Part shown: positions 1 to 64,000 of the stretch, piece after piece
Position numbering within the stretch: the first letter of the stretch is position 1
How the letters are laid out: each line of letters opens with the position of its first letter
DNA from: Runella rosea
GTDB lineage: Bacteria; Bacteroidota; Bacteroidia; Cytophagales; Spirosomataceae
DNA length: 64,000 bases
Direction: 5' to 3'
Assembly (NCBI RefSeq): GCF_003325355.1
Contig: NZ_CP030850.1
Span: forward strand, 5,263,501-5,327,500
Notes under the pieces: generated by a model
What the model was told of the DNA's origin: nothing
The model's database searches: none
Seen by the model: the letters and a program-made list of their open reading frames with translations, nothing else
Position numbers and translations under genes: made by a program

Positions 1-1
1 T

Positions 2-532
2 GATGTGATGAAAGTCTTATACCAACAGTTTTATCGTCAGAAAAAGCGAGGGTTTACGGATGATGAATTCAAGGCGGTTTGCGAAAAAATCGTTACAAAA
101 CCCATTGATGATATTCTTGCGTATGTATCAACCGTTCAGGAAATAGACTATCAGAAGTACCTTAACTATGCTGGGTTGGAAGTAGACACAACGACACAAA
201 TATTGCCAGGAGCCTGGACGGGAATATCCACCCGAATGAGAAATGATTCGGTAGGGGTAACAAACGTAGAGTGGCAATCGCCCGCTTGGAATGCGGGAAT
301 TCGGAGGCAGGCGATTTTGCTCAATGCAGATTCCAAGCCAGCTCAGCAATTCAATGAAATCGTGAGTCAAAAGAAACCCTCCGAAACCCTTAGCGTTGTT
401 TATCTTCAAAACAATGAAAAGAAAATAACCGTCATTCAATTAGCAACAAAAAGGGAGAAAAGCTTCCCGATTCGTCGAGTGTCTAACCCCACGACTTTGC
501 AGAGTGAAATCTATAACGCTTGGGTAAAATAG
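2..532 (+). CDS. M61 family (glycyl aminopeptidase-like) peptidase, C-terminal part
   Basis: This is the 3' end of a gene that begins before the window; the reading frame is open from the first complete codon. The 5' part shows the helical tail seen after the catalytic domain of M61 peptidases (GFTDDEFKAV near residue 20, then a DYQKYLNYAGLE segment near 50). From about residue 60 to 150 there is a PDZ-like domain (WQSPAWNAGIRRQAILLNAD, then a loop ending in TLSVVYL). M61 enzymes are zinc exopeptidases, usually secreted to the periplasm. The HExxH catalytic part is outside the window, so activity cannot be judged. The family call rests on domain order and motif resemblance. Confidence 0.75.
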   Translation, partial: DVMKVLYQQFYRQKKRGFTDDEFKAVCEKIVTKPIDDILAYVSTVQEIDYQKYLNYAGLEVDTTTQILPGAWTGISTRMRNDSVGVTNVEWQSPAWNAGIRRQAILLNADSKPAQQFNEIVSQKKPSETLSVVYLQNNEKKITVIQLATKREKSFPIRRVSNPTTLQSEIYNAWVK

Positions 533-632
533 CGATTGAATACTTTTATAAAGTGCTTATTGACAATGAATTATGTCCGTAAAACCAAAAATAGTTCTCA
601 TTTACTAACACCCTGTTTAATTTAACTTACGT

Positions 633-1406
633 ATGCGTTTACTCAATAAAGTTGCCCTTGTTACGGGCGGAAGCAGCGGCATCGGTCGCGAAACAGCACT
701 TTTATTTGCCCAAGAAGGAGCCGCCGTGGTGGTAGCTGATGTTAATGATACCGCTGGACAAGAAACGGCTCAATTAATTCTGGACCAAGGTGGCAAAGCC
801 GCCTACGTACGGTGCGATGTTTCAAAGGCTTCAGATTGCGAAAACATGGTCGCTTTTGCCGAGCAAACTTTTGGCAAATTGAACATCGTGTTCAACAACG
901 CTGGTATCATGCACAGCGATGACGATAATGCCGTGACGACCGAAGAATCGGTGTGGGATTTGACGATGAACATCAACGTGAAAGGGGTCTTTTTTGGCTG
1001 TAAATACGCTATTCCTGCCCTTAAACGTGCTGGTGGCGGTAGCATCATCAACACCGCATCTTTTGTGGCTTTGTTGGGAGCGGCTACTCCGCAGATTGCC
1101 TACACGGCAAGCAAAGGAGCCGTGTTGTCAATGAGCCGTGAGTTGGCGGTGATTCACGCCCGTGAAGGTATTCGGGTAAATGCACTTTGCCCTGGCCCGC
1201 TTCGTACTGAGTTGTTGATGAAATTTTTGAATACCGAAGAAAAGAAACAACGCCGCTTGGTGCACGTTCCGATGGGTCGTTTTGGCGAAGCCAAAGAAAT
1301 GGCCTATGCCGCGCTTTTCCTCGCTTCGGACGAATCATCCTACATCACAGGAACCGACTTTTTGGTGGATGGCGGTATTACGGCGGCTTACGTAACGCCT
1401 GAGTAG
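633..1406 (+). CDS. SDR family NAD(P)-dependent oxidoreductase
   Basis: A 257-residue classical short-chain dehydrogenase, the usual length. The cofactor loop TGGSSGIG is at 11-18, an acidic residue in ADVND near 36 suggests NAD(H) preference, NNAG is at 88-91, and the catalytic set Ser143, Tyr157, Lys161 (YTASK) is complete. A C-terminal ITGTDFLVDGG segment is typical of the family. It is cytoplasmic, with no signal peptide. The substrate cannot be read from the sequence. It appears to be a single-gene transcript: about 100 bp of leader on the left and a strong terminator directly after the stop. Confidence 0.93.
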   Translation: MRLLNKVALVTGGSSGIGRETALLFAQEGAAVVVADVNDTAGQETAQLILDQGGKAAYVRCDVSKASDCENMVAFAEQTFGKLNIVFNNAGIMHSDDDNAVTTEESVWDLTMNINVKGVFFGCKYAIPALKRAGGGSIINTASFVALLGAATPQIAYTASKGAVLSMSRELAVIHAREGIRVNALCPGPLRTELLMKFLNTEEKKQRRLVHVPMGRFGEAKEMAYAALFLASDESSYITGTDFLVDGGITAAYVTPE

Positions 1407-1428
1407 TTTTAGCATTTTGGAAATAAAA

Positions 1429-1467
1429 AAGGCAGCTATCACTCAAAACGATAGCTGCCTTTTTTTG
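1429..1467 (+). terminator. Rho-independent terminator after the SDR gene
   Basis: An 11-bp perfect stem (aggcagctatc / gatagctgcct) with a short loop is preceded by an A run and followed by seven T. The A run on the left makes it usable in both directions, so it may also stop the convergent S41 protease transcript. Confidence 0.9.
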
Positions 1468-1472
1468 TGCAA

Positions 1473-1523
1473 GGGCAGACGCAACTAGAGCCGCAACTAG
1501 AGGGCAGACGGCGAGGCCTGCCC
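1473..1523. repeat. Short interspersed direct repeats between two genes
   Basis: Two copies of gggcagacg and two adjacent copies of cgcaactagag are interleaved within about 40 bp, ending in gcgaggcctgcccc just before the S41 stop codon. There is no coding potential. It looks like a small degenerate repeat cluster, perhaps left by slippage or a REP-like element. Confidence 0.5.
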
Positions 1524-3176
1524 CTACTTCGTGCCTTTCAAAATTTTGTCGTAGCGGGGCATATCTTTGAATAAATCCAAGGCGGCTTTTACTTCGGGGT
1601 CGGTGCGGAATACAAACTCACGCTCCCCTTTTTGAAGGTACACGTGCGAAACAATTTCGCGCTCCAATACCTGCTTAATGTCTTTTTTGAACATCGCTAA
1701 ATCGGTGTCTTTGCTGTGCGTAAGTTTGGTTTTCAGGGCTTTGAATTGCTCCTGCACCGCGTCAAAATATTTTTCTTTCTTGGCCGATGCTTCCAACTCG
1801 CTCAGGTCTTTTTCTACCTGCGTAGTATAATCGTATTCTTTATCCTTCAGCCAATTCACAAATCCCTGATAGTCGGTATCGCTTAATTCAAACTCCTTGG
1901 CGGGCTTGACGGTGGGATGGTCGGCGCGGTACTTGAGTGCGTAGTCAAAGAACAACCCTTTGCTGTTGAGGCTGTTAACGATAGATGTACGGCTGACCAA
2001 CTCCGTCGGAACATCAGGCTCTACGCCCCCGCCGTCGTATACGGTGCGACCATTGCGGGTTTTAAACGCTACTTTGAGTGAATCAGGAATTTTGCCTACG
2101 CTTCCGTCGTCGTTGCGGTGGCTGTAATCAATCGCCTGAATGCAACGGCCGCTCGGAATGTAGTACTTGGCAACGGTTACTTTTAGTTTGGTGTTGTAAG
2201 ATAAATCGCGGGTGGTTTGGACCAATCCTTTACCGTACGTACGCTGTCCAATCAACACCCCACGGTCATAATCCTGAATCACGCCCGACACAATCTCGGA
2301 GGCCGAAGCGCTGCGGCCATTGACCAACACCACCAACGGAATCTCGGTATCAACGGGGGCCATTGGCGCGGTGTAGGTTTTGTTCCATTCTGTTACTTTA
2401 CCACGGTTCGATACTACTTCTGCATCTTTCGGGATAAATAAATTACAAATCAATACCGCTTGGTCAAGCAAACCACCGGGGTTTTCGCGCACGTCGAGCA
2501 CCAGTTTTTTCATGCCTTTTCCTTTCAACTCTACCAAGGCAGTTTTGACTTCCCGGGCGGCGGTTTGGTTAAAATCTTTTAAGTCAATATAACCCACCTC
2601 ATCGGTCAACATGCCGTAGTAAGGCACATTGCCCGTTTTAACAAATTCGCGGGTTACGTTCATTTCGAGAAGTGAAGGGCTTCCTACGCGGCGTACGGCC
2701 AATTTTACGGTTGAGTTGGCCTGACCTTTCATCAATTTGTCGGGGTTGGCATCTTTGCGGGTGGTGAGATCTACCCCGTCAATTTTTACGATTTCATCCC
2801 CGATGTGAAGCCCCGCTTTTTCGGCAGGAGAACCTTCCAGAATGGAGTAAATGATGTTTTTGCCTTTATTGGTCGTAATGATGGCGCCGATGCCCGTGTA
2901 CTGGCCCGTGGTCATGGTACGATAATCTTCGATTTCGTCTTCGGCGTAAAAGTTGGTGTAAGGGTCCAAATTTTTGAGCATGGATTCGATGCTCATCTTG
3001 GTTAGGCGATTGGGGTTGATTTCGTCTACATAATAGCGATTCAACTCCTTAAACAGCGTGGCGTAAATGTCGAGATTACGGGCGATTTCAAAAAAACGTT
3101 CGTCGGGGCGAAAGGCAAAGAATCCTACGCCAATCATACAAACGGCGGCTAAGGTGAGTTTGCGGAGGTGTTTCAT
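1524..3176 (-). CDS. S41 family C-terminal processing peptidase (CtpA/Prc-like)
   Basis: A 550-residue serine protease of the tail-specific/CtpA family, exported and anchored by an N-terminal hydrophobic segment (residues 6-22). A PDZ domain spans about 90-165 (SPAEKAGLHIGDEI). The catalytic domain has the SASASE box at 289-294 and the partner Lys at about 316 (TYGKGL), so the Ser/Lys dyad is present. A helical C-terminal extension of about 140 residues follows (KDKEYDYTTQVEKD), as in Bacteroidetes homologues. I chose the ATG at 3176 because it gives MKHLRK followed directly by the membrane segment; the frame stays open upstream to 3347 but without signal-like sequence. Likely role: processing or degradation of envelope proteins. 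Confidence 0.92.
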   Translation of the reverse strand: MKHLRKLTLAAVCMIGVGFFAFRPDERFFEIARNLDIYATLFKELNRYYVDEINPNRLTKMSIESMLKNLDPYTNFYAEDEIEDYRTMTTGQYTGIGAIITTNKGKNIIYSILEGSPAEKAGLHIGDEIVKIDGVDLTTRKDANPDKLMKGQANSTVKLAVRRVGSPSLLEMNVTREFVKTGNVPYYGMLTDEVGYIDLKDFNQTAAREVKTALVELKGKGMKKLVLDVRENPGGLLDQAVLICNLFIPKDAEVVSNRGKVTEWNKTYTAPMAPVDTEIPLVVLVNGRSASASEIVSGVIQDYDRGVLIGQRTYGKGLVQTTRDLSYNTKLKVTVAKYYIPSGRCIQAIDYSHRNDDGSVGKIPDSLKVAFKTRNGRTVYDGGGVEPDVPTELVSRTSIVNSLNSKGLFFDYALKYRADHPTVKPAKEFELSDTDYQGFVNWLKDKEYDYTTQVEKDLSELEASAKKEKYFDAVQEQFKALKTKLTHSKDTDLAMFKKDIKQVLEREIVSHVYLQKGEREFVFRTDPEVKAALDLFKDMPRYDKILKGTK

Positions 3177-3267
3177 GGTTGGGATGAATCGTAAGAAAAG
3201 TTTATGGCAGGTTGTCTCTGAATCTTGTGTTGTAAAGTAACGAAAAACAACGATGAAGTTATGTATT

Positions 3268-3306
3268 TCTACCAAAAAAAGGAGCGATGCCCCGAAAGAC
3301 ATCGCT
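3268..3306. repeat. Orphan copy of the OmpA-gene terminator region
   Basis: The segment with accaaaaaaaggagcgatg and ccccgaaagacatcgct is nearly identical to the terminator at 6878-6918, including a flanking tatgta and ttct. Here the outer stem is lost on one side (cgcttgttg instead of cgctcctttt), so only the inner hairpin remains. It sits just upstream of the S41 gene, where no gene ends. Confidence 0.65.
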
Positions 3307-3665
3307 TGTTGAAAAAGATAATTTACAGCCGTTTTGTTGAAACTCACCCCTCTGTGCAGAGCAAGAATGGAGATTTTTGATGTTTTTTTGACGTATAGTA
3401 ATTTCCGTTAAGAATGCGCTCAGGTATATTTTTTGCGTTATTACCCGTTGAGTTCAACCGCAGTTTGGTAGGATTCACCGGGCTTTAATGTGATTTCGCG
3501 GTGCTTTTGTATCCCTTTTCGGCCTTAGGCTGATGGATGATTTATCAAGGGTACATACTTTGGACTTTTCTCAGTAGCTATTGACTTTGGTTTGTTGGCG
3601 AGGTATGTTTGGCAGGCGATTTTTTGATGACAGCCACAAAGCCAGTATTGACGTCGTTTTCGCCT

Positions 3666-3706
3666 TGGGTGGTGCTCTCACCGCCAACCCTTTTTTGAAT
3701 TTACTC
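3666..3706. repeat. Segment duplicated near 6693-6730
   Basis: cgccttgggtggtgctctc followed by accgccaacccttttt matches cgcccttggtggtgttctc followed by accgccaacctcttttt downstream, about 90 percent over some 37 bases. Both sit in degenerate sequence that can be read as ALGG(A/V)LTAN, suggesting fragments of related outer-membrane protein genes. Confidence 0.5.
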
Positions 3707-3838
3707 CTCGTTTGAAACGCTCTGTTTTTTGATGAACCAGTAATTATTTATTCACCCTCAAACCATCACATTTATGGAGCCATTAAAAATGTTTTTTTTC
3801 AGTCTATCAATCGTTTTATCACTTAAACCATTAAAAAT

Positions 3839-4228
3839 ATGAACACCCCAGCAAGAAAATCAAGCCCTTGGAGACGTTGGACTCTCTACACCGCCGCCGT
3901 GCTGCTGATGAGCGTGAGTTGTGGAAAAAAAGACCCCACTTCCTGTGGACCCGAAGATCTACGATACAAGTACATGAAAACCGTGAAAAATGCTCGCGCT
4001 GATTTATACCAAAGTGCTGGGTTTGTTATAGAAGGTGGCGATGCTCCCCTGCTGTGTCCCTTTCAACTTGAAAAGTTTTCCACTTATGAAAATACCTATG
4101 TAAGAGGAAAGCCCCAGCCTTTTAAATACCGCATTTGGGGGCGAATATTCAACTGTGATGCTTGCACTACTTTTGGTGTGGGTTCCTCTCCTTATATTGT
4201 TATTGACAAAATTGAAAAAATTGACTAA
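3839..4228 (+). CDS. Small secreted/lipoprotein of unknown function
   Basis: A 129-residue protein with a basic N-terminus and hydrophobic stretch ending in LLMSVSC, an imperfect lipobox, so an outer-envelope lipoprotein is likely. The mature part has four further cysteines (CGPED, LCPF, NCDACTTF) that could form disulfides, and ends in a basic/acidic KIEKID tail. I do not recognise a family. It is followed 12 bp later by the truncated signal-peptide ORF at 4241, so the two may once have been an operon. Confidence 0.65.
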   Translation: MNTPARKSSPWRRWTLYTAAVLLMSVSCGKKDPTSCGPEDLRYKYMKTVKNARADLYQSAGFVIEGGDAPLLCPFQLEKFSTYENTYVRGKPQPFKYRIWGRIFNCDACTTFGVGSSPYIVIDKIEKID

Positions 4229-4240
4229 ACAACTGCCAGA

Positions 4241-4342
4241 ATGAAAAATACAGTAATATTTTGTCTTTTATTTTTACTCTATGGGGGGGGGCGACTAATC
4301 GCTCAAAAATATCAACCCCCGTTGTGCGTAGTGTTCTTTTGA
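4241..4342 (+). pseudogene. Truncated secreted-protein gene cut by a REP/RAYT element
   Basis: The frame gives 33 residues starting MKNTVIFCLLFLLY, a convincing signal peptide, then RLIAQKYQPPL, and stops inside the loop of the first REP hairpin. The region between hydrophobic core and cleavage site is encoded by a run of nine G. The natural reading is that the REP-RAYT unit at about 4324-5052 inserted into a small secreted-protein gene. After the element, a short frame ends in IAPYWGEKSDEY and a stop near 5123, which could be its lost tail, but this cannot be proved here. Confidence 0.5.
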
Positions 4343-4380
4343 ACACTGCGTACTAAAAATAAAAAGCCGTCTGCGACGGC
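4324..4380. repeat. REP palindrome pair, left of the RAYT gene
   Basis: Two hairpins in series: gtgcgtagtgttc / gaacactgcgtac (4324-4353, 13 pairs with two G-U, loop tttt) and gccgtc / gacggc (4365-4380, loop tgcg-like). The pair is mirrored on the far side of the transposase gene, which is the arrangement expected of REP elements served by their own RAYT. Confidence 0.8.
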
Positions 4381-4419
4381 CCGACCAAGTTAAAAAACTA
4401 AAACATAACCGTAAAAAGC

Positions 4420-4974
4420 ATGGCATTTGCGCGTAGAATACAAAACCCAGAAGGGCTCTGTTTCGTAACTTTTGCAACCGTACAATGGGCAGATGTATTT
4501 ACTCGAAGTAGCTACGTTGATATTGTTTTAGAAAGCCTACGGTATTGTCAAAAAGAAAAAGGTTTACGCATTCATGCGTGGTGTATTATGAGCAATCACC
4601 TGCATTTAATAATTTCTACAAAATTTGGCGTTCACCCATCAGACGTTTTGAGAGACTTCAAAAAGTTCACTTCAAAACAAATCATTGCAGCTATTGAAGA
4701 TAAAGAACAACCTGAAAGCCGCCGAGATTGGCTTTTATGGTTGTTTCGTCAAGCAGGAGAGAATAATTCTAAAAATACCACCTACCAATTCTGGCAACAA
4801 GAAAACCACCCTATTGAATTAAGCAGTAATAAATTCATTGATCAAAAATTAGCTTATATTCATGAAAACCCCGTAAAGGTAGGTATAGTAGATGAATCGT
4901 GGGAGTACAGGTATTCATCAGCACGAGATTACATGAACAATCAAAAAGGGCTTTTAGAGGCAGATCTAATTTGA
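4420..4974 (+). CDS. REP-associated tyrosine transposase (RAYT, IS200/Y1 family)
   Basis: A 184-residue Y1 transposase. The HUH metal-binding motif is NHLHLI (His60, His62), preceded by AWCIMSNH as usual for RAYTs, and the C-terminal helix YIHENPVKVG supplies the likely nucleophile Tyr146; SARDY follows. RAYTs nick and rejoin single-stranded DNA at REP hairpins and are thought to spread them. The gene is flanked symmetrically by REP hairpins and has no IS-type terminal inverted repeats, so it is a single resident element. It appears intact. Confidence 0.92.
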   Translation: MAFARRIQNPEGLCFVTFATVQWADVFTRSSYVDIVLESLRYCQKEKGLRIHAWCIMSNHLHLIISTKFGVHPSDVLRDFKKFTSKQIIAAIEDKEQPESRRDWLLWLFRQAGENNSKNTTYQFWQQENHPIELSSNKFIDQKLAYIHENPVKVGIVDESWEYRYSSARDYMNNQKGLLEADLI

Positions 4975-4994
4975 TAATAGTAGAGGCTTGTTAG

Positions 4995-5052
4995 AGCCGT
5001 TGCAAACGGCTATTTATTTCGAGTGCGCAGTGTTCTACCGAACACTACCCAC
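4995..5052. repeat. REP palindrome pair, right of the RAYT gene
   Basis: agccgt / acggct (4995-5011, loop tgcaa) followed by gtgcgcagtgttc / gaacactacccac (5023-5052, loop tacc, two mismatches). This mirrors the left pair in inverted order, with the GTGCG hairpins outermost. It ends about 80 bp before the next gene. Confidence 0.8.
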
Positions 5053-5135
5053 AACAAGGGAAGACACAGACCACGGTCAAGGGAATGCATAGCTCCCTAT
5101 TGGGGCGAAAAGTCAGATGAATATTAAAGTATAAA

Positions 5136-6569
5136 ATGAATACAACCATGACAAAACCACTTTACACCGCCATTCTTGGCTATTTAATATTGTCCAACTG
5201 CATGGCCTGTACGCCGAACGTCACCGAGATTGGGGAAGAAATAGACCCATCCATCACTCCCTCGTCGCCTACGCTGGTAGAAGCCATCAAAGTAGAGAAC
5301 AGCTGGCTGGGGTTATTCAACGCTGGTGATACGACTGTCAAAGTAAAACCAGACAAAGACGTGTTGCCCGAAAAACCTGCGAAAGCGCCCGATTTGAGTA
5401 AAATTCAGAAAGAAGCGGGTAAGTTTCGACTGGTTTCAGTGGGGGGCGCGCTGTCGGCGGGTTTTCGCGACGGCGGCCTGTATCGGGAAGGGCAGCTGAC
5501 GGCTTTCCCTAATTTGATTGCCCGACAGATGGGTATATCGTTTGTACAATCGCTGTTTTCGGAAGCGGAAGGCAACGGCACGGGTTACAAGACCGTGGCG
5601 GGCACAGCAGGACCCTTGGTAAAATTCAACATGGTGACCAATAATCTAGGGGTAATTCAGCGCAACGGGGAAACAGCCTACACGGATTTTGGAGATAAAG
5701 ACAAAGTGGAGCTTGACCAACTGGCGTTCCCAGAAATTCAAAAAGGGCTGCAATTCTTTCGGTATCCCTCTGATGAGCTTAAATATTACAAATATGTGGA
5801 TCGGGCGGTGAGTGCAGATATCAAGGCCAAATACGCCAAACCCACGGATTGGGTCAACGATCAAAAGGCCGATTTGTTCATCTTTGAGTTTGGTATGGAT
5901 GATACATACAGAATTGTGGCCAGGGGTGCGGGGGGGCTTGCAGGTGGAGGGCAGTTGCCTTATTATTTCACACCCGAATACGAACTGGCGCGCAGTTTGG
6001 CCAAGAAACAACACAAAGGGGTAATACTGAATGTGCCCGAAGTGCTGGATTTTCCCTATTTCAATCAAATCACCGCTGAGATGGTCAGAAAGTCAGGGCT
6101 CAATCTGTTTGTAGGGCAAGATTCCTATGACCCTGGGTTGCATCGTTTGATTCCCACGCCCACAACCGAAAAAGTATTGAAAGGCGAATTGAAACCTGAT
6201 GTGAGAGGGAAAGTGGTGTTGACTACCTACGATGTGATCTCGGGCAATGATTTTAACAGCGAACAGCAAATGATGTCGCCAAAGTTTTACAATACCTATT
6301 TTATCGGCACGGCGGCCAAAGATACGGGTTGGCCAGTGGTCGATATGTATAGCCTTTACAAACGCATTCAGGCGGGGGGATATGTGACCGACGACAGGGT
6401 GGCGGTGAATGCCGCTTGGCCCAAAGGAGGAAATTTCTTTTCGGCCGATGGGGTCTATCCCACCGCTTTCGGGCAGGCCGTTATCGCCAATGAGGTCATC
6501 AAAACCCTCAACCGGCATTACGGGTTGGACATACCGCTGTTACAAACCCGTTTCTTTTTAGGAAAATAA
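5136..6569 (+). CDS. SGNH/GDSL hydrolase-like lipoprotein, probable pseudoenzyme
   Basis: A 477-residue protein with an N-terminal signal ending LILSNC, probably lipidated at Cys22. From about residue 98 it follows the Bacteroidetes SGNH-hydrolase pattern (AGFRDGGLYREGQ, FPNLIARQMG, DLFIFEFGMDD, and a C-terminal SADGVYPTAFGQ with IANEVI). Two catalytic positions are changed: the block I motif, normally GDSL or GASL, reads GGALS (Ala105 for Ser), and the block V motif, normally DxVHP, reads DGVYP (Tyr441 for His). Hydrolase activity is therefore doubtful. Homologues usually sit beside a FadL/OmpP1-like channel; here the following gene is broken. The region is locally GC-richer than the flanking remnants. 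Confidence 0.8.
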   Translation: MNTTMTKPLYTAILGYLILSNCMACTPNVTEIGEEIDPSITPSSPTLVEAIKVENSWLGLFNAGDTTVKVKPDKDVLPEKPAKAPDLSKIQKEAGKFRLVSVGGALSAGFRDGGLYREGQLTAFPNLIARQMGISFVQSLFSEAEGNGTGYKTVAGTAGPLVKFNMVTNNLGVIQRNGETAYTDFGDKDKVELDQLAFPEIQKGLQFFRYPSDELKYYKYVDRAVSADIKAKYAKPTDWVNDQKADLFIFEFGMDDTYRIVARGAGGLAGGGQLPYYFTPEYELARSLAKKQHKGVILNVPEVLDFPYFNQITAEMVRKSGLNLFVGQDSYDPGLHRLIPTPTTEKVLKGELKPDVRGKVVLTTYDVISGNDFNSEQQMMSPKFYNTYFIGTAAKDTGWPVVDMYSLYKRIQAGGYVTDDRVAVNAAWPKGGNFFSADGVYPTAFGQAVIANEVIKTLNRHYGLDIPLLQTRFFLGK

Positions 6570-6603
6570 ATTACCTCAAACTTCTTATTAACTTCTATTG
6601 AAT

Positions 6604-6854
6604 ATGCAATCACGTATTCTAATGATACTACTTTGTGCCGTTTTTTCGGCCTCAGTTGCACAACAAAATGCCCGTGTGGCAGATAGCCAGGCAGTACGCC
6701 CTTGGTGGTGTTCTCACCGCCAACCTCTTTTTGTGATACAATTGCTTTGTAGTCAGATGCTTACGTGTATATTGGCATCGATTCTGGTTTTGCCAAACCT
6801 TCTAAAATAGACTATAAAAGCTATCCATATCAATTTTATCTTTACTCTATCTAA
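6604..6854 (+). pseudogene. Remnant of an outer-membrane protein gene
   Basis: The ATG at 6604 starts a good signal peptide (MQSRILMILLCAVFSASVAQ), 34 bp after the SGNH-like gene. The frame then drifts into improbable sequence, while other frames hold ALGGVLTANLFL and, from 6756 to the stop at 6854, DAYVYIGIDSGFAKPSKID followed by an aromatic-rich end. The last piece looks like barrel strands with a closing strand. I read it as a gene with internal deletion and frameshifts, probably the membrane partner of the upstream lipoprotein. Confidence 0.55.
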
Positions 6855-6879
6855 CACTTGAGTTATGTACTTTCTACCA

Positions 6880-6916
6880 AAAAAAGGAGCGATGCCCCGA
6901 AAGACACCGCTCCTTT
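6880..6916 (-). terminator. Terminator of the OmpA-family gene
   Basis: Read on the minus strand, ggagcggtgtctt / cggggcatcgctcc folds into an interrupted stem (ggagcg / cgctcc plus inner pairs) followed by seven T. It lies about 25 bp after the OmpA stop codon. A damaged copy is at 3268-3306. Confidence 0.85.
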
Positions 6917-6940
6917 TCTGAAATTATTTCTTACGAAACC

Positions 6941-7834
6941 TTATTTGCCTGAGTCAAACAATTGGAAGAATTGATCCAATTTTGGCAAAATAACGATTTC
7001 GGTACGACGGTTACGGCTGCGGTTTTGGCTGCTGTCGTTTGCTACTTTAGGCACAAACTCGCCACGGCCGCCAGCGGTCATGCGCTCAGGAGCTACACCG
7101 TATTTTTTCTGGAGGGCACGTACTACCGAAGTAGCGCGTTTTGCGCTCAAATCCCAGTTGTCTTCCAACACAGAAGCGCTGCTGTAGGGTACGCTATCGG
7201 TATGGCCTTCTACCAAGATGTCAAAATCTTTGCGGTCGTTTACGACTTTAGCAATTTTGCTCAACACGTTTTCAGCTTGGGTAGTGATGTCGTAGCTGCC
7301 GTATTTGAACAACATTTTGTCGGAAAGAGAGATATAAACCACTCCTTTTTTCACTTCGATGTTTACGTCTTCGTCGCTCACATTGTCCAATGAACGCTTG
7401 AGGTTCATCACAAGGGCCAAGTTAAGCGAATCCTTACGGCGCAGATTTGAATTCAAATCTTGGATGTAAGAGCTCTGACGGTTGAGGGCATCCAATGATT
7501 TCTTGATGCTTTCGGCGCCATCTTTGCTGACGATAGAGAGGTCAGAAAGACGATCTAATAAGTTGGTGTTTGTACGCTTCAAGTAAGCCAACTCATCTTC
7601 CATCGCTTTCAATTTGGCCCGCTCGTTGGTGATGTCACCATCTTTCATCTTGATTTGATTGCTCAAATCGCTGATGTCATTTTTAAGTTTTGCACTAAGT
7701 GCGTCACAATCAGCCTTATTCTTGTCAAGAAGAGCCTGAAGTTCAGCTTTATCTTTGGTCAGTTGAGCTAATTGTTTTTTGTTACAAGATGCGAATAATA
7801 ATACAGACAGGGAAAATAAAATAATCTTTCTCAT
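6941..7834 (-). CDS. OmpA/MotB-family peptidoglycan-binding lipoprotein
   Basis: A 297-residue outer-membrane lipoprotein. The lipobox LLFASC places the lipidated Cys at 17. Residues 20-115 form a long coiled coil (heptads of K/L/D, many ELQALLDK-like repeats). The OmpA C-terminal domain covers about 160-285, with VEGHTDSVPY, the WDLSAKRATSVV helix and NRRTEIVI, the residues that bind meso-diaminopimelate. The role is tethering the outer membrane to peptidoglycan. It is monocistronic, with its own terminator, and divergent from the P450 gene. Confidence 0.93.
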   Translation of the reverse strand: MRKIILFSLSVLLFASCNKKQLAQLTKDKAELQALLDKNKADCDALSAKLKNDISDLSNQIKMKDGDITNERAKLKAMEDELAYLKRTNTNLLDRLSDLSIVSKDGAESIKKSLDALNRQSSYIQDLNSNLRRKDSLNLALVMNLKRSLDNVSDEDVNIEVKKGVVYISLSDKMLFKYGSYDITTQAENVLSKIAKVVNDRKDFDILVEGHTDSVPYSSASVLEDNWDLSAKRATSVVRALQKKYGVAPERMTAGGRGEFVPKVANDSSQNRSRNRRTEIVILPKLDQFFQLFDSGK

Positions 7835-8041
7835 TGATTATGAGGTTTGAGGTGAATGGTTAAATTTAAGGTTAGAAATTAACAACGGTGTTGTCTTTAA
7901 TTAAATACATAAACACTTTTTTTGCTTTTTTTACTTGACATAAAAGAACACTTTTTAGGAAAAGTTCAAAAAAACGTCACAAAGATAGGCAAGGAAAATG
8001 ATATATCAGAAGGATATAGCAATATACTTTGCACTACAATC

Positions 8042-9457
8042 ATGCGTACTATTATGATGAATTACTCTAAATCGGCACTAAGTACTATCCCCGAAGCTAA
8101 AAAAAGTCCCTTTTTTGGAAATACATCGGCATTTGTGCGCAACCCTTTAGGCTTTCTTGAAAAAATGCAAAAAGAGTTTCGAGGGGCAGGTTTAGTGAGA
8201 CTAAATTTAGTGAACCGTGATTTTATCTTAGTGCTGAATCCAGAAGATACCAAGCACGTATTGCAAGAAAACAACCGCAATTACCATAAAAGCGAAGCGT
8301 ATAAAGTACTGGCCATATTTTTGGGTAATGGTCTGTTGACCAGCGAAGGCGATTTTTGGCGACGCCAACGCAAACTGACCCAGCCTGCTTTCTACAAACA
8401 GCGGCTGGCGTTGATGGTGGCGATGATGAATGATGAAGTGACGAACTTGGTACAGCGTTGGGAGCAACACGAGAAGACCGAAACCCTGAATATGTCGGAA
8501 GAGATGCTCAACCTGACTTTGAAAATTGTGACCCAAGCGCTGTTTAGTACCGATGTGAAACACCGCTTGGGCGGCATTTCGGAATCACTCAACGAGATTA
8601 TGCACTTTGCGGACAACACCCTCAAAAGTTTTATTCGTCTTCCATTGTATGTTCCCATACCGCGAAATTTGCGGTTCAAGCGGGCGGTAAAAAAAGTAGA
8701 ATCGGTTATTTACAGCATTATCGAAGGTCGCCGCCAAGAACTAAAACACAATCCCGAGGTTCGGTACAACGATTTGCTGGATATGTTGATCCATACACAA
8801 GACGAGGAAACGGGAGAAACCATGACCGACCAGCAGTTGAGGGATGAGGTAACGACGATTTTTATGGCGGGCCACGAAACCACCGCAAATGCCCTGTCTT
8901 GGGCATTTTATTTGCTGACAAAAAATGGTGACGTTCTCCATAAACTTCGGGAAGAAGTAAAAACAGTATTGGGCGAAGAAGGAATGCCGACGTTTGAAAA
9001 TGTGCGCGAACTGAAGTATACCTTTCAAGTGGTGCAGGAAGTGATGCGTCTGTATCCGCCAGCGTGGGTGATGGGGCGAAGGGCGTTGGGAGCAGACCAA
9101 TTGAGCGGTCATCCTATTGGGCCCAATACCTACCTACTGCTACCGATTTATTTGCTTCACCGCGACCCGTTGCATTGGCAAAAGCCTCACGAATTTTACC
9201 CCGACCATTTTTTGCCCGAAAACGTCAAACAACGCCCCACGTATGCTTATATTCCCTTTGGAGGTGGCCCCAGAATGTGCGTAGGCAATAATTTTGCATT
9301 GATGGAAATGCAGATTGTACTAGCCTTATTGGTGCGAAAGTTTGATTTTTTGCTCGTAGAGAGAAAGGATGCCGTGGCCGACCCACTGGTTACCTTACGA
9401 CCTAAAAAAGCCTTAAAAATGAATATAAAGGCACTTAGTCGCTTGGAAGTCAACTAG
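8042..9457 (+). CDS. Cytochrome P450
   Basis: A 471-residue P450 in the CYP102/CYP4-like clan style. The C-helix WRRQRKL, the I-helix oxygen motif AGHETT (276-281), the K-helix ExxR (EVMR, 333-336) and the heme loop FGGGPRMCVG with Cys413 as thiolate ligand are all intact. No membrane anchor or fused reductase is present, so it needs separate redox partners; none is adjacent. I start at the ATG at 8042; the frame opens at 7922, but the extra 40 residues lack P450 features and a tatactttg element, close to the Bacteroidetes -7 box, lies at 8023-8031. ATGs at 8054 and 8057 are alternatives. The substrate is unknown; fatty acids are a common guess for this group. Confidence 0.93.
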   Translation: MRTIMMNYSKSALSTIPEAKKSPFFGNTSAFVRNPLGFLEKMQKEFRGAGLVRLNLVNRDFILVLNPEDTKHVLQENNRNYHKSEAYKVLAIFLGNGLLTSEGDFWRRQRKLTQPAFYKQRLALMVAMMNDEVTNLVQRWEQHEKTETLNMSEEMLNLTLKIVTQALFSTDVKHRLGGISESLNEIMHFADNTLKSFIRLPLYVPIPRNLRFKRAVKKVESVIYSIIEGRRQELKHNPEVRYNDLLDMLIHTQDEETGETMTDQQLRDEVTTIFMAGHETTANALSWAFYLLTKNGDVLHKLREEVKTVLGEEGMPTFENVRELKYTFQVVQEVMRLYPPAWVMGRRALGADQLSGHPIGPNTYLLLPIYLLHRDPLHWQKPHEFYPDHFLPENVKQRPTYAYIPFGGGPRMCVGNNFALMEMQIVLALLVRKFDFLLVERKDAVADPLVTLRPKKALKMNIKALSRLEVN

Positions 9458-9618
9458 AAAGCTTTAAAATAATTGGCCAATTATTGAGCTTGGAGGAGCC
9501 TGTCAGCGTGCGCAAACGAATTTCGCGAATTGGAGGAAAGGTTTATGAGTCGATTTTACAAAAAATTCCTATTTTTACGCCCGTTTTCAACCCAAATTTG
9601 AATTTTACATCATATACA

Positions 9619-10602
9619 ATGAGACAAATACTTTTCCGTGAAGCCTTGCGTGAGGCCCTTTCTGAAGAAATGCGCCGCGACGCGAGCGTGTTTTTGATGG
9701 GTGAAGAAGTCGCCGAATATAACGGAGCCTACAAAGTAAGTCAAGGGATGCTTGATGAATTCGGACCTGAGCGGGTCATTGATACGCCCATTGCCGAATT
9801 GGGTTTTGCTGGGATTGGCGTGGGAGCTGGAATGAACGGCTTACGTCCCGTCGTGGAATTTATGACGTTCAACTTTTCGTTGGTTGCCATCGACCAAGTG
9901 ATTAACTCAGCGGCTAAGATTCTTTCGATGTCGGCGGGTCAATACAGCTGCCCGATTGTGTTTCGCGGTCCGACCGGAAACGCTGGTCAGTTGGGAGCGC
10001 AACACTCTCAAAACTTTGAAAACTGGTACGCCAATACGCCTGGATTGAAAGTAGTCGTTCCGGCCAATCCATACGATGCAAAAGGGCTGCTGAAAGCGTC
10101 TATCCGCGATAATGACCCCGTTATTTTTATGGAGTCAGAGTTGATGTACGGAGACAAAGGAGAAGTGCCCGAAGAAGAATACATTATTCCGTTGGGTAAA
10201 GCGGAAGTGAAAAAAGAAGGTACGGACGTGACCATTGTATCGTTTGGGAAGATGATTCCACGCGTGGTGAATCCTGCCATCGAAGAATTGGCAAAAATGG
10301 GCATTAATGCCGAGCTCGTTGACCTTCGCACGGTGCGCCCGATTGATTATGATACGGTTATTAATTCGGTAAAAAAGACAAATCGTTGCGTGGTGGTTGA
10401 AGAAGCTTGGCCGTTGTCGTCTATTGCTACTGAATTAACCTACATGATTCAACGCAAAGCATTCGATTATTTGGATGCTCCCGTGATTCGGGTCAACAAT
10501 ATGGATGTATCGTTGCCGTACGCGCCTACGTTGGTAGAAGCAACCTTGCCAAGCGTAAAGCGCACCATCGACGCGGTGAAGGCGGTTATGTATCGTAGTT
10601 AA
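9619..10602 (+). CDS. pdhB: Pyruvate dehydrogenase E1 component, beta subunit
   Basis: A 327-residue protein of exactly the family length. It has the transketolase pyrimidine-binding domain (VFLMGEEVAEYNGAYKVSQG near 27-46, DTPIAELGFAG) and the C-terminal domain (VTIVSFGKM, VDLRTVRPID, VVVEEAWP). With the alpha subunit it decarboxylates pyruvate using thiamine diphosphate and feeds acetyl groups to E2. I chose the ATG at 9619, where MRQILFREAL begins as in homologues; the open frame extends to a TTG at 9484 without similarity. The alpha and E2 genes are not in the window, so this is a stand-alone gene, as often in this phylum. Confidence 0.95.
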   Translation: MRQILFREALREALSEEMRRDASVFLMGEEVAEYNGAYKVSQGMLDEFGPERVIDTPIAELGFAGIGVGAGMNGLRPVVEFMTFNFSLVAIDQVINSAAKILSMSAGQYSCPIVFRGPTGNAGQLGAQHSQNFENWYANTPGLKVVVPANPYDAKGLLKASIRDNDPVIFMESELMYGDKGEVPEEEYIIPLGKAEVKKEGTDVTIVSFGKMIPRVVNPAIEELAKMGINAELVDLRTVRPIDYDTVINSVKKTNRCVVVEEAWPLSSIATELTYMIQRKAFDYLDAPVIRVNNMDVSLPYAPTLVEATLPSVKRTIDAVKAVMYRS

Positions 10603-10680
10603 ATCTAAAAAACCGTTAAATGTCAAGAGTTAAAGGGGATAGACTCGTTCTTCCGACGTTTAATTTCTCATTTTTTTAAG

Positions 10681-10703
10681 GCTCCTTTCGAGGAGCTTTT
10701 TTT
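10681..10703 (+). terminator. Terminator after pdhB
   Basis: A compact hairpin gctcct-ttcg-aggagc with a stable UUCG tetraloop, followed by seven T. It lies 78 bp after the pdhB stop. Confidence 0.92.
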
Positions 10704-10745
10704 GTTTGGCATGATTTTTTAATAAAATTCCTATCATAAAACTGC

Positions 10746-10753
10746 TATTTTTG
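10746..10753 (+). promoter_or_regulatory. Candidate Bacteroidetes -7 box
   Basis: tatttttg fits the TAnnTTTG consensus of the primary Bacteroidetes sigma factor and lies 35 bp before the next start codon. No convincing -33 TTG at the standard spacing was found, so this rests on the -7 match alone. Confidence 0.35.
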
Positions 10754-10787
10754 GAGTTATTCAATCGAATAATCAATTTTTCATACA

Positions 10788-11525
10788 ATGAAACAATTCA
10801 TAAAAACTTTCCTGATTGTAATCTTGGCCCAAGCGGGGCTGAACGCCCAAACGGGTGCCGTTCCCGTCGATACAATCTTTAATAACTTCTACAGTGCTAC
10901 GGGCGGAAAAGCCCTTTGGGATGCCGTACAGACTTACAACATCAAACAGGCCTATCGCGCAGGAACGGCCAATGATTATGACTTAGTAGTACAGGGGTCG
11001 TTGTCTCAGCAGGCGTTGTCTAAAATCCGTACCATCATGAAACGTGATTTTATTTACGGAATCAAAGGAACGGATGGATGGGTGAAAATCCCCATCGGTA
11101 GCCGCGACAAAGTCACTCAGTTTCAAACGAGCGATTTGAGTGAAAAAGAACGCGAAAATATGCGTCGTGAGCTAGGCGACTTGTTGGTGCCTTTCAGCAA
11201 TTATACCCAAAAAGGCTACATCGCTACGGTCGTAGGCACGGAGCAAGTAAACGGAAAACCCGCCTACCAAGTAGAAATGGAAGGAAAAGGAGTAAAATAC
11301 AACTTGTATTTTGACGTGGCAACGGGCTTACTGGTTCGGGAAAAACTGACGCTGCCCACCCGCGAGGTGCAAACCCGCGACCATACCCAGTACGCCAAGT
11401 CTACTTACGGCATTTCGTACCCTTCGGAGTCCACGTACGTGAGCAGTATTGATAAAAAGCCCGTAAAAGTCACAACCATCATGGAGTTTAACCCAACAAT
11501 TTCAGATAATACATTTGCAAGATAA
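10788..11525 (+). CDS. Secreted LolA-like/outer membrane lipoprotein-sorting family protein
   Basis: A 245-residue protein with a cleavable signal peptide (residues 1-20, LAQAGLNAQ). The mature part begins with DTIFNNFYSATGGKALWDAV, the opening helix seen in the LolA-like fold, followed by alternating beta strands (GWVKIPIG, AYQVEMEGKGVKYNLYFD, GLLVREK). This is the half-barrel that binds lipids or acyl chains in LolA, LolB and relatives. The exact role is unknown; it lies just upstream of the TamB-TamL operon on the same strand, 118 bp away, which hints at envelope biogenesis. Confidence 0.75.
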   Translation: MKQFIKTFLIVILAQAGLNAQTGAVPVDTIFNNFYSATGGKALWDAVQTYNIKQAYRAGTANDYDLVVQGSLSQQALSKIRTIMKRDFIYGIKGTDGWVKIPIGSRDKVTQFQTSDLSEKERENMRRELGDLLVPFSNYTQKGYIATVVGTEQVNGKPAYQVEMEGKGVKYNLYFDVATGLLVREKLTLPTREVQTRDHTQYAKSTYGISYPSESTYVSSIDKKPVKVTTIMEFNPTISDNTFAR

Positions 11526-11643
11526 AAGGTGCAAAGAACCGTTTCAGTGATGGCGTGGTTTATAAATCAGGCCATCACTCAAACACATACTTTTGAAGTG
11601 ATTAAACACCGTACCACCCGCGTGGTAGCATCGCCATACCAGT

Positions 11644-14600
11644 TTGAGAAAAGTAGGCAAAATAGTTCTTCTGGCCTTCATTGGGTTGTTATTGGTTTTG
11701 GGAACAGTCATCGTTTGGCTGCAAACAGGGTCGGGACAAGACTGGCTTACGCGTCGTGTGGTATCGTATCTGCGCCAAAAACTTCAGACCCGCGTTGAAA
11801 TCGCGCAGGTGCGTTTTCAGTTGCCCGACTGGATAGAGTTGCAAAATATTTATCTGGAAGATAAACAGCGAGATACCCTGCTGATGGGCAAAAGGGTATT
11901 TGTGGACTTGGACGTGTGGGGGTTGATGCAAAACAAAGTGGGCATTAATAATATTGAGCTAGAAAATGTATACCTCAACGTTCATCGTACTTTACCCGAT
12001 ACTACTTTCAATTTTGGATTCGTTACGCACGCATTTAGTAGTCCTGATAGCCAGCCCGATACCGCGTCAGCACCGCTGGATATGCGATTGGATGCCCTCA
12101 AACTCAAAAATGTAAGAGTATCGTACCGCGATGCCATCATCGGAACCGACGCGGCTCTTTGGATTGAAGAATCAAACGTAAATTTTTCGGCCTTTAATCC
12201 TTCCTACAATCGGTATCATTTGACCAATACGGTCTTGAATGCCGGCAAGGCTACAGTGAGAATGTACACCCCGCTTCGGCCTGCAAAACCTGGGACGGAC
12301 AGTTTGGTAACAATCAATTCTGCCGATTCATTGGATTTTAAATTGGGGAAAATTCAGGTTAAAAATTATGAAATTATCTACAACGACGAGACCCAAAAGC
12401 TGAAAGCAAGCGGTAAAATTGGGCAGTTGGATTTGGAAAGTGACTACATTCATTTGGATAAACTGGCGGTCTCGCTCAAAAAAGTAGGGGTACAAAATAC
12501 AAACTTGGCGTACCGAACCGAGAGCCTGAATGTAGACATAAGCCAATTTAATACGCAGCTGGAAAATTTTGTCTTTACCCCCGAACGTGCTGCTGGAAAG
12601 TTGAAATCGGCAAGTATGGTGGAGAAAAGGGGCTTTGTATTGCATCAGGTGCAAACCGATTTTGTTTACTCTACTACTCAAACCTCGCTCGAAAATCTGT
12701 TTATCCAAACCAACGAAACCATTCTTCGGAATCGGGCCGTTTTACGTTACCGTTCGCTGGATGAATTGACCGATAATATCGGAAATGTAGGCCTAGATGT
12801 GAACCTGCAAAACAGCCAAATCAGTTTTAAAGATGTGTTGACTTGGATGCCTACCCTCCGAAAAACGCCACCTTTTGACCGCAATCCAACGGCCATTGTC
12901 AAGGTAAATGGCATAGTGACGGGCAAGGTCAATCAATTAACCCTGAAGGCTGTCGATGTGCAAACCTTACAAGGAACTCACCTGCGCATGGAGGGGAAAA
13001 TTGCGGGATTGCCCGACCCTCAAAAAATGGCCTTAGATTTAAAAATCGGCGAATTTTCTACTACCCGGGCCGATATTGAACGTATTGCACCCAAAGATGC
13101 TCTGCCTGCTTCCATCGAGATTCCCGCGAAGCTACTGCTGACGGGTACCGTTAAAGGCAGCCTGAATGACCTTAATCTGAACACCCGTTTGGCCTCCGAT
13201 ATGGGCGACGCGACGTTTGAAGGGAATCTGAAAAATTTTGTCAGAGGTAAAAATGAAGGCTATCAGGGAACCCTAGTTCTAAAAGATTTTAACGCCGGAA
13301 AACTGCTGAAACAACCACCCGAACAACTCGGGAAACTTTCGTTGACGGCAACCGTCAATGGGCAGGGGATTGACCCAAAAACCTTGCAGGCTGTACTGAA
13401 AGGCACGGTTTTGAGCGCGGATGTCAAAGGATATACCTACCAAAATCTGAATCTTGAAGGTACGTATCGTCAGCAGGTAGCCGATTTTGTCGCCGCCATC
13501 GCCGACCCTAACGCTACCTTACGTCTCACAATTCAGGCTGATTTGCGGCCCGAATATCCCGTGATATCGGCGGAAGCGGATATTGATGAACTACGACTTA
13601 AACCCCTCAATCTGTACAGTGAAAACCTCGGGATTCGTGGTAAAATAAACGCTGTTTTTCCTTCCACCAACCCCGCCGACCCGCGCGGAACGTTGCTGAT
13701 TCAAGACGGGGTGTTGATTCAGGATGGGAAAGAGATTGCCTTGCAAACCCTGTCGTTGAACCTCGAAAACGAGAATGGAGAACGATTGGCGGTCATTGAT
13801 GCCCCCTTCCTCAAAGCCCGGGCCACGGGGGTGTTTCGGTATGAGCAACTTGCCGATATTTTATTGACCGAAATCAATCGTTACTTTGCCCTGCCCGCCA
13901 TTCAATACAAGCCCATCGCGGAGCCATATCGCTTTTCGTTGGAAGGAAAAGTAGCCAACCACGCCGCCTTGAAGGCATTTGTGCCTGAGTTGACACGGAT
14001 GGACACGGTACGGTTTTCAATGCAATTAAACAGTCAACAGGACACCACCCTCCGGCTGAAACTACAAGCACCGCTGATAGAATACGACAGTACGTTGGTA
14101 GAACGGGTCACTATTAACGTAGACGGGGCCAAAAATAAAGCCAATTATGCCGCTTACGTTGATAAAGTAACGTCGGGAACGACCAACATTCGACGCACGT
14201 ACCTGAATGGCGAAATCACCAACAATATCGTTGGGTTTAACTTAGTTCTCAAAGATTCGTTAGATAAAGACCGCCACGGAATGGAGGGTGTACTGGCTTC
14301 GATTGACAATAACTATCGCCTGCAATTACGGCGGCGGGGGCTGTTGCTTGATTATAAAAATTGGACCGCCGATTCCACGGGTTATGTGCAGTTCGGGAAA
14401 GACGGGCTATTGGCCAGGAAATTTACCATTAACCAAAATCGACAGCGACTTTTTGTGAACAGCCTGACCGATACACCTAATGGCCCGCTGAGAATCGAAA
14501 TGGATAGCCTTAATCTACGCCCTTTGGTGGGTATTATGGCCGATTCTACGCTTATGGGCGGGGTACTAGCGGGTAACGTTATTTTGCAGAATTATACACA

Positions 14601-16416
14601 GGAAAACCCTGCTTTTACGGGCGACTTTTCCATTCGTGATTTGACGGTGATGGATATCCTTATCGGCAACCTGAATGCCAAAGCCGCCAATCAGTCGGCT
14701 GATAATATTGTGGCCGAAGCCACGCTCAAAAGTGCCCAAAACGATGTGAAATTGAGCGGAAACTACTTACTCAAAAGTAAAACACCGCTGAATTTAACGT
14801 TGGACATTCGTCGAATGGGAATGCAAACCGTAGAAGCCTTTAGCCTTGGGGAGTTGCGGCGTACGCGTGGTTCGCTAGCGGGCAAAGCCACCATCAAAGG
14901 GGCAATTGACAAACCTCAAATCGACGGCAGTGTTGCGTTTGACAGTGTGTCGTTTAACATAACCCAATTAGGCGCCACGTACCGTATCAACAACAGCCGT
15001 TTGCAGTTTAAAGGGTCGGACATTTTACTGCAAAAATTTGTGGTAAGCGATACTGCCAACCGTCCGTTACAGATTGACGGCAAAGTCAACATTGCCAAAA
15101 TTCCTGATGTTTCGTACGATCTAAATATCGTCGGAAAAGATTTTACGGTGCTTAATGCTACTCGGAAAGAAAATGAGTTTTTCTACGGAAACGGAATCGT
15201 GGACGCCAACCTGCACGTGGCGGGGGTGGGTTCAAAACCCGCTATTGATGGCTCCGTAAAACTGAAAGAAGGGAGTGATATTACGGTTATTTTGCCCGAT
15301 GATAATTTTGGAGAAAATGCCACGGAAGGCATTGTTGAATTTATTAACCCCAACAAACCCGCCGTGGTGGATTCGAGTGCTATCGAATCGGCTCCCATTG
15401 ATTTTGCCTCCGAAATCTCGCTCAACCTCGAAGCTGACGACCGCTCGCAACTCACCATTGTGGTGGATGAACTGAACGGCGATAACCTAAAAGTAAGGGG
15501 TAATGCTCAGCTCAACGCGGGGATTTCGCCAAGTGGTCAGGTCTTTATTTTAGGTTTGTACGAAATAACCCAAGGCTCCTATGACCTCACGTTTGAGATT
15601 CTAAAACGCGGTTTTACCATTCAAAAAGGAAGCCGTTTGATTTGGACTGGCGACCCGATGAAAGCCGACGTAGACATCACGGCGGTGTATCCCGTTACAG
15701 CTGAATTGACGCCGATTGTTCCGAATGATGCAGATTATAAAAACAAGAAACTTCCCCTTCAGGTATTACTCAAAATGCAGGGAAGTTTGGAAAAACCCCA
15801 AATCACTTTTGATATTCGGCCCGATAAAACGAGAATGTCGGCAGATGAAGTTTCTAGAATAGAAAATGATGGAGTTTTTACAGAACTTCAACAGAATCAG
15901 GCGGCCATGAACAAACAAGTGTTTTCGTTGTTGGTGCTGAATAAATTTTCGGGAGAGCAATCATCCGATTTCTTTTCGAGTGTGAATCCGGAGCTGATTG
16001 CCCGCGAAAGCGTGAGTAAACTGCTGACCGACCAACTCAATATGTTGGCTTCTGATTTGATTAAAGGCGTAAAATTGGATTTCAATCTCAATTCTACATC
16101 TGTTTCGACCAACACGGGTACTGCTGCCCAAACTGACCTGAACGTGGGTTTGAGTAAAGCCTTTATGGATGACCGCCTCACGGTCAATGTAGGCCGTAAT
16201 TTTGAAATCGAAAGCGGCGCAAGAGCGGCTCGTTCCACCGAAATCATTGACAATGTAAATGTAAATTATAACCTGACCCGGGATGGACGCTATGCTTTTC
16301 GGGCCTACCGAAAAAACCAGTATCAGGCGGTATTGGAAGGGTTTATTGTAGAAACGGGCGTGAGTTTTGCGGTAGTGTTAGATTACGACAAATTGAAAGA
16401 AATGTTTAAAAAATGA
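11644..16416 (+). CDS. tamB: Translocation and assembly module inner-membrane protein TamB
   Basis: A 1590-residue protein with one N-terminal membrane segment (residues 7-27) and a very long periplasmic beta-helical body of repeated strand-rich units, ending in the conserved TamB/DUF490 domain (about 1150-1590; GLYEITQGSYDLTFEILKRGF, LPLQVLLKMQG). It bridges the inner membrane to its outer-membrane partner and is thought to move phospholipids or assist outer-membrane assembly. The start is a TTG at 11644: an in-frame stop lies at 11626-11628 and no ATG or GTG occurs before the membrane segment. Its stop overlaps the start of the next gene by 4 bp, so the two are translationally coupled. Confidence 0.93.
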   Translation: MRKVGKIVLLAFIGLLLVLGTVIVWLQTGSGQDWLTRRVVSYLRQKLQTRVEIAQVRFQLPDWIELQNIYLEDKQRDTLLMGKRVFVDLDVWGLMQNKVGINNIELENVYLNVHRTLPDTTFNFGFVTHAFSSPDSQPDTASAPLDMRLDALKLKNVRVSYRDAIIGTDAALWIEESNVNFSAFNPSYNRYHLTNTVLNAGKATVRMYTPLRPAKPGTDSLVTINSADSLDFKLGKIQVKNYEIIYNDETQKLKASGKIGQLDLESDYIHLDKLAVSLKKVGVQNTNLAYRTESLNVDISQFNTQLENFVFTPERAAGKLKSASMVEKRGFVLHQVQTDFVYSTTQTSLENLFIQTNETILRNRAVLRYRSLDELTDNIGNVGLDVNLQNSQISFKDVLTWMPTLRKTPPFDRNPTAIVKVNGIVTGKVNQLTLKAVDVQTLQGTHLRMEGKIAGLPDPQKMALDLKIGEFSTTRADIERIAPKDALPASIEIPAKLLLTGTVKGSLNDLNLNTRLASDMGDATFEGNLKNFVRGKNEGYQGTLVLKDFNAGKLLKQPPEQLGKLSLTATVNGQGIDPKTLQAVLKGTVLSADVKGYTYQNLNLEGTYRQQVADFVAAIADPNATLRLTIQADLRPEYPVISAEADIDELRLKPLNLYSENLGIRGKINAVFPSTNPADPRGTLLIQDGVLIQDGKEIALQTLSLNLENENGERLAVIDAPFLKARATGVFRYEQLADILLTEINRYFALPAIQYKPIAEPYRFSLEGKVANHAALKAFVPELTRMDTVRFSMQLNSQQDTTLRLKLQAPLIEYDSTLVERVTINVDGAKNKANYAAYVDKVTSGTTNIRRTYLNGEITNNIVGFNLVLKDSLDKDRHGMEGVLASIDNNYRLQLRRRGLLLDYKNWTADSTGYVQFGKDGLLARKFTINQNRQRLFVNSLTDTPNGPLRIEMDSLNLRPLVGIMADSTLMGGVLAGNVILQNYTQENPAFTGDFSIRDLTVMDILIGNLNAKAANQSADNIVAEATLKSAQNDVKLSGNYLLKSKTPLNLTLDIRRMGMQTVEAFSLGELRRTRGSLAGKATIKGAIDKPQIDGSVAFDSVSFNITQLGATYRINNSRLQFKGSDILLQKFVVSDTANRPLQIDGKVNIAKIPDVSYDLNIVGKDFTVLNATRKENEFFYGNGIVDANLHVAGVGSKPAIDGSVKLKEGSDITVILPDDNFGENATEGIVEFINPNKPAVVDSSAIESAPIDFASEISLNLEADDRSQLTIVVDELNGDNLKVRGNAQLNAGISPSGQVFILGLYEITQGSYDLTFEILKRGFTIQKGSRLIWTGDPMKADVDITAVYPVTAELTPIVPNDADYKNKKLPLQVLLKMQGSLEKPQITFDIRPDKTRMSADEVSRIENDGVFTELQQNQAAMNKQVFSLLVLNKFSGEQSSDFFSSVNPELIARESVSKLLTDQLNMLASDLIKGVKLDFNLNSTSVSTNTGTAAQTDLNVGLSKAFMDDRLTVNVGRNFEIESGARAARSTEIIDNVNVNYNLTRDGRYAFRAYRKNQYQAVLEGFIVETGVSFAVVLDYDKLKEMFKK

Positions 16417-18761
16417 CGTTTAGATTTAGCTGTATACTTCTCGTACTCCTGTCCAGTTTTTTTATGGGCTGTTCGGTCTCGCGCTATCTGCCGCCCAACG
16501 AGAGCCTGTACGTAGGAGCAGAGGTGAAAATGGCGCCTGATTCCAACGTATCGGCCAAGACAGCTAAAACGGTTAAAGCCGAGCTTGAACCCATCTTGCG
16601 GCCCCAACCCAACAGCATGTTGTTGGGGTTCCCCTATAAAGTTTGGCTGTATTATTTTCTGGGAGAGCCCAAAAAAGAAAAGAGTTTCCGGGGATGGTTT
16701 CGGAAACGTTTCGGGGAGTCGCCCGTTTTTGCTAGCAAGCGTGCGGTTACGACCAACAGTGCGGTGATTACGAATTATTTGAACAATGAAGGCTATTTTC
16801 GTTCGACGGCTTCGGGCGAAATGACCGAAACTAAACGCCGAGCCAAGGCCGTTTATACGGTGGGGTTAAGAAAACGGTACACCATTAAAACGGTTGAATT
16901 TATCACTAAAGACAGCTCCGTATTCTCTAAAAATCTGCAATTGACCCAAAAAAATACGCTTTTGAAAGAAGGTGCTCCTTACCGTTTGACGGCTATCGAA
17001 GAAGAGCGTAACCGCATTGAGCGCGAACTAAAAAAACACGGATTTTACTACTTTCGACCCGATTATCTGATTGTAAAGGCCGATACAAATCTTAATAATC
17101 ACCAGACGCGTTTGTACGTAGAGCTAAAGCCTAATACGACGCAGTTGGCCCTGAAAAGGTACTTTATTCAAAATATTTACGTCATTTCGGATAATGGCCG
17201 CCTCAAAAGTGATACACTAGCCGAGGTGACTGGACGACGGGGCAACATCAGGATTATCGACCCCGCTCATGCCTACCGTCCGCGTATTTTTTATGATGCC
17301 ATTGGATTTCGGAAGGGAACGCTCTACAACAGCGAATTGCATGATGTCTCGCTCTCGCGGCTTATTAACCTCAAAAATTTTAAGTTTGTAAAAAATCAAT
17401 TTGAATTGCTGCCCCGTTCAGACTCGGCCTTGTTGGATGTGTATTATTACCTCACTCCCCTGAAAAAGAAAACCCTCCGCGCCGAACTTAGTGGGGTGAC
17501 GAAGTCAAACAACTTAGCAGGGGCACAGGTGGGGCTGACTTGGCTCAATCGGAATCTTTTTCGCGCGGCCGAGCAGCTGCGCCTTACCGCCAATGCGGGT
17601 TTAGATTTGCAGATAGGGGGCCGAAGTGATACTGCTTCGAAAGTAAGAAATTTCTACCGTACGAGTTTTGAAGCGGAGCTATCGTTCCCACGATTTGTGT
17701 TACCGTTTTATAAAGTACGGCCCGATAAAAACCAAACATTGCCCAAAACCACCCTTACAACTGGTTTTGAACAGTTAACCCAGCAGGGGCTTTATCGTCA
17801 AACATCTATTAAATTGAACTGGGGGTATAGTTGGCGAAAAAACACCCAGATAGAGCACACGTTTTTGCCGATTGCCCTGAACGTGGTGAAACCAAAGATT
17901 ATTGACGGAGAAGCGTTTTTAAATCTGATTATCGACCCCGCTACTAAACAACAGGATTTGCTACGTTACTTTAAAATTCTGGAAAATCGGCTCATTTTAG
18001 GGGCCCAATACAACATTGCTTACACGCCTACCCCAAAGCCATTAAGTAAAAATACGTTTGTCATAACGGGTGGGGTTGATTTGGCTGGGAATGTGGCGGG
18101 ATTGATAGCCAAACGCCGCGAAGAAGTGGGGCAAGTGTTTGGCATTCCTTACGAACAATACGCCCGTTTTGACGCGGAAGTTCGCCATTATCGCAATGTC
18201 AGCCCTAAGCTCCGCTGGGCAAATCGCCTTTTGATTGGATTGGGGATTCCGTACGGAAATTCATTGTCGTTGCCGCAATTTAAGCAGTATTTTGCGGGTG
18301 GAACAAACGGGATACGGGCGTTTCGGGCGCGAACGCTGGGCCCAGGAAGTTATAAATTGGATACGGCTACCACCAATATTTTTGGGAACGTGGCCTTCGG
18401 AGATATTCGTTTGGAGGCAAACAGTGAGCTGCGTTTGCGAATCAGTGAGTATTTTGAAGGCGCGATGTTTGCCGACGCAGGTAATATCTGGATGTACCGC
18501 AATTACGATGATTCGTTTTATACGCCCGAAGAAAATGCGGTGTTTACCAACCAATTTTACAAACAAGTAGCCGTTGGCGGAGGAATCGGGCTACGGATTA
18601 TTACCCCTTTTGTGCTCTTACGCCTCGACTTAGCGGTGCCGTTTCGAAAGCCGTGGCTTCCCGAAAACGAGCGGTGGGTGCTCAATCAATTTGATTTACG
18701 AAGCAAACCGTGGCGAAAAGAAAATTTAGTGTTTAACATTGCCGTTGGTTATTCTTTCTGA
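16413..18761 (+). CDS. tamL: TamA/BamA-family outer-membrane lipoprotein (TamL type)
   Basis: A 782-residue Omp85-family protein. The signal ends FFMGC, so Cys20 is lipidated, the mark of the Bacteroidetes TamL variant. POTRA-like repeats occupy roughly 110-340 (VITNYLNNEGYFRS, EEERNRIERELKKHGFYYFR), and a 16-strand-type barrel follows with the conserved YFAGGTNGIRAFRARTLGPG loop and a final aromatic residue (VGYSF). It partners TamB from the upstream overlapping gene. Start is the ATG in the ATGA overlap. Confidence 0.92.
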   Translation: MTFRFSCILLVLLSSFFMGCSVSRYLPPNESLYVGAEVKMAPDSNVSAKTAKTVKAELEPILRPQPNSMLLGFPYKVWLYYFLGEPKKEKSFRGWFRKRFGESPVFASKRAVTTNSAVITNYLNNEGYFRSTASGEMTETKRRAKAVYTVGLRKRYTIKTVEFITKDSSVFSKNLQLTQKNTLLKEGAPYRLTAIEEERNRIERELKKHGFYYFRPDYLIVKADTNLNNHQTRLYVELKPNTTQLALKRYFIQNIYVISDNGRLKSDTLAEVTGRRGNIRIIDPAHAYRPRIFYDAIGFRKGTLYNSELHDVSLSRLINLKNFKFVKNQFELLPRSDSALLDVYYYLTPLKKKTLRAELSGVTKSNNLAGAQVGLTWLNRNLFRAAEQLRLTANAGLDLQIGGRSDTASKVRNFYRTSFEAELSFPRFVLPFYKVRPDKNQTLPKTTLTTGFEQLTQQGLYRQTSIKLNWGYSWRKNTQIEHTFLPIALNVVKPKIIDGEAFLNLIIDPATKQQDLLRYFKILENRLILGAQYNIAYTPTPKPLSKNTFVITGGVDLAGNVAGLIAKRREEVGQVFGIPYEQYARFDAEVRHYRNVSPKLRWANRLLIGLGIPYGNSLSLPQFKQYFAGGTNGIRAFRARTLGPGSYKLDTATTNIFGNVAFGDIRLEANSELRLRISEYFEGAMFADAGNIWMYRNYDDSFYTPEENAVFTNQFYKQVAVGGGIGLRIITPFVLLRLDLAVPFRKPWLPENERWVLNQFDLRSKPWRKENLVFNIAVGYSF

Positions 18762-18764
18762 TAC

Positions 18765-18817
18765 TTTCCAAGCAAAAAGCGCGAATGTGAGCCACATTCG
18801 CGCTTTTTGCTTGGAAA
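18765..18817. terminator. Bidirectional terminator between tamL and purQ
   Basis: A perfect 25-bp inverted repeat (arms 18765-18789 and 18793-18817, loop agc), with A-rich and T-rich ends on both strands. It starts 4 bp after the tamL stop and ends 10 bp before the purQ stop, so it serves both convergent genes. Confidence 0.93.
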
Positions 18818-18826
18818 AAAGGAGGT

Positions 18827-19513
18827 TTATGCCGTTACGGCCAAAAGCTGCTCCAGTATAAAACGGCCATCGGCATTGCCCAAGGCAGGGTCGGAGGCGC
18901 GCTCTGGGTGGGGCATCATTCCAAATACATTTTTACCCGCATTGGTTACGCCCGCGATATTTTCCAAGCTACCGTTGGGATTGGCGGCTTCGGTGATGAG
19001 ACCGTTTTCGTCGCAATAACGGAACAGCACTTGGTCGTTGTCGTTGAGGCTTTTGAGGGTGTCTTCGTCGGCAAAATAACGTCCGTCGCCGTGGGCAATC
19101 GGAATTTTATAGGCTGAGCGGTCCAAACCGCCCGTCAAAATCGTGGATTTGCTTTGTGGATTCAAGTAAATATTGCGGCAGATGTAGCGTTGTGAGCTAT
19201 TGCGTAACAGTACCCCCGGAACCAATCCTGCTTCGGCTACAATCTGGAAACCGTTGCAGATGCCCATGACGTACCCGCCGCGATTGGCGTGGGCAATGAC
19301 TTCATTCATGATGGGAGAAAAACGGGCAATAGCGCCAGTGCGCAAATAATCGCCGTAGGAAAAACCTCCGGGAAGAATCACAAAATCACAGCCTTGAAGG
19401 TCGTGGTCTTTGTGCCAAAGTTTTACCACTTCTTGGCCTAAATTGACCCGTAATGTATAGACAGTATCATCGTCGCAATTGGAACCGGGAAAAACTACTA
19501 CGCCGAATTTCAT
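18827..19513 (-). CDS. purQ: Phosphoribosylformylglycinamidine synthase subunit PurQ
   Basis: A 228-residue class I glutamine amidotransferase. The nucleophile Cys86 is in GICNGFQ and the His202/Glu204 pair is in MPHPER, completing the triad. The N-terminus MKFGVVVFPGSNCDDD is diagnostic of PurQ. It supplies ammonia to PurL in the fourth step of de novo purine synthesis. It is of the small, stand-alone subunit type, so PurL and PurS must lie elsewhere. The length is normal. Confidence 0.96.
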   Translation of the reverse strand: MKFGVVVFPGSNCDDDTVYTLRVNLGQEVVKLWHKDHDLQGCDFVILPGGFSYGDYLRTGAIARFSPIMNEVIAHANRGGYVMGICNGFQIVAEAGLVPGVLLRNSSQRYICRNIYLNPQSKSTILTGGLDRSAYKIPIAHGDGRYFADEDTLKSLNDNDQVLFRYCDENGLITEAANPNGSLENIAGVTNAGKNVFGMMPHPERASDPALGNADGRFILEQLLAVTA

Positions 19514-19790
19514 AGATATAGGAAGTATTGAGCGGATGTTTGATTGACTTACCGCTGCAAAGTTAGGGTTTTAGAGGCGGTATTGGTAACAAAACTTCAG
19601 CTAACTTTAAAGAAAACAAAAATTGCCCCCTAAAAATCGAATGATAAACGGGCGTAAAATCCAACAAGCTTCGGAACAATCCGCCGCGTGGAAGCGCAAC
19701 ATTTGTACAAACATTTGCGGGTCATTGTGGATATTTTTTTGAAAGCGGTAAAATATCCCAATTCGGGTCTTTGTTAACAAAATAGTATCT

Positions 19791-20504
19791 ATGCAAATTT
19801 TGAAAAATCTTTTTCAGGTAAGCGGCGACCTTAACGGGCTTACGTTTGACCAACCTGGGGCGTTATGGAACGATGGAAACGCATACGTGCTAAAAACCCC
19901 ACAAGGGCTAATCCTGTTTGACTGTGGATGTGGTGAAACCATCGAGCAGATGTTCCATAATATGCGCTATTGGGATCTGGCGCCGGAGGAAATCCAATAT
20001 TGCCTCCTGACCCACGCGCATCTGGACCATGCTGGAGGTGCGCATATTCTCAAAAAAAGAGGCGTAAAAATCATGGCCGTGGCCGAAACCGCCGAGGCCA
20101 TTGCGGCAGGCGACGAGCGCTGCTGCGGCTATTTGTACCATAAAACCTTTCAGCCCGTTACAGTAGACCAAATTTTGGTGGATAAACAACGACGTAATCT
20201 ATTGGGTGTAGAAATTGAGGTGATGCACTTGCCTGGCCACAGCATGGGTTGCACAGCCTATCTGTTTACGTGGGAGCAAAAGCGAATCGTCATCAGCGGA
20301 GATGTAATTGGCACCTTGCTGAGTGGCGATTTTGGGTGGAGTGGCTCCATTGACTTCGACAAAAAAATCTATACCGCTTCTTTACGTCGGTTTGCCAAAA
20401 TAGAGACCGATATTATGTTGCCGGGCCACGGCATGGTTTATTTTCACAAGCCACGTCGGCGTGTGGAAGAAGTGCTGAATGCGGCCTTGATGCAATGGCG
20501 ATAA
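19791..20504 (+). CDS. MBL-fold metallo-hydrolase
   Basis: A 237-residue metallo-beta-lactamase fold protein. The THAHLDH motif (74-80) gives three metal ligands plus the acid; GHS, SGDV and the late LPGHG supply the remaining ligands. There is no signal peptide. It resembles glyoxalase II/lactonase-like hydrolases but has no specific substrate signature. The 277 bp upstream contains no gene and presumably its promoter; the purQ promoter is also there, divergent. Confidence 0.9.
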   Translation: MQILKNLFQVSGDLNGLTFDQPGALWNDGNAYVLKTPQGLILFDCGCGETIEQMFHNMRYWDLAPEEIQYCLLTHAHLDHAGGAHILKKRGVKIMAVAETAEAIAAGDERCCGYLYHKTFQPVTVDQILVDKQRRNLLGVEIEVMHLPGHSMGCTAYLFTWEQKRIVISGDVIGTLLSGDFGWSGSIDFDKKIYTASLRRFAKIETDIMLPGHGMVYFHKPRRRVEEVLNAALMQWR

Positions 20505-20549
20505 CAAATGGTTGTCGAATCCATTTTGACGGCCTCGACAACCATTTGT
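20504..20549. terminator. Bidirectional terminator between the MBL and M14 genes
   Basis: A 15-bp perfect stem acaaatggttgtcga / tcgacaaccatttgt with a 16-nt loop. The left arm begins on the last base of the MBL stop codon. The T tract is weak, so termination strength is uncertain. Confidence 0.7.
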
Positions 20550-20617
20550 TAGACAGATTTTCCCCATTCTCTGCAGCTTTACGTCAATCAGTTCGCTTTT
20601 GAGAGACGAGGATTTTG

Positions 20618-22534
20618 CTAATTCCCCAGAACAATTTCTTTCTCTTTGTAACCGCCTCGGGTAGAAGAAAGCTTCACTTTTGCCTTGACGGGGCCTTTTT
20701 GGTTGAGTTTTACTTTAAAAACGGCTTCTTTTTGTTCACCAACCTTGGTGTAGCCAGTGTAAATCGTTTTGTCAAATAAGGTAGGTTCTGTGATAGTTAC
20801 TTTTGCGTCTTCGTAGCCTTTGAGTAATGCCTTGTCAAAGTCCAGCGTAACGCGGTCTTCCTGCACTATTTTGACCAATTTGGCCTGCTCCAGCGCGACG
20901 GGCAGCTTTCCTGAATTGCTCCACGTTACTTTTATTTCGTATTCGTTGTTGGCTAGGGCTTTCACATTCACGTCTTTGAGGTCAATTTGGGGCAATTCTT
21001 TGGCCATCGCTAAATTGAATTTTGACTGTTTGGCAATCCAGTTTTCCAACTGCCACGCGGGGCCATTTTGCGCAAAAAATTTAGGGTGAAACCCGCCAAT
21101 TTCTACTTCCCCCAATACGGGGTGGATGAGTTTTGTCCAGGGTTTGAAGCCATTTTTTTTGTTGGCTTCGTCGTCCCACATGAGACCGTCGTACTCATCG
21201 TAAGCGCCATCTTTGTTGTAATCTTTCATGGCACCGCCGTTCCAAAGTTCATCACCGTACCATACCGAGCCGTAATAAAAATAACCGAAATCAGGACCGT
21301 GGCCAAACAAGGGTTGAGGCTTGGTGGGGTCGCCGGTGGTGCGGTCGGTTTTGCTGCGGGTGGCGTAGGTATCATACACGTCGCCAGCCCAAGGATAACC
21401 CGTAAAAGCTAATCCCACGCTGTCCATGTGTTTATAAATCGCCAAATCGGCGGGGAACATACTTTCGGCACTTTTGGAAGTTGACGGCGGGCGCAGGTGC
21501 ATCGGCACGCGTGTATCCATCGAGTTGACGACCGAGATGTTAGGATGAGCCAGCAACCACAAAACCGTGGAGCGCGTTTCAATTTCACTCAACGGGTACT
21601 CGCCCGCACCACCCTGAGTGTAGCCGCGCCCCGTGAGGTCGCCGCCTTGGTCTGGTCGCCAATTTTCGGGGTAATTGCGGTGGTTGTCTAAGCCGCCGAT
21701 GCCGTCTTCGTTGTATTTGCCGTCGCCGTCGTTATCAATGCCTTCAGTGTAAACCAGCCAATCGCCCTTGCCCTCCAAGACGCGTTTCATCAAGCGCCCC
21801 GACGGGTCGCGGGGGTCGAGGGTATAATCGGCTTTTTCTTTTTCGGCTTTGGTAACGGCTTTTTTTCGGATTTGATAAATAACCCCGTCGCCGTCGAGGT
21901 CTTCTTCGGGGTCTTCGTCGAGCAGGCCGTCGCGGTCATCGTCTTTGGGCCGCACGGTGCTTCGGTTACGTTGCGCCGTAAAAAGGTACATCGTAGACCC
22001 GTCGGGGTTATTTTCAGGACGCAGATAAATGGATTTGGTGTCAACGAGTTGGGTAATGGACGCATCTTTACCGTAGTTTTCGAGTAAATGCTGCGTCAGC
22101 CAGAGAATGGCTTCGCTGCTCGTTACCTCGCCGCTGTGCCGGCCAGCCTCAAAATAAGCCGCGGGTTTGTCGGTATGTTTGCCCGTTTTTTTGTTGGTAA
22201 TGGTCATTTGCAGGATAGGCCGCCCCTCGTAGCTTTTTGCTACTTCGTAAAGGTCTACGATGTCGGGATATTGGGCGGCCCATTTTCGGTACCAGTGGTA
22301 CATTACATCGGGTGAGTGATAAACGTCAAATGCCAGTTTATTGCTGGGTTGATATTCCACATCTTTAAAATAATGTTTCTTAAAAAAGCTAACGCCATGC
22401 CGCTCACCTTTGACGGTGTAGAACTTATTGGCCGTGTCTTGTTCGGGCCATTTTTGCTCACCGTAATAGGGTTTCTGGGCGGCGGCATTTGCCAACATAA
22501 ACAGCGATAGAAGCAGTATAAAGGGTTTTTTCAT
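20618..22534 (-). CDS. M14 family zinc carboxypeptidase with Asp-rich insertions
   Basis: A 638-residue secreted metallopeptidase (signal peptide 1-20). Zinc ligands His133 and Glu136 are in GRHSGEV; LRPENNPDG near 171-179 and GLDNHRNYP near 281-289 match substrate-binding motifs, and VPMHLRPPS carries the likely third zinc ligand. Between these, two Asp/Gly-rich loops (DDDRDGLLDEDPEEDLDGDG at about 198-217 and DNDGDGKYNEDG at 267-278) resemble dockerin or thrombospondin type calcium sites inserted in the catalytic domain. The last 130 residues form an Ig-like module (VTWSNSGKLPVALEQAK). It probably degrades extracellular peptides for nutrition. It is monocistronic. Confidence 0.9.
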   Translation of the reverse strand: MKKPFILLLSLFMLANAAAQKPYYGEQKWPEQDTANKFYTVKGERHGVSFFKKHYFKDVEYQPSNKLAFDVYHSPDVMYHWYRKWAAQYPDIVDLYEVAKSYEGRPILQMTITNKKTGKHTDKPAAYFEAGRHSGEVTSSEAILWLTQHLLENYGKDASITQLVDTKSIYLRPENNPDGSTMYLFTAQRNRSTVRPKDDDRDGLLDEDPEEDLDGDGVIYQIRKKAVTKAEKEKADYTLDPRDPSGRLMKRVLEGKGDWLVYTEGIDNDGDGKYNEDGIGGLDNHRNYPENWRPDQGGDLTGRGYTQGGAGEYPLSEIETRSTVLWLLAHPNISVVNSMDTRVPMHLRPPSTSKSAESMFPADLAIYKHMDSVGLAFTGYPWAGDVYDTYATRSKTDRTTGDPTKPQPLFGHGPDFGYFYYGSVWYGDELWNGGAMKDYNKDGAYDEYDGLMWDDEANKKNGFKPWTKLIHPVLGEVEIGGFHPKFFAQNGPAWQLENWIAKQSKFNLAMAKELPQIDLKDVNVKALANNEYEIKVTWSNSGKLPVALEQAKLVKIVQEDRVTLDFDKALLKGYEDAKVTITEPTLFDKTIYTGYTKVGEQKEAVFKVKLNQKGPVKAKVKLSSTRGGYKEKEIVLGN

Positions 22535-22809
22535 AAAAAAAGGAATAGGAAAAAAGTGTAAAATACTATTTGGTTTTAAGGGCTTAATTTTCAGGCTGAT
22601 ATTACTAAAATTTATCTTCCGGGCGTAGTCTTGAATGGAGTAATTTTTTTTAAAAAAAAGGGCGTTGGTTAATGATTGTTAATCCTCGTGTTTAGGGGCC
22701 CCCAATTGAAATAGAATTGGGGAAAATTTCGTTTCATTTGTAACTGAACTACGTCGCCAAAATGTACGTCAACGACCGAGGGAAGTTTCATTTAACCAAA
22801 AGAAATGTC

Positions 22810-24009
22810 ATGAAAACAATCCATAAAATACACGCCGCTTGCCTGCTCTTTGTGCTGGCCATCGGGTTGACCCTTCCGAGCAATGTTCTTGCCCAGCCCG
22901 GGGTGGGTATTTCGCGGCAGGACTTTTATAATGAACTCTCTCCCTACGGCGATTGGATGGACAATCCGTCGTATGGGCAGGTGTGGCGGCCGCGCGTATC
23001 GCAAGATTTTCAGCCTTATGCCACCGATGGACATTGGGAAATGACGGAATACGGCAATACTTGGGTTTCAGACTACGAATGGGGCTGGGCACCTTTCCAC
23101 TATGGCCGTTGGCTGTTTGATGATTACTACGGCTGGATTTGGATTCCGGGCGATGAGTGGGGGCCAGCTTGGGTATCTTGGCGCTCAGGTGGAGGATATT
23201 ACGGCTGGGCACCTTTGGGTCCTGGGATGGGAATAGATATAAATATTAACATCAATATTCCATATAATTATTGGGTCTTTGTTCCTGATATCTACATTCG
23301 AAGCCCGCGTGTGTACAGTTACTGCGTACCGCGCAACCGAATCGGCGTTATTTACGGTGGAACATCTTATCTCAACAACTATTATCGTTACAACAACCGA
23401 GCCTATGTATATGGCCCACAACGCTATGATATCGAGCGTATAACGCGCAATCGTATCAATGTGTACCGGGCCGATGATCTCTATCGTCAGGGACGGGGCC
23501 GCAGTTATGCGCGTGGCAACGGTAATAATCGCCAATACGACTCGCGGCCCAATTACAATGACCGAGGACAGTGGAACGACAACGACCGTCGAAACCAATC
23601 TCCGCGCTATGACAACCGGGTATCACGCAACGAACGTGATCGTTATGACAACTATAACCAAGGACGTGAGCAGCGGCCAAACAATCCGCAGCCGCGCCAA
23701 GATGACAGACCGTATACGGCTCCCGAGCGTGGCAATGCCCAACGGACTTGGTCGGACAACAACGGCTCAAACCAAAATCAACAGCCTCGGGCCAATAATC
23801 GGGAGCAGGCCCCGCAGCGTTCGTACGAAAGTCGCGAAAATTTGCCGCAACGCAGAAACAATGATGCTCCCCAACCACAGCAGCGCACTGCGGAGCCTCG
23901 GCAGCAATCACCCTCTCGCGGCAACCGTGAGTCGGCCCAGCCAAGAACTCAGGAGCAGCGGAATGCGCCAGAGCACTCAACTGAAGGTAGTGGTAGACGC
24001 AGAAATTAA
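22810..24009 (+). CDS. DUF6600-type secreted protein with Asn/Arg/Gln-rich tail
   Basis: A 399-residue exported protein (signal peptide about 1-31, LPSNVLAQ). Residues 40-160 carry the aromatic repeats typical of DUF6600: SPYGDWMDNPSYGQVW, then two YGxxWVSDYEWGW-like and GWAPFHYGRW-like units and GYYGWAPLG. From about 235 to the end the sequence is almost only N, R, Q, D, P, S and Y, likely disordered and able to bind polyanions or cell wall. Function is unknown. I start at the ATG at 22810, where MKTIHKI begins; the upstream in-frame ATG at 22762 adds a non-signal stretch. Confidence 0.85.
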   Translation: MKTIHKIHAACLLFVLAIGLTLPSNVLAQPGVGISRQDFYNELSPYGDWMDNPSYGQVWRPRVSQDFQPYATDGHWEMTEYGNTWVSDYEWGWAPFHYGRWLFDDYYGWIWIPGDEWGPAWVSWRSGGGYYGWAPLGPGMGIDINININIPYNYWVFVPDIYIRSPRVYSYCVPRNRIGVIYGGTSYLNNYYRYNNRAYVYGPQRYDIERITRNRINVYRADDLYRQGRGRSYARGNGNNRQYDSRPNYNDRGQWNDNDRRNQSPRYDNRVSRNERDRYDNYNQGREQRPNNPQPRQDDRPYTAPERGNAQRTWSDNNGSNQNQQPRANNREQAPQRSYESRENLPQRRNNDAPQPQQRTAEPRQQSPSRGNRESAQPRTQEQRNAPEHSTEGSGRRRN

Positions 24010-24048
24010 GGACAGCTTTTTAGGAAAATCGAAGTAAGGTTAAATAAT

Positions 24049-24092
24049 AATGGACGTAAATCGGAGTATAAAAGCCCTGGTTTACGTCCATT
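24049..24092. terminator. Shared terminator between the DUF6600 and response-regulator genes
   Basis: A 12-bp perfect inverted repeat aatggacgtaaa / tttacgtccatt. The right arm overlaps the stop codon of the convergent response regulator. Only short T tracts are present. Confidence 0.65.
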
Positions 24093-24834
24093 TATTTAAG
24101 AACTGCGTGAAGGTATCTTTGTACTGGTCGCTGACGGGAATCGTAACGTTGCCGATCTGAATGTTGTTACGGGTCAGTGAAGTGATTTTATCCAACGAAA
24201 CAATAAATGATCGGTGTACCCGCATAAACTTACGGGCGGGAAGTCGGTCTTCGAGGGCTTTGAGGCTGGTTAGTGATAAAACGGGCTTCGTGGTGCTTTG
24301 CAAATGGACTTTTACGTAATCTTTTAGCCCCTCGATGTACAGAATATCATTGTACGATACGCGCACCAATTGGTATTCTACCTTCAAAAAGAGCGAGTCT
24401 TCTTCGGGTTCTGGCGCGGTTGTGGCGGGAGCCGCCGTGGGTGCTGGGCGATTGATTAATTCAAAATAGGCTTTTGCTTTGGTGGCTGCCCGCAAAAATT
24501 CTTCGTAATTAAACGGTTTGAGCAGGTAATCCAAGGCATCTACTTTGTAACCTTCGATGGCGAAGTTGTTGAAAGCCGTCGTAAAAATAATGCGGGGACC
24601 TGCGCCCCCTTGTTGTGATTGCCCCAATACCCTTGCCAGTTCAATGCCTGTCAAATCGGGCATTTGAATGTCCAAAAAAATCACATCCACCTGCTGATGA
24701 TGCAACGCCTGCAATGCTTCGATGGCGCTGGAATACTTCCCGACCAAATGCAGAAAAGGCGTTTTTTCAATGAAAACACTCACCAATCCAAGGGCGAGGG
24801 GTTCGTCATCAACGGCGATGCAGTTAAGCGTCAT
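24082..24834 (-). CDS. LytR/AlgR-type response regulator (LytTR DNA-binding)
   Basis: A 250-residue regulator. The receiver domain (1-125) has DDE at 9-11, the phosphoacceptor Asp55 in FLDIQMPD, and the Thr/Lys positions (FTTAF, LLKPF). A proline/alanine/threonine linker leads to a LytTR domain (about 148-250; FMRVHRSFIVSLDKI), which binds direct repeats. Its start overlaps the end of the kinase gene by 11 bp. The likely target is the divergent outer-membrane gene beyond the kinase or its own promoter, both facing the phased repeats near 26123. Confidence 0.94.
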   Translation of the reverse strand: MTLNCIAVDDEPLALGLVSVFIEKTPFLHLVGKYSSAIEALQALHHQQVDVIFLDIQMPDLTGIELARVLGQSQQGGAGPRIIFTTAFNNFAIEGYKVDALDYLLKPFNYEEFLRAATKAKAYFELINRPAPTAAPATTAPEPEEDSLFLKVEYQLVRVSYNDILYIEGLKDYVKVHLQSTTKPVLSLTSLKALEDRLPARKFMRVHRSFIVSLDKITSLTRNNIQIGNVTIPVSDQYKDTFTQFLNKWT

Positions 24835-25936
24835 AATGCGCAGGGCTTAAAGTGGACGTTTGCTGTTTAAGTGGGGCAGTATGGAGGGTCAATTCTACCA
24901 AATACTCATCGTTGGGGGTTTGTTCTGTAATAACCAAAGCATACCGATTAGGATATAATAAATCAAGCCGGCGACGCGTATTGACCAAACCTATTCCGTT
25001 ACTTTCATCTAACGTAACCCTTTTTTCAGTAAAGAGCGTATTCCTAACTTCTACCCGTAGGGTTTGTTCGATTTGGGTCAAGCCAATGAAAATTTCGCTC
25101 GGACGCGTGGCGCTGACCCCGTGCTTGAAGGCATTTTCAAGAAAAGGTAAAAGCAGCATCGGCGCAATGGCTACGTCTTGATGGGCAGCGGGCAGGTCAA
25201 AAGTTACTTTGACTTTGTCGGTCAAGCGGAGCTGCATCAATTGAATATAATCTTGCAAAAAAGCAATTTCCTGACTCAGTCGCACGGTGCCTTCCTTGGT
25301 TTCGTACAACACATAGCGCATCATACGCGATAAGCGGTGTAGGGCTTCTTGCGCCGATTCTACGTCCATCATGGTGAGGGCGTAGATGTTGTTGAGGGTG
25401 TTGAAAAAAAAGTGCGGATTGATTTGTGCTTTCAGAAAAGAAAGCTCTGATACCACTTTTTCTCGTTCCAGTTGTTCTCGAATTTGGGTATCCTTCTGCC
25501 ATTTTTGCACAACCGTTAAACTAGTACTTACGCCGAGTGATAACAGCGAATACAAAAAGGTAAACATATCAAAACGATGCCCACGATTGGGATTAAAAGG
25601 GCGATCTGGACGGATGGCTTTGTGCCATAGTTCTGGCAAGTTGAGCCAAGATTCTACCCCCTGAATCGTCCAGTAAATGATGATTACGGCCCCCACGATA
25701 GAAGTGATGTACCAAAGCGAGTGATTTTGAAACAATAAACGAGGCAGAAGAACCTTGGCATTGAGGTAGAAAGCACCTGCGAGCAATCCCAACAAAATGC
25801 CCTGCTTTATCCAATACTCATCGGGCATCGTAAAACGCCCGCCAAAGGGGGGCATCATGACCAGAGCGGCCAACAATCCCCACGCTAATACATGGATGAC
25901 AAGCGTTATATTTTTTCTATTTGGGAGAAGTAACAT
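24824..25936 (-). CDS. LytS-like sensor histidine kinase (His_kinase family)
   Basis: A 370-residue membrane kinase with four predicted membrane segments in the first 150 residues and no large sensor domain. The phosphoacceptor block LKAQINPHFFFNTLNNIYAL places the His at about 175; an ATPase part with PMLLLPFLENAFKHG (N box) and NGIGLVNTRRRLDLLYP (G box) follows. This is the standard partner of LytTR regulators. I use the ATG at 25936; the frame also opens at a TTG at 25987, which would run through a ggtcggtcg repeat likely to be regulatory DNA. Confidence 0.92.
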   Translation of the reverse strand: MLLLPNRKNITLVIHVLAWGLLAALVMMPPFGGRFTMPDEYWIKQGILLGLLAGAFYLNAKVLLPRLLFQNHSLWYITSIVGAVIIIYWTIQGVESWLNLPELWHKAIRPDRPFNPNRGHRFDMFTFLYSLLSLGVSTSLTVVQKWQKDTQIREQLEREKVVSELSFLKAQINPHFFFNTLNNIYALTMMDVESAQEALHRLSRMMRYVLYETKEGTVRLSQEIAFLQDYIQLMQLRLTDKVKVTFDLPAAHQDVAIAPMLLLPFLENAFKHGVSATRPSEIFIGLTQIEQTLRVEVRNTLFTEKRVTLDESNGIGLVNTRRRLDLLYPNRYALVITEQTPNDEYLVELTLHTAPLKQQTSTLSPAHYDA

Positions 25937-26122
25937 AGTTGTATTTTTTTTAGGTCGGTCGATAGGAATACAAATCGACTTTTTCAAAATGACAACAATC
26001 CTATTAAAACAATTTCATACTTCTTCTAGCAATCGCCAGTTTACTCATATTTACCGATAATTGAACATTTTTTATCTCTAAAGGCACCTCCTGTACCTTG
26101 TTTATGCCCAAAAAGGCAACTC

Positions 26123-26168
26123 ATCGGTCATTAATCGCTCCTTATCGGTATTCTACGGTCGGTCGGTC
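26123..26168. promoter_or_regulatory. Helically phased ATCGGT repeats in the divergent promoter
   Basis: atcggtca (26123), atcgctcc (26134), atcggtat (26144) and acggtcggtcggtc (26155-26168) are spaced 11, 10 and 11 bp apart, putting the motif on one face of the helix. A reverse-complement relative (accgat) lies at 26052 and ggtcggtcgat at 25953-25963, next to the kinase start. LytTR regulators bind such short direct repeats. This is inferred to be the operator of the adjacent two-component system. Confidence 0.55.
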
Positions 26169-26271
26169 TATTGTATTTTTTTGTGAATATAAGTCGACGT
26201 TACTTTGAATCATCAAAACGGAGGAATCCGTCATCAATATAAAAGAAACGTGACGACAAACAAATAAAAAA

Positions 26272-28818
26272 ATGAAAACACTTATCACTTCCATTCTTTT
26301 TGCGTTAGGTATGACAGCCGCCTACGCTCAGTTTCCGGGAGGCCCTGGCGGTATGCCAAGCGGCGATGGAAACGGCCGAAATAGAAATACTAACAACATG
26401 CAGTCCCCTGCCTTGAATCTAGAAGGAACTGCACCCAAAGGCAATTCAAAGATAACAGGTTTTGTGATTGATTCTGCCGCTACCCAAGCCGTTGAATTTG
26501 CCAATATCGCCCTTTACAGCAAAACAACTGGAAAAGCCATTGACGGAACAATGGCCGATGAAAAAGGAAAGTTTACCCTTAAAAGCATTGCCGTTGGGGA
26601 ATATAAATTGATGATTTCCTTCATTGGATATAAAGATAAAACGATTGACAACTTAAAAATTGCCAAAGGCCAAGACATTGATTTGGGCGTCATCAAAATG
26701 AACCCCGACATCAAAACGCTTGATGAGGTTGTGGTAACGGGCGAGAAATCTTTGATTGAAGAAAAAGTAGACCGCTTGGTGTACAACGCCGACAAAGACC
26801 TCACAGCCCGGGGAGGTGATGCCGCTGATGTGCTCAAAAAAGTGCCGATGCTGTCGGTGGATTTGGACGGAAACGTATCGCTTCGCGGTAGCCAGAATAT
26901 TCGGGTATTGATCAACAATAAGCCATCTACGATTGTAGCGAGTAGCATTGCCGATGCCTTAAAAATGATTCCAGCAGATTTGATTAAATCGGTGGAAGTA
27001 ATCACTTCTCCTTCAGCCAAATACGATGCAGAGGGCTCGGCAGGGATTATCAATATTATCACTAAGAAATCAACGCTACAAGGACTTACCCTGAGCGCCG
27101 ATGCGGGAGTTGGAGCACGGGGTTCAAACCTTAGCCTCAACGGTAACTACCGTCAGGGAAAATTAGGAATTACACTTGGAGGTTTTGGACGGGCTTTCTA
27201 CAATAAATCTTCCACTTCTTTAGACCAAACGATTCTACAAAACGGAGCTTCGTTGTTGACGAAACAAACCTCTGATGCGTATGATAATGGACTTTTTGGT
27301 CGCTACAACATTGGGTTTGATTATGAATTAAGTAAAACACAATCATTGACCGCTGGCGTAAGTTTCGGAACCCGTAACATGGTTCGTTCACAAGACATGA
27401 CGAGCAACCTGTTCACTAACAGTGCGCTGACTTCTACTACCTATCGGGATGTGACTACCAAAGACTTATCCAACAACGTAGACATGAACCTTGACTATAT
27501 TCGCACCTTTAAAGTGCCTGGTAGAGAGTGGTCTATCTCAACACAGTATAGCCGTAACAACCTCACCAACAACTTCAATGCCGATTTGCTGAGTGAAGGT
27601 AACGCCTTATTGAGCCGTCAGAAAAACCTGAATGCTAACCTTAACCAAGAAGCTACGATTCAGACCGATTATCAGACGCCCATTAAGAAAAACCAAATGA
27701 TTGAGTTTGGGGCCAAAACAATTATGCGTCAGGTAAACAGTGATTATAGCTATCAAGTAGCAGGGCCTACGGGTGCCTTTGCCGCCGACGCCCGCAACCC
27801 CGTTGGTAATTTGGATTATAGCCAAAGCATTGTGTCGGGGTACTTATCTTACACCTATTCAACCGCCAATAAATACACATTCAAGTTGGGGTCACGGTAT
27901 GAGTACACCACCATTGATGCCAAAGACCAAATCGGTAAAATCTCGATTCCTAGCTACGGAACGCTCGTGCCCAGCATTAACGTATCCAAAACCATCAAAG
28001 CAGGAACAACCCTGAAAGCCGCTTATAACCGTCGTATTCAGCGTCCAGGTTTGCAACAGTTGAACCCCAACTACAACGCCGCCAACCCGTTCAATATCAG
28101 CATCGGAAATCCGAACTTGAAGCCTGAAATGACCAATAACTTTGAGTTGAGCTTAAGCACAAGCATTAAGAAAACCTACTTAAATGCCTCGGTATTTAGC
28201 CGCTCTACCAACAACAGCATCATGCGCCTTAGCGCTCCATCTGATACCTTGGCGGGGGCCATTATTACCACTTTCCAAAACATCGGTAAGCAGCAGGTGA
28301 TGGGTGCCAACGTATTTGCTAACGTGTATCTGACGCCCAAATGGACATTGAACGGTGGGGTAGATGTGTATTACAACTATCTTGAAGGTAAAGTACAAGG
28401 ATTGGATGGCACTTCGATTAATACCAGTAACTCAGGAATCGTCATTGGCGGACGTTTGATGTCGAGCCTCGCACTCAACAAAGGCTGGGCCATGCAACTA
28501 CACGGCGGGATGCGCGGAAACCAAGTCACGCTTCAAGGGGTTCAGGGTAGTTTCTACATGTATTCATTTGGGGTGAAGAAAGACCTGAACAACAAAAAAG
28601 GAAGCATTGGTTTAGCTACTGAAAACTTCTTAGGTGGAATGAAGATGAAATCTACCTCAGTAACGCCGATATTGAACCAAACGATGGTCAACAATATCTA
28701 TAACCAGAACATCAAATTGACGTTCAGTTATAAAATTGGTAAAATGACTTTCGTCGCTCCTAAGAAAACCAAAGGGGTGAAAAACGACGACGTGAAAGAA
28801 GGCGGAGATAACAACTAA
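26272..28818 (+). CDS. TonB-dependent-receptor-like outer-membrane beta-barrel protein
   Basis: An 848-residue protein: signal peptide (1-20), a Gly/Asn-rich linker (21-58), a carboxypeptidase-regulatory-like beta-sandwich (about 60-145, ITGFVIDSAATQAVEFANI), a plug domain (155-265, LDEVVVTGEKSLIEEKVD, VLINNKPS) and a barrel of the OMP_b-brl_3 type. A TonB box is not obvious, and the plug starts at VVVTG as in SusC-like proteins. No SusD partner is adjacent. It faces the LytS/LytTR pair across shared repeats, which suggests control by it, and is followed 32 bp later by the ApbE-DUF2271 gene, so it may deliver the cofactor or metal used by that cluster. Confidence 0.88.
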   Translation: MKTLITSILFALGMTAAYAQFPGGPGGMPSGDGNGRNRNTNNMQSPALNLEGTAPKGNSKITGFVIDSAATQAVEFANIALYSKTTGKAIDGTMADEKGKFTLKSIAVGEYKLMISFIGYKDKTIDNLKIAKGQDIDLGVIKMNPDIKTLDEVVVTGEKSLIEEKVDRLVYNADKDLTARGGDAADVLKKVPMLSVDLDGNVSLRGSQNIRVLINNKPSTIVASSIADALKMIPADLIKSVEVITSPSAKYDAEGSAGIINIITKKSTLQGLTLSADAGVGARGSNLSLNGNYRQGKLGITLGGFGRAFYNKSSTSLDQTILQNGASLLTKQTSDAYDNGLFGRYNIGFDYELSKTQSLTAGVSFGTRNMVRSQDMTSNLFTNSALTSTTYRDVTTKDLSNNVDMNLDYIRTFKVPGREWSISTQYSRNNLTNNFNADLLSEGNALLSRQKNLNANLNQEATIQTDYQTPIKKNQMIEFGAKTIMRQVNSDYSYQVAGPTGAFAADARNPVGNLDYSQSIVSGYLSYTYSTANKYTFKLGSRYEYTTIDAKDQIGKISIPSYGTLVPSINVSKTIKAGTTLKAAYNRRIQRPGLQQLNPNYNAANPFNISIGNPNLKPEMTNNFELSLSTSIKKTYLNASVFSRSTNNSIMRLSAPSDTLAGAIITTFQNIGKQQVMGANVFANVYLTPKWTLNGGVDVYYNYLEGKVQGLDGTSINTSNSGIVIGGRLMSSLALNKGWAMQLHGGMRGNQVTLQGVQGSFYMYSFGVKKDLNNKKGSIGLATENFLGGMKMKSTSVTPILNQTMVNNIYNQNIKLTFSYKIGKMTFVAPKKTKGVKNDDVKEGGDNN

Positions 28819-28850
28819 AATCTTCCTCTGACAATCCAAAATAAACAGCA

Positions 28851-30368
28851 ATGAACGCATTAAAAATAGGGCTGGCTTCAATGGCAAGTGTTGTAGCCAG
28901 CCCCTACCAAGCAATCCCTGAGGTACAGGGATTGTTTGTTTCACACCTCGAAAATATTCTGGGAACGTCGTTCGATTTAAAAATTGTGGCTCGTTCTTAT
29001 GCCGTAGCCCGGCAAACTGAAAAGGTTATTTTAGCAGAAATAGAGCGCCTGAACAATATTATCAGCAGTTATCTTCCCACCAGCGAATTTAGCCGCTGGT
29101 GGATTTCTGCACAACAAACCACTCCAGTATCCGAAGATTTGTGGGCGGTTTTGAACGAATTCACGGAATGGCATCAGCAAACAAATGGCGCTCTCAATGC
29201 CGCAGCGGAGGTCATTAATCAACTCTGGCAAAAAGCCGCTCAAACGCAGACCCTACCGTCGGAAGCAGAACGACTAAATGCGGTCTTAGCGGCCAACCAA
29301 CCCCACTGGAATCTTGACCCCACCCATCAAACCGCAACCCGACTCAGTCAAACCCCTTTGCGGCTGCATACGTTTGCCAAAAGCTATATTTTGGACCGTG
29401 CCGCCGAAGCGGCCCTAAAAAATGCAGACGTTGATGCGGTGGTTTTAAACAGCGGTGGTGACTTAGTCATACGGGGCAACTGGACAGAAACCGTTGCCAT
29501 AACCGACCCCAAGACCCATGCCGAAAATGCAACCGCTTTGACTTGGCTGAATGTTAGCAACCGGGCGGTAGCAACGAGCGGCAATTATCGTCGAGGTGTG
29601 TGGGTAAACAATTCATGGTACTCGCACATTGTTGACCCCCGCACGGGCGTGCCCGCTCAAGACATTATCAGTGCCACGGTAGTACACCCCAACGCAGTTA
29701 CCGCAGGAGCACTGGCAACGGCATTTAACGTGCTTACCCCAGCCGAAAGTATCAAATTAGCGGCTTCTATACCGCAGACCGATTACCTCATCGTCACCAA
29801 AGAAGGCCAATCATTTACAAGTCCTGATTGGAACGACTTAGCAACGCCTCCTGCATCGAACCCTTCCGTAAAAACGGCTCAAATTTTGTCAGTATCGAGC
29901 ATCAAAGATAAGCTCTGGAATGCCAATCAAGAGCTGCTTGTTTCGTTTGAACTTAGTCGTTTTGAGGGGCGTTCGCACCGTCCTTTTGTAGCAGTGTGGA
30001 TTGAAGACCAAAACCATGTTCCTGTGCGTCAGTTGGCGATTTGGTACAACAAACCCCGCTGGCTTCCTGAATTACGGACTTGGTACACTATGCAGCGTAA
30101 CAGCGGTTTGAATGCCGCCTCTATTGCGGGTGCTACTCGGTCGGCGGGGGCTTACTCATTGGTTTGGGACGGCAAAGACGACCAAGGGCAATACGTAAAG
30201 CAAGGTAAGTACACCATCAATATTGAAGCTGCCCGTGAGCATGGTACGTACCAATTGATACGACAAGAAATGGATTTTAACGGAAAACCGAAACAACAGA
30301 CACTTAATGGAAACACCGAGATCGCAGCCGCAGCCTTGGACTACCGTGAGAAAGGAAGCAACCGTTAA
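28851..30368 (+). CDS. ApbE-like flavin-transferase domain fused to DUF2271
   Basis: A 505-residue exported protein with a weak signal peptide. Residues 30-330 follow the ApbE fold (RAVATSGNYRRG, HIVDPRTGVPAQDI), which normally attaches FMN to periplasmic proteins with magnesium. Two hallmark sites deviate: the GGIGKGYA loop reads LHTFAKSY (172-179) and the metal-site ADAxxT reads AGALAT (Gly286 for Asp). Residues 345-495 are a DUF2271 domain (VAVWIEDQNHVPVRQLAIW, SLVWDGKDDQG). It may therefore be a non-catalytic or altered flavin binder. It is co-transcribed with the upstream barrel gene and overlaps the PepSY gene downstream. Confidence 0.85.
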   Translation: MNALKIGLASMASVVASPYQAIPEVQGLFVSHLENILGTSFDLKIVARSYAVARQTEKVILAEIERLNNIISSYLPTSEFSRWWISAQQTTPVSEDLWAVLNEFTEWHQQTNGALNAAAEVINQLWQKAAQTQTLPSEAERLNAVLAANQPHWNLDPTHQTATRLSQTPLRLHTFAKSYILDRAAEAALKNADVDAVVLNSGGDLVIRGNWTETVAITDPKTHAENATALTWLNVSNRAVATSGNYRRGVWVNNSWYSHIVDPRTGVPAQDIISATVVHPNAVTAGALATAFNVLTPAESIKLAASIPQTDYLIVTKEGQSFTSPDWNDLATPPASNPSVKTAQILSVSSIKDKLWNANQELLVSFELSRFEGRSHRPFVAVWIEDQNHVPVRQLAIWYNKPRWLPELRTWYTMQRNSGLNAASIAGATRSAGAYSLVWDGKDDQGQYVKQGKYTINIEAAREHGTYQLIRQEMDFNGKPKQQTLNGNTEIAAAALDYREKGSNR

Positions 30369-30987
30369 TACCCGCGCGCGCGCTTCCGACGGAAATGCTG
30401 CTTGGCAGCGCCGAATGCCCACACTGGCGCGTTGGCTTCATTTGTATCTTTCGATGTTCAGTTTTGCGTTGGTGTTGTTTTTTTCCGTCACGGGCTTGAC
30501 GCTTAACCACGCAGATTGGTTTGGCGATGCCTCTCGTACCTCTGAGTACAAAGGGACGTTGAATGCAAGTTGGACAAACGTTACCGACACATCGAAGGTG
30601 AATAAATTGGCAATTGTTGAGTACCTGCGAGCAACGCATCAGCCAAAGGGAGCCATGAGTGACTTTCGCATTGATGCGACCGAATGTTCGGTGGCGTTTC
30701 GAGGGCCAGGCTATACTGCCGATGTTTTTATAAACCGTTCCACTGGGGCGTACCAAGTTACCGAAACGAAGATGGGTTTGGTGGCCGTCATAAATGATTT
30801 GCATAAAGGACGCGACACTGGAAAAACATGGTCTCTGGTGATTGATGCATCTGCCATTTTTATGACATTAGTTTCGGCTACAGGACTGCTACTTTTACTT
30901 TTCTTAAAAAAACGTCGCACAAGCGGTTTGTTATGGACTTTGATAGGACTGGGTGTTTGTGTGGCACTATACTTGTTTTTATTTTAA
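30307..30987 (+). CDS. PepSY-associated membrane protein
   Basis: A protein of up to 226 residues with three membrane segments (about 43-67, 175-198, 205-226) around a periplasmic PepSY-like domain (SDFRIDATECSVAFRGPGY, VFINRSTGAYQV, VINDLHKGRDTG). The LHKGRD and early LHLYLS histidines are typical of PepSY_TM proteins, which handle electrons across the inner membrane in iron reductases. The start is uncertain: ATG 30307 gives a 62-bp overlap with the previous gene, GTG 30346 a 23-bp overlap, and ATG 30415 no overlap but still keeps all membrane segments. A cgcgcgcgcgc run lies within the N-terminal codons. Confidence 0.82.
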   Translation: METPRSQPQPWTTVRKEATVNTRARASDGNAAWQRRMPTLARWLHLYLSMFSFALVLFFSVTGLTLNHADWFGDASRTSEYKGTLNASWTNVTDTSKVNKLAIVEYLRATHQPKGAMSDFRIDATECSVAFRGPGYTADVFINRSTGAYQVTETKMGLVAVINDLHKGRDTGKTWSLVIDASAIFMTLVSATGLLLLLFLKKRRTSGLLWTLIGLGVCVALYLFLF

Positions 30988-31103
30988 TGCCTTTTAAATT
31001 AAAAAATTACGCCAAGAAATTCAGTTTTTCTCTCAGTTTGAGAAAAGTGTCTTAACATCAAGAATGACTAAAGACTGTGTAAAATAGATAATTGTGAGCT
31101 ATT

Positions 31104-31137
31104 CAAACGGCGGGTACATACCCGCCGTTTGATTTTT
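31104..31137 (+). terminator. Terminator after the PepSY gene
   Basis: An 11-bp perfect stem caaacggcggg / cccgccgtttg with loop tacata, followed by attttt. It separates the ApbE-DUF2271/PepSY transcript from the Rieske gene 130 bp on. Confidence 0.88.
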
Positions 31138-31268
31138 GTATCAATATGATACAAAGTGCTATTTTGAAGTTTTCTAAATTAAACTATTATGACGTTTTAA
31201 GTGCAACAGCGTCATTCGATTGTACGTAATGGTAGGAAAGAAAATATTCAATCATTATCAAACTGCGT

Positions 31269-31769
31269 ATGAACAGGTATCATTTTTTGAAGTCAATGGG
31301 TTTTCGAGGAGCTGCTTTGATGGCAGTAATGACTTCGTGCATCAGAGAGGAAGATACATACATTGATGCATTGGTTGAAAAGCCCACCGATACTACGCTC
31401 ACTCCAGTGACCACGACACCAGTTACGACCACCCCCGGAACGACTACGGATTTGAGCACCATTAAAAATCCATTATTAACCCTTGACCTTAGTGCTACTG
31501 CCAACGCAAGCCTTAAAACGGTAGGTGGATACATAGCCAAAAGTGGAATTGTAGTGGCGCAGACAAGCGCGGGAAATTATGCTGCTGTGACGCAGACGTG
31601 CAGCCACGAACCCAAAAAGAAAATCATTTTTAACAAGACAGAGTTTTACTGCACCGACCACGGCGCTCGGTTTGATTTGACCGGAAAGGGTCTCAATAGC
31701 TTCGGTAGTAAGGGGCTTACCGTCTATAAAGTGGCGGTTAGCGGTACAACACTGGTCGTTTATAGCTAA
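31269..31769 (+). CDS. Rieske [2Fe-2S] lipoprotein
   Basis: A 166-residue protein. The signal ends AVMTSC, so Cys24 is probably lipidated; a Thr/Pro-rich spacer (38-60) lifts the globular part off the membrane. The Rieske cluster ligands are Cys111, His113 (CSH) and Cys128, His131 (CTDH), followed by FDLTGKG as in the family. It is a small high-potential electron carrier in the periplasm or at the surface. The two CxH boxes are 15 residues apart, the normal spacing. The next gene, a thioredoxin, starts 32 bp later. Confidence 0.92.
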   Translation: MNRYHFLKSMGFRGAALMAVMTSCIREEDTYIDALVEKPTDTTLTPVTTTPVTTTPGTTTDLSTIKNPLLTLDLSATANASLKTVGGYIAKSGIVVAQTSAGNYAAVTQTCSHEPKKKIIFNKTEFYCTDHGARFDLTGKGLNSFGSKGLTVYKVAVSGTTLVVYS

Positions 31770-31801
31770 GTATAAGATAAAAAATAACCCAAAAAATTAC
31801 C

Positions 31802-32245
31802 ATGAAAACAATCGTTTTGGTCTTGATTACCAGTCTGTTGGCTGCCTCGCCGCAATGGGGCGGTGATTTTGAAAAAGCCCGAACAGAAGCAACGCAAAAC
31901 AATAAATATATCCTGTTGAATTTTTGTGGTTCGGACTGGTGCGGCCCTTGTATAAAGCTCAAGAAAGACATCTTTGAATCGGAAGATTTTCAGCAATACG
32001 CCGATGGGCACTTGGTATTGGTTCGGGCCGATTTTCCCCGGCAAAAGAAGAACCAATTGGATGCCAAACAAACCGCCCACAACGAAGCATTGGCCGAAAA
32101 ATACAATCCACAGGGGAAATTCCCTTTTACGCTCCTGTTGGATGCCAATGGAAAAGTACTGAAAGAGTGGGATGGTTATCCCAAAACAATGAGTACGTTG
32201 GCGTTTGTTCATGATATTGCACTGGTTGCCGATGCTTCAAAGTGA
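31802..32245 (+). CDS. Secreted thioredoxin-family protein
   Basis: A 147-residue thioredoxin-like protein with a short signal peptide (1-16). The active site WCGPC is at 46-50 and KFPFTLLLD near 107-115 supplies the cis-Pro loop. It should act as a periplasmic disulfide reductase. Context suggests the DUF4266 lipoprotein (CGC) or another partner of the cluster as client. Its last 14 bases overlap the ApbE gene. Confidence 0.9.
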   Translation: MKTIVLVLITSLLAASPQWGGDFEKARTEATQNNKYILLNFCGSDWCGPCIKLKKDIFESEDFQQYADGHLVLVRADFPRQKKNQLDAKQTAHNEALAEKYNPQGKFPFTLLLDANGKVLKEWDGYPKTMSTLAFVHDIALVADASK

Positions 32246-33182
32246 GTTAGCCGTGAGCTTGAGGCTTCATAAAAAGGTGGTTCGGTTAATGGGTAACCGC
32301 TTCGAAATCAGTGTAGTAGCAGAAGATAAAGCGTGGGCCAATGACCGAATTGAAGAGGCTGTGGCAGAAATCCAGCGAATTGAGGATTTGTTGACCACTT
32401 TCAACGACCATAGCCAAACCAATCAAATCAATGCCAAGGCGGGCATCGCGCCTGTCAGGGTAGACCGCGAGGTGTTTGAGTTGATTCGACGCTCGCTGCG
32501 GATTTCTGAACTTACGCAGGGAGCCTTTGACATTACCTACGGTTCCATTGATAAAAGCCTGTGGAATTTTGATACCACTATGACCTCCCTGCCCGATGCC
32601 GAAACCGCCAAATGGATGGTGCGCTTGATTAATTACCGTAATGTAGTGCTGAACGAAGCCAATGGCAGCGTTTTTCTGAAAGAGAAAGGGATGCGTATAG
32701 GATTTGGCGGTATCGGCAAAGGCTACGCCGCCGAAATGGCCAAAAGGCTATTGCTACAAAAGGGTGTAAAAAGTGGTATTGTCAATGCTTCAGGGGATTT
32801 AACGGCGTGGGGAAGTCAGCCAAACGGTACGCCGTGGACGATTGGTGTGGCAGACCCGAATGCCAAAAACCAGCCCTTTTCCTATCTGAATATCAGCAAT
32901 GTAGCCGTGGCTACGTCAGGCAATTATGAAAAATATGCGCTCATCGATGGAAAGAAATATTCTCACACCATTGACCCCAAAACGGGACTGCCAGTGTCGG
33001 GTATCAAAAGCGTGACGATTCTCTCTCCCAATGCCGAAATCGCGGATGCGATGGCTACGCCCGTGACAGTCATGGGGGTACGCGTTGGGTTGGATTTAAT
33101 CAACCAAATACAGGGAATGGCCTGCATAATTGTTGACGATAAAGACCGCATTTTTACCTCAAAAAATATCAAAATCAGCTAG
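32232..33182 (+). CDS. apbE: FAD:protein FMN transferase
   Basis: A 316-residue ApbE with complete motifs: NRFEISVVAED strand, GFGGIGKGYA (157-166), NASGDL, AVATSGNYEK, HTIDPKTGLPV and ADAMATP (271-277) with the metal-binding Asp and Thr. It transfers FMN to Thr/Ser of target proteins. I use the ATG at 32232, which overlaps the thioredoxin stop by 14 bp; the frame opens at 32205. Neither start gives a signal peptide, which is unusual because ApbE normally works outside the cytoplasm. No protein with an obvious flavinylation motif is seen nearby. Confidence 0.9.
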   Translation: MLQSELAVSLRLHKKVVRLMGNRFEISVVAEDKAWANDRIEEAVAEIQRIEDLLTTFNDHSQTNQINAKAGIAPVRVDREVFELIRRSLRISELTQGAFDITYGSIDKSLWNFDTTMTSLPDAETAKWMVRLINYRNVVLNEANGSVFLKEKGMRIGFGGIGKGYAAEMAKRLLLQKGVKSGIVNASGDLTAWGSQPNGTPWTIGVADPNAKNQPFSYLNISNVAVATSGNYEKYALIDGKKYSHTIDPKTGLPVSGIKSVTILSPNAEIADAMATPVTVMGVRVGLDLINQIQGMACIIVDDKDRIFTSKNIKIS

Positions 33183-33236
33183 TTTGTCACGCGTCGCTGT
33201 GTAAGCGTTCAAATGCTGTTTTAACTCCCGAAAATT

Positions 33237-33458
33237 ATGAACAGAATCATCAAAACAAGCCTGTCTGCTTTGTTTGTGGCGTCGGCTTTATCTTCCTGCG
33301 TTACGGTCAAGGAATATCAAAAAAGCCGTATTAACGACTCTGAAATGGAGCTTTCGGCCCGTAAATCTGAGAAATTTGAGCAGAGTTTTTACCTCTATCG
33401 TGAAGGTGCTTCTGGGGCCAACGGCGGTAAAAGCGGCGGTGGCTGCGGCTGTAACTAG
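33237..33458 (+). CDS. DUF4266 small lipoprotein
   Basis: A 73-residue precursor: lipobox ALSSC (Cys21), then a charged helix (KSRINDSEMELSARKSEKFEQS), the conserved FYLYREGASG and a glycine-rich tail ending GGGCGCN with Cys70 and Cys72. The mature chain is only about 52 residues. DUF4266 proteins regularly occur between ApbE and DUF3570 genes; no function is established to my knowledge. The CGC tail looks like a metal or disulfide site, or a site for modification. Confidence 0.88.
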   Translation: MNRIIKTSLSALFVASALSSCVTVKEYQKSRINDSEMELSARKSEKFEQSFYLYREGASGANGGKSGGGCGCN

Positions 33459-33533
33459 GTTAAATGTCTGAACCTCGACAATGTTTCAGGGCCACTTTGC
33501 GCCTCTGCGTGATTCATAAAATACACTCCCTAA

Positions 33534-34742
33534 ATGAAAAAAATCGTATTAACCGTTGGATTATTGGTGGGCTTGCTAAAAGGCGTCTATGCCCAAACTA
33601 CCAACGACAAAGAGGCTTACGAAAAACGTAAACTCAAAATAGAAGAGGTAAATTTGGTTTCTGGTTATTACGGACAGGACGGCAATAATTCAGCCGTAAC
33701 GGGAGGCCTCGGGACTGAGAAATTGAGCGACTTTGCCAATTCGATTGATTTAAAACTGTCATTTATTGATCGAAAAAGCCGCCAACATTTTATCAATGCT
33801 GATTTTAACATTGACCATTATACCTCGGCGTCTTCTGATAATATTGACCCTCTGACGATTTCATCAGCTTCGCGCAGTGATACGCACGTGTATCCGTCGC
33901 TGTCGTGGACTGTGAAGGATGATGCTACTCGCACATCTCGCGGACTAAGCTATTCGTATTCAACGGAATATGATTACCAGTCGCATGGTTTTAATGTCAA
34001 TTTTGCGAAAATTTCTAAGGATAACAATCGCGAATTCAGCCTTAAAGCGGGCGCTTTTTTTGATACTTGGATGGCGATATTGCCCTCCGAATTGCGACCA
34101 GCAGGCTACGGCTCCGCCGCTGAAGGTGACCGCGATCCTGTCGCATATAAACCCCGAAACTCGTATAATTTAGCGTTGTCGCTGTCGCAGGTCATCAATA
34201 AACGTCTCCAATTGTTAGTTACGGTAGAGCCAGCGTTTCAACAAGGGCTGTTGAGCACGCCTTACCATCGCGTTTATTTTACCGATGGTTCGCACACGGT
34301 CGAAAAATTGCCCGGGTCGCGGTTTAAATTGCCAGTAGGAGTGAGGCTAAGCTATTTTCTAGGTGACAAGGTTATCTTGCGCGGATTCTATCGTTTCTAC
34401 GCCGACGATTGGGGTATGAAAGCCCACACTGCCAATTTTGAAGCAACCTATAAAATAACGCCTTTCGTATCGGTCAGCCCGTTTTATCGTTTTCACAACC
34501 AAACAGCGGTACGCTATTTCAACGCTTATGGCAAGCATGGCCCTACTGAGGCCTATTATACGAGCGATTACGACATTTCGGGTTTTACCAGTCATTTTGT
34601 GGGTACTGGTATACGACTTGCGCCGCCCGGTGGCTTGTTTGGTATCAAGCAGTGGCACTCCGTTGAACTCCGCTACGGGCACTACCTGCGCAGTACGGGT
34701 ATGGTTGGCAACAGCGTGACGCTGGCGATGAAATTGAAGTAA
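33534..34742 (+). CDS. DUF3570 outer-membrane beta-barrel protein
   Basis: A 402-residue protein with a signal peptide (1-20, GVYAQ). The rest alternates aromatic strands and polar turns (HVYPSLSWTVKDD, SVSPFYRFHNQTAVRYF), and ends SVTLAMKLK, as in outer-membrane barrels. It matches the DUF3570 family, including the N-terminal LKIEEVNLVSGYYGQDGNNSA segment and the VTGGLGTEKL motif. It is the last gene of the thioredoxin-ApbE-DUF4266 run and is followed by a terminator, so it probably forms the outer-membrane end of that system. Confidence 0.88.
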   Translation: MKKIVLTVGLLVGLLKGVYAQTTNDKEAYEKRKLKIEEVNLVSGYYGQDGNNSAVTGGLGTEKLSDFANSIDLKLSFIDRKSRQHFINADFNIDHYTSASSDNIDPLTISSASRSDTHVYPSLSWTVKDDATRTSRGLSYSYSTEYDYQSHGFNVNFAKISKDNNREFSLKAGAFFDTWMAILPSELRPAGYGSAAEGDRDPVAYKPRNSYNLALSLSQVINKRLQLLVTVEPAFQQGLLSTPYHRVYFTDGSHTVEKLPGSRFKLPVGVRLSYFLGDKVILRGFYRFYADDWGMKAHTANFEATYKITPFVSVSPFYRFHNQTAVRYFNAYGKHGPTEAYYTSDYDISGFTSHFVGTGIRLAPPGGLFGIKQWHSVELRYGHYLRSTGMVGNSVTLAMKLK

Positions 34743-34763
34743 ACTGTCCTATTTTTACAGCTT

Positions 34764-34812
34764 CCCGGTCTCGGATTTGTTCAAACAACAAGTAGCGAGG
34801 TCGGGTTTTGTT
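34764..34812 (+). terminator. Terminator after the DUF3570 gene
   Basis: cccggtctcg pairs with cgaggtcggg over ten positions (two G-U), with an inner ttgttcaaacaa stem, then ttttgtttt. The rest of the gap to 35055 holds no gene, only AT-rich sequence with the promoter candidate at 34975. Confidence 0.75.
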
Positions 34813-34974
34813 TTGTTTAAAAATGTATTTCATTAAGGGTCAATAAACTTCAGAATTACGCCAAAAAGTGCTCACATCAGAACGTTATTTCGGCACTCGT
34901 AGCGTTTTAACCGTAGTTGCTCTCTTTTTTAGGGCGTTTGGGTAGGAATCGCTGTCGGCTTCACCAACGAATAC

Positions 34975-34982
34975 ATATATTT
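34975..34982 (+). promoter_or_regulatory. Candidate -7 box of the RND efflux operon
   Basis: tatatttg is an exact TAnnTTTG match, 72 bp before the adaptor start codon, in an otherwise empty 240-bp stretch. A -33 TTG at the usual spacing is not clear. Confidence 0.4.
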
Positions 34983-35054
34983 GTAGTTATATATTATTAT
35001 GAGTTATTCTGCTGATTCAACATTATATTATTCGACTACTTAACTGGTATTTTA

Positions 35055-36122
35055 ATGAATTGCCCTAAAAGAATTCCCTCTACCTATATCCCTTTGTACA
35101 CAATTTTGTTTTGTTTGACTTTCGCAGCCTGTAAAGAAAAGAAAGAAAAACCGAAAGGCGGTGATGATAAAAAAGACAAGCCTACTATGGTAGATGTGAT
35201 GGTAGCCGCTTCTCAACCCGTAACCAATGTCATTGAAGCCAATGGAACCATCATTCCTGGGGAATCTACAGAACTGCGGCCAGAAGTCAGCGGGCGGCTT
35301 ACTTACCTAAATGTTCCGGAAGGTAAATCGGTGGCTGAGGGAACAGTATTGGCACGTATCAATAGCGCTGATTTGGAAGCACAGGTAAAGCGGACGAAAG
35401 TTCAGTTGGAGACCGCCACTAAAACCGAAGAGCGGCTAAAACAGCTTTTGAATGTAAACGGAATCAATCAAAGCGATTATGATGCGGCTTTAAACACGGT
35501 CAATACGCTGAAAGCAGATATTGCTTATACACAAACATTAATTGATAAAACCATCATTCGTGCACCTTTTACGGGTACAATCGGATTGCGTCAAGTGAGT
35601 CCTGGTGCGTATGTGACTCCAACCAGTATTCTTGCCACTATGCAGCAATTAGGTAAAATGAAAATCGACTTTACCCTTCCCGAAGAAAACAGCGATTTGA
35701 TAAGGATTGGAAGTGTAGTAAAAGTAAAACTGGAAGGTAGGGATACTACCATGAGAAGAGCTACGGTGATAGCTTTGGAGCCTCAAGCCAATCGCCTGAC
35801 TCGCAACCTGATGGTGCGGGCATTGTTGGATGATGCACGGGTCAACCCAGGGGCTTTTGCCAAAGTGATTGTTAGCAGTGGTAATAGTAAAAAAGCCATT
35901 ATGATTCCGACCAATGCCATCATTCCAGATGATAGAAACAATCAAGTGATTTTGGTAAAAGGGGGTAAGGCTTCCTTTGTTAATGTCCAAACAGGAATAC
36001 GTACTGCCAATAATGTTGAAATCACGCAGGGAATCAGTGAAGGAGACTCGGTGGTAGTAACTGGAGTATTATTTGCCAAACCTGATGCCATTCTTAAAGT
36101 ACGAAAAGCAACAAAGCGATGA
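35055..36122 (+). CDS. RND efflux periplasmic adaptor (MFP family)
   Basis: A 355-residue membrane-fusion protein. The signal ends FAAC (Cys26), so it is a lipoprotein as in MexA/AcrA; a Lys-rich spacer follows. Lipoyl halves are at about 70-105 (LRPEVSGRLTYLNVPEGKSV) and 165-185 (IIRAPFTGTIGLRQVSPG), separated by a short alpha-hairpin (about 110-155). The beta-barrel domain runs 190-290. Its stop overlaps the pump gene by 4 bp. The trio with the next pump and TolC makes a full tripartite exporter. Confidence 0.94.
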   Translation: MNCPKRIPSTYIPLYTILFCLTFAACKEKKEKPKGGDDKKDKPTMVDVMVAASQPVTNVIEANGTIIPGESTELRPEVSGRLTYLNVPEGKSVAEGTVLARINSADLEAQVKRTKVQLETATKTEERLKQLLNVNGINQSDYDAALNTVNTLKADIAYTQTLIDKTIIRAPFTGTIGLRQVSPGAYVTPTSILATMQQLGKMKIDFTLPEENSDLIRIGSVVKVKLEGRDTTMRRATVIALEPQANRLTRNLMVRALLDDARVNPGAFAKVIVSSGNSKKAIMIPTNAIIPDDRNNQVILVKGGKASFVNVQTGIRTANNVEITQGISEGDSVVVTGVLFAKPDAILKVRKATKR

Positions 36123-39100
36123 ACATTTCTGAACTATCTATTAATCGTCCAGTGCTTGCCACAGTCATGAACTTGGCAGTGGTCATCTTTGGAGTCGTTG
36201 GACTTACTTTTTTGGCCGTTCGTGATTATCCGGCGATTGACCCTCCCCAGATTTCGGTGAGTACGTCTTACACGGGGGCTAACTCCGACATCATCGAAAG
36301 CCAGATTACCGAACCGTTGGAGAAACAAATAAACGGAATTCAGGGCATACGCACCATCACCTCGTCCAGCTCGCAAGGCAACAGCCAGATTAGCGTAGAG
36401 TTTAACTTGGGCGTAGATTTGGAAGCCGCCGCCAGCGATGTACGCGATAAAGTAAGTCAGGCCGCACGCAGTTTACCACAGGATATTAATGCTCCACCAG
36501 TGGTATCGAAAGCCGATGCCAACGGAGAATTTATTATGATAGTGGCCATTCAAAGCGAAACCAAAAGTCTTTTGGAGCTAAGTGACTACGCGGAAAATGT
36601 ACTGCAACAACAAATCCAAACGGTTGATGAAGTAAGTGCCATCAACATCTTTGGGCAGAAAAGCTACGCCATGAGGATATGGCTCAATCCTGACAAAATG
36701 AGCGCCTATAATGTGGCTTTCTCGGATATTCGTACGGCACTCAACAGCGAAAATATTGAGCTGCCCCCTGGGAAAATATATGGCAACAACACCGATTTAA
36801 CGATTCGGGTATTGGGGCGTATGACCACCGAAAAGCAATTTCAAGATTTAATTATCCGTGAAGATGCCACGGGTATTGTACGTTTGAGCGATGTGGCTAA
36901 AGTAGAATTAGGCCCCGAACAACTCGAACAAAGTTGGAAATTCAACGGTATGCACGCCGTGGGATTGGCCATTATCCCACAGCCGGGCGCTAATAACATC
37001 AAAATTGCCGATGAGATATATAAACGTCTTGAGCAAATTCAGAAAAGCAGTAAGAGCGACATCCAGCTCCAAGTCATCAGCGATAACACCAAAAATATTC
37101 GTAATTCACTGGCCGAAGTGGAAGAAACCCTAATCATTTCTTTTATTTTGGTGGTATTGGTCATTTTCTTCTTTTTCCGCGATTGGCTCATTGCCATTCG
37201 ACCACTGATTGATATTCCGATTTCATTGGTCGCTACGTTTTTTATCATGTATTTGGCGGGCTTTTCGGTCAATATTCTCACCATGCTCGCCATTGTATTG
37301 GCCACGGGGTTGGTGGTGGATGACGGGATTGTAGTTACCGAAAATATCTTCAAGAAACTCGAACAGGGCTTTCCCATCCGTAAAGCGGCCATTGAAGGCA
37401 GTAAAGAGATTTTCTTCGCGGTTATTTCTACTTCCATTACGTTGGCGATTGTGTTTTTGCCTGTGATATTCTTAGAAGGATTTATCGGAAGTTTGTTTAG
37501 AGAATTTGGGGTAACGCTCGCTTCGGCGGTGTTAGTGTCGGCATTTGTATCGCTCACCATCACCCCTGTACTAAATGTGTATTTGACCCGCAAAAAAGCA
37601 GGACACGGTCGGTTTTATCAAAAAACTGAACCGTTTTTCAGAGGCATGGAAAATTTATATGAGACCATGTTAAAAGCCTTTCTAAAAGTACGTTGGGTAG
37701 CGTGGATTATCGTAGCGGCTTGCGGAGGAATTATCTGGTTTTGCATGGGTAATTTAAAAAGTGAACTCGCGCCATTGGAAGACCGCAGTAGCATCCGTTT
37801 CAACGTGACAGCCCCCGAGGGTACCAGCTACAGCGCCATGTCCCAAATTGCCGACGACTTGGGTAAGTTTTTGTATGACTCCATTCCCGAACGAGATTTT
37901 ATCTTTGTGCGTACCCCAGGCGGCGGCCCGGGTGGAGGTGGTAGCACCAACAGTGCTGCCCCACGTTTGGCGTTAGTACCTCCTACCGAACGTAAGCGCA
38001 GCCAAAGTGACATTACAAATGATTTGCAGAAAAAACTTGGCCGTTTCAATCAGGCACGGATATTTGCCGTCCAAGAGCAAACGATTTCGGTGGGCTTTGG
38101 CTCACGCGGTGGGCTTCCCGTTCAATTTATTCTCCAAAACCAAGATTTAGATAAACTTCGGGCCATTATTCCTAAATTCTTGGATGCAGCCCGTTCCGAC
38201 AAAACTTTTGCCAACGTAGACGTAAACCTAAAGTTTAACCGTCCCGAATTAAAACTGACCGTAGACCGCATGAAAATCAAGGATTTGGGACTAACTACCC
38301 AAGATGTGATTGCGACGATTCAGGCGGCCTTCAGCGGGGGGCGTTTGGCTTATTTTATTCAGAATGGTTTTCAATATTCGGTCATTGCGCAGGTAGAAAG
38401 AAGCGACCGCAACAAGCCCGAAGACATAGGACGGCTGTATGTTCGCAACGTGCGGGGCGAAAATATCCCTTTGAGTTCAGTGATTAAATGGGAGGAAAGC
38501 ACCAACCCCACGACGATTTATCACTACAACCGCTACAAAGCAGCGACCATTTCCGCCTCTTTATCGGAGGGGTATACCATCGGCGACGGCCTTGCGGCTA
38601 TGGATAAAATTGCCGCCGAATTATTGGACGAAAGTTACCAAACAGCTCTTTCTGGTCCTTCAAGAGATTTCTCTGAAAGCTCCTCCAATATTCTCTTTGC
38701 GTTTGCGCTGGCTTTGGTATTGATTTACTTGGTACTGGCGGCTCAGTTTGAAAGTTTCATTGATCCCTTCACCATTATGATTACGGTTCCGTTGGCATTG
38801 GCAGGGGCATTATTGAGCCTGTGGGTGTATGATCAAACCCTCAATATTTTCTCACAAATTGGAATGATTATGCTCATTGGATTGGTGACCAAAAATGGAA
38901 TTTTGATTGTGGAGTTTGCCAACAAACGTCGAGAACAGGGTCTCAAAAAAATGGAGGCTGTGGTTGACGCTGCGACCCAACGCCTTCGCCCTATTTTAAT
39001 GACCAGTCTGGCTACTTCATTAGGTGCGCTGCCGATTGCGTTGAGTTTAGGCGCTGCGGGTTCAAGTCGTATTCCTTTAGGTATCGTGGTAGTCTGCGGA

Positions 39101-39223
39101 ATTTTGTTTTCATTGGTACTTACCCTGTTTGTAGTGCCTGCCGTGTATACGTTTATTTCTGGAGAGCACAAAACGATAGAAGCTGAAGAAACGCCTAAAG
39201 AAGCAGAAATGCCTGTGCATTAA
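36119..39223 (+). CDS. RND multidrug efflux pump, inner-membrane permease (AcrB-like)
   Basis: A 1034-residue HAE1-type pump, the usual length. Twelve membrane segments are visible in the normal pattern; the proton-relay acids are in LATGLVVDDGIVVTEN (near 400) and a relay Lys is expected in the TM10 segment (MIGLVTKNG, near 920). Porter-domain motifs such as TSYTGANSDIIESQITEPLE and NRPVLATVMNLAVV are typical. A Gly-rich loop (PGGGPGGGGST, near 600) is in the periplasmic part. It exports drugs, dyes or fatty compounds; specificity cannot be predicted. Confidence 0.96.
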   Translation: MNISELSINRPVLATVMNLAVVIFGVVGLTFLAVRDYPAIDPPQISVSTSYTGANSDIIESQITEPLEKQINGIQGIRTITSSSSQGNSQISVEFNLGVDLEAAASDVRDKVSQAARSLPQDINAPPVVSKADANGEFIMIVAIQSETKSLLELSDYAENVLQQQIQTVDEVSAINIFGQKSYAMRIWLNPDKMSAYNVAFSDIRTALNSENIELPPGKIYGNNTDLTIRVLGRMTTEKQFQDLIIREDATGIVRLSDVAKVELGPEQLEQSWKFNGMHAVGLAIIPQPGANNIKIADEIYKRLEQIQKSSKSDIQLQVISDNTKNIRNSLAEVEETLIISFILVVLVIFFFFRDWLIAIRPLIDIPISLVATFFIMYLAGFSVNILTMLAIVLATGLVVDDGIVVTENIFKKLEQGFPIRKAAIEGSKEIFFAVISTSITLAIVFLPVIFLEGFIGSLFREFGVTLASAVLVSAFVSLTITPVLNVYLTRKKAGHGRFYQKTEPFFRGMENLYETMLKAFLKVRWVAWIIVAACGGIIWFCMGNLKSELAPLEDRSSIRFNVTAPEGTSYSAMSQIADDLGKFLYDSIPERDFIFVRTPGGGPGGGGSTNSAAPRLALVPPTERKRSQSDITNDLQKKLGRFNQARIFAVQEQTISVGFGSRGGLPVQFILQNQDLDKLRAIIPKFLDAARSDKTFANVDVNLKFNRPELKLTVDRMKIKDLGLTTQDVIATIQAAFSGGRLAYFIQNGFQYSVIAQVERSDRNKPEDIGRLYVRNVRGENIPLSSVIKWEESTNPTTIYHYNRYKAATISASLSEGYTIGDGLAAMDKIAAELLDESYQTALSGPSRDFSESSSNILFAFALALVLIYLVLAAQFESFIDPFTIMITVPLALAGALLSLWVYDQTLNIFSQIGMIMLIGLVTKNGILIVEFANKRREQGLKKMEAVVDAATQRLRPILMTSLATSLGALPIALSLGAAGSSRIPLGIVVVCGILFSLVLTLFVVPAVYTFISGEHKTIEAEETPKEAEMPVH

Positions 39224-39244
39224 TATAATAGCATTTCGACTTAC

Positions 39245-39298
39245 CTGAATAACGTCGGCCTGAATAACGTCGGCGAGGTTCAAACCCTCGCCGACGTT
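39245..39298. repeat. Direct repeat plus hairpin between pump and TolC genes
   Basis: ctgaataacgtcggc occurs twice in tandem; the second copy starts a 13-bp perfect stem aacgtcggcgagg / cctcgccgacgtt (39266-39278 and 39286-39298, loop ttcaaac). There is no T tract, so it is more likely an mRNA-stabilising or REP-like hairpin tuning expression of the distal tolC gene than a terminator. Confidence 0.6.
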
Positions 39299-39375
39299 TG
39301 TGAAAAAAGATTCAAAATCTTGCTGACGTTTATAAAAAACATATAATCTTTTTTCTGTAAAATTCGATCTTCACA

Positions 39376-40668
39376 ATGAAGAAATACACTTTAGTACTGT
39401 TCGTTTTATTTCTTTCTCCAACGCTGTTTTCGCAAACACTTTCCTTACCTGATGCGGTCAGTATTGCGTTGAAGAACAACCTTGATATTGAAGTGTTGAA
39501 AAATAACGTACAAATCGCCGACATCAATAACCATATCAGCATTGCGGGTGGGCGGCCCACCGTCACCGCGACCATCAATGATAACGAGCAGATTACGAAC
39601 GTAAACCAGAAACTGAATACGGGCGTAGAAATCAGACGAAACGGCGCCGCGGCTAATCAGTTGAACTCAAACGTGACAGCCACAATATTGCTCTACAACG
39701 GAAATCGAGTGAAATTCTTTAAAAAACGGCTTGAACAAGTGGAATTGCAGAGCCTCCAACTGGTGAATGCACAAGTACAAAACACCATCGCGGCGGTGAT
39801 GACGAAATACTACGACGTGATTCGTCAACAGGCATACACCCGAACCATTGATCAATCCATCGACGTAGCCCAAAAACGCCTTGAGATTGTAAAAGCTCAA
39901 CAAAGTGTGGGGTTGGCCAATAATGCCGATTTGTTTCAGTCGCAAATTGATTTGAATACCTTGTACCAAACAAAACAATCTCAGCAACTCATCATCGAAC
40001 AGGCCAAAACCGATTTATTACTTCTAATGAATGTCCGCCCTGATACGCTGATTTCGGTTAAGGATACCATCACGGTAGAGCGCGGAATTGTTTTAAATGA
40101 TATTCTGAAAAAATTAGACAGAAACGCCGAGTTGATGGCGGCCGATTATCAAATACGGATTGCCGAACAATTGGTTAAAGAAACAACAGCCTTGCGTTAT
40201 CCCTCGCTTCGGGCCAATGCGGGGTATAGCTACAACCGAAATCAACAAGCGGCAGGCTTAACCCTACTCAACCAAAGCAGTGGCCCGCTCATCGGATTAT
40301 CTTTAAGCATACCCATCTATAATGGTGGAATATTTAAAAGACAAGAGCAAATAGCTGGGATAAATGCCAAAAATGCAGACTTGCAAAAAAGTATCTTGAT
40401 GCGTAATTTTAGCAATACGGCAGTGCGGACGTATCAAGCCTACACCATGAGTCTACAACAATTGGACGAGCAGAAAAAGAATATAGACTTGGCCAAACAA
40501 TTGTTGGATTTGACGCTACAACGTTTTCAGCTGCGTCAAGCTACCATCGTAGAAGTGCGCCAAGCGCAGCAAAGCTTTGAAAATATAGGTTATACATTTA
40601 CCAATTTAAGCTTTGCGGCCAAGGCGGCTGAAATTGAATTGTTGCGGTTGATTAACGAACTGAAGTAG
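39376..40668 (+). CDS. TolC-family outer-membrane efflux channel
   Basis: A 430-residue TolC-like protein with a signal peptide (1-20, PTLFSQ). Two structural repeats each give long coiled-coil helices (about 90-200, 300-425) and barrel strands; SLPDAVSIALKNNLDIEV is the conserved first helix. It completes the RND system upstream. Its last 17 bases overlap the convergent Hsp70-like gene, leaving no room for a terminator. Confidence 0.94.
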   Translation: MKKYTLVLFVLFLSPTLFSQTLSLPDAVSIALKNNLDIEVLKNNVQIADINNHISIAGGRPTVTATINDNEQITNVNQKLNTGVEIRRNGAAANQLNSNVTATILLYNGNRVKFFKKRLEQVELQSLQLVNAQVQNTIAAVMTKYYDVIRQQAYTRTIDQSIDVAQKRLEIVKAQQSVGLANNADLFQSQIDLNTLYQTKQSQQLIIEQAKTDLLLLMNVRPDTLISVKDTITVERGIVLNDILKKLDRNAELMAADYQIRIAEQLVKETTALRYPSLRANAGYSYNRNQQAAGLTLLNQSSGPLIGLSLSIPIYNGGIFKRQEQIAGINAKNADLQKSILMRNFSNTAVRTYQAYTMSLQQLDEQKKNIDLAKQLLDLTLQRFQLRQATIVEVRQAQQSFENIGYTFTNLSFAAKAAEIELLRLINELK

Positions 40669-41929
40669 CCTTTCCCAAAAACTTACGTTTGCTGTCGTAG
40701 GCGAGGCCGACGCCAACGCTGTCTAGTTTGTTTTCTTCGGAAACGGTAGCGTTGGGAAACAATTCACGGAACTTCAACTGTACCGCAGGAATCTCCGTTG
40801 AGCCACCCGTCAAGATAATCAAATCAATGTTTTCTGGGCGCACGCCTGCGTCTTGCACACATTGGGTAGCGGCGTTGGCCACGTTGGTAATCTCCTGGGT
40901 TATGGCCTCTTCAAACACCGATTTGGCTGTTGTTACGGTAAAGCCATTTTCGATAAAATCCAACGGTGCCTCGTGAACCTCGTCGGATGTAAGGGCAATT
41001 TTAGTGTCTTCTACCACGCCCAAAAGAATGTGCCCACTTTCCTGCGTAAACACATTGAGTAGCCTCGAAAAACGGGTTTTATCGTGCGACTGCCCCAAAT
41101 ATTGACGCAACAGCATCAGGTTTTTGGGGGTGTACAGCGAATTTATTTTACTCCACTCCGACAAATCATAGTAAAACTTCAACGGAACGGGTAGGTTTTT
41201 GTCGCCGTAGGTGCTTCGATAGCCTAACTCAGGCATAAAAGCGTTCAGGCTTAGGTCTTTGTCAAAATCATTTCCCCCAATCCGGACGCCTGTATTGGCT
41301 AGAATGTCGCCCGAGCGGTCGAGCTTATTTAGGTATTTTTGAGAAAGCCGAATCACGGTAAAGTCGGACGTACCGCCCCCAATATCGACCACAAGGGCTA
41401 GTTGTTCGCCACTTACATTTACCTCGTGGGCGAAGGCCGCCGCAATGGGCTCAAACTGAAAATCAATGTTTTTAAAGCCGACATTTTGAGCAATGATTCT
41501 TAATTCTTCTTGCGCGTTTTTATTGCCAACGGGGTCATTGTCAATAAAATGGACAGGTCTGCCCATGATGACGCTCTCAATTTCCTGCTGGGCGTCGGTT
41601 TCGGCTTTGTCTTTTAGGTGTTTAATAAATTGGCCGATGATTTTATTGAAATGCATCGGGGCGCCGTTGACCATTGTTCCCTGTTTCATAACCGACGTGC
41701 CGAGTACGCGCTTTAAACTGCGCATAAAACGCCCTTTTTCGCGTTCCAGAAATAAATCGACCGCTTCACGGCCATAGTGAGGGGCATTACTGATTCGTTC
41801 AAAAAAGAGGGCACTGGGGATGGTCGTATGGTGTTTTTCGACGGGAACCAGCCTGAGGCGGTCGCCACGGTAATAAGCAATGGTAGAATTTGATGTTCCA
41901 AAATCTACGCCACAAGATATATCAGACAT
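40652..41929 (-). CDS. Hsp70-family protein (YegD-like)
   Basis: A 425-residue protein with the actin-like ATPase of Hsp70 but almost no substrate-binding domain. Phosphate 1 is GVDFGTSNS (6-14), phosphate 2 is VVDIGGGTSDFTV (about 188-200) and the adenosine motif is LTGGSTEIP (about 382-390). It matches the YegD type, of unknown client. I start at the ATG at 41929 (MSDISCGVDFG); a start at 41950 would overlap the L,D-transpeptidase end by 11 bp. The gene follows the transpeptidase with no gap, so they are an operon. Confidence 0.92.
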   Translation of the reverse strand: MSDISCGVDFGTSNSTIAYYRGDRLRLVPVEKHHTTIPSALFFERISNAPHYGREAVDLFLEREKGRFMRSLKRVLGTSVMKQGTMVNGAPMHFNKIIGQFIKHLKDKAETDAQQEIESVIMGRPVHFIDNDPVGNKNAQEELRIIAQNVGFKNIDFQFEPIAAAFAHEVNVSGEQLALVVDIGGGTSDFTVIRLSQKYLNKLDRSGDILANTGVRIGGNDFDKDLSLNAFMPELGYRSTYGDKNLPVPLKFYYDLSEWSKINSLYTPKNLMLLRQYLGQSHDKTRFSRLLNVFTQESGHILLGVVEDTKIALTSDEVHEAPLDFIENGFTVTTAKSVFEEAITQEITNVANAATQCVQDAGVRPENIDLIILTGGSTEIPAVQLKFRELFPNATVSEENKLDSVGVGLAYDSKRKFLGKATSVR

Positions 41930-41939
41930 TCTTTGTGTT

Positions 41940-43604
41940 TTATTCTCCAAAAATTTCTTTTGCTAACGTTTTATCCAGTCCGTACAAATCATTACGGAAA
42001 TTTAATTGACCCGTTTGGTCCACCCACGCCGTAAAATACACGATGTAAACGGGAATGGACGGCCGCACGGTAATCCATTTTTCGCTTTGTGTGGCCCAAA
42101 CACTCTCCAATTTTTCCAAATTCCACGAAGGAGTGTCTTTTAATACGTGCAGTGCCAAACGTTCGGGCTCCGCCACGCGAATACATCCGTGGCTAAACGC
42201 CCGCCGCGATTCCCCAAAAAGCCCTTTGGAGGGCGTGTCGTGAAGGTAAATACTGTAACTATTTGGAAATAAGAACTTTACTTTTCCTAGAGAATTGGAT
42301 TTCCCAGGTTTTTGTCGAATGGTGTACGGAATATGACTGCTGTAAGAACTCCACCGAACGGAATAAGGGTCGATGACTTTATTGCCCGAAACTACCTCCA
42401 TGTTGTTGCGAGCAAGATAACCCGGGTTTTGCTTTAAACGGGGTAATATTTCATTTCGAAGGATATTGTTGGGCACCACCCAATACGGATTCAGGACCAC
42501 ATACGACAGATTTCCCTTAAAAATGCTCGTTTTGGTCGCTTCTTTTCCCACCACAACGTTACACATCCAGAGCTGTTTTCCTTGGTCAAAAACGTGAAGT
42601 TTAAACTCTGGGATATTGACCAACAGCATATTAGGTTCCATTTCGGTCGGTGCCCATCGCAGTCGTTCCATGTTGACCATGATTTGGCGGATGCGGAAAC
42701 TTACGGGACGGTTGAGTTCGGTAGCCGTAGCGGCGTCTAGTTTGCCGCTTTCTTTTAGACCCATGCGGTGTTGAAATCGCTTGACTGCGGTGGTCAATGA
42801 ATCCGTGAAAATACCTGTAGTATCAACGGCTTTTAAATCGCCCAGCACCAGCAACGTTTTTTGTACGTCCAAAAGCACCGAACCTGTATCGCCTTCGCCA
42901 AATGTTTTTTTGCCAATGTCAATGCTTGGCCATCCTCCTTGCTTTTCGATGCTGCGAAAACGGCGTAGCTGGTCTTTAAGCAAGGTATAATAACGGTTGA
43001 CCGGCTCGCGCATGGGATTGCCTTTGGCCGAAACAAGGGTGTCGAGCAATGCTTGATAATTTTTCTTTTTTCGAGGAATAAACCATTCCAAGTCCAACGG
43101 ATTTTTAATGGTTCCTGTAAAGGCTTTGTCTGTATAGTTAAAAAAGGCCGCCGTCAGAAGCAGCTCTAACTTCTGGACATTTAAGGAATTTTTTAGAAAT
43201 TCGGCAGGGCGGTTTTGTGCTTCTGAAAGTAAGAGGTCAATTTCAGCGTTGTAAAGACTGCTATCAGCAAAATCGTTGATGTACGCTTCGCGTTGCCCAT
43301 TGAAGTTGATGGCAGCGTTGGTGAGGCTGTTCTCGCTAAACCAGGCATATTGATACGCCCGTCTTTTGTAAAATTCAGTGATGTTTTTCTGCGTGCTGTC
43401 CGATATTAAGTGGGTTCGGTAAAAAGAGACCAAAGCTGCACTGTCCAGAATAAAATTGGTATAATTTTGCTTTGAATAGACGCTTGAATCAGGTGCAAAG
43501 GCTACCTGAGGTTGTTGTTTCTGACGAAATTGGAAGTACAAAACTACCGCGATAATTGCGACAACTCCTGCACCAAGTGCAATATAAAGCCGATTTTTTT
43601 TCAT
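41940..43604 (-). CDS. L,D-transpeptidase (YcbB/LdtD-like)
   Basis: A 554-residue periplasmic enzyme anchored by an N-terminal membrane segment (5-25). The scaffold domain covers about 60-230, a peptidoglycan-binding repeat about 235-300 (VQKTLLVLGDL, AVKRFQHRMGL), and the YkuD catalytic domain about 320-490, with His472 and Cys474 in SHGCIRV. It makes 3-3 cross-links or attaches proteins to peptidoglycan. The tail after the catalytic domain (VYIVYFTAWVDQTG) is typical of this subfamily. Upstream is a 90-bp gap to the sulfatase gene. Confidence 0.94.
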   Translation of the reverse strand: MKKNRLYIALGAGVVAIIAVVLYFQFRQKQQPQVAFAPDSSVYSKQNYTNFILDSAALVSFYRTHLISDSTQKNITEFYKRRAYQYAWFSENSLTNAAINFNGQREAYINDFADSSLYNAEIDLLLSEAQNRPAEFLKNSLNVQKLELLLTAAFFNYTDKAFTGTIKNPLDLEWFIPRKKKNYQALLDTLVSAKGNPMREPVNRYYTLLKDQLRRFRSIEKQGGWPSIDIGKKTFGEGDTGSVLLDVQKTLLVLGDLKAVDTTGIFTDSLTTAVKRFQHRMGLKESGKLDAATATELNRPVSFRIRQIMVNMERLRWAPTEMEPNMLLVNIPEFKLHVFDQGKQLWMCNVVVGKEATKTSIFKGNLSYVVLNPYWVVPNNILRNEILPRLKQNPGYLARNNMEVVSGNKVIDPYSVRWSSYSSHIPYTIRQKPGKSNSLGKVKFLFPNSYSIYLHDTPSKGLFGESRRAFSHGCIRVAEPERLALHVLKDTPSWNLEKLESVWATQSEKWITVRPSIPVYIVYFTAWVDQTGQLNFRNDLYGLDKTLAKEIFGE

Positions 43605-43693
43605 TCAACAGCGTTTGGGGGATTTCCTTTCAGCCGCAAATCTACGAATTTCCCCGTCGAAGAAGGCGCTAAAAAAGAAATCCCCCCAAACGA

Positions 43694-45166
43694 TTATTGT
43701 ACTCGACCGCTCATTCGTACATTTTTGCCAGTACGTTTTAGTAAATCATCCCCCAAATCTTCGCGGGCTTCTTCGGCTACTTTTTGGAGTTCAGCCAAAA
43801 TTTCTGGATAAATTTCTTTTACGTCATAACGCTCGGCGGGGTCGCGGCGGAGGTCGTAGAGTGCCAGCGGAAAAGGCGTGTTTTCGGGAGCTTTTCCTGG
43901 GAATCCGTCATTGCCGGGAATTTGCCCTTCGTAGGTACGGCCTTCGTGCGGTAAGACCAGCTTCCAGTCATCGCGGCGAACGGCCTCAAGGTTGTTGCGG
44001 CGGTAGTAATAGTAAAAATATTTGCGTGGTGTTGCTTCCATATCGCCCTTCAAAAGCGGTAAAATATCAACGCCGTCGATTTTCTTAGCGGGAAGCTTGG
44101 TGCCGCAAATGGTAGCAATGGTTGGCAATAAATCAATGGTGGAGGTCAGCTTGTTACACACCAATCCTTCGGGCGTTACACCTTTCCAACGCACGATGCA
44201 CGGCACACGTTGCCCGCCTTCAAAGCTATTACCTTTTCCTTCTCGTAAGCCGCCCGACGAACCGGCATGGTTGCCGTAGTTAAGCCAAGGGCCATTATCG
44301 CTCGTAAAAATGACGACGGTGTTTTTATCCAGTCCGTTTTCTTTGAGGGCTTTCATAATTTCTCCCACCGACCAGTCGATTTCCATCAGCACATCGCCGT
44401 AGGTGCCTTGCTTGCTTTTTCCTTTAAACTTGGCCGATGCCGCAATGGGTACGTGGGGCATGGAGTGGGGCAAATACACGAAAAACGGGCTTTTTTTGTG
44501 CTGCTTGATAAAATTCACGGCTCGCTCGGTGTAGATTCCCGTGAGTTTGGCTTGGTCATCGAGGGTTTTGATTTCCTGAAGGGTATCATTGTTGTGCAAT
44601 AAGGGCAAGAACGGAAAGTTTTTTTTGCGGTTATCGGAGGTGTTGGTGATGGCGGTTCCGTCATAATGCACTGGCCACATATCGTTGGAGTAGGGAAGGC
44701 CTACGTACTCATCAAAGCCTTGTTTGTTAGGTAAAAACTCGGGACGGTCGCCCAAATGCCATTTTCCAAACATCCCCGTGGCATAGCCTTTTTCTTTCAG
44801 TAGTTCAGCAATTGTAGTTTCATCTGGATTCAAGCCCACTTTTGCGTTCGGAAATAAAGCACCCGAAATACCCACACGATTAGGATAGCAACCCGTCATC
44901 AAAGCGGCGCGTGAAGCGCTGCAAACGGCTTGGGCGGCCAAAAAATTGGTAAATCGAACGCCTTCGCCCGCCAGTTTGTCGAGATTGGGCGTGCGGTATT
45001 GGAGTGCGCCGTAGCAACTCAAATCGCCGTAGCCCAGATCATCCATAAAAATCAAAATGATATTGGGTTGCCCCGCTTTCGGTGCTTTTTCTGCGGGCAG
45101 GAGTTGAAACGCCGAAATAATCGAAACGATAAAAAGGCTAAGGACAAAGGCAGTTGTTTTTTTCAT
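43694..45166 (-). CDS. S1-type sulfatase
   Basis: A 490-residue secreted sulfatase (signal peptide about 1-26). The metal site MDDLGYGD is at 41-48 and Cys82 in CSASR is the residue converted to formylglycine by the anaerobic or aerobic maturase; GKWHLG and SDNGPW supply other active-site residues. It removes sulfate esters from glycans. I start at the ATG at 45166, which gives MKKTTAFVLS; the open frame reaches 45208. It is 25 bp downstream of the second sulfatase, in one operon. A maturase is not in the window. Confidence 0.93.
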   Translation of the reverse strand: MKKTTAFVLSLFIVSIISAFQLLPAEKAPKAGQPNIILIFMDDLGYGDLSCYGALQYRTPNLDKLAGEGVRFTNFLAAQAVCSASRAALMTGCYPNRVGISGALFPNAKVGLNPDETTIAELLKEKGYATGMFGKWHLGDRPEFLPNKQGFDEYVGLPYSNDMWPVHYDGTAITNTSDNRKKNFPFLPLLHNNDTLQEIKTLDDQAKLTGIYTERAVNFIKQHKKSPFFVYLPHSMPHVPIAASAKFKGKSKQGTYGDVLMEIDWSVGEIMKALKENGLDKNTVVIFTSDNGPWLNYGNHAGSSGGLREGKGNSFEGGQRVPCIVRWKGVTPEGLVCNKLTSTIDLLPTIATICGTKLPAKKIDGVDILPLLKGDMEATPRKYFYYYYRRNNLEAVRRDDWKLVLPHEGRTYEGQIPGNDGFPGKAPENTPFPLALYDLRRDPAERYDVKEIYPEILAELQKVAEEAREDLGDDLLKRTGKNVRMSGRVQ

Positions 45167-45191
45167 GATTGGAGGATGGTCATTCAGCGTG

Positions 45192-46667
45192 TTACTTCTT
45201 TGCTTCAAATTTGGGGTCTACAAACTCCCATTCCTGCAAGTGTGACGGGCGGTGTTCGCGTTTAACGATGGCGTCAAATTGCGGAATAAGTTCAGGATGC
45301 TGGGCCGCCACGTTGGTTTGTTCGCTTTCATCGGTTGCCAAATCGTATACTTCCCACACGGCGTTAGGGTTGGTCTTCATGTTGCGTTTTACACCTTTCC
45401 AGTTGCCGATTCGGATGGCTAGTTGACCACCGTTTTCGGGGAATTCAAAATATAGGAAGTCGTGTTTTTTTTGCGTTCCCTTCTTGAGCAATGTAGGTAA
45501 AAACGAAATACCGTCGGTGGCGGTGGCGGGTTTGATACCGACCAATTCGGCGCAGGTGGCGAGTACGTCGTATTGCGCTGATATGTGGTCGGTGGTCTGG
45601 CCTGCTTTGATTTTATTTTTCCAATACGCAATCATCGGCATTCGGATACCACCTTCGTACACGTCTCTTTTTACTCCGCGCAGGTTACCGTTACTTGCAA
45701 AAAAACGGGTATCTACGGCTTTATCAAACGTAGCACCGTTGTCGCTTGAGAACATGATGATGGTATTCTCTTCCAAACCAGATTTTTTCAGTAAGTCCCA
45801 AATAATACCCACTTGTTTGTCCAAATACGAGATCATTGCCGCATAAGTTGCATACTGATAACGCGTTGATGCATAGCCGTGTTGGCCGCGATAGGGTTTG
45901 TCTTCAAATTGCCCAATGTACTCCTTTACCGCCTCGGCGGGTGCCTGCAACGAAAGGTGCGGCAGTGTGTAAGGCAGGTATAAAAAGAAAGGTTTGTTCT
46001 TGTTTTCGGTGATGAAGGCGCTTGCCTGCTCGGTCATTTTGTCAATCGCGTATTCCTTTCCAGTGTAGTACTCATAGTTTTCATCGCCTTCAGCCATGGG
46101 TTTATGAACCCGGATAAATGAATTGTTCAACGGCACTTTCTCTCCATTTTTCCAAAGGTGAGTGGGATAAAAGTTGTGAGATTGTTTCTGACAAAGTAAG
46201 CCGTAAAAAAAATCAAAGCCCTGTTGATTAGGATTGCCAGTGGTATTGGCCATCCCCATGCCCCATTTTCCCACGGCACCCGTTTTGTAGCCTGCCTGTT
46301 GAAAGAGGTGTCCCAGCGTAAAAGCTCCTTCGTTGAGGGGCATTTGCCCGCCTTCTTTATCGTCTTCAAAACCGCCCAGTTCGTAATTTCCGCGAATATA
46401 CGTATGTCCAGTATGACGCCCCGTCATGAGACCGCAGCGGGAGGGTGCACAAACGGGAGCGGATGAATAATGTTGGGTAAAACGCATCCCCCCCGCTGCC
46501 AAGCGGTCGAGGTTGGGTGTTTTAATCTTTTTTTGCCCATAACAGCCTAGTTCACCATATCCCAAATCGTCGGCAAAGATGTAGATGACATTGGGCTTGG
46601 GGCTTGATTTTTGGGCAAAGAGTAAAGCAGAAAATAAAAATATGGGCAGGAATAGGAGTCGTTGCAT
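45192..46667 (-). CDS. S1-type sulfatase
   Basis: A 491-residue secreted sulfatase (signal peptide 1-18, LLFAQ). FADDLGYGEL carries the metal acids; Cys73 in CAPSR is the formylglycine site; GKWGMG and SSDNGATF are in place. It differs enough from its neighbour (CAPSR against CSASR) to expect a different regiospecificity. It is the first gene after the SusD terminator-like hairpin and is read together with the downstream sulfatase. Confidence 0.93.
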   Translation of the reverse strand: MQRLLFLPIFLFSALLFAQKSSPKPNVIYIFADDLGYGELGCYGQKKIKTPNLDRLAAGGMRFTQHYSSAPVCAPSRCGLMTGRHTGHTYIRGNYELGGFEDDKEGGQMPLNEGAFTLGHLFQQAGYKTGAVGKWGMGMANTTGNPNQQGFDFFYGLLCQKQSHNFYPTHLWKNGEKVPLNNSFIRVHKPMAEGDENYEYYTGKEYAIDKMTEQASAFITENKNKPFFLYLPYTLPHLSLQAPAEAVKEYIGQFEDKPYRGQHGYASTRYQYATYAAMISYLDKQVGIIWDLLKKSGLEENTIIMFSSDNGATFDKAVDTRFFASNGNLRGVKRDVYEGGIRMPMIAYWKNKIKAGQTTDHISAQYDVLATCAELVGIKPATATDGISFLPTLLKKGTQKKHDFLYFEFPENGGQLAIRIGNWKGVKRNMKTNPNAVWEVYDLATDESEQTNVAAQHPELIPQFDAIVKREHRPSHLQEWEFVDPKFEAKK

Positions 46668-46682
46668 AATGATATTTTAGTT

Positions 46683-46721
46683 TAACCGCGGGGGTAAGTA
46701 TGTTCTTACCCCCGACGGTTA
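46683..46721 (-). terminator. Hairpin between susD and the sulfatase pair
   Basis: A two-part stem: taaccg / cggtta outside and gggggtaag / cttaccccc inside with loop tatgtt. A T tract is lacking on the minus strand. It probably attenuates transcription into the sulfatases or protects the 3' end of the highly expressed susCD mRNA. Confidence 0.6.
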
Positions 46722-46765
46722 TAAAACAAAAATGGGTGGAGATACTACTTTTTGTTGTGCTAAAA

Positions 46766-48337
46766 TTACCAACCTGCGTTTTGGGTCAGCTCTGGATTTA
46801 GTTCACGCTCTTTTTGTGGAATGGGCCACAAATAATGTTTGGCGGGGTCAAAAACCCGTGTAAAAGACGCAATCTGAATGGTCTTCAGCTGGGCACCGTC
46901 TACGTAAGTCATGCCGTATACATCGCCGACCATCACTTTCTCAGCGATTTTCCAACGACGAATATCGTACAGCCGCAGCCCTTCAAAGGCCAATTCTAAC
47001 GTACGCTCTTTACGTACTGCTTCGCGAAGTTGCGCTTGAGTAAGGCCCGTTTCTAACGCTGGAAGTTTGACATCCGCACGTTGACGAACTTGGTTGATGG
47101 CATCGTATACGCTCGCATCGATTTGATTTAGCTCGATTTTCGCTTCGGCGTAGGTCAACAAAACTTCGGCGTAGCGGAGCAGAATAAGATTGATGCCGCA
47201 ATTGCCACCCGTGGCCAAATCTTCTTTGTTGATGTATTTTTTCAACACAAATCCCGTTGAGGTAGCCAAATAGGTGTTGCCAACGGCGTCGGCGGTGCCG
47301 CTTGTGGGGCGGGAGTCGAATTTTTTACCGTCGGGAAGGTCATCGCCAACCACAAAAATAGAAGCGCGCAGGCGCGGGTCACGGTTGGCATAAGGGTTTT
47401 TGGGGTCAAAGCCGCTTGTTGGGTCGGTGATTTCTTTGCCGTTGGCCATCGGATACGCATCTACGAGCGCTTTTGTGGGCACGTAGGTGTTGTTGGCAGT
47501 GCGTTGGCTGTAAGGTCCCATGTTGGCAAACACGTTGTTGGAATAGGTATCCTTGATGAATTGTTTGTCCAAAATCACCTCCGAATTGTTTTCGGCCGCG
47601 TACGAAAATAAATTGGCATAGCTCGGATAAATCGAGTAGGTTTTGGATTCAATGACGGCTTTGGCGGCATCGGCCGCTTCCTGATAGCGCCCTGCGTATA
47701 AGGCAGCGCGGGCTTTGAGGGCAAGGGCAGCACCTTTAGTTACGCGTCCTTTTTCGGTCTGAACGGCGGGCAAATCGTTGGCAGCTTCGGTGAGTTCTTT
47801 CAGCACAAAATCCCAAATTTGGGCCGAGGGCGTCCGTTTTAATGCCCGACCTTCATCAATGCCAATGCTTGTAGTGACCAATGGCACATCCCCAAACATC
47901 GCCACCAATTTAATGTATTGATAGGCGCGCAGGGTGCGTGCTTCGCCTTTTAGGCGGGCAATAAAAGCGGTGTTTGTCGTTTCGACGGTACCAATGTTTC
48001 CCAAAAAATCATTGGCCAAGCGGATGCCTCGGTAAGCACTTGTCCACTCGGTTTGGGGGCGAGAGTTGAGGGCGTCGTGGATGCCCTTTTCAATGTTGGA
48101 TTCCACCTGAAATACCTGATTTACGTGGGCAATATCGGTGACACCGTCAATGGCAAAAATGTTGACTCCGTCCAATGAGGGGTATAAACCATTGGAAGCC
48201 AGCGTAGCATCTTTTTCGGTTTTCCAAAAAATATCGGATGATATACGGTCATTGGGGACTGTTTCAAGCAGGTCTTTTTCGCAGCTGGTAAGCAACCCAA
48301 TGGTTAAAAGAGCTGGAAGGATATGTTTGATATTCAT
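46766..48337 (-). CDS. susD: SusD/RagB-family substrate-binding lipoprotein
   Basis: A 523-residue surface lipoprotein (lipobox LLTSC, Cys19). It has the TPR-rich N-terminal half (EGRTLRAYQYIKLVAMFGDVPL-like region near 125-145) and the conserved LRYAEVLLTYAEAK block (near 380) and ELAFEGLRLYDIRRW (near 470). It forms a lid over the SusC channel. The ATG at 48337 begins MNIKHILPAL; the longer frame to 48484 lies inside susC and is not coding. It is the partner of the gene 56 bp upstream. Confidence 0.94.
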   Translation of the reverse strand: MNIKHILPALLTIGLLTSCEKDLLETVPNDRISSDIFWKTEKDATLASNGLYPSLDGVNIFAIDGVTDIAHVNQVFQVESNIEKGIHDALNSRPQTEWTSAYRGIRLANDFLGNIGTVETTNTAFIARLKGEARTLRAYQYIKLVAMFGDVPLVTTSIGIDEGRALKRTPSAQIWDFVLKELTEAANDLPAVQTEKGRVTKGAALALKARAALYAGRYQEAADAAKAVIESKTYSIYPSYANLFSYAAENNSEVILDKQFIKDTYSNNVFANMGPYSQRTANNTYVPTKALVDAYPMANGKEITDPTSGFDPKNPYANRDPRLRASIFVVGDDLPDGKKFDSRPTSGTADAVGNTYLATSTGFVLKKYINKEDLATGGNCGINLILLRYAEVLLTYAEAKIELNQIDASVYDAINQVRQRADVKLPALETGLTQAQLREAVRKERTLELAFEGLRLYDIRRWKIAEKVMVGDVYGMTYVDGAQLKTIQIASFTRVFDPAKHYLWPIPQKERELNPELTQNAGW

Positions 48338-48393
48338 TGTTTTAAGACAGTTTGAGTTTTTGATGAATGTTTGGAAGGTAAATCCAAACAAGC

Positions 48394-51300
48394 TTAAAAT
48401 TGGACATTCAATCCGATGGTTGTCAACGAGGTTTGTGGATAATACGTGGCCCGTCCTGACTCGGCTTCGGGGTCGAGATTCCATTCGTTCAGCTTAGAGA
48501 ATGTCAGCAGGTTGGTGCCGCTCACGTAAACCGTGGCGCGGTTGGCTTTGACTTTTTCCAGAATTCCCTTTGGCAGACTGTACGACAACTGAATGGTTTT
48601 GAGGCGGAAATATGACCCGTCAATAATCATTCGGTCGGAGGTAGATACATTGCGTAAATCCAACTTTACAGGACGAGGAAAACGGGCGTTGGGGTTTTCG
48701 GGGGTCCAGTAATTATCAGTATATATTTTATGCGTAAAGCCTTCGTAATTTCCCATTTCGGCCAAGGCCCCCGCTAAACGGGTATCAACATCGGCGGCAC
48801 CCTGCCATTGGGTAAAGAGGTTGAAATTTTTGTAGCTGAAATTGGTATTTAGCCCAAAAGTATAACGAGGAAAGGTGAGTCCGATGAAGGTCATATCGTC
48901 GCTGTTGATTTTTCCATCATTGTTCAAATCTACGTATTTAACATCGCCTGGTTTGGCATTTGATACGATGGTGGGATAGGCCTTGATTTCATCGGTTGTT
49001 TGAAACAAACCGTCGGTTTTATAACCCCAATGGGCATTGTAAGGCAGACCTTCTTTAATGATGTAGCGGGGGTCGATGTCGGAGCCCGAAATATAAGGGC
49101 CAGTTTTGGCGAGGTCAATCACCTTGTTTTCGTTTTGGGCAAAGTTCAGCCCGAAATCATACGCAAAACCGCTTTTGGTTTTATTGCGGAAATTAAGTCC
49201 TAATTCAATGCCTTTGTTGCCTACTTTACCCGCGTTTTGCGGCGGTGCGTTCAATCCTACAGTTGTTGGAATGGGTAGGTTGAGTAAGATTCCGTCCGTA
49301 AGTTTGTCGTAATAATCAAATGTAAAACTCAGGCGATTGCTCCAAAGTTGCGCATCCAAGCCGATGTCGGTTTGCGTGGTGGTTTCCCAAGTGAGGCCAG
49401 GGTTGGCCAGATTGGATTGGACGTAGCCCTGAACCACACTGCCGCCAAAGGTGTACGTAGAGGAATTGAGGGTTTGGAAATAGCTGTAAAGACCCACGGC
49501 TTGGTTTCCTGTTTTTCCCCACGAGCCGCGTAGTTTCAACTCACTGACGATGTTTTTAAAGGCATCGAAGAATTTTTCTTCAGATATTCGCCAACCTGCT
49601 GAAAATGAGGGAAAAAAGCTGTACACTTTGTCGCCAGTGAAGCGAGATGAGCCGTCGTAACGGGCGTTGGCTTCAAAGAGGTACTTGTCGGCAAAGGCGT
49701 AATTGGCGCGTCCGAAAAACGAGCGCAGGCCCCACTGTGAGTCACTGCCGCCGTTGTTTTTATTGTTGTCTGAACCTGCCCCGATGGATTGAACATCGTT
49801 GTTATAAAAATCTTCGCGGTAGGCATTGATGATGTTGTATTTGTTCTGAATCTCGGAGTATCCAACGAGCGCTTTCACGTCATGTTGGCCAAAAGTATTA
49901 CTGTAACCCAACAAATTGTTGAGGGTAGTTTCGCGGATATTACTTCGGATTTCGGTTAAGCTACTCCGGGGAATGGTTTTTCTTACGAGCGAAGTATTGA
50001 AGTAATCGGTCACTGTGTACGCATTTGAGTAGTTTTTGTTTTGCTCAAAAGTATAACGAACGGCGTACTGCGTGCTGAATTTTAGGTTAGGAATAATCTC
50101 CCATTCGGCCTTGGCGCTACCAAAGAGATAGTCCTGAATGTTTTTGGAAAGTCCCGCGATTTCGGCGTACATCAACGGGTTATTGCCTTGGGCACTCAGG
50201 CCGTAGGTGCCGTTGGGGTATTTGGGAACGGCCCAAAGCGAACCGTGAAACATGGTATTAAAAACGTTGAATTCGCTGACGGGGGTTTGCCAGTTGTTGT
50301 TGCGGTAATTGATATCCATGCTCGCGTTTAAGCGGCTCGAAATTTTAAAATCGGTATTGGCGCGGATTTCTCGAATATCGCTGTCAAAATTGGGCGCAAT
50401 TCCTCCCTGCTTTTGATAACGTACCCCAACACGCCCTCTGAAAACATCGTTTCCGCCACTCACTGAGAGGTTGTGGTTCATCTGCGGCGCCGAGCGTAAA
50501 ACCGTGTTAAACCATGTGTTGGGCAAGGGGAATTTTAAGCGGTCGGTTGCGTTGACATATTCGTTGATCTGCGCTTCCGTAAATTTTGCGGCAGCCCCCG
50601 AATTGATGTAAGCGATATTTTGTAAACGCATATACGGCTCCAAATCCATCATTTCGGGTTTGTTGATGGCTTGCTGAATGGCATAATAACCGCTGTAATC
50701 CACGACAGCTTTGCCTGATTTGGCGCGTTTTGTGGTGACCAATACAACACCATTGGCCGCACGTGAACCGTAAATTGCGGTAGATGAGGCATCTTTTAAG
50801 ACTGAAATACTTTCAACATCGTCTAAGTTGATAGTGTTGAAGGGTTGTTCTATGCCGTCTACGATGAAAAGAGGGTCGTTGGAACTGAGTGTAGTGATAC
50901 CGCGTACCCGAACGGTGGCGCGGGAATTAGGCCCTGGTGAGCCGCCACGGTCCAAAATCGTTACACCGGGAGCAATTCCCTGCAAGGCTTGATTGGCATT
51001 GGACACTGGCCGGCGGGTGAGTTGCTCACTTTTTACTTCGGCAACCGCCCCCGTCAAGCTTGTTCTTTTTTGGGTTCCGTAACCTACCACCACTACTTCA
51101 CTCAGGGCTTTGGTGTCGGTGCCCAAGGTGACATCAATGGTGGTGCGATTGCCAACGGCGATTTCCTGGGGCAAATACCCTACGTAACTGAAAACCAAAA
51201 CGGCGTTGTTGTCTGGAACGCTGATTTGGTAGCTTCCGTTTCCGTCGGTTGTGGTTCCACGGTTGGTGCCTTTGAGAAGAATGCTCACGCCGGGTAGAGG

Positions 51301-51828
51301 CAAACCGCTTTCGTCGGCTACTTTTCCAGAAATTTTGATTTCCAAAGGAGCCGTAAGGCCGCCAGTGGGAATGGTAACGCGATTGAGAATTAAATTCAAA
51401 CTTGCTGATTCGTTTGAAGAGTTTCCTGGAGCAGTGATATTGAGCCGCTCTGGCGTTGTTTCGTTGGGCGCGGGGTTACTAGAGGTAGATTTAGCTTTTA
51501 AGCTGCGAATAATATAGGTATTGCGCACTTTTTTGTACGTCAACCCAGCGGGGCGCAGCGTACTTTCAAGCACCTCTTCGAGGTTTCCTGAAATGGTCTC
51601 TGTGGGAATGCTACGATTGGGGATTTCATCGGTTTTGTAAACGAAGTGAATCCCAAAACGGGTTTCGATGTCGCGAAGGGCATCTTTTAGTAACAGCGTT
51701 GGTTTTTGGTCGCTCTTACTCTGGTTTTGTCGGGTCGGAAAATTAGCGGCAAATACCTGAGCATTTGCAATGCTAAAAAATCCTGTTATTCCACCGATTA
51801 AAAAGGTTAATAGAATTTGTCTTAACAT
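48394..51828 (-). CDS. susC: SusC/RagA-family TonB-linked transporter with STN signalling domain
   Basis: An 1144-residue outer-membrane transporter. After the signal peptide (1-23) comes an STN domain (about 45-110, ALRDIETRFGIHFVYKTDEI), a 40-residue Ser/Pro/Asn-rich linker, a carboxypeptidase-regulatory-like domain (165-240, ISGKVADESGLPLPGVSILL), the SusC plug (VVVVGYGTQKRTSLTGAV near 245-262) and a large barrel. The STN domain is the part that contacts FecR anti-sigma factors, fitting the FecR gene 19 bp upstream. Substrate uptake thus probably signals to the ECF sigma factor. It imports an oligosaccharide with SusD. Confidence 0.95.
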   Translation of the reverse strand: MLRQILLTFLIGGITGFFSIANAQVFAANFPTRQNQSKSDQKPTLLLKDALRDIETRFGIHFVYKTDEIPNRSIPTETISGNLEEVLESTLRPAGLTYKKVRNTYIIRSLKAKSTSSNPAPNETTPERLNITAPGNSSNESASLNLILNRVTIPTGGLTAPLEIKISGKVADESGLPLPGVSILLKGTNRGTTTDGNGSYQISVPDNNAVLVFSYVGYLPQEIAVGNRTTIDVTLGTDTKALSEVVVVGYGTQKRTSLTGAVAEVKSEQLTRRPVSNANQALQGIAPGVTILDRGGSPGPNSRATVRVRGITTLSSNDPLFIVDGIEQPFNTINLDDVESISVLKDASSTAIYGSRAANGVVLVTTKRAKSGKAVVDYSGYYAIQQAINKPEMMDLEPYMRLQNIAYINSGAAAKFTEAQINEYVNATDRLKFPLPNTWFNTVLRSAPQMNHNLSVSGGNDVFRGRVGVRYQKQGGIAPNFDSDIREIRANTDFKISSRLNASMDINYRNNNWQTPVSEFNVFNTMFHGSLWAVPKYPNGTYGLSAQGNNPLMYAEIAGLSKNIQDYLFGSAKAEWEIIPNLKFSTQYAVRYTFEQNKNYSNAYTVTDYFNTSLVRKTIPRSSLTEIRSNIRETTLNNLLGYSNTFGQHDVKALVGYSEIQNKYNIINAYREDFYNNDVQSIGAGSDNNKNNGGSDSQWGLRSFFGRANYAFADKYLFEANARYDGSSRFTGDKVYSFFPSFSAGWRISEEKFFDAFKNIVSELKLRGSWGKTGNQAVGLYSYFQTLNSSTYTFGGSVVQGYVQSNLANPGLTWETTTQTDIGLDAQLWSNRLSFTFDYYDKLTDGILLNLPIPTTVGLNAPPQNAGKVGNKGIELGLNFRNKTKSGFAYDFGLNFAQNENKVIDLAKTGPYISGSDIDPRYIIKEGLPYNAHWGYKTDGLFQTTDEIKAYPTIVSNAKPGDVKYVDLNNDGKINSDDMTFIGLTFPRYTFGLNTNFSYKNFNLFTQWQGAADVDTRLAGALAEMGNYEGFTHKIYTDNYWTPENPNARFPRPVKLDLRNVSTSDRMIIDGSYFRLKTIQLSYSLPKGILEKVKANRATVYVSGTNLLTFSKLNEWNLDPEAESGRATYYPQTSLTTIGLNVQF

Positions 51829-51847
51829 AACACTGGAGGGGTTTGAT

Positions 51848-52864
51848 TTACTTAATGATTAGTTTATGATTTGTGATGACACAATTTGCTTTCAATAAAT
51901 CCGAGAGGATTTCACTGACTTCTTCGAGGCTTCCTGTCGGAATGGTTCCCGAAATTTTTTCATTGGCGAGGGATGGAGTTTCAAAAACTACCTCAATACC
52001 AAAGCTATCTTCGATACGCAGAGCTACGTCGCTCATTGCTTCGCCTTCCAGTAGCCAGACTTTTTCTTTCCAAGAACTATAGCGTTCTACAGGTACTTTA
52101 CGTTGGGCTAATTGCTTTGTTGAGTGGCTAAATTCAACCATCTCTCCAGGTTGCAATATGGCAGACTGTTTGGCTGATTTGATTTGTACCTTGCCCGATT
52201 GGAGCACCACTTTGGTCGTGTTTCTTCGGTCCGAAACATTGAATTCAGTGCCGAGCACATCTACCTCTAAGCCCTCAACATGAACTCGAAATTTGGTATG
52301 ATTGGCAGTGTGTTTTACCGAAAAGAAGGCCTCTCCTTTCAGCCACACTTCACGGACAGGCTGCTCGCTGAAATTCTGAGCAAAAGAAATGGAAGAATTT
52401 GCATTCAGGTTTACAACGGAGCCGTCGGGAAGCGTTACTTGGCGTGTTTGCCCAAAGGAGGTTGTATACTCGGTCGCTTGGTTCAAGTATTGCCAAAAAA
52501 CGATGGTTCCGAGCATCAAAATCACCGCCGCCGCGGCCATCCAGCGGGTACGGTTAAAGAAAGACTGACGAAGCGGAAGTATTGGGGTTTCTGAAACAAA
52601 GAGTGGTTGGCCGATGCTGCTTTCAAGGCGCTTTTTTAGAGCAATAACCTTCGTTTCTGCCAAGGTAGGTAGTTGGAAATGAAGTACTTCAATGAGTCGA
52701 CGAGCTTCCTCGATAGATGTTTGTTTTTCGGGATTTGTCGTTAAAAACTGTTCCCAAAACAAATTTGCTTCCTGCGAAGGATTCAACACCCATTGCTGAA
52801 AAAACTCATCTGATGCCAACTGATTGGCATCAAATAACTCATATTTATTCAGTGATTCCGACAT
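51848..52864 (-). CDS. FecR-family anti-sigma factor
   Basis: A 338-residue single-pass membrane protein: cytoplasmic N-terminal domain (1-105, Trp/Phe-rich helices), membrane segment about 112-125 (AAAAVILMLGTIVFW), periplasmic FecR domain (about 135-240, VTLPDGSVVNLNANSSI, VEGLEVDVLGTEFNV) and a C-terminal STN-like region (about 265-338, ISGTIPTGSLEEVSEIL) that mates with the SusC STN domain. It holds the upstream sigma factor inactive until signalled by SusC. Gaps: 69 bp to the sigma gene, 19 bp to susC. Confidence 0.94.
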   Translation of the reverse strand: MSESLNKYELFDANQLASDEFFQQWVLNPSQEANLFWEQFLTTNPEKQTSIEEARRLIEVLHFQLPTLAETKVIALKKRLESSIGQPLFVSETPILPLRQSFFNRTRWMAAAAVILMLGTIVFWQYLNQATEYTTSFGQTRQVTLPDGSVVNLNANSSISFAQNFSEQPVREVWLKGEAFFSVKHTANHTKFRVHVEGLEVDVLGTEFNVSDRRNTTKVVLQSGKVQIKSAKQSAILQPGEMVEFSHSTKQLAQRKVPVERYSSWKEKVWLLEGEAMSDVALRIEDSFGIEVVFETPSLANEKISGTIPTGSLEEVSEILSDLLKANCVITNHKLIIK

Positions 52865-52933
52865 GCTTCCTAGTGATGTATAATCAATAGAGAAAGCAAG
52901 GCGCCGGATTACCTCTTTATTTTTGTGATTTTT

Positions 52934-53542
52934 TTAAAAATTTTTGAACCCTACAATGAAAACCAAAAAAATGAAGTCAAAAACCCAGTTGTCACGAAGT
53001 TGAGAGAGGGCTTTGTAGATTAAATTGTATACGGAATGACGCGTTAAAGACATGAGTTCCGCAATTTCGTCGTAACTCAAATTGTCGTAAAAACGCAACA
53101 GTAACGCTTCTTGTTGGCGTTTGGGAAGCAATGCAATTTGTTGAGCAAGTTGGTGTTGCTGATGCCGGTCTATTTCCTGCGACACAATAAACAGTTCTGC
53201 CGATTCAACATATTCATGAAGGTATTCCTGATTTTCACTGAGTTCGGTATGGCGCGCTTGCCGGTTTAAATATTTTAAGAGCTTAGTTTTGAGCGATTTG
53301 AATAGATAAAACTGAATATTAGACGTTTCTACGTCGCTCAATGTAGCGCGGTAATTCCAAATATCTTCAAAAACATCATGAATAGCGTCTGTTAAGAGTT
53401 CTTCATCCTGGCAGTGGCGTTTACCAAATTTATAAAGTAGCTGAACATAGGCGTCGTACAATTCACCCAACGCGTAGCTGTCACCGGCTTTTAGCCGTGC
53501 CCATGCCGTAGCGGTTATTTTTGAGTGTTGTTCAGCGTGCAT
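52934..53542 (-). CDS. RNA polymerase ECF sigma factor
   Basis: A 202-residue sigma-70 family protein. Region 2 covers about 20-90 (LGELYDAYVQLLYKFGKRHC, DAIHDVFEDIWNY) and region 4 about 130-185 (LPKRQQEALLLRFYDNLSY, EIAELMSLTRHSVYNLIYKA). The hydrophobic end (FDFIFLVFIVGFKNF) is longer than usual and may touch the membrane. It is the first gene of the sigma-FecR-susC-susD-sulfatase line and likely drives that operon. Confidence 0.93.
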   Translation of the reverse strand: MHAEQHSKITATAWARLKAGDSYALGELYDAYVQLLYKFGKRHCQDEELLTDAIHDVFEDIWNYRATLSDVETSNIQFYLFKSLKTKLLKYLNRQARHTELSENQEYLHEYVESAELFIVSQEIDRHQQHQLAQQIALLPKRQQEALLLRFYDNLSYDEIAELMSLTRHSVYNLIYKALSQLRDNWVFDFIFLVFIVGFKNF

Positions 53543-53682
53543 CTTAGGACCAGCTTACGGATAATTATTCTATATCTTCGGAAACAAAAATAGAATATAT
53601 AAACAATAGATTAAATTAGTTTTTAAAAATTTTATAATATTGCTAAAAAAGTACAAAAAAATCTAAACAAATGGAAAATAAT

Positions 53683-53711
53683 AAGGCGGCCGCTTCGGGA
53701 GTGGCCGCCTT
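53683..53711 (-). terminator. Terminator of the Ppx-like gene
   Basis: A 9-bp perfect stem aaggcggcc / ggccgcctt with an 11-nt loop, followed on the minus strand by an AT-rich attatttt. It lies 24 bp after the stop codon of the gene at 53736. Confidence 0.75.
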
Positions 53712-53735
53712 GGGGGAATGAACGGATAAATACTT

Positions 53736-54761
53736 TTATTTCAAGCCCAATAAGAATCCGATGGTAAAGTTGGCATCCCAGTCAAAAACGAATTGCTTAC
53801 AACCCGTAGCATCGGCGATGGCCTTATAAATGTTGCCGCCTGCCTTGGCTTTGGCTTTGTCGAGTTTATAGGCTTCGGCGGGTTTCAAAACGGTATATCT
53901 TTCTTTGCCATTTCGTACTTCTTTGGCCAAGTCGTAAGGAACGCCCCCGATGATAAAACAGATTTCTCTTTTTGAGGAAGGGACTTGTTTTGCTTTAGCG
54001 CCCACTTCATCATAAACGACATCGTCACTTGTGCCTTTTTCGTAATATTTGGCTCCAGAAGCTTCTAAACTTTTAATCCCTGAGTCGGTCGTCCAAGCAA
54101 TTTTGGTGTTGCCCGAGCCGATGTCAGCGAAGAAACCACGACCGCTAAACGACGGTGGCAAGGCGCATTTGAGCCCCAAGGTTCCTTCTTGCTCCGCGGT
54201 TACGGTATTGACCATGTATCCCATATCTTTCAATACTTTGATAATTTTTTGGGTTACATCCGCTTTTACGGCTCCAGAGCTTACCACAAAGTGAATGTCT
54301 TTGCCGCTCACGCCGTGGTCAATCATATTACCGATATATTTCTTTAGACCCACCCGGATGTCGTAATCAGAGGCCATATTTTCGATAACCATGCTGTTGC
54401 CAAATTCCGCTTTTTCGAGCTTCCAGTTTTTGTCTTTGTCGATATTTACCACAAACGAATTGAAACCGCTGGCGCCCAATTCGACGACTCCTTTCAGTTT
54501 ACCGTCAACGGGCTCAGGAGCAGTGTACGAAAAAGCGGAGGTTTCCGAAGCAGCCGTTGATGATTCGCTGCTTGCGGTGTTGTCGTCAGAGGCCACATTT
54601 TCATTGGCGGCACTTGCGGGGCCTCCTTCGGGAGTTGTGGAGTTGATGGAGGTTTCATTTGTTGCTTTGTTGGGATCGGGTCCAAAGAAATAATACCCCG
54701 CCCCAAGCGCCCCTGCGATTAGCAGAATCAAGGCTATTTTTCCTGCTCCTGTAAGATTCAT
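53736..54761 (-). CDS. Membrane-anchored Ppx/GppA-like protein, function unknown
   Basis: A 341-residue protein with one N-terminal membrane segment (8-26) and a Ser/Thr/Asn/Ala-rich disordered stretch (30-85). From 90 on, the order of motifs follows the Ppx/GppA branch of the actin-like ATPase fold: VVELGASGFNSFVV (92-105, phosphate 1), FVVSSGAVKADVT (158-170), TAEQEGTLG (188-196) and FADIGSGNTKIAW (211-223, phosphate 2). The positive charges before the membrane segment predict that the ATPase-like domain is outside the cytoplasm, which would be very unusual for this fold. The gene is 45 bp downstream of a coiled-coil gene on the same strand. Family assignment is by motif order. Confidence 0.65.
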   Translation of the reverse strand: MNLTGAGKIALILLIAGALGAGYYFFGPDPNKATNETSINSTTPEGGPASAANENVASDDNTASSESSTAASETSAFSYTAPEPVDGKLKGVVELGASGFNSFVVNIDKDKNWKLEKAEFGNSMVIENMASDYDIRVGLKKYIGNMIDHGVSGKDIHFVVSSGAVKADVTQKIIKVLKDMGYMVNTVTAEQEGTLGLKCALPPSFSGRGFFADIGSGNTKIAWTTDSGIKSLEASGAKYYEKGTSDDVVYDEVGAKAKQVPSSKREICFIIGGVPYDLAKEVRNGKERYTVLKPAEAYKLDKAKAKAGGNIYKAIADATGCKQFVFDWDANFTIGFLLGLK

Positions 54762-54806
54762 AGTGTTTGATTGGTTTTGTTTTAGGTAAAAATAAGTGGT
54801 TAATGA

Positions 54807-55544
54807 CTAAGAAATATATTGTTTGATGCCGTTTTCGATGAGCGAAATTTCGTTGGCTACGCCCTCTTTGGCGGTTACGGTTGCCTGAATTTTTTGTTCA
54901 ATTTCGACAAATTTATCATTGAACTTTCCTTCAATGCCGTTCAGTGCCGTCAATTTCTCGGCTTGGGCTTTTTCCAAATCGGCGATTTGTTGCTTCAATT
55001 TACCGAGTTGCTGCTCAATATTGGCTACTTCGTTGTTCAGCTGTTTTTGTTCGTTGCTTTTTTCGACGTTGAGGGCTGCTTTTTTTTGCTCGCCCGCACT
55101 GACCGTCGCTTCAAAAGCCTTTTGGAGTTCGCTTTTATAAAAGTTGGCCGACTCCAATAAAAACTGTTGGTTACAGTTGGGATTCAACAATTTAGCGCCT
55201 TCATAGGCGGTTTTAAAATGCTCCACCGAAGGGTTTGTACTGGTACGGAGCAACATCAACGAAAATTCGTAGAAATCAAAACCCGGCTGATTCTTTTCTT
55301 CCAATATTTTCCGAAAACGATTCCGTAAATCATCCACAAAATCGCTCGAAGCAGGGGGTGTTGAAGCCAATGTGCTTGTGCTCGTCGCGGGGGCGGTCGT
55401 TTTACTCGTCGATGTCGCGGGTTGAGCAGGAGCGGGCGTTGACGCTGGTTTTTCCTCCGTTTTTGTTTCGTCAATGACCACAAAAATGCCCGCTAAATCG
55501 CGTAGCCATCCACCCATTTTACTTTTTTGAGGTTCTTCTGCCAC
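54807..55544 (-). CDS. Coiled-coil protein of unknown function
   Basis: A 245-residue protein without a signal peptide. It opens with a short amphipathic segment (GGWLRDLAGIFVVID), continues with a Pro/Ala/Thr/Ser-rich linker (30-65), a helical domain (66-150, FVDDLRNRFRKILEEKNQPG, FEFSLMLLRTS-like) and a long coiled coil (about 150-225, EVANIEQQLGKLKQQIADLE). The N-terminal segment may bind the membrane. It is probably the partner of the downstream Ppx-like protein, which has a similar disordered linker. I do not recognise the family. Confidence 0.75.
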   Translation of the reverse strand: MAEEPQKSKMGGWLRDLAGIFVVIDETKTEEKPASTPAPAQPATSTSKTTAPATSTSTLASTPPASSDFVDDLRNRFRKILEEKNQPGFDFYEFSLMLLRTSTNPSVEHFKTAYEGAKLLNPNCNQQFLLESANFYKSELQKAFEATVSAGEQKKAALNVEKSNEQKQLNNEVANIEQQLGKLKQQIADLEKAQAEKLTALNGIEGKFNDKFVEIEQKIQATVTAKEGVANEISLIENGIKQYIS

Positions 55545-55772
55545 AGTTGTGTATGTTTGAAAAGTTAAGAATTGGAGTGTATGTTGCGGAAAGTTATAAA
55601 AACCCCCGTAAACATAGTGTAAAGGTAGAGAAGAAATTATTTGCAGGTACGGTAGGACTAGAAGAGCGGTTTAAATTGAGGCCCACCAAGGAGAATTTTA
55701 GGATGAGCTGTCTTTTAAGTGCTTTGAAGCAAGATGTACTCTTTTTAGTCTGATTAAGACTGTTGCTAAACC

Positions 55773-57287
55773 ATGATTAAATTAAACAAACTCGTTTACG
55801 CTTTCGGCGTGCTTGTGCTATTTTCTAAAATTGCGTTGGGCCAAGCGGTACGGCCCAATGTCATCATTATCTACGCCGACGATTTGGGTTACGGTGATGT
55901 AAGTTGCTACGGAGCCAAAAAAGTAGCTACGCCCAACATTGATAAACTAGCCAAAGCAGGCATACGCTTTACCAATGCCCACACGACTTCAGCTACCTGC
56001 ACGCCGTCGCGTTACTCAATGCTGACTGGTGAATACGCTTGGCGCAAGCCGGGCACGGGCGTAGCCACGGGCGACGCCTCCGCGCTGATTCTGCCTGGAC
56101 GCAGTACGTTGCCGCTGGTTTTTCAGAAGGCAGGCTACAAAACGGGCGTGGTAGGTAAGTGGCATTTGGGCCTCGGGCCGCAGGGTGGGCCCGATTGGAA
56201 TGGCGAAATCAAACCGAGCCCGTTGGATATTGGTTTTGATGAGTCGTTTATTATGGCTGCTACTGGCGACCGCGTGCCGTGTGTCTACGTTGAAAACCGT
56301 CGGGTGGTAAATCTTGACCCTGCCGACCCAATCAAGGTAAGTTTTAAGGAACCCATCGGCAATGAACCCACGGGGCGCGCCAATCCTGAATTGTTGAAAA
56401 TGAAACATTCGCACGGGCATGATTTTACGATTATCAACGGCATCGGTCGCATTGGCTACATGACGGGTGGGAAATCAGCGCGGTGGAAGGATGAAGACAT
56501 GGCCGATATTTTTACCGAAAAAGCCGTTTCGTTCATCGAAAAACACCAAGCCGAGCCTTTCTTTTTGTATTTCTCTACCCAAGATATTCACGTACCGCGC
56601 GTACCCCATGAGCGTTTCACGGGCAAAAGCGGTATGGGACCGCGCGGCGACGTTATTTTGCAATTGGACTGGACGGTGGGCGAAGTGATGAAAACGTTGG
56701 ACAAACTGAAGCTGACCCATAACACCCTCGTCATTTTCTCCAGCGATAATGGCCCCGTGGTAGATGATGGCTACCACGACCAAGCCGTTGAGTTGCTCAA
56801 TGGACATACGCCCGCGGGGGCATTGCGCGGTGGCAAATACAGCGCTTTTGATGCGGGTACGCGCGTGCCGTTCATTGTGCGTTGGCCGGGACAAGTAAAA
56901 GCGGGAGTTTCCAATGCGTTGGTGAGCCAAGTAGACTTATTGGCTTCTTTTGCGGCATTGACGGGGCAAAAATTTGACGCAACCACAGCCCCCGACACCA
57001 AAGATTACTTGTCGGCTTTTTTGGGTAAAGACAAAAAGGGGCGTGATTATTTGATAGAACATGCGGGTACTTTTTCCATTATCAAAGGCGACTGGAAATA
57101 CATTGAGCCGAGCAAAGGCCAAAAAATGAGCGTTCAGACCAATACTGAGCTTGGCAATGACCCGCAGCCGCAGCTATATAATCTGGCCAAAGACATTGGG
57201 GAGAAAAATAATCTGGCTGAGGCTAATCCTGAGAAATTGAAGGAGTTACAGGTGGAATTGCAGGAAGTGAAGGAGAAGAAGAGATAA
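55773..57287 (+). CDS. S1-type sulfatase
   Basis: A 504-residue secreted sulfatase (signal peptide 1-24). The metal motif YADDLGYGDV is at 34-43, Cys76 in CTPSR is the formylglycine residue, GKWHLGLGPQGG follows, and SSDNGPVVDDGY is intact. This is the arylsulfatase A-like subtype, different from the two in the SusCD operon, and it stands alone on the opposite strand. It may act on the same substrate, but has its own transcription. The convergent repeat core near 57410 acts as its terminator. Confidence 0.92.
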   Translation: MIKLNKLVYAFGVLVLFSKIALGQAVRPNVIIIYADDLGYGDVSCYGAKKVATPNIDKLAKAGIRFTNAHTTSATCTPSRYSMLTGEYAWRKPGTGVATGDASALILPGRSTLPLVFQKAGYKTGVVGKWHLGLGPQGGPDWNGEIKPSPLDIGFDESFIMAATGDRVPCVYVENRRVVNLDPADPIKVSFKEPIGNEPTGRANPELLKMKHSHGHDFTIINGIGRIGYMTGGKSARWKDEDMADIFTEKAVSFIEKHQAEPFFLYFSTQDIHVPRVPHERFTGKSGMGPRGDVILQLDWTVGEVMKTLDKLKLTHNTLVIFSSDNGPVVDDGYHDQAVELLNGHTPAGALRGGKYSAFDAGTRVPFIVRWPGQVKAGVSNALVSQVDLLASFAALTGQKFDATTAPDTKDYLSAFLGKDKKGRDYLIEHAGTFSIIKGDWKYIEPSKGQKMSVQTNTELGNDPQPQLYNLAKDIGEKNNLAEANPEKLKELQVELQEVKEKKR

Positions 57288-57406
57288 TTAAATTGGGTAA
57301 TTAAATCTACATTTTTTTCAATAAAAGAAGTAATTGGTAGAATTTTTGGCAATTTTTTGCCCAAAATGAGGCATAAAAGCCATCTGTTTATGCGTCAAAA
57401 ACAGAT

Positions 57407-57485
57407 AAAACAACAAAAGCCGACCTCTTTCGAAGTCGGCTTTGTTATTGGAAACCTTAGTCATTAAACTTTAATCGCAATATCA
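57407..57485. repeat. Copy 1 of the rpsJ terminator/stop-codon repeat
   Basis: The core reads aaaacaacaaaagccgac, loop ctctttcgaa, gtcggctttgttattgg, then aaaccttagtcattaaac and tttaat. On the minus strand the last part, with tcgcaatatcaac, translates VDIAIKV and stops, matching the S10 end VDVEIKV. So this 79-bp segment is a copy of the 3' end of rpsJ with its terminator, 6.3 kb from the real gene. It forms a working hairpin terminator for both strands and marks the outer edge of the module array. Confidence 0.85.
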
Positions 57486-57515
57486 ACTGTAGCGTATCTG
57501 AGGAAATACTACACT

Positions 57516-58256
57516 TTATATCATTGCCTTCATTTGTTTTATATAAAACTGATATTGCCTATCAATTTCCTTTGAAGCTTGCATTTGATCAATGTAAAAA
57601 GTATTTTTTTTAGCTTCTGGATAATCTTTTAATGCTTTTTCCATATTACGTGTATTTTCTTCCTTTTGGCGGATTGCTTCTTCACTAGCACTTAAAGCTA
57701 ACTTTACTGTAGATATAAGCTTTTGTTTTGGCCAATGATTTTTTAATTTTTTAAAACCATGGTAAAAAAATGCAGGACTTATATTTTGCTCTTGAGCAAG
57801 TATATCTATATAATACCCTAATGCATCAAGCGCATCATCAGAATTATCTTTTAGTATATCGGTCTTTGCTATTACTGAAAGTGCACAAAATTGCCGTAAA
57901 TATGAGTAGTCAGCATCCTCCTTATTTTGATCTAGAAAAGGCCTTATTTTTTCATCCGCCTCTTTCCATAATAATTTAGTACTATAATCAGGACGTTTCT
58001 GGCTATTCATAAAAGGAAGCAATACACCACTTTTATATATTTTTGTCATAAAAGACATATATTGCTCTTTCTCTAACTCTTTTCCATGAGAGTTAATTTT
58101 CATTAATTTCGTCAAATCATCTTCCTCAAATGCAATTCTTAAAGATTGCGCACTTGATTTATTTATAGAACTATTAGTTGAAGTTTTCTCGATTCCGTTG
58201 GGATGGCATGCAACTACAATAACAGACATGATAAAAAAATAAATTGCAGTTTTCAT
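57516..58256 (-). CDS. Lipoprotein of a duplicated small family (copy B)
   Basis: A 246-residue lipoprotein (VIVVAC, Cys17). The mature part is helical: an N-terminal Ser-rich stretch, then LDALGYYIDILAQEQNISPAFFYHGFKKLKNHWPKQKLIS-type helices (about 145-185) and a charged C-terminal coil (EAIRQKEENTRNMEKAL, QMQASKEIDRQYQFYIKQM). It aligns along its whole second half with the lipoprotein at 58695-59411. Each copy follows a Cys-rich secreted peptide gene. Function unknown; AT-rich codons differ from the flanking genes. Confidence 0.78.
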   Translation of the reverse strand: MKTAIYFFIMSVIVVACHPNGIEKTSTNSSINKSSAQSLRIAFEEDDLTKLMKINSHGKELEKEQYMSFMTKIYKSGVLLPFMNSQKRPDYSTKLLWKEADEKIRPFLDQNKEDADYSYLRQFCALSVIAKTDILKDNSDDALDALGYYIDILAQEQNISPAFFYHGFKKLKNHWPKQKLISTVKLALSASEEAIRQKEENTRNMEKALKDYPEAKKNTFYIDQMQASKEIDRQYQFYIKQMKAMI

Positions 58257-58280
58257 AGTTAAATTGTTTAATGGTTCAAA

Positions 58281-58582
58281 CTAAAGTGGAGGAGGAATAC
58301 AGCCCGGACAATGAAGGTTTAAGATTGATGGATCAACATAATCAGGTCTAAAACCTAAGCTTATTCCATTTGAGTTATAAACGTAAGAATTAAAAGTTAC
58401 CATGGCGAATTCACGGCAGCAGGGTAAAAGATCTGATTGCATCCAACAATGTTGAAAATATGCTCCAGGTATTGGTTCAAATGGAATTTTACAGCAACAT
58501 TGCATTAATAAACCTGTTACCTGCGCTCCAACGCTATTACATGTTAGTAGTACGATAACTAAAAAAACTTTAATTTTTTCAT
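58281..58582 (-). pseudogene. Cys-rich secreted peptide, start frameshifted in a poly(A) run (copy B)
   Basis: From the ATG at 58505 the frame gives a 74-residue product starting MQCCCKIPFEPIPG, but 25 codons upstream in the same frame encode a perfect signal peptide (KIKVFLVIVLLTCNSVGAQ). Its natural ATG at 58582 is followed by six A and reads out of frame to a stop after seven codons; seven A would restore MKKIKVFLVIV. The mature part has eight cysteines (CCC, QHCW, PCC, LHCPGC). It may be off by phase variation, slippage, a mutation, or a sequencing error. It is paralogous to 59439-59717. Confidence 0.7.
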
Positions 58583-58694
58583 GATTGGTTTTAGTGTTTT
58601 AGTGTAAAAAAATAATGACAACGGCTTTATTGCATGGATTAAGCCCTGCTATGATAAATAACCGAGGATTGGGGAGTTTGATTGAGGCAGCTAT

Positions 58695-59411
58695 TTACTC
58701 CTCAATCAAAGTTTTTAGCTTTTTGAGAAAATAAACATTTTCCTCGTGAGTTTTAATCATCTTTCCTACTACTTTTTCTGCTCGTGCCAGTTCTTGCGGT
58801 GGTAATCCTTTTGTGTTATCGCTAAATCTTTGCTTTATCTGCGTGATTGGTTCTTCCATTCGACTTACTTCAGCCAGTGTACGGTCATAGGTTATCTGAG
58901 CGTATTCTTTGATTTTGTCTTTGGACCAGTAGCTTTTCAATTGATTGATTCCCAAATAAATGTGCCCGGAGTGTACTCCTTTGTTTTTTAGTAGTATTTC
59001 GGTATAGAAAGCAATTCTTTCTAATGACTTCTGGTCTGACTTAAGAAGAAGCCCAAAATCCTTCAAGATAATTTGTGCAAGATGTTCTTCAAATACAAAT
59101 TTACTCTCTCCATCATTGAAGGAATGATAGTTTGCTTGAAAAAGCGAATCCATTTGCTCCCAGGATTTTTGTTTTTTTGCCTTCTCTATATCCTCTTCCA
59201 TGACAGGAATTCCTTTGTCTCTCAACTCGGAAAGCGTACCGACTGAAACGGGGTGTCCATCTCGGGGAGGGATAGAATAAGTTAATAAATCAATCTCGGC
59301 CCCTTCACGTGTACTTTTATCTTTTTGGGCATTTTGGGAGTAGCTTACAGGCTCCTTGCAAGAGACCTGCACTAATGAAAGAAAAAACAAAAAAATCAGA
59401 TTGTACTTCAT
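58695..59411 (-). CDS. Lipoprotein of a duplicated small family (copy A)
   Basis: A 238-residue lipoprotein (VQVSC, Cys18). It shares with copy B the segment IAFYTEILLKNKGVHSGHIY, the helix NQLKSYWSKDKIKEYA and a C-terminal charged coil (AEKVVGKMIKTHEEN). The N-terminal half (PPRDGHPVSVGTLSELRDKG) is not shared. It begins 28 bp after the Cys-rich gene upstream, so the two are co-transcribed. Two lipoprotein-plus-peptide pairs in a row point to a functional partnership, for example protection against or presentation of the peptide; this is a guess. Confidence 0.78.
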   Translation of the reverse strand: MKYNLIFLFFLSLVQVSCKEPVSYSQNAQKDKSTREGAEIDLLTYSIPPRDGHPVSVGTLSELRDKGIPVMEEDIEKAKKQKSWEQMDSLFQANYHSFNDGESKFVFEEHLAQIILKDFGLLLKSDQKSLERIAFYTEILLKNKGVHSGHIYLGINQLKSYWSKDKIKEYAQITYDRTLAEVSRMEEPITQIKQRFSDNTKGLPPQELARAEKVVGKMIKTHEENVYFLKKLKTLIEE

Positions 59412-59438
59412 AGCTTTAGTTTATTTTATTGTTAGATA

Positions 59439-59717
59439 TTATGCAGGAAATCCACAACATTTTCCTTTTGCAAAACTTCCTGATGTATATTCCCAATATT
59501 GTAAAGTACCATATTTATAATACGCTACAGTACCAAGCTCCATTGGAGTACATGTGCAGGCGTCGCCTAAACCAGGCCCACAGCCATAACACCAAATTTC
59601 CTGAGTAAAACCCAGACCGTATAAAGGCACTAATGTACAGCAATGCATACTGTTTGCAACCTGCGCGATTGTTGAAAACCCAATTGTGAGTACGAACAAT
59701 TTCAACATTTTTTTCAT
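59439..59717 (-). CDS. Cys-rich secreted peptide (copy A)
   Basis: A 92-residue precursor with a signal peptide (MKKMLKLFVLTIGFSTIAQ, 1-21) and a mature part of about 70 residues with nine cysteines (MHCC, WCYGCG, ACTC, KCC). Density and spacing suggest disulfides or metal clusters. It is in frame from its ATG plus seven A, unlike copy B. Its start codon is the last part of the long repeat block shared with the second module. Function unknown; small Cys-rich secreted proteins in this size range include toxins and signals, but nothing here proves either. Confidence 0.8.
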   Translation of the reverse strand: MKKMLKLFVLTIGFSTIAQVANSMHCCTLVPLYGLGFTQEIWCYGCGPGLGDACTCTPMELGTVAYYKYGTLQYWEYTSGSFAKGKCCGFPA

Positions 59718-59894
59718 AATTTTACACTGGTTTAAATGATTAAATTAATTGTTTAAACTCCCAAGAGAAGCTCCGCACGGTGGCCAAACTGACGCGGGGC
59801 TTTCTCATTTTTTGAACTATGCGCAATAGTCAGGGGCAAAATTCTGCAGAATATTTTTATCTCGCCTCCACCCAAAGTTTGATTTTTCTCCACC

Positions 59895-60185
59895 CTAGGG
59901 TTGATTTCTCTTCTCTTTAAAACCAATGTGTGCCATTTTGAGCAAGTAGCGCCGAAAACCTTCTTTTCCTTTTAAACCCAATTTTCGGATGATGTGATTT
60001 TTGTGGGTCTTGACAGTAGCGATTGAGCAGCATAGCTCTTCGGCTATTTCAGCATTTGTTTTGCCGCTCATGGCCGCATAAAGAACTTTTAGTTCCTGAT
60101 GCGTAAGGAGTGTATTGTTACGGAGAAGAAATATTTCCAGTGCATCTAATTCTTCGAAGTATTCGGGTTGTTGTTTGGCTGTCAT
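59895..60185 (-). CDS. Stand-alone LuxR-type HTH regulator (module 1)
   Basis: A 96-residue protein that is only a GerE/LuxR C-terminal DNA-binding domain with a short N-terminal helix (YFEELDALEIFLLRNN). HTH residues LTHQELKVLYAAMSGKTNAEIAEEL and the recognition helix SIATVKTHKNHIIRKLG are intact. No receiver or sensor domain is present. It precedes the cargo genes on the same strand and so likely controls them or itself. The copy at 63088-63378 differs at only a few residues (CCS/CRS, KGKE/NGKD). Confidence 0.88.
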   Translation of the reverse strand: MTAKQQPEYFEELDALEIFLLRNNTLLTHQELKVLYAAMSGKTNAEIAEELCCSIATVKTHKNHIIRKLGLKGKEGFRRYLLKMAHIGFKEKRNQP

Positions 60186-60494
60186 GTATTTGGTTGTTGT
60201 TTATAGAATGTTCTTTTAAACACCAAATCAACTATTTGTCAGTCAACTTTATTTATGAATCCGGGGGATGGGATATCATTCTGACAAACAGCTTTTTTGG
60301 CAAGGCTGTCAACATTGTTTATCAGAAAGTAGGGTGGGTGAGATGCGGAAGCCCCGTATTGTCGGTGCGGTAAGAATACGATACGCCTGCGCATAAACTA
60401 CGCCAAATATACAGTAAGCCTGTGGATGGTTACAAAGGATAATCTAAAAAGTTATCAAACGTTTTTGGGGGCGGCAGGGGCTCATTTTACCCCT

Positions 60495-60565
60495 AAAACA
60501 ACAAAAGCCGACTTCGAAAGAAGTCGGCTTTTGTTATGGGAAACCTTAGTCATTAAACTTTAATT
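60495..60565. repeat. Copy 2 of the rpsJ terminator/stop-codon repeat
   Basis: The same core as at 57407 and 63685, but the terminator loop is in the opposite orientation: gccgac-ttcgaaagaa-gtcggc here, gccgac-ctctttcgaa-gtcggc in the other two. The taaagtttaatgactaag tail is kept, and the stop codon of the gene at 60560 lies inside it. It ends module 2 and begins module 1 (minus-strand order). Confidence 0.85.
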
Positions 60566-61105
60566 TAACATTTTTTGGATGATGCGTTCCCTACCGTCAA
60601 AAGGATAGGTAATCAGCTTGCTGTTTGAATCTCCCTTAAAAAAGTATCTGTTTTTAACAAGTTGCCCATTGATATTTTCCCATTTTACCGCCCATCCATT
60701 TTCTTCTTCGAGTCTTTTAAAACGGCCTTCTACCAGTGTATCTACGGCTTGCAAGTAGGCCGCAGTAAATTGCGCATTGTACATATACGAGCTGCTGAAC
60801 AGGACCAGTACGCCATCAATGAAAGTGTATTGTGTAGGAATACAAATACTGCTCTTTATAAAATAGGAACTTTGTTGTTCTTTAATGGCCTCTAAATGAA
60901 TGGTATATCCTTGGGTGGTGCGTCCGTAGGTCACAAATACAATACCGGTACTGTCGGTAAGAATCTGTTTGAGTTTGGACTCGGCAATGTAATCCTCGAA
61001 GAGTTTGAGATGAACACGGTCTTTTACAGTCACCTGAGGGACAGATTGCGCACACACAGGGAGGTGGATTAAAACCCCAAAAAAGAATAACAGGTTGAAT
61101 TTCAT
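60560..61105 (-). CDS. Small secreted protein, paralogue of its neighbour
   Basis: A 181-residue protein with a signal peptide (1-19, LPVCAQ). Its core SVPQVTVKDRVHLKLFEDYI and DSTGIVFVTYG match the protein at 61139-61630 (PVPQITLQNPELEQKLRHYI, DTSGIVVLSAG), and CIPTQYTFIDGVLVLFSSS matches CYTLIDGALVLIRSG. It is a predicted alpha/beta domain with no recognised catalytic motif. The pair arose by tandem duplication and is cargo of module 2. Its stop is supplied by the terminator repeat. Confidence 0.78.
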   Translation of the reverse strand: MKFNLLFFFGVLIHLPVCAQSVPQVTVKDRVHLKLFEDYIAESKLKQILTDSTGIVFVTYGRTTQGYTIHLEAIKEQQSSYFIKSSICIPTQYTFIDGVLVLFSSSYMYNAQFTAAYLQAVDTLVEGRFKRLEEENGWAVKWENINGQLVKNRYFFKGDSNSKLITYPFDGRERIIQKMLN

Positions 61106-61138
61106 GGTATTGCAAAAGTTTTGGTGCAGCAGGTAGTA

Positions 61139-61630
61139 TCATTTGATGAAAGTGCCATTGTAGATACCACCTTCGATGTGGGTGGTGGCCTCTTTGATGT
61201 TTTTGGGCGCAACCACCCGCCGCCCTCTCTTGGGCGTGTAGTACCCTTTGGTGAGCCGAGCAACGGCTTGATGAAATGCCTTGGGATACTGAAAGCCCAA
61301 CTCAAAGCCCGACCGTATCAGCACCAAAGCCCCGTCGATGAGGGTATAACAGGCAGGAATTACCCGTTTTTTAAACATAGAAGGGGGAGTTTGGCGGATG
61401 GCCATCAGATGCATTGGTAGTTCATCAAGAAGTCCACCGGCAGAAAGCACTACGATACCCGAGGTGTCGGGCAAAAAACCTTTGTTTCGTGACTCCTGAA
61501 TGTAATGCCGGAGTTTTTGTTCGAGTTCGGGATTTTGGAGTGTTATCTGCGGCACGGGCTGAGCAGCTCCCCGCAACACTATCAGCATCAGGAGACTCAA
61601 AAAAGCACATTTCATAAAAGGATAATTCAT
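61139..61630 (-). CDS. Small secreted protein, paralogue of its neighbour
   Basis: A 163-residue exported protein (signal to about residue 24, VLRGAAQ), with the same domain as the next gene. A start at the ATG at 61615 (MKCAFLSLLM) is equally possible. It lies 12 bp after the JAB-like gene, so it is co-transcribed with it. In other bacteria, small secreted proteins after a peptidase or toxin gene often act as its inhibitor; there is no direct evidence here. Confidence 0.75.
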   Translation of the reverse strand: MNYPFMKCAFLSLLMLIVLRGAAQPVPQITLQNPELEQKLRHYIQESRNKGFLPDTSGIVVLSAGGLLDELPMHLMAIRQTPPSMFKKRVIPACYTLIDGALVLIRSGFELGFQYPKAFHQAVARLTKGYYTPKRGRRVVAPKNIKEATTHIEGGIYNGTFIK

Positions 61631-61641
61631 TTGAAAATGAG

Positions 61642-62911
61642 TTACTGACAGTTTATTTTTTGGGTTTTTGTTATTGATTGGGATCCCGTGCCATTAAACT
61701 TTATTATGTTACTACACGATACGATATACTGTTCAAATCCATAATAATGGTTTGCCATGGTATAATCTTGTGGACTTGGTTGGTCATCTAGATAAGGGGC
61801 ACCAAAAAAAGAGCCATTGCAATAGGGATGGGTATGGATCATTCCCTTAATTCCGTATTGTTGGATAGTGGGATCGTCTGGATTGGTTGAATAGTCATAT
61901 ACAATGATATTTTTTTGCTCGTCTCTAAAGCTTAGAATAACTCTCCCTTGATTATCATAGTATGTAGGCGAAAAGTGAGAAATAGTCGAATTATTTGGAA
62001 AAGTAGGTGCGATGATTATCTGATTATCATCGGTCAGAAAACCACTTATTTCTTTGGTAAGCATCGGGCTGTTATCTCTATACCCAATCTGCCACATTCG
62101 CTCATAACCCGAGCACTTGTTAGGGATTATTTCATATTTAAAATCATTGGGGAAAAGGCTAATGGAATTAGGAGCTGCTGAAATAGGGATCCAATGGGGT
62201 GGGGTGGTTCCTGTATTAATCCCTAAAGATTCCGTATAAACACAAACGTAATTTATATTACTGCAATCCAGCACGGAAACTAGTATTTCCTGCCCTTCGT
62301 AAACTGCACCTACATAAGCTGTTCGGCAATTGGGAGCCCAATAGCAAGTAGTATTATTAAGACGTCCATTCTTTTTTGATTTTACATCCTTCAACAAGGA
62401 AAATTCTGTAACCCCTGCTATGATTTTGTCATTTTTTATTGAAAAGCCTCCCAATAAATTATTGTCCCAATCTCTAAAGAGCACATAACCGGAAAACTTG
62501 CGATTTAGAAGTTCACTTTTGTTTTTCCTATCAAATTGCCATACATACTCAGCAATCACAGCTCTATTGCTCCCGCTTTTATCTTTATAAATCCAAAGTT
62601 GCTTGTAACCGGATGGTGTATCTCCCTTTTTATGGTGAACAATTGGTAATGCAACAATTTTTTGAGTTGGACTGAATTGATAATCAAAGGCATAATCCCA
62701 GTTGATGCGTCTGTCAAATATTGTGTCTTTTTCTCCTTTTCTGGCATTTTTAATGTGCGTCTGTTCAAACCATGCTTTGGCATCTCCAATTGATAGTTCA
62801 TTATTATGTACGATAAAATTTTCTGTTTTATCACACGATACCATCCAAAAAAGGAGTGCAATTAAAGAAAAACTCTTTTTGACAAAGAAAAGAAGTCTGT
62901 ATTTTTTTCAT
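61642..62911 (-). CDS. JAB/JAMM-like lipoprotein, start shifted by one base in a poly(A) run
   Basis: The 400 residues from the ATG at 62844 begin MVSCDKTENF. Upstream in the same frame, LLFFVKKSFSLIALLFW completes an ideal lipoprotein signal (WMVSC), but the ATG at 62911 is out of frame because it is followed by seven A; six A would give MKKYRLLFFVKK and an intact lipoprotein. The mature protein has an N-terminal Bacteroidetes-specific domain (LSIGDAKAWFEQTH, WDYAFDYQF, LNRKFSGYVLFRDWDNN) and a C-terminal JAMM-like part with HTHP (337-340 from 62844) and SPQD (357-360), spaced wider than in typical JAB enzymes. Such domains are zinc peptidases, also found in toxin systems. It may currently be off; translation from 62844 would give a cytoplasmic form. 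Confidence 0.72.
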
Positions 62912-63087
62912 ACTTTTACACTGGTTTAAATGATTAAAAAATTGTTTAAACTCCCAAGAGAAGCTCCGCCCGGCGGCCAAACTGAAGCGGGGCTTTCTCA
63001 TTTTTTGAACTATGCGCAATAGTCAGGGGCAAAATTCTGCAGAATATTTTTATCTCGCCTCCACCCAAAGTTTGATTTTTCTCCACC

Positions 63088-63378
63088 CTAGGGTTGATTT
63101 TTCTTTTCTTTAAAACCAATGTGAGCCATTTTGAGCAAGTAGCGCCGAAAACCATCTTTTCCATTTAAGCCCAATTTTCGGATGATGTGATTTTTGTGGG
63201 TCTTGACAGTAGCGATTGAGCGGCATAGCTCTTCGGCTATTTCAGCATTTGTTTTGCCGCTCATGGCCGCATAAAGAACTTTTAGTTCCTGATGCGTAAG
63301 GAGTGTATTGTTACGGAGAAGAAATATTTCTAATGCATCTAATTCTTCGAAGTATTCGGGTTGTTGTTTGGCTGTCAT
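63088..63378 (-). CDS. Stand-alone LuxR-type HTH regulator (module 2)
   Basis: A 96-residue LuxR-type DNA-binding domain, 4 or 5 residues different from the copy at 59895-60185. HTH residues are unchanged. It is the first gene downstream of rpsJ, after its terminator, so transcription needs its own leader promoter. The two copies likely bind the same site, so each could regulate both modules. Confidence 0.88.
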   Translation of the reverse strand: MTAKQQPEYFEELDALEIFLLRNNTLLTHQELKVLYAAMSGKTNAEIAEELCRSIATVKTHKNHIIRKLGLNGKDGFRRYLLKMAHIGFKEKKNQP

Positions 63379-63684
63379 GTATTTGGTTGTTGTTTATAGA
63401 ATGTTCTTTTAAACACCAAATCAACTATTTGTCAGTCAACTTTATTTATGAATCCGGGGGATGGGATATCATTCTGACAAACAGCTTTTTGGGCTAGGCT
63501 GTCAACATTGTTTATCAGAAAGTAGGGTGAGATGCGGAAGCCTCGTATTGTCGGTGTGGTAAGAATACGATACGCCTGCGCATAAATTGCGCCAAATATA
63601 CAGTAAGCCTGTGAAGAGCTACAAATAATATTCTAAAAACTTATCAAACGGTTTTGGGGGTGGGAAGAGGGTCATTTTGCCCCT

Positions 63685-63741
63685 AAAAACAACAAAAGCC
63701 GACCTCTTTCGAAGTCGGCTTGGTGGTTGGAAACCTTATCA
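63685..63741 (-). terminator. Native rpsJ terminator (copy 3 of the repeat core)
   Basis: On the minus strand the stop codon is followed by tgataaggtttcc and a hairpin gccgac / gtcggc with a 10-nt loop and the tail ttttgttgttttt. With the stop-codon region it is the original from which copies 1 and 2 derive, as only this copy continues into a real S10 gene. Confidence 0.88.
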
Positions 63742-63999
63742 TTAAACTTTAATCTCAACATCAACGCCACTTGGCAATTCGAGTTTCATCAAAGCATCTA
63801 CGGTTTTGGCGCTTGACGAGTGAATGTCAATCAGGCGCTTGTAGGTGCAAAGTTGGAACTGCTCACGTGATTTCTTGTTCACGTGGGGTGAGCGAAGTAC
63901 CGTGTAGATTTGCTTTTCTGTAGGCAATGGAATCGGGCCGCTAACCACAGCACCCGTTGATTTCACCGCCTTTACAATGCGGTCCGCCGATTTGTCCAC
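63742..63999 (-). CDS. rpsJ: 30S ribosomal protein S10, 5' end outside the window
   Basis: The last 85 codons of S10: [49 protein letters not shown] and the end GVDVEIKV are diagnostic. About 16 N-terminal residues are missing at the window edge. S10 is part of the 30S head and of transcription antitermination with NusB. In most bacteria rpsJ is followed by rplC; here a terminator and foreign-looking modules follow, so rpsJ ends its transcript. Confidence 0.96.
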
Positions 64000-64000
64000 C

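What the first reader, a model, noticed from the sequence alone, without database searches (positions are those of the whole stretch)
57407..63999. Module array built onto the 3' end of rpsJ
Three copies of a ~70-bp core (rpsJ stop-codon region plus terminator) occur at 57407, 60495 and 63685. Between them are two modules of about 3.1 kb, each with a near-identical LuxR-HTH block and different secreted cargo. Copy 1 still encodes VDIAIKV-stop, a vestige of the S10 end. This is the footprint expected if elements insert at the rpsJ 3' end and regenerate it, as integrative elements do at tRNA genes, but no integrase is present and the target would be a ribosomal-protein gene. Seen: repeats and module order. 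Inferred: insertion mechanism.
Basis: partly seen in the sequence, partly recalled or inferred. Interest (0 to 1): 0.85.

Follow-up and report, generated by a model that had tools for sequence, protein, structure and literature searches.

The report
Swappable gene modules downstream of rpsJ
Just past the end of a ribosomal-protein gene in a Runella bacterium, sets of secreted-protein genes bounded by copies of that gene's own tail differ from species to species with no integrase gene found beside them, probably because they are added, swapped and lost by recombination between those copies.

Summary
Three copies of the rpsJ 3' end plus terminator (57407, 60494, 63686) and no others were found in this 7.16-Mb Runella genome. 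They bound two ~3.1-kb modules with the same LuxR-HTH/leader block (about 95% identical) and unrelated secreted cargo.

Thirteen Runella genomes show an insertion hotspot. The rpsJ-sulfatase gap is 58 bp (G007) to 13.3 kb and differs in all eight genomes where it could be measured. Extra rpsJ-tail copies were seen in 4 of 13. The cleanest case is G012: 0.83 kb between 102-bp direct repeats (100/102), the distal copy 101/101 identical to G000's present rpsJ tail. In G002 an old rpsJ tail still precedes an older, broken LuxR block, as if displaced together.

No integrase was found nearby (partial test). Cargo sets at rpsJ in some species sit at the atpG 3' end in others; the LuxR genes show no sign of moving along, though their tree is poorly resolved.

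Best explanation (0.6): modules bounded by rpsJ-tail repeats, added, removed and mixed by recombination at those repeats and the LuxR/leader block. Insertion at rpsJ is well supported; the enzyme is inferred. Closest precedents: integrase-less hotspots and the microcin H47 island.

The parts
63742..63999 (-). rpsJ (30S ribosomal protein S10), cut by the window edge; anchor gene of the locus
   Evidence: NCBIfam NF001861 128.3 bits
63686..63765 (-). rpsJ 3' end + terminator of the living gene (tail type TAATGATAAGG...ACCACC)
63088..63378 (-). LuxR/GerE HTH protein, 96 aa, module 2
   Evidence: 96% identical to the module-1 copy, for which Pfam gives GerE 3.1e-15
62905..62999 (-). leader block 2 of module 2: hairpin and conserved stretch up to the start codon
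61642..62844 (-). module 2 cargo: 400-aa ORF, lipoprotein-like by eye; the ATG at 62908-62910 is out of frame with it across a poly-A run
   Evidence: no Pfam or NCBIfam family at threshold
61139..61630 (-). module 2 cargo: 163-aa protein, secreted by eye, paralogue of the next
60560..61105 (-). module 2 cargo: 181-aa protein, secreted by eye; its stop codon lies in the rpsJ-derived core 2
60494..60564 (-). core 2: displaced rpsJ 3' end + terminator, loop inverted
59895..60185 (-). LuxR/GerE HTH protein, 96 aa, module 1
   Evidence: Pfam GerE 3.1e-15
59710..59806 (-). leader block 2 of module 1
59439..59717 (-). module 1 cargo: Cys-rich 92-aa protein, secreted by eye
58695..59411 (-). module 1 cargo: 238-aa protein, lipoprotein by eye; relatives at the atpG locus of G006 and G009
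58281..58582 (-). module 1 cargo: small Cys-rich reading frame (74-aa ORF 58281-58505); an ATG at 58580-58582 is out of frame with it across a poly-T run (by eye)
57516..58256 (-). module 1 cargo: 246-aa protein, lipoprotein by eye; 64% identical relative in G009:C15
57407..57487 (-). core 1: displaced rpsJ 3' end (VDIAIKV-stop) + terminator
57288..57406 (.). flank between core 1 and sulfatase, shared with G011 and G012 right of their core copies
55773..57287 (+). convergent sulfatase, the conserved far border of the hotspot
   Evidence: Pfam Sulfatase 1.3e-55

Best explanation
The 3' end of rpsJ in Runella is an insertion and exchange hotspot. A module is: rpsJ tail and terminator, LuxR-type regulator, conserved leader, secreted cargo, then a second copy of the rpsJ tail. 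Shown by comparison: content and module number differ between species; the repeats at the far ends of modules are rpsJ tails; rpsJ itself stays whole; cargo families occupy the rpsJ site in some species and the atpG 3' end in others. Best reading of the sequences: a new module pushed an older tail and module away from rpsJ (G002), and blocks are mosaic. Inferred: the moves are made by recombination between repeats - rpsJ tail against rpsJ tail (single crossover of an excised or incoming module, loss by the reverse), or homologous recombination in rpsJ with an illegitimate far junction - using host enzymes, and cargo is exchanged behind the resident LuxR/leader block. Inferred: LuxR and the leader hairpin set expression of the cargo.
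For: Gap rpsJ-sulfatase 58 to 13,335 bp, eight of eight different. G012: 0.83 kb between 102-bp repeats, 100/102 identical; distal copy 101/101 identical to G000's living rpsJ tail. G002: core 2, then an old LuxR block that falls with G004's (76.9% identity; unrooted split with 100/100 support) and not with the four new-type blocks (64.7-68.5%). Mosaic: the 75 nt lying 30-105 nt after the terminator are 73/75 alike between G002's old block and G000's module 2, beyond that only 19/38, 97/140 and 118/207. G011's core has core 2's body and core 1's flank, as module loss between repeats or insertion into an empty site would leave. Cargo relocation: 163/181 pair at rpsJ in G000, G002, G011 and at atpG in G006, G009, not found in the other 8 of 13; 238-aa family at rpsJ in G000, G011 and at atpG in G006, G009, with weak relatives elsewhere in G002 and G009; G003's rpsJ-site TonB receptor is 84% identical to G006's atpG-site one, while the best LuxR match between those two sites is 54%. 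On the contigs that carry rpsJ, the nearest listed PF00589 row is about 181 kb away (G006; list truncated).
Against: Repeats of 70-100 bp are short for efficient RecA recombination (recalled). Three far junctions within 50 bp of the rpsJ stop could mean a real attachment site. The first 30 nt after the terminator do not share the mosaic match (20/29). No intermediate was seen. Contig ends lie close to rpsJ in G002, G004, G008 and G012, so arrays may be longer. Not every ORF in the intervals was tested for recombinases, and a transposase-like ORF stands in the G004 interval (by eye). Donors are unknown; that the present rpsJ tail is foreign is not shown.
Confidence: 0.6

Rival explanations
1. 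Non-autonomous integrative elements: a site-specific recombinase supplied in trans recognises the rpsJ 3' end (attB) and the copy carried by a circular module (attP), regenerating rpsJ, as ICEs do at rplL, rpsI and rpmG.
For: Gene kept whole, direct repeats at both ends, an empty order in G007, ribosomal-protein targets known for tyrosine integrases, and PF00589 genes in 13 of 13 Runella genomes that could act in trans (11-18 rows in eleven genomes, 3 each in G005 and G008).
Against: No integrase among the ORFs tested in and beside arrays, nearest listed row on an rpsJ contig about 181 kb off (truncated). Repeats start at different points of rpsJ (45, 24 and about 20 nt before and including the stop) and reach 102 bp, beyond the 12-54 bp reported for streptococcal ICEs. 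Blocks look mosaic.
Confidence: 0.15
2. In-place tandem duplication of rpsJ end + LuxR + cargo, followed by replacement or divergence of the cargo; no insertion from outside.
For: LuxR blocks of modules 1 and 2 in G000 are 95.4% identical, as unequal-crossover products would be; a LuxR block is old at this site (G004).
Against: The 176-aa ORF between G012's near-perfect repeats has no relative among the ORFs of the fetched loci. G002's two LuxR blocks are only 68.5% alike although its core 2 tail differs from G003's rpsJ tail by three differences in 67 columns. Cargo families have close relatives at other loci in other species.
Confidence: 0.2
3. The array is a decayed remnant with no present mobility: the repeats are relics and the differences are old losses.
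For: Broken LuxR in G002, truncated leader in G011, out-of-frame cargo starts in the window (by eye). A remnant of the 92-aa gene in G011 is seen by eye only; phmmer did not find it.
Against: G012's repeats are almost perfect and the 163/181 genes have open frames in all five genomes that hold them.
Confidence: 0.05

Closest known systems
[quoted passage not shown] passages read)
   Same: Fixed place between conserved genes, content that turns over, no recognisable mobility genes found.
   Different: Here the anchor gene's own tail is copied into the array, so the locus carries internal repeats and holds discrete modules with a constant regulator.
Microcin H47 genomic island of E. coli (PMC3191183: abstract, outline and passages; PMC5426353: passages)
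   Same: Small island of secreted-product genes, long imperfect direct repeats (148/144 bp, 76%), no recombinase of its own, hybrid junctions.
   Different: Excision and integration were detected by experiment there and not here; no multi-module array with a shared regulator or ribosomal-gene repeat is described in what I read.
Streptococcal ICEs at the 3' ends of rplL, rpsI and rpmG (PMC4701971; passages read)
   Same: Target is the 3' end of a housekeeping ribosomal-protein gene whose product is unchanged; direct repeats.
   Different: Those encode a tyrosine integrase and conjugation genes and have 12-54 bp repeats; no such gene was found in these modules.
Homology-facilitated illegitimate recombination (PMC3240628; passages read)
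   Same: Homology at one end, non-homologous junction at the other; inserts of about 1 kb, near the size in G012.
   Different: Generally with a deletion of similar size and mostly a 3-10 bp micro-homology; neither could be tested because donors are unknown.

Membership tests
Integrative element with its own integrase (ICE/IME/genomic island) | integrase gene in or beside the element | tested here: not met
   Pfam on six window cargo proteins, the module-1 LuxR and several cargo proteins of relatives; nearest listed PF00589 row on an rpsJ contig about 181 kb away, list truncated
Integrative element with its own integrase (ICE/IME/genomic island) | direct repeats that include the target gene's 3' end, gene left whole | tested here: met
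Integrative element with its own integrase (ICE/IME/genomic island) | constant short att core | tested here: not met
   start of the repeat in rpsJ differs between G012, G000 core 1 and G000 core 2
Integrative element with its own integrase (ICE/IME/genomic island) | circular excised form | not testable with these tools
   no reads available
Integrase-less HR hotspot | variable content between the same border genes | tested here: met
   8 of 8 genomes with both borders on one contig differ in gap length
Integrase-less HR hotspot | signs of homologous recombination at the locus | tested here: inconclusive
   mosaic stretch 73/75 then 19/38, 97/140, 118/207, but 20/29 in the first block; recombination rates in rpsJ/fusA were not measured
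H47-type island mobile without its own recombinase | imperfect direct repeats and no recombinase gene found | tested here: met
H47-type island mobile without its own recombinase | excision and integration observed | not testable with these tools
   needs PCR or reads
Integron gene-cassette array | attC recombination sites plus an integron integrase | not tested
   the repeat is a gene end plus a terminator hairpin; attC features were not scored

The most novel reading that the evidence does not exclude
Runella keeps a set of fixed expression sites (rpsJ end, atpG end and probably more), each with a resident small HTH regulator and the same leader hairpin, into which interchangeable secreted-cargo cassettes are loaded, stacked and swapped by recombination between copies of the anchor gene's tail and the leader: a non-autonomous cassette system that uses an essential gene's own end as its recombination site.
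Probability: 0.25. Interest if true: 0.75.

Novelty: new variant of a known kind. Interest (0 to 1): 0.52.

Why it matters
It gives a sequence-level case of how integrase-less hotspots can grow: the anchor gene's tail is duplicated with a module, which creates the homology for the next exchange. It also links that to a family of loci in which secreted cargo changes place between species, which makes the question of how such hotspots turn over testable with ordinary strains and PCR.

Tried and rejected
Phage or plasmid origin: no relative of the 163-aa cargo in 72,556 plasmid records; pattern scans of viral contigs confirmed no relative of the 163/181 family or of the LuxR protein; the four phage records hit by the LuxR protein match at most 68% of it at 35-47% identity. 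Known RNA family: 17 weak Rfam matches, none at its gathering score. Defence system: of nine proteins only the LuxR one matched PADLOC models, over its HTH. Cargo function: none of the six window cargo proteins tested reaches a Pfam or NCBIfam threshold; PDB search gave only nucleoporins at E 0.13 or worse for the 163/181 family and nothing for the 400-aa protein; structure prediction did not run to the end. A similar gene-end duplication at atpG: I looked by eye at the 260 bases before the atpG stop in six genomes and saw no rpsJ core; no repeat search of that locus was run. The flank tree is weak: the upstream stretch used for G005 and G006 gives branch lengths near 10 and is not sound, so only the five-genome group is used. 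The LuxR protein tree leaves all rpsJ-site rows unresolved. RNAalifold on the first leader alignment did not give the hairpin, because two sequence types were out of register; a trimmed alignment with a stem named by me supports it, but two of its five shuffle measures show no excess (pairs with double change 1 against 1.6, pair types 4 against 4.3).
Full report
WHAT IS THERE. The window ends inside rpsJ, on the minus strand (S10 model 128.3 bits). Reading in the rpsJ direction the order is: rpsJ - tail and terminator - LuxR HTH (96 aa) - leader - 400, 163 and 181 aa - core 2 - LuxR HTH - leader - 92, 238, a small Cys-rich frame and 246 aa - core 1 - 119 bp - convergent sulfatase. At E <= 0.001 the core is found at these three places only in the 7,162,093-base genome. 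The LuxR/leader block has no other close copy there: the next hits are 68% over about 380 bp and 77% over about 100 bp, at 3.34 Mb. The cargo proteins have signal or lipoprotein N-termini by eye; none of the six window cargo proteins tested reaches a Pfam or NCBIfam threshold.

THE LOCUS IN 13 RUNELLA GENOMES. The genus name comes, where two of the three records with a relative of the LuxR protein are titled Runella sp. (the third, a Coriobacteriales MAG, matches at 41% over the HTH). Each of the 13 same-genus genomes (G000-G012) has one rpsJ match. In eight, rpsJ and the sulfatase lie on one fetched contig stretch; the gap is 58 bp in G007, 3,820 in G011, 6,001 in G003, 6,454 in G000, 7,631 in G001, 8,143 in G010, 9,985 in G009 and 13,335 in G006. 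The other five were not measured: contig ends in G002, G004, G008 and G012, another context in G005. G001, G006, G009 and G010 hold other genes there, among them a protein of about 413 aa that they share. LuxR relatives at rpsJ are in G000 (two), G002 (two, one with an internal stop), G011, G003 and G004 (shortened). Extra rpsJ-tail copies were seen in 4 of 13: G000 (two), G002, G011 and G012. These four fall with G003 in one five-genome group of the flank tree (support 90/99, drawn open by the program; the tree is weak elsewhere).

EVIDENCE FOR INSERTION AT THE rpsJ END. (a) G012: a 102-bp repeat, from 45 nt before the end of rpsJ (stop codon included) through the terminator, stands on both sides of 0.83 kb that hold one 176-aa ORF; 100 of 102 positions agree, and the distal copy is 101/101 identical to the living rpsJ tail of G000. 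It is followed by a flank that aligns with those of G000 and G011. (b) G002: behind core 2 lies an older LuxR block. It is 76.9% identical to G004's rpsJ-side block and 64.7-68.5% to the four new-type blocks, which are 91.5-95.4% identical to each other; the unrooted split has 100/100 support. G002's core 2 tail differs from the rpsJ tail of G003 by three differences in 67 columns, while G002's own living tail is of the other type. So an old rpsJ tail and an old module appear to have been displaced together. (c) G007 shows the empty order (58 bp), but its flank does not align with that of G000, G011 and G012, and it could be a loss. (d) G011 joins the body of core 2 to the flank of core 1, which is what loss of module 1, or a single insertion into an empty site, would leave.

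EVIDENCE ON MECHANISM. The blocks look mosaic: in the 75 nt that lie 30-105 nt after the terminator, G002's old block matches G000's module 2 at 73/75, but the next stretches match at 19/38, 97/140 and 118/207, where G004 is nearer (20/38, 119/145, 151/191); the first 30 nt match less well (20/29). The far junctions in rpsJ differ (45, 24 and about 20 nt), and in core 2 the cargo gene's stop codon lies in rpsJ-derived sequence. The terminator loop is inverted in core 2 of G000 and in G011's core. PF00589 integrases exist in 13 of 13 genomes, but on the contigs that carry rpsJ the nearest listed row is about 181 kb away (G006); the list was truncated and not every ORF of the intervals was scanned. 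I therefore favour recombination between repeats, by host functions, over a site-specific integrase; the enzyme is inferred.

CARGO CHANGES LOCUS. A second locus, next to the 3' end of atpG (Pfam ATP-synt 8.1e-104 in G006), holds small LuxR genes (two in five genomes, one in G003), the leader (truncated in G009) and variable cargo in the six genomes fetched: G000, G003, G006, G009, G011, G012. The 163/181-aa pair is at rpsJ in G000, G002 and G011 and at atpG in G006 and G009; the other 8 of 13 gave no match. The 238-aa family is at rpsJ in G000 and G011 and at atpG in G006 and G009, with weak relatives elsewhere in G002 and G009; G000's copy is closer to the atpG-site copies (about 62%) than to G011's rpsJ-site copy (49%). 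G003's rpsJ-site set of lipoprotein, 172 aa, TonB receptor and DUF4249 protein (Pfam for the last two) has relatives at the atpG site of G006: TonB receptors 84%, DUF4249 proteins 55%, the two small proteins 37% and 32%. The 246-aa protein has a 64% relative at a further place in G009, and the 400-aa protein has 29-31% relatives in G002:C234 and G006:C16. The LuxR proteins of the two sites are not more alike than expected if they stayed put (G003 rpsJ against G006 atpG at best 54%, against other rpsJ-site proteins 55-63%), but their tree leaves the rpsJ-site rows unresolved.

LEADER. The stretch before the first cargo gene ends in a conserved hairpin and a conserved run to ATGAAA. On 16 sequences the outer stem, drawn by me from these sequences, is paired in 89.9% of cells against 45-66% for slid versions; one pair is A-U in eight and C-G in eight; two of five shuffle measures show no excess. 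A model built on them finds 18 places in 6 of 13 genomes: the 16 it was built from and two weak ones. That it regulates expression is inference.

CONTEXT. In G014 and G028 the gene after rpsJ is ribosomal L3 (Pfam), and G030 looks the same by eye. In the Runella genomes and in G018, G019 and G032 rpsJ is followed by other genes, judged by eye from ORF lists. The rpsJ 3' end is thus free as a landing place in Runella.

VERDICT. The feature is real and the insertion reading is largely right. It is a new variant of a known kind, the integrase-less hotspot, with an unusual twist: the tail of an essential ribosomal gene is copied with a module. Two searches for print on rpsJ as a target listed 4 of 4 and 6 of 31 papers, of which I saw titles and the start of abstracts; none of these describes it.

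Noticed in passing
window 62901-62910 and 58570-58582: Two cargo genes have a start codon and a signal-peptide frame separated by a homopolymer run (by eye). Relatives with other lengths exist. Slippage (phase variation), decay or assembly error cannot be told apart.
   Followed up: partly
window 60512-60533: The loop of the rpsJ-type terminator is inverted in core 2 (also in G011's core) relative to the other copies compared.
   Followed up: partly
L128 (G011:C12) 7788-13157 and L129 (G003:C4) 2772-8725: A further locus with the same leader behind a protein with a cNMP-binding domain, followed by lipoprotein-like ORFs, a TonB-receptor-like and a DUF4249-like ORF (the last three by eye).
   Followed up: partly
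L131 (G006:C16) 7034-13471: A relative of the 400-aa cargo lies about 2.5-5 kb from three tandem tyrosine recombinases, a layout recalled from recombinase-in-trio elements.
   Followed up: no
L080, L082, L083 versus Runella loci: rpsJ is followed by the ribosomal L3 gene in G014 and G028 (G030 by eye) but not in Runella, G018, G019 and G032.
   Followed up: partly
G000:C1:1804733-1804819 and G012:C65:50324-50410: Two weak leader-model matches (E 5.9e-4) outside the known loci.
   Followed up: no
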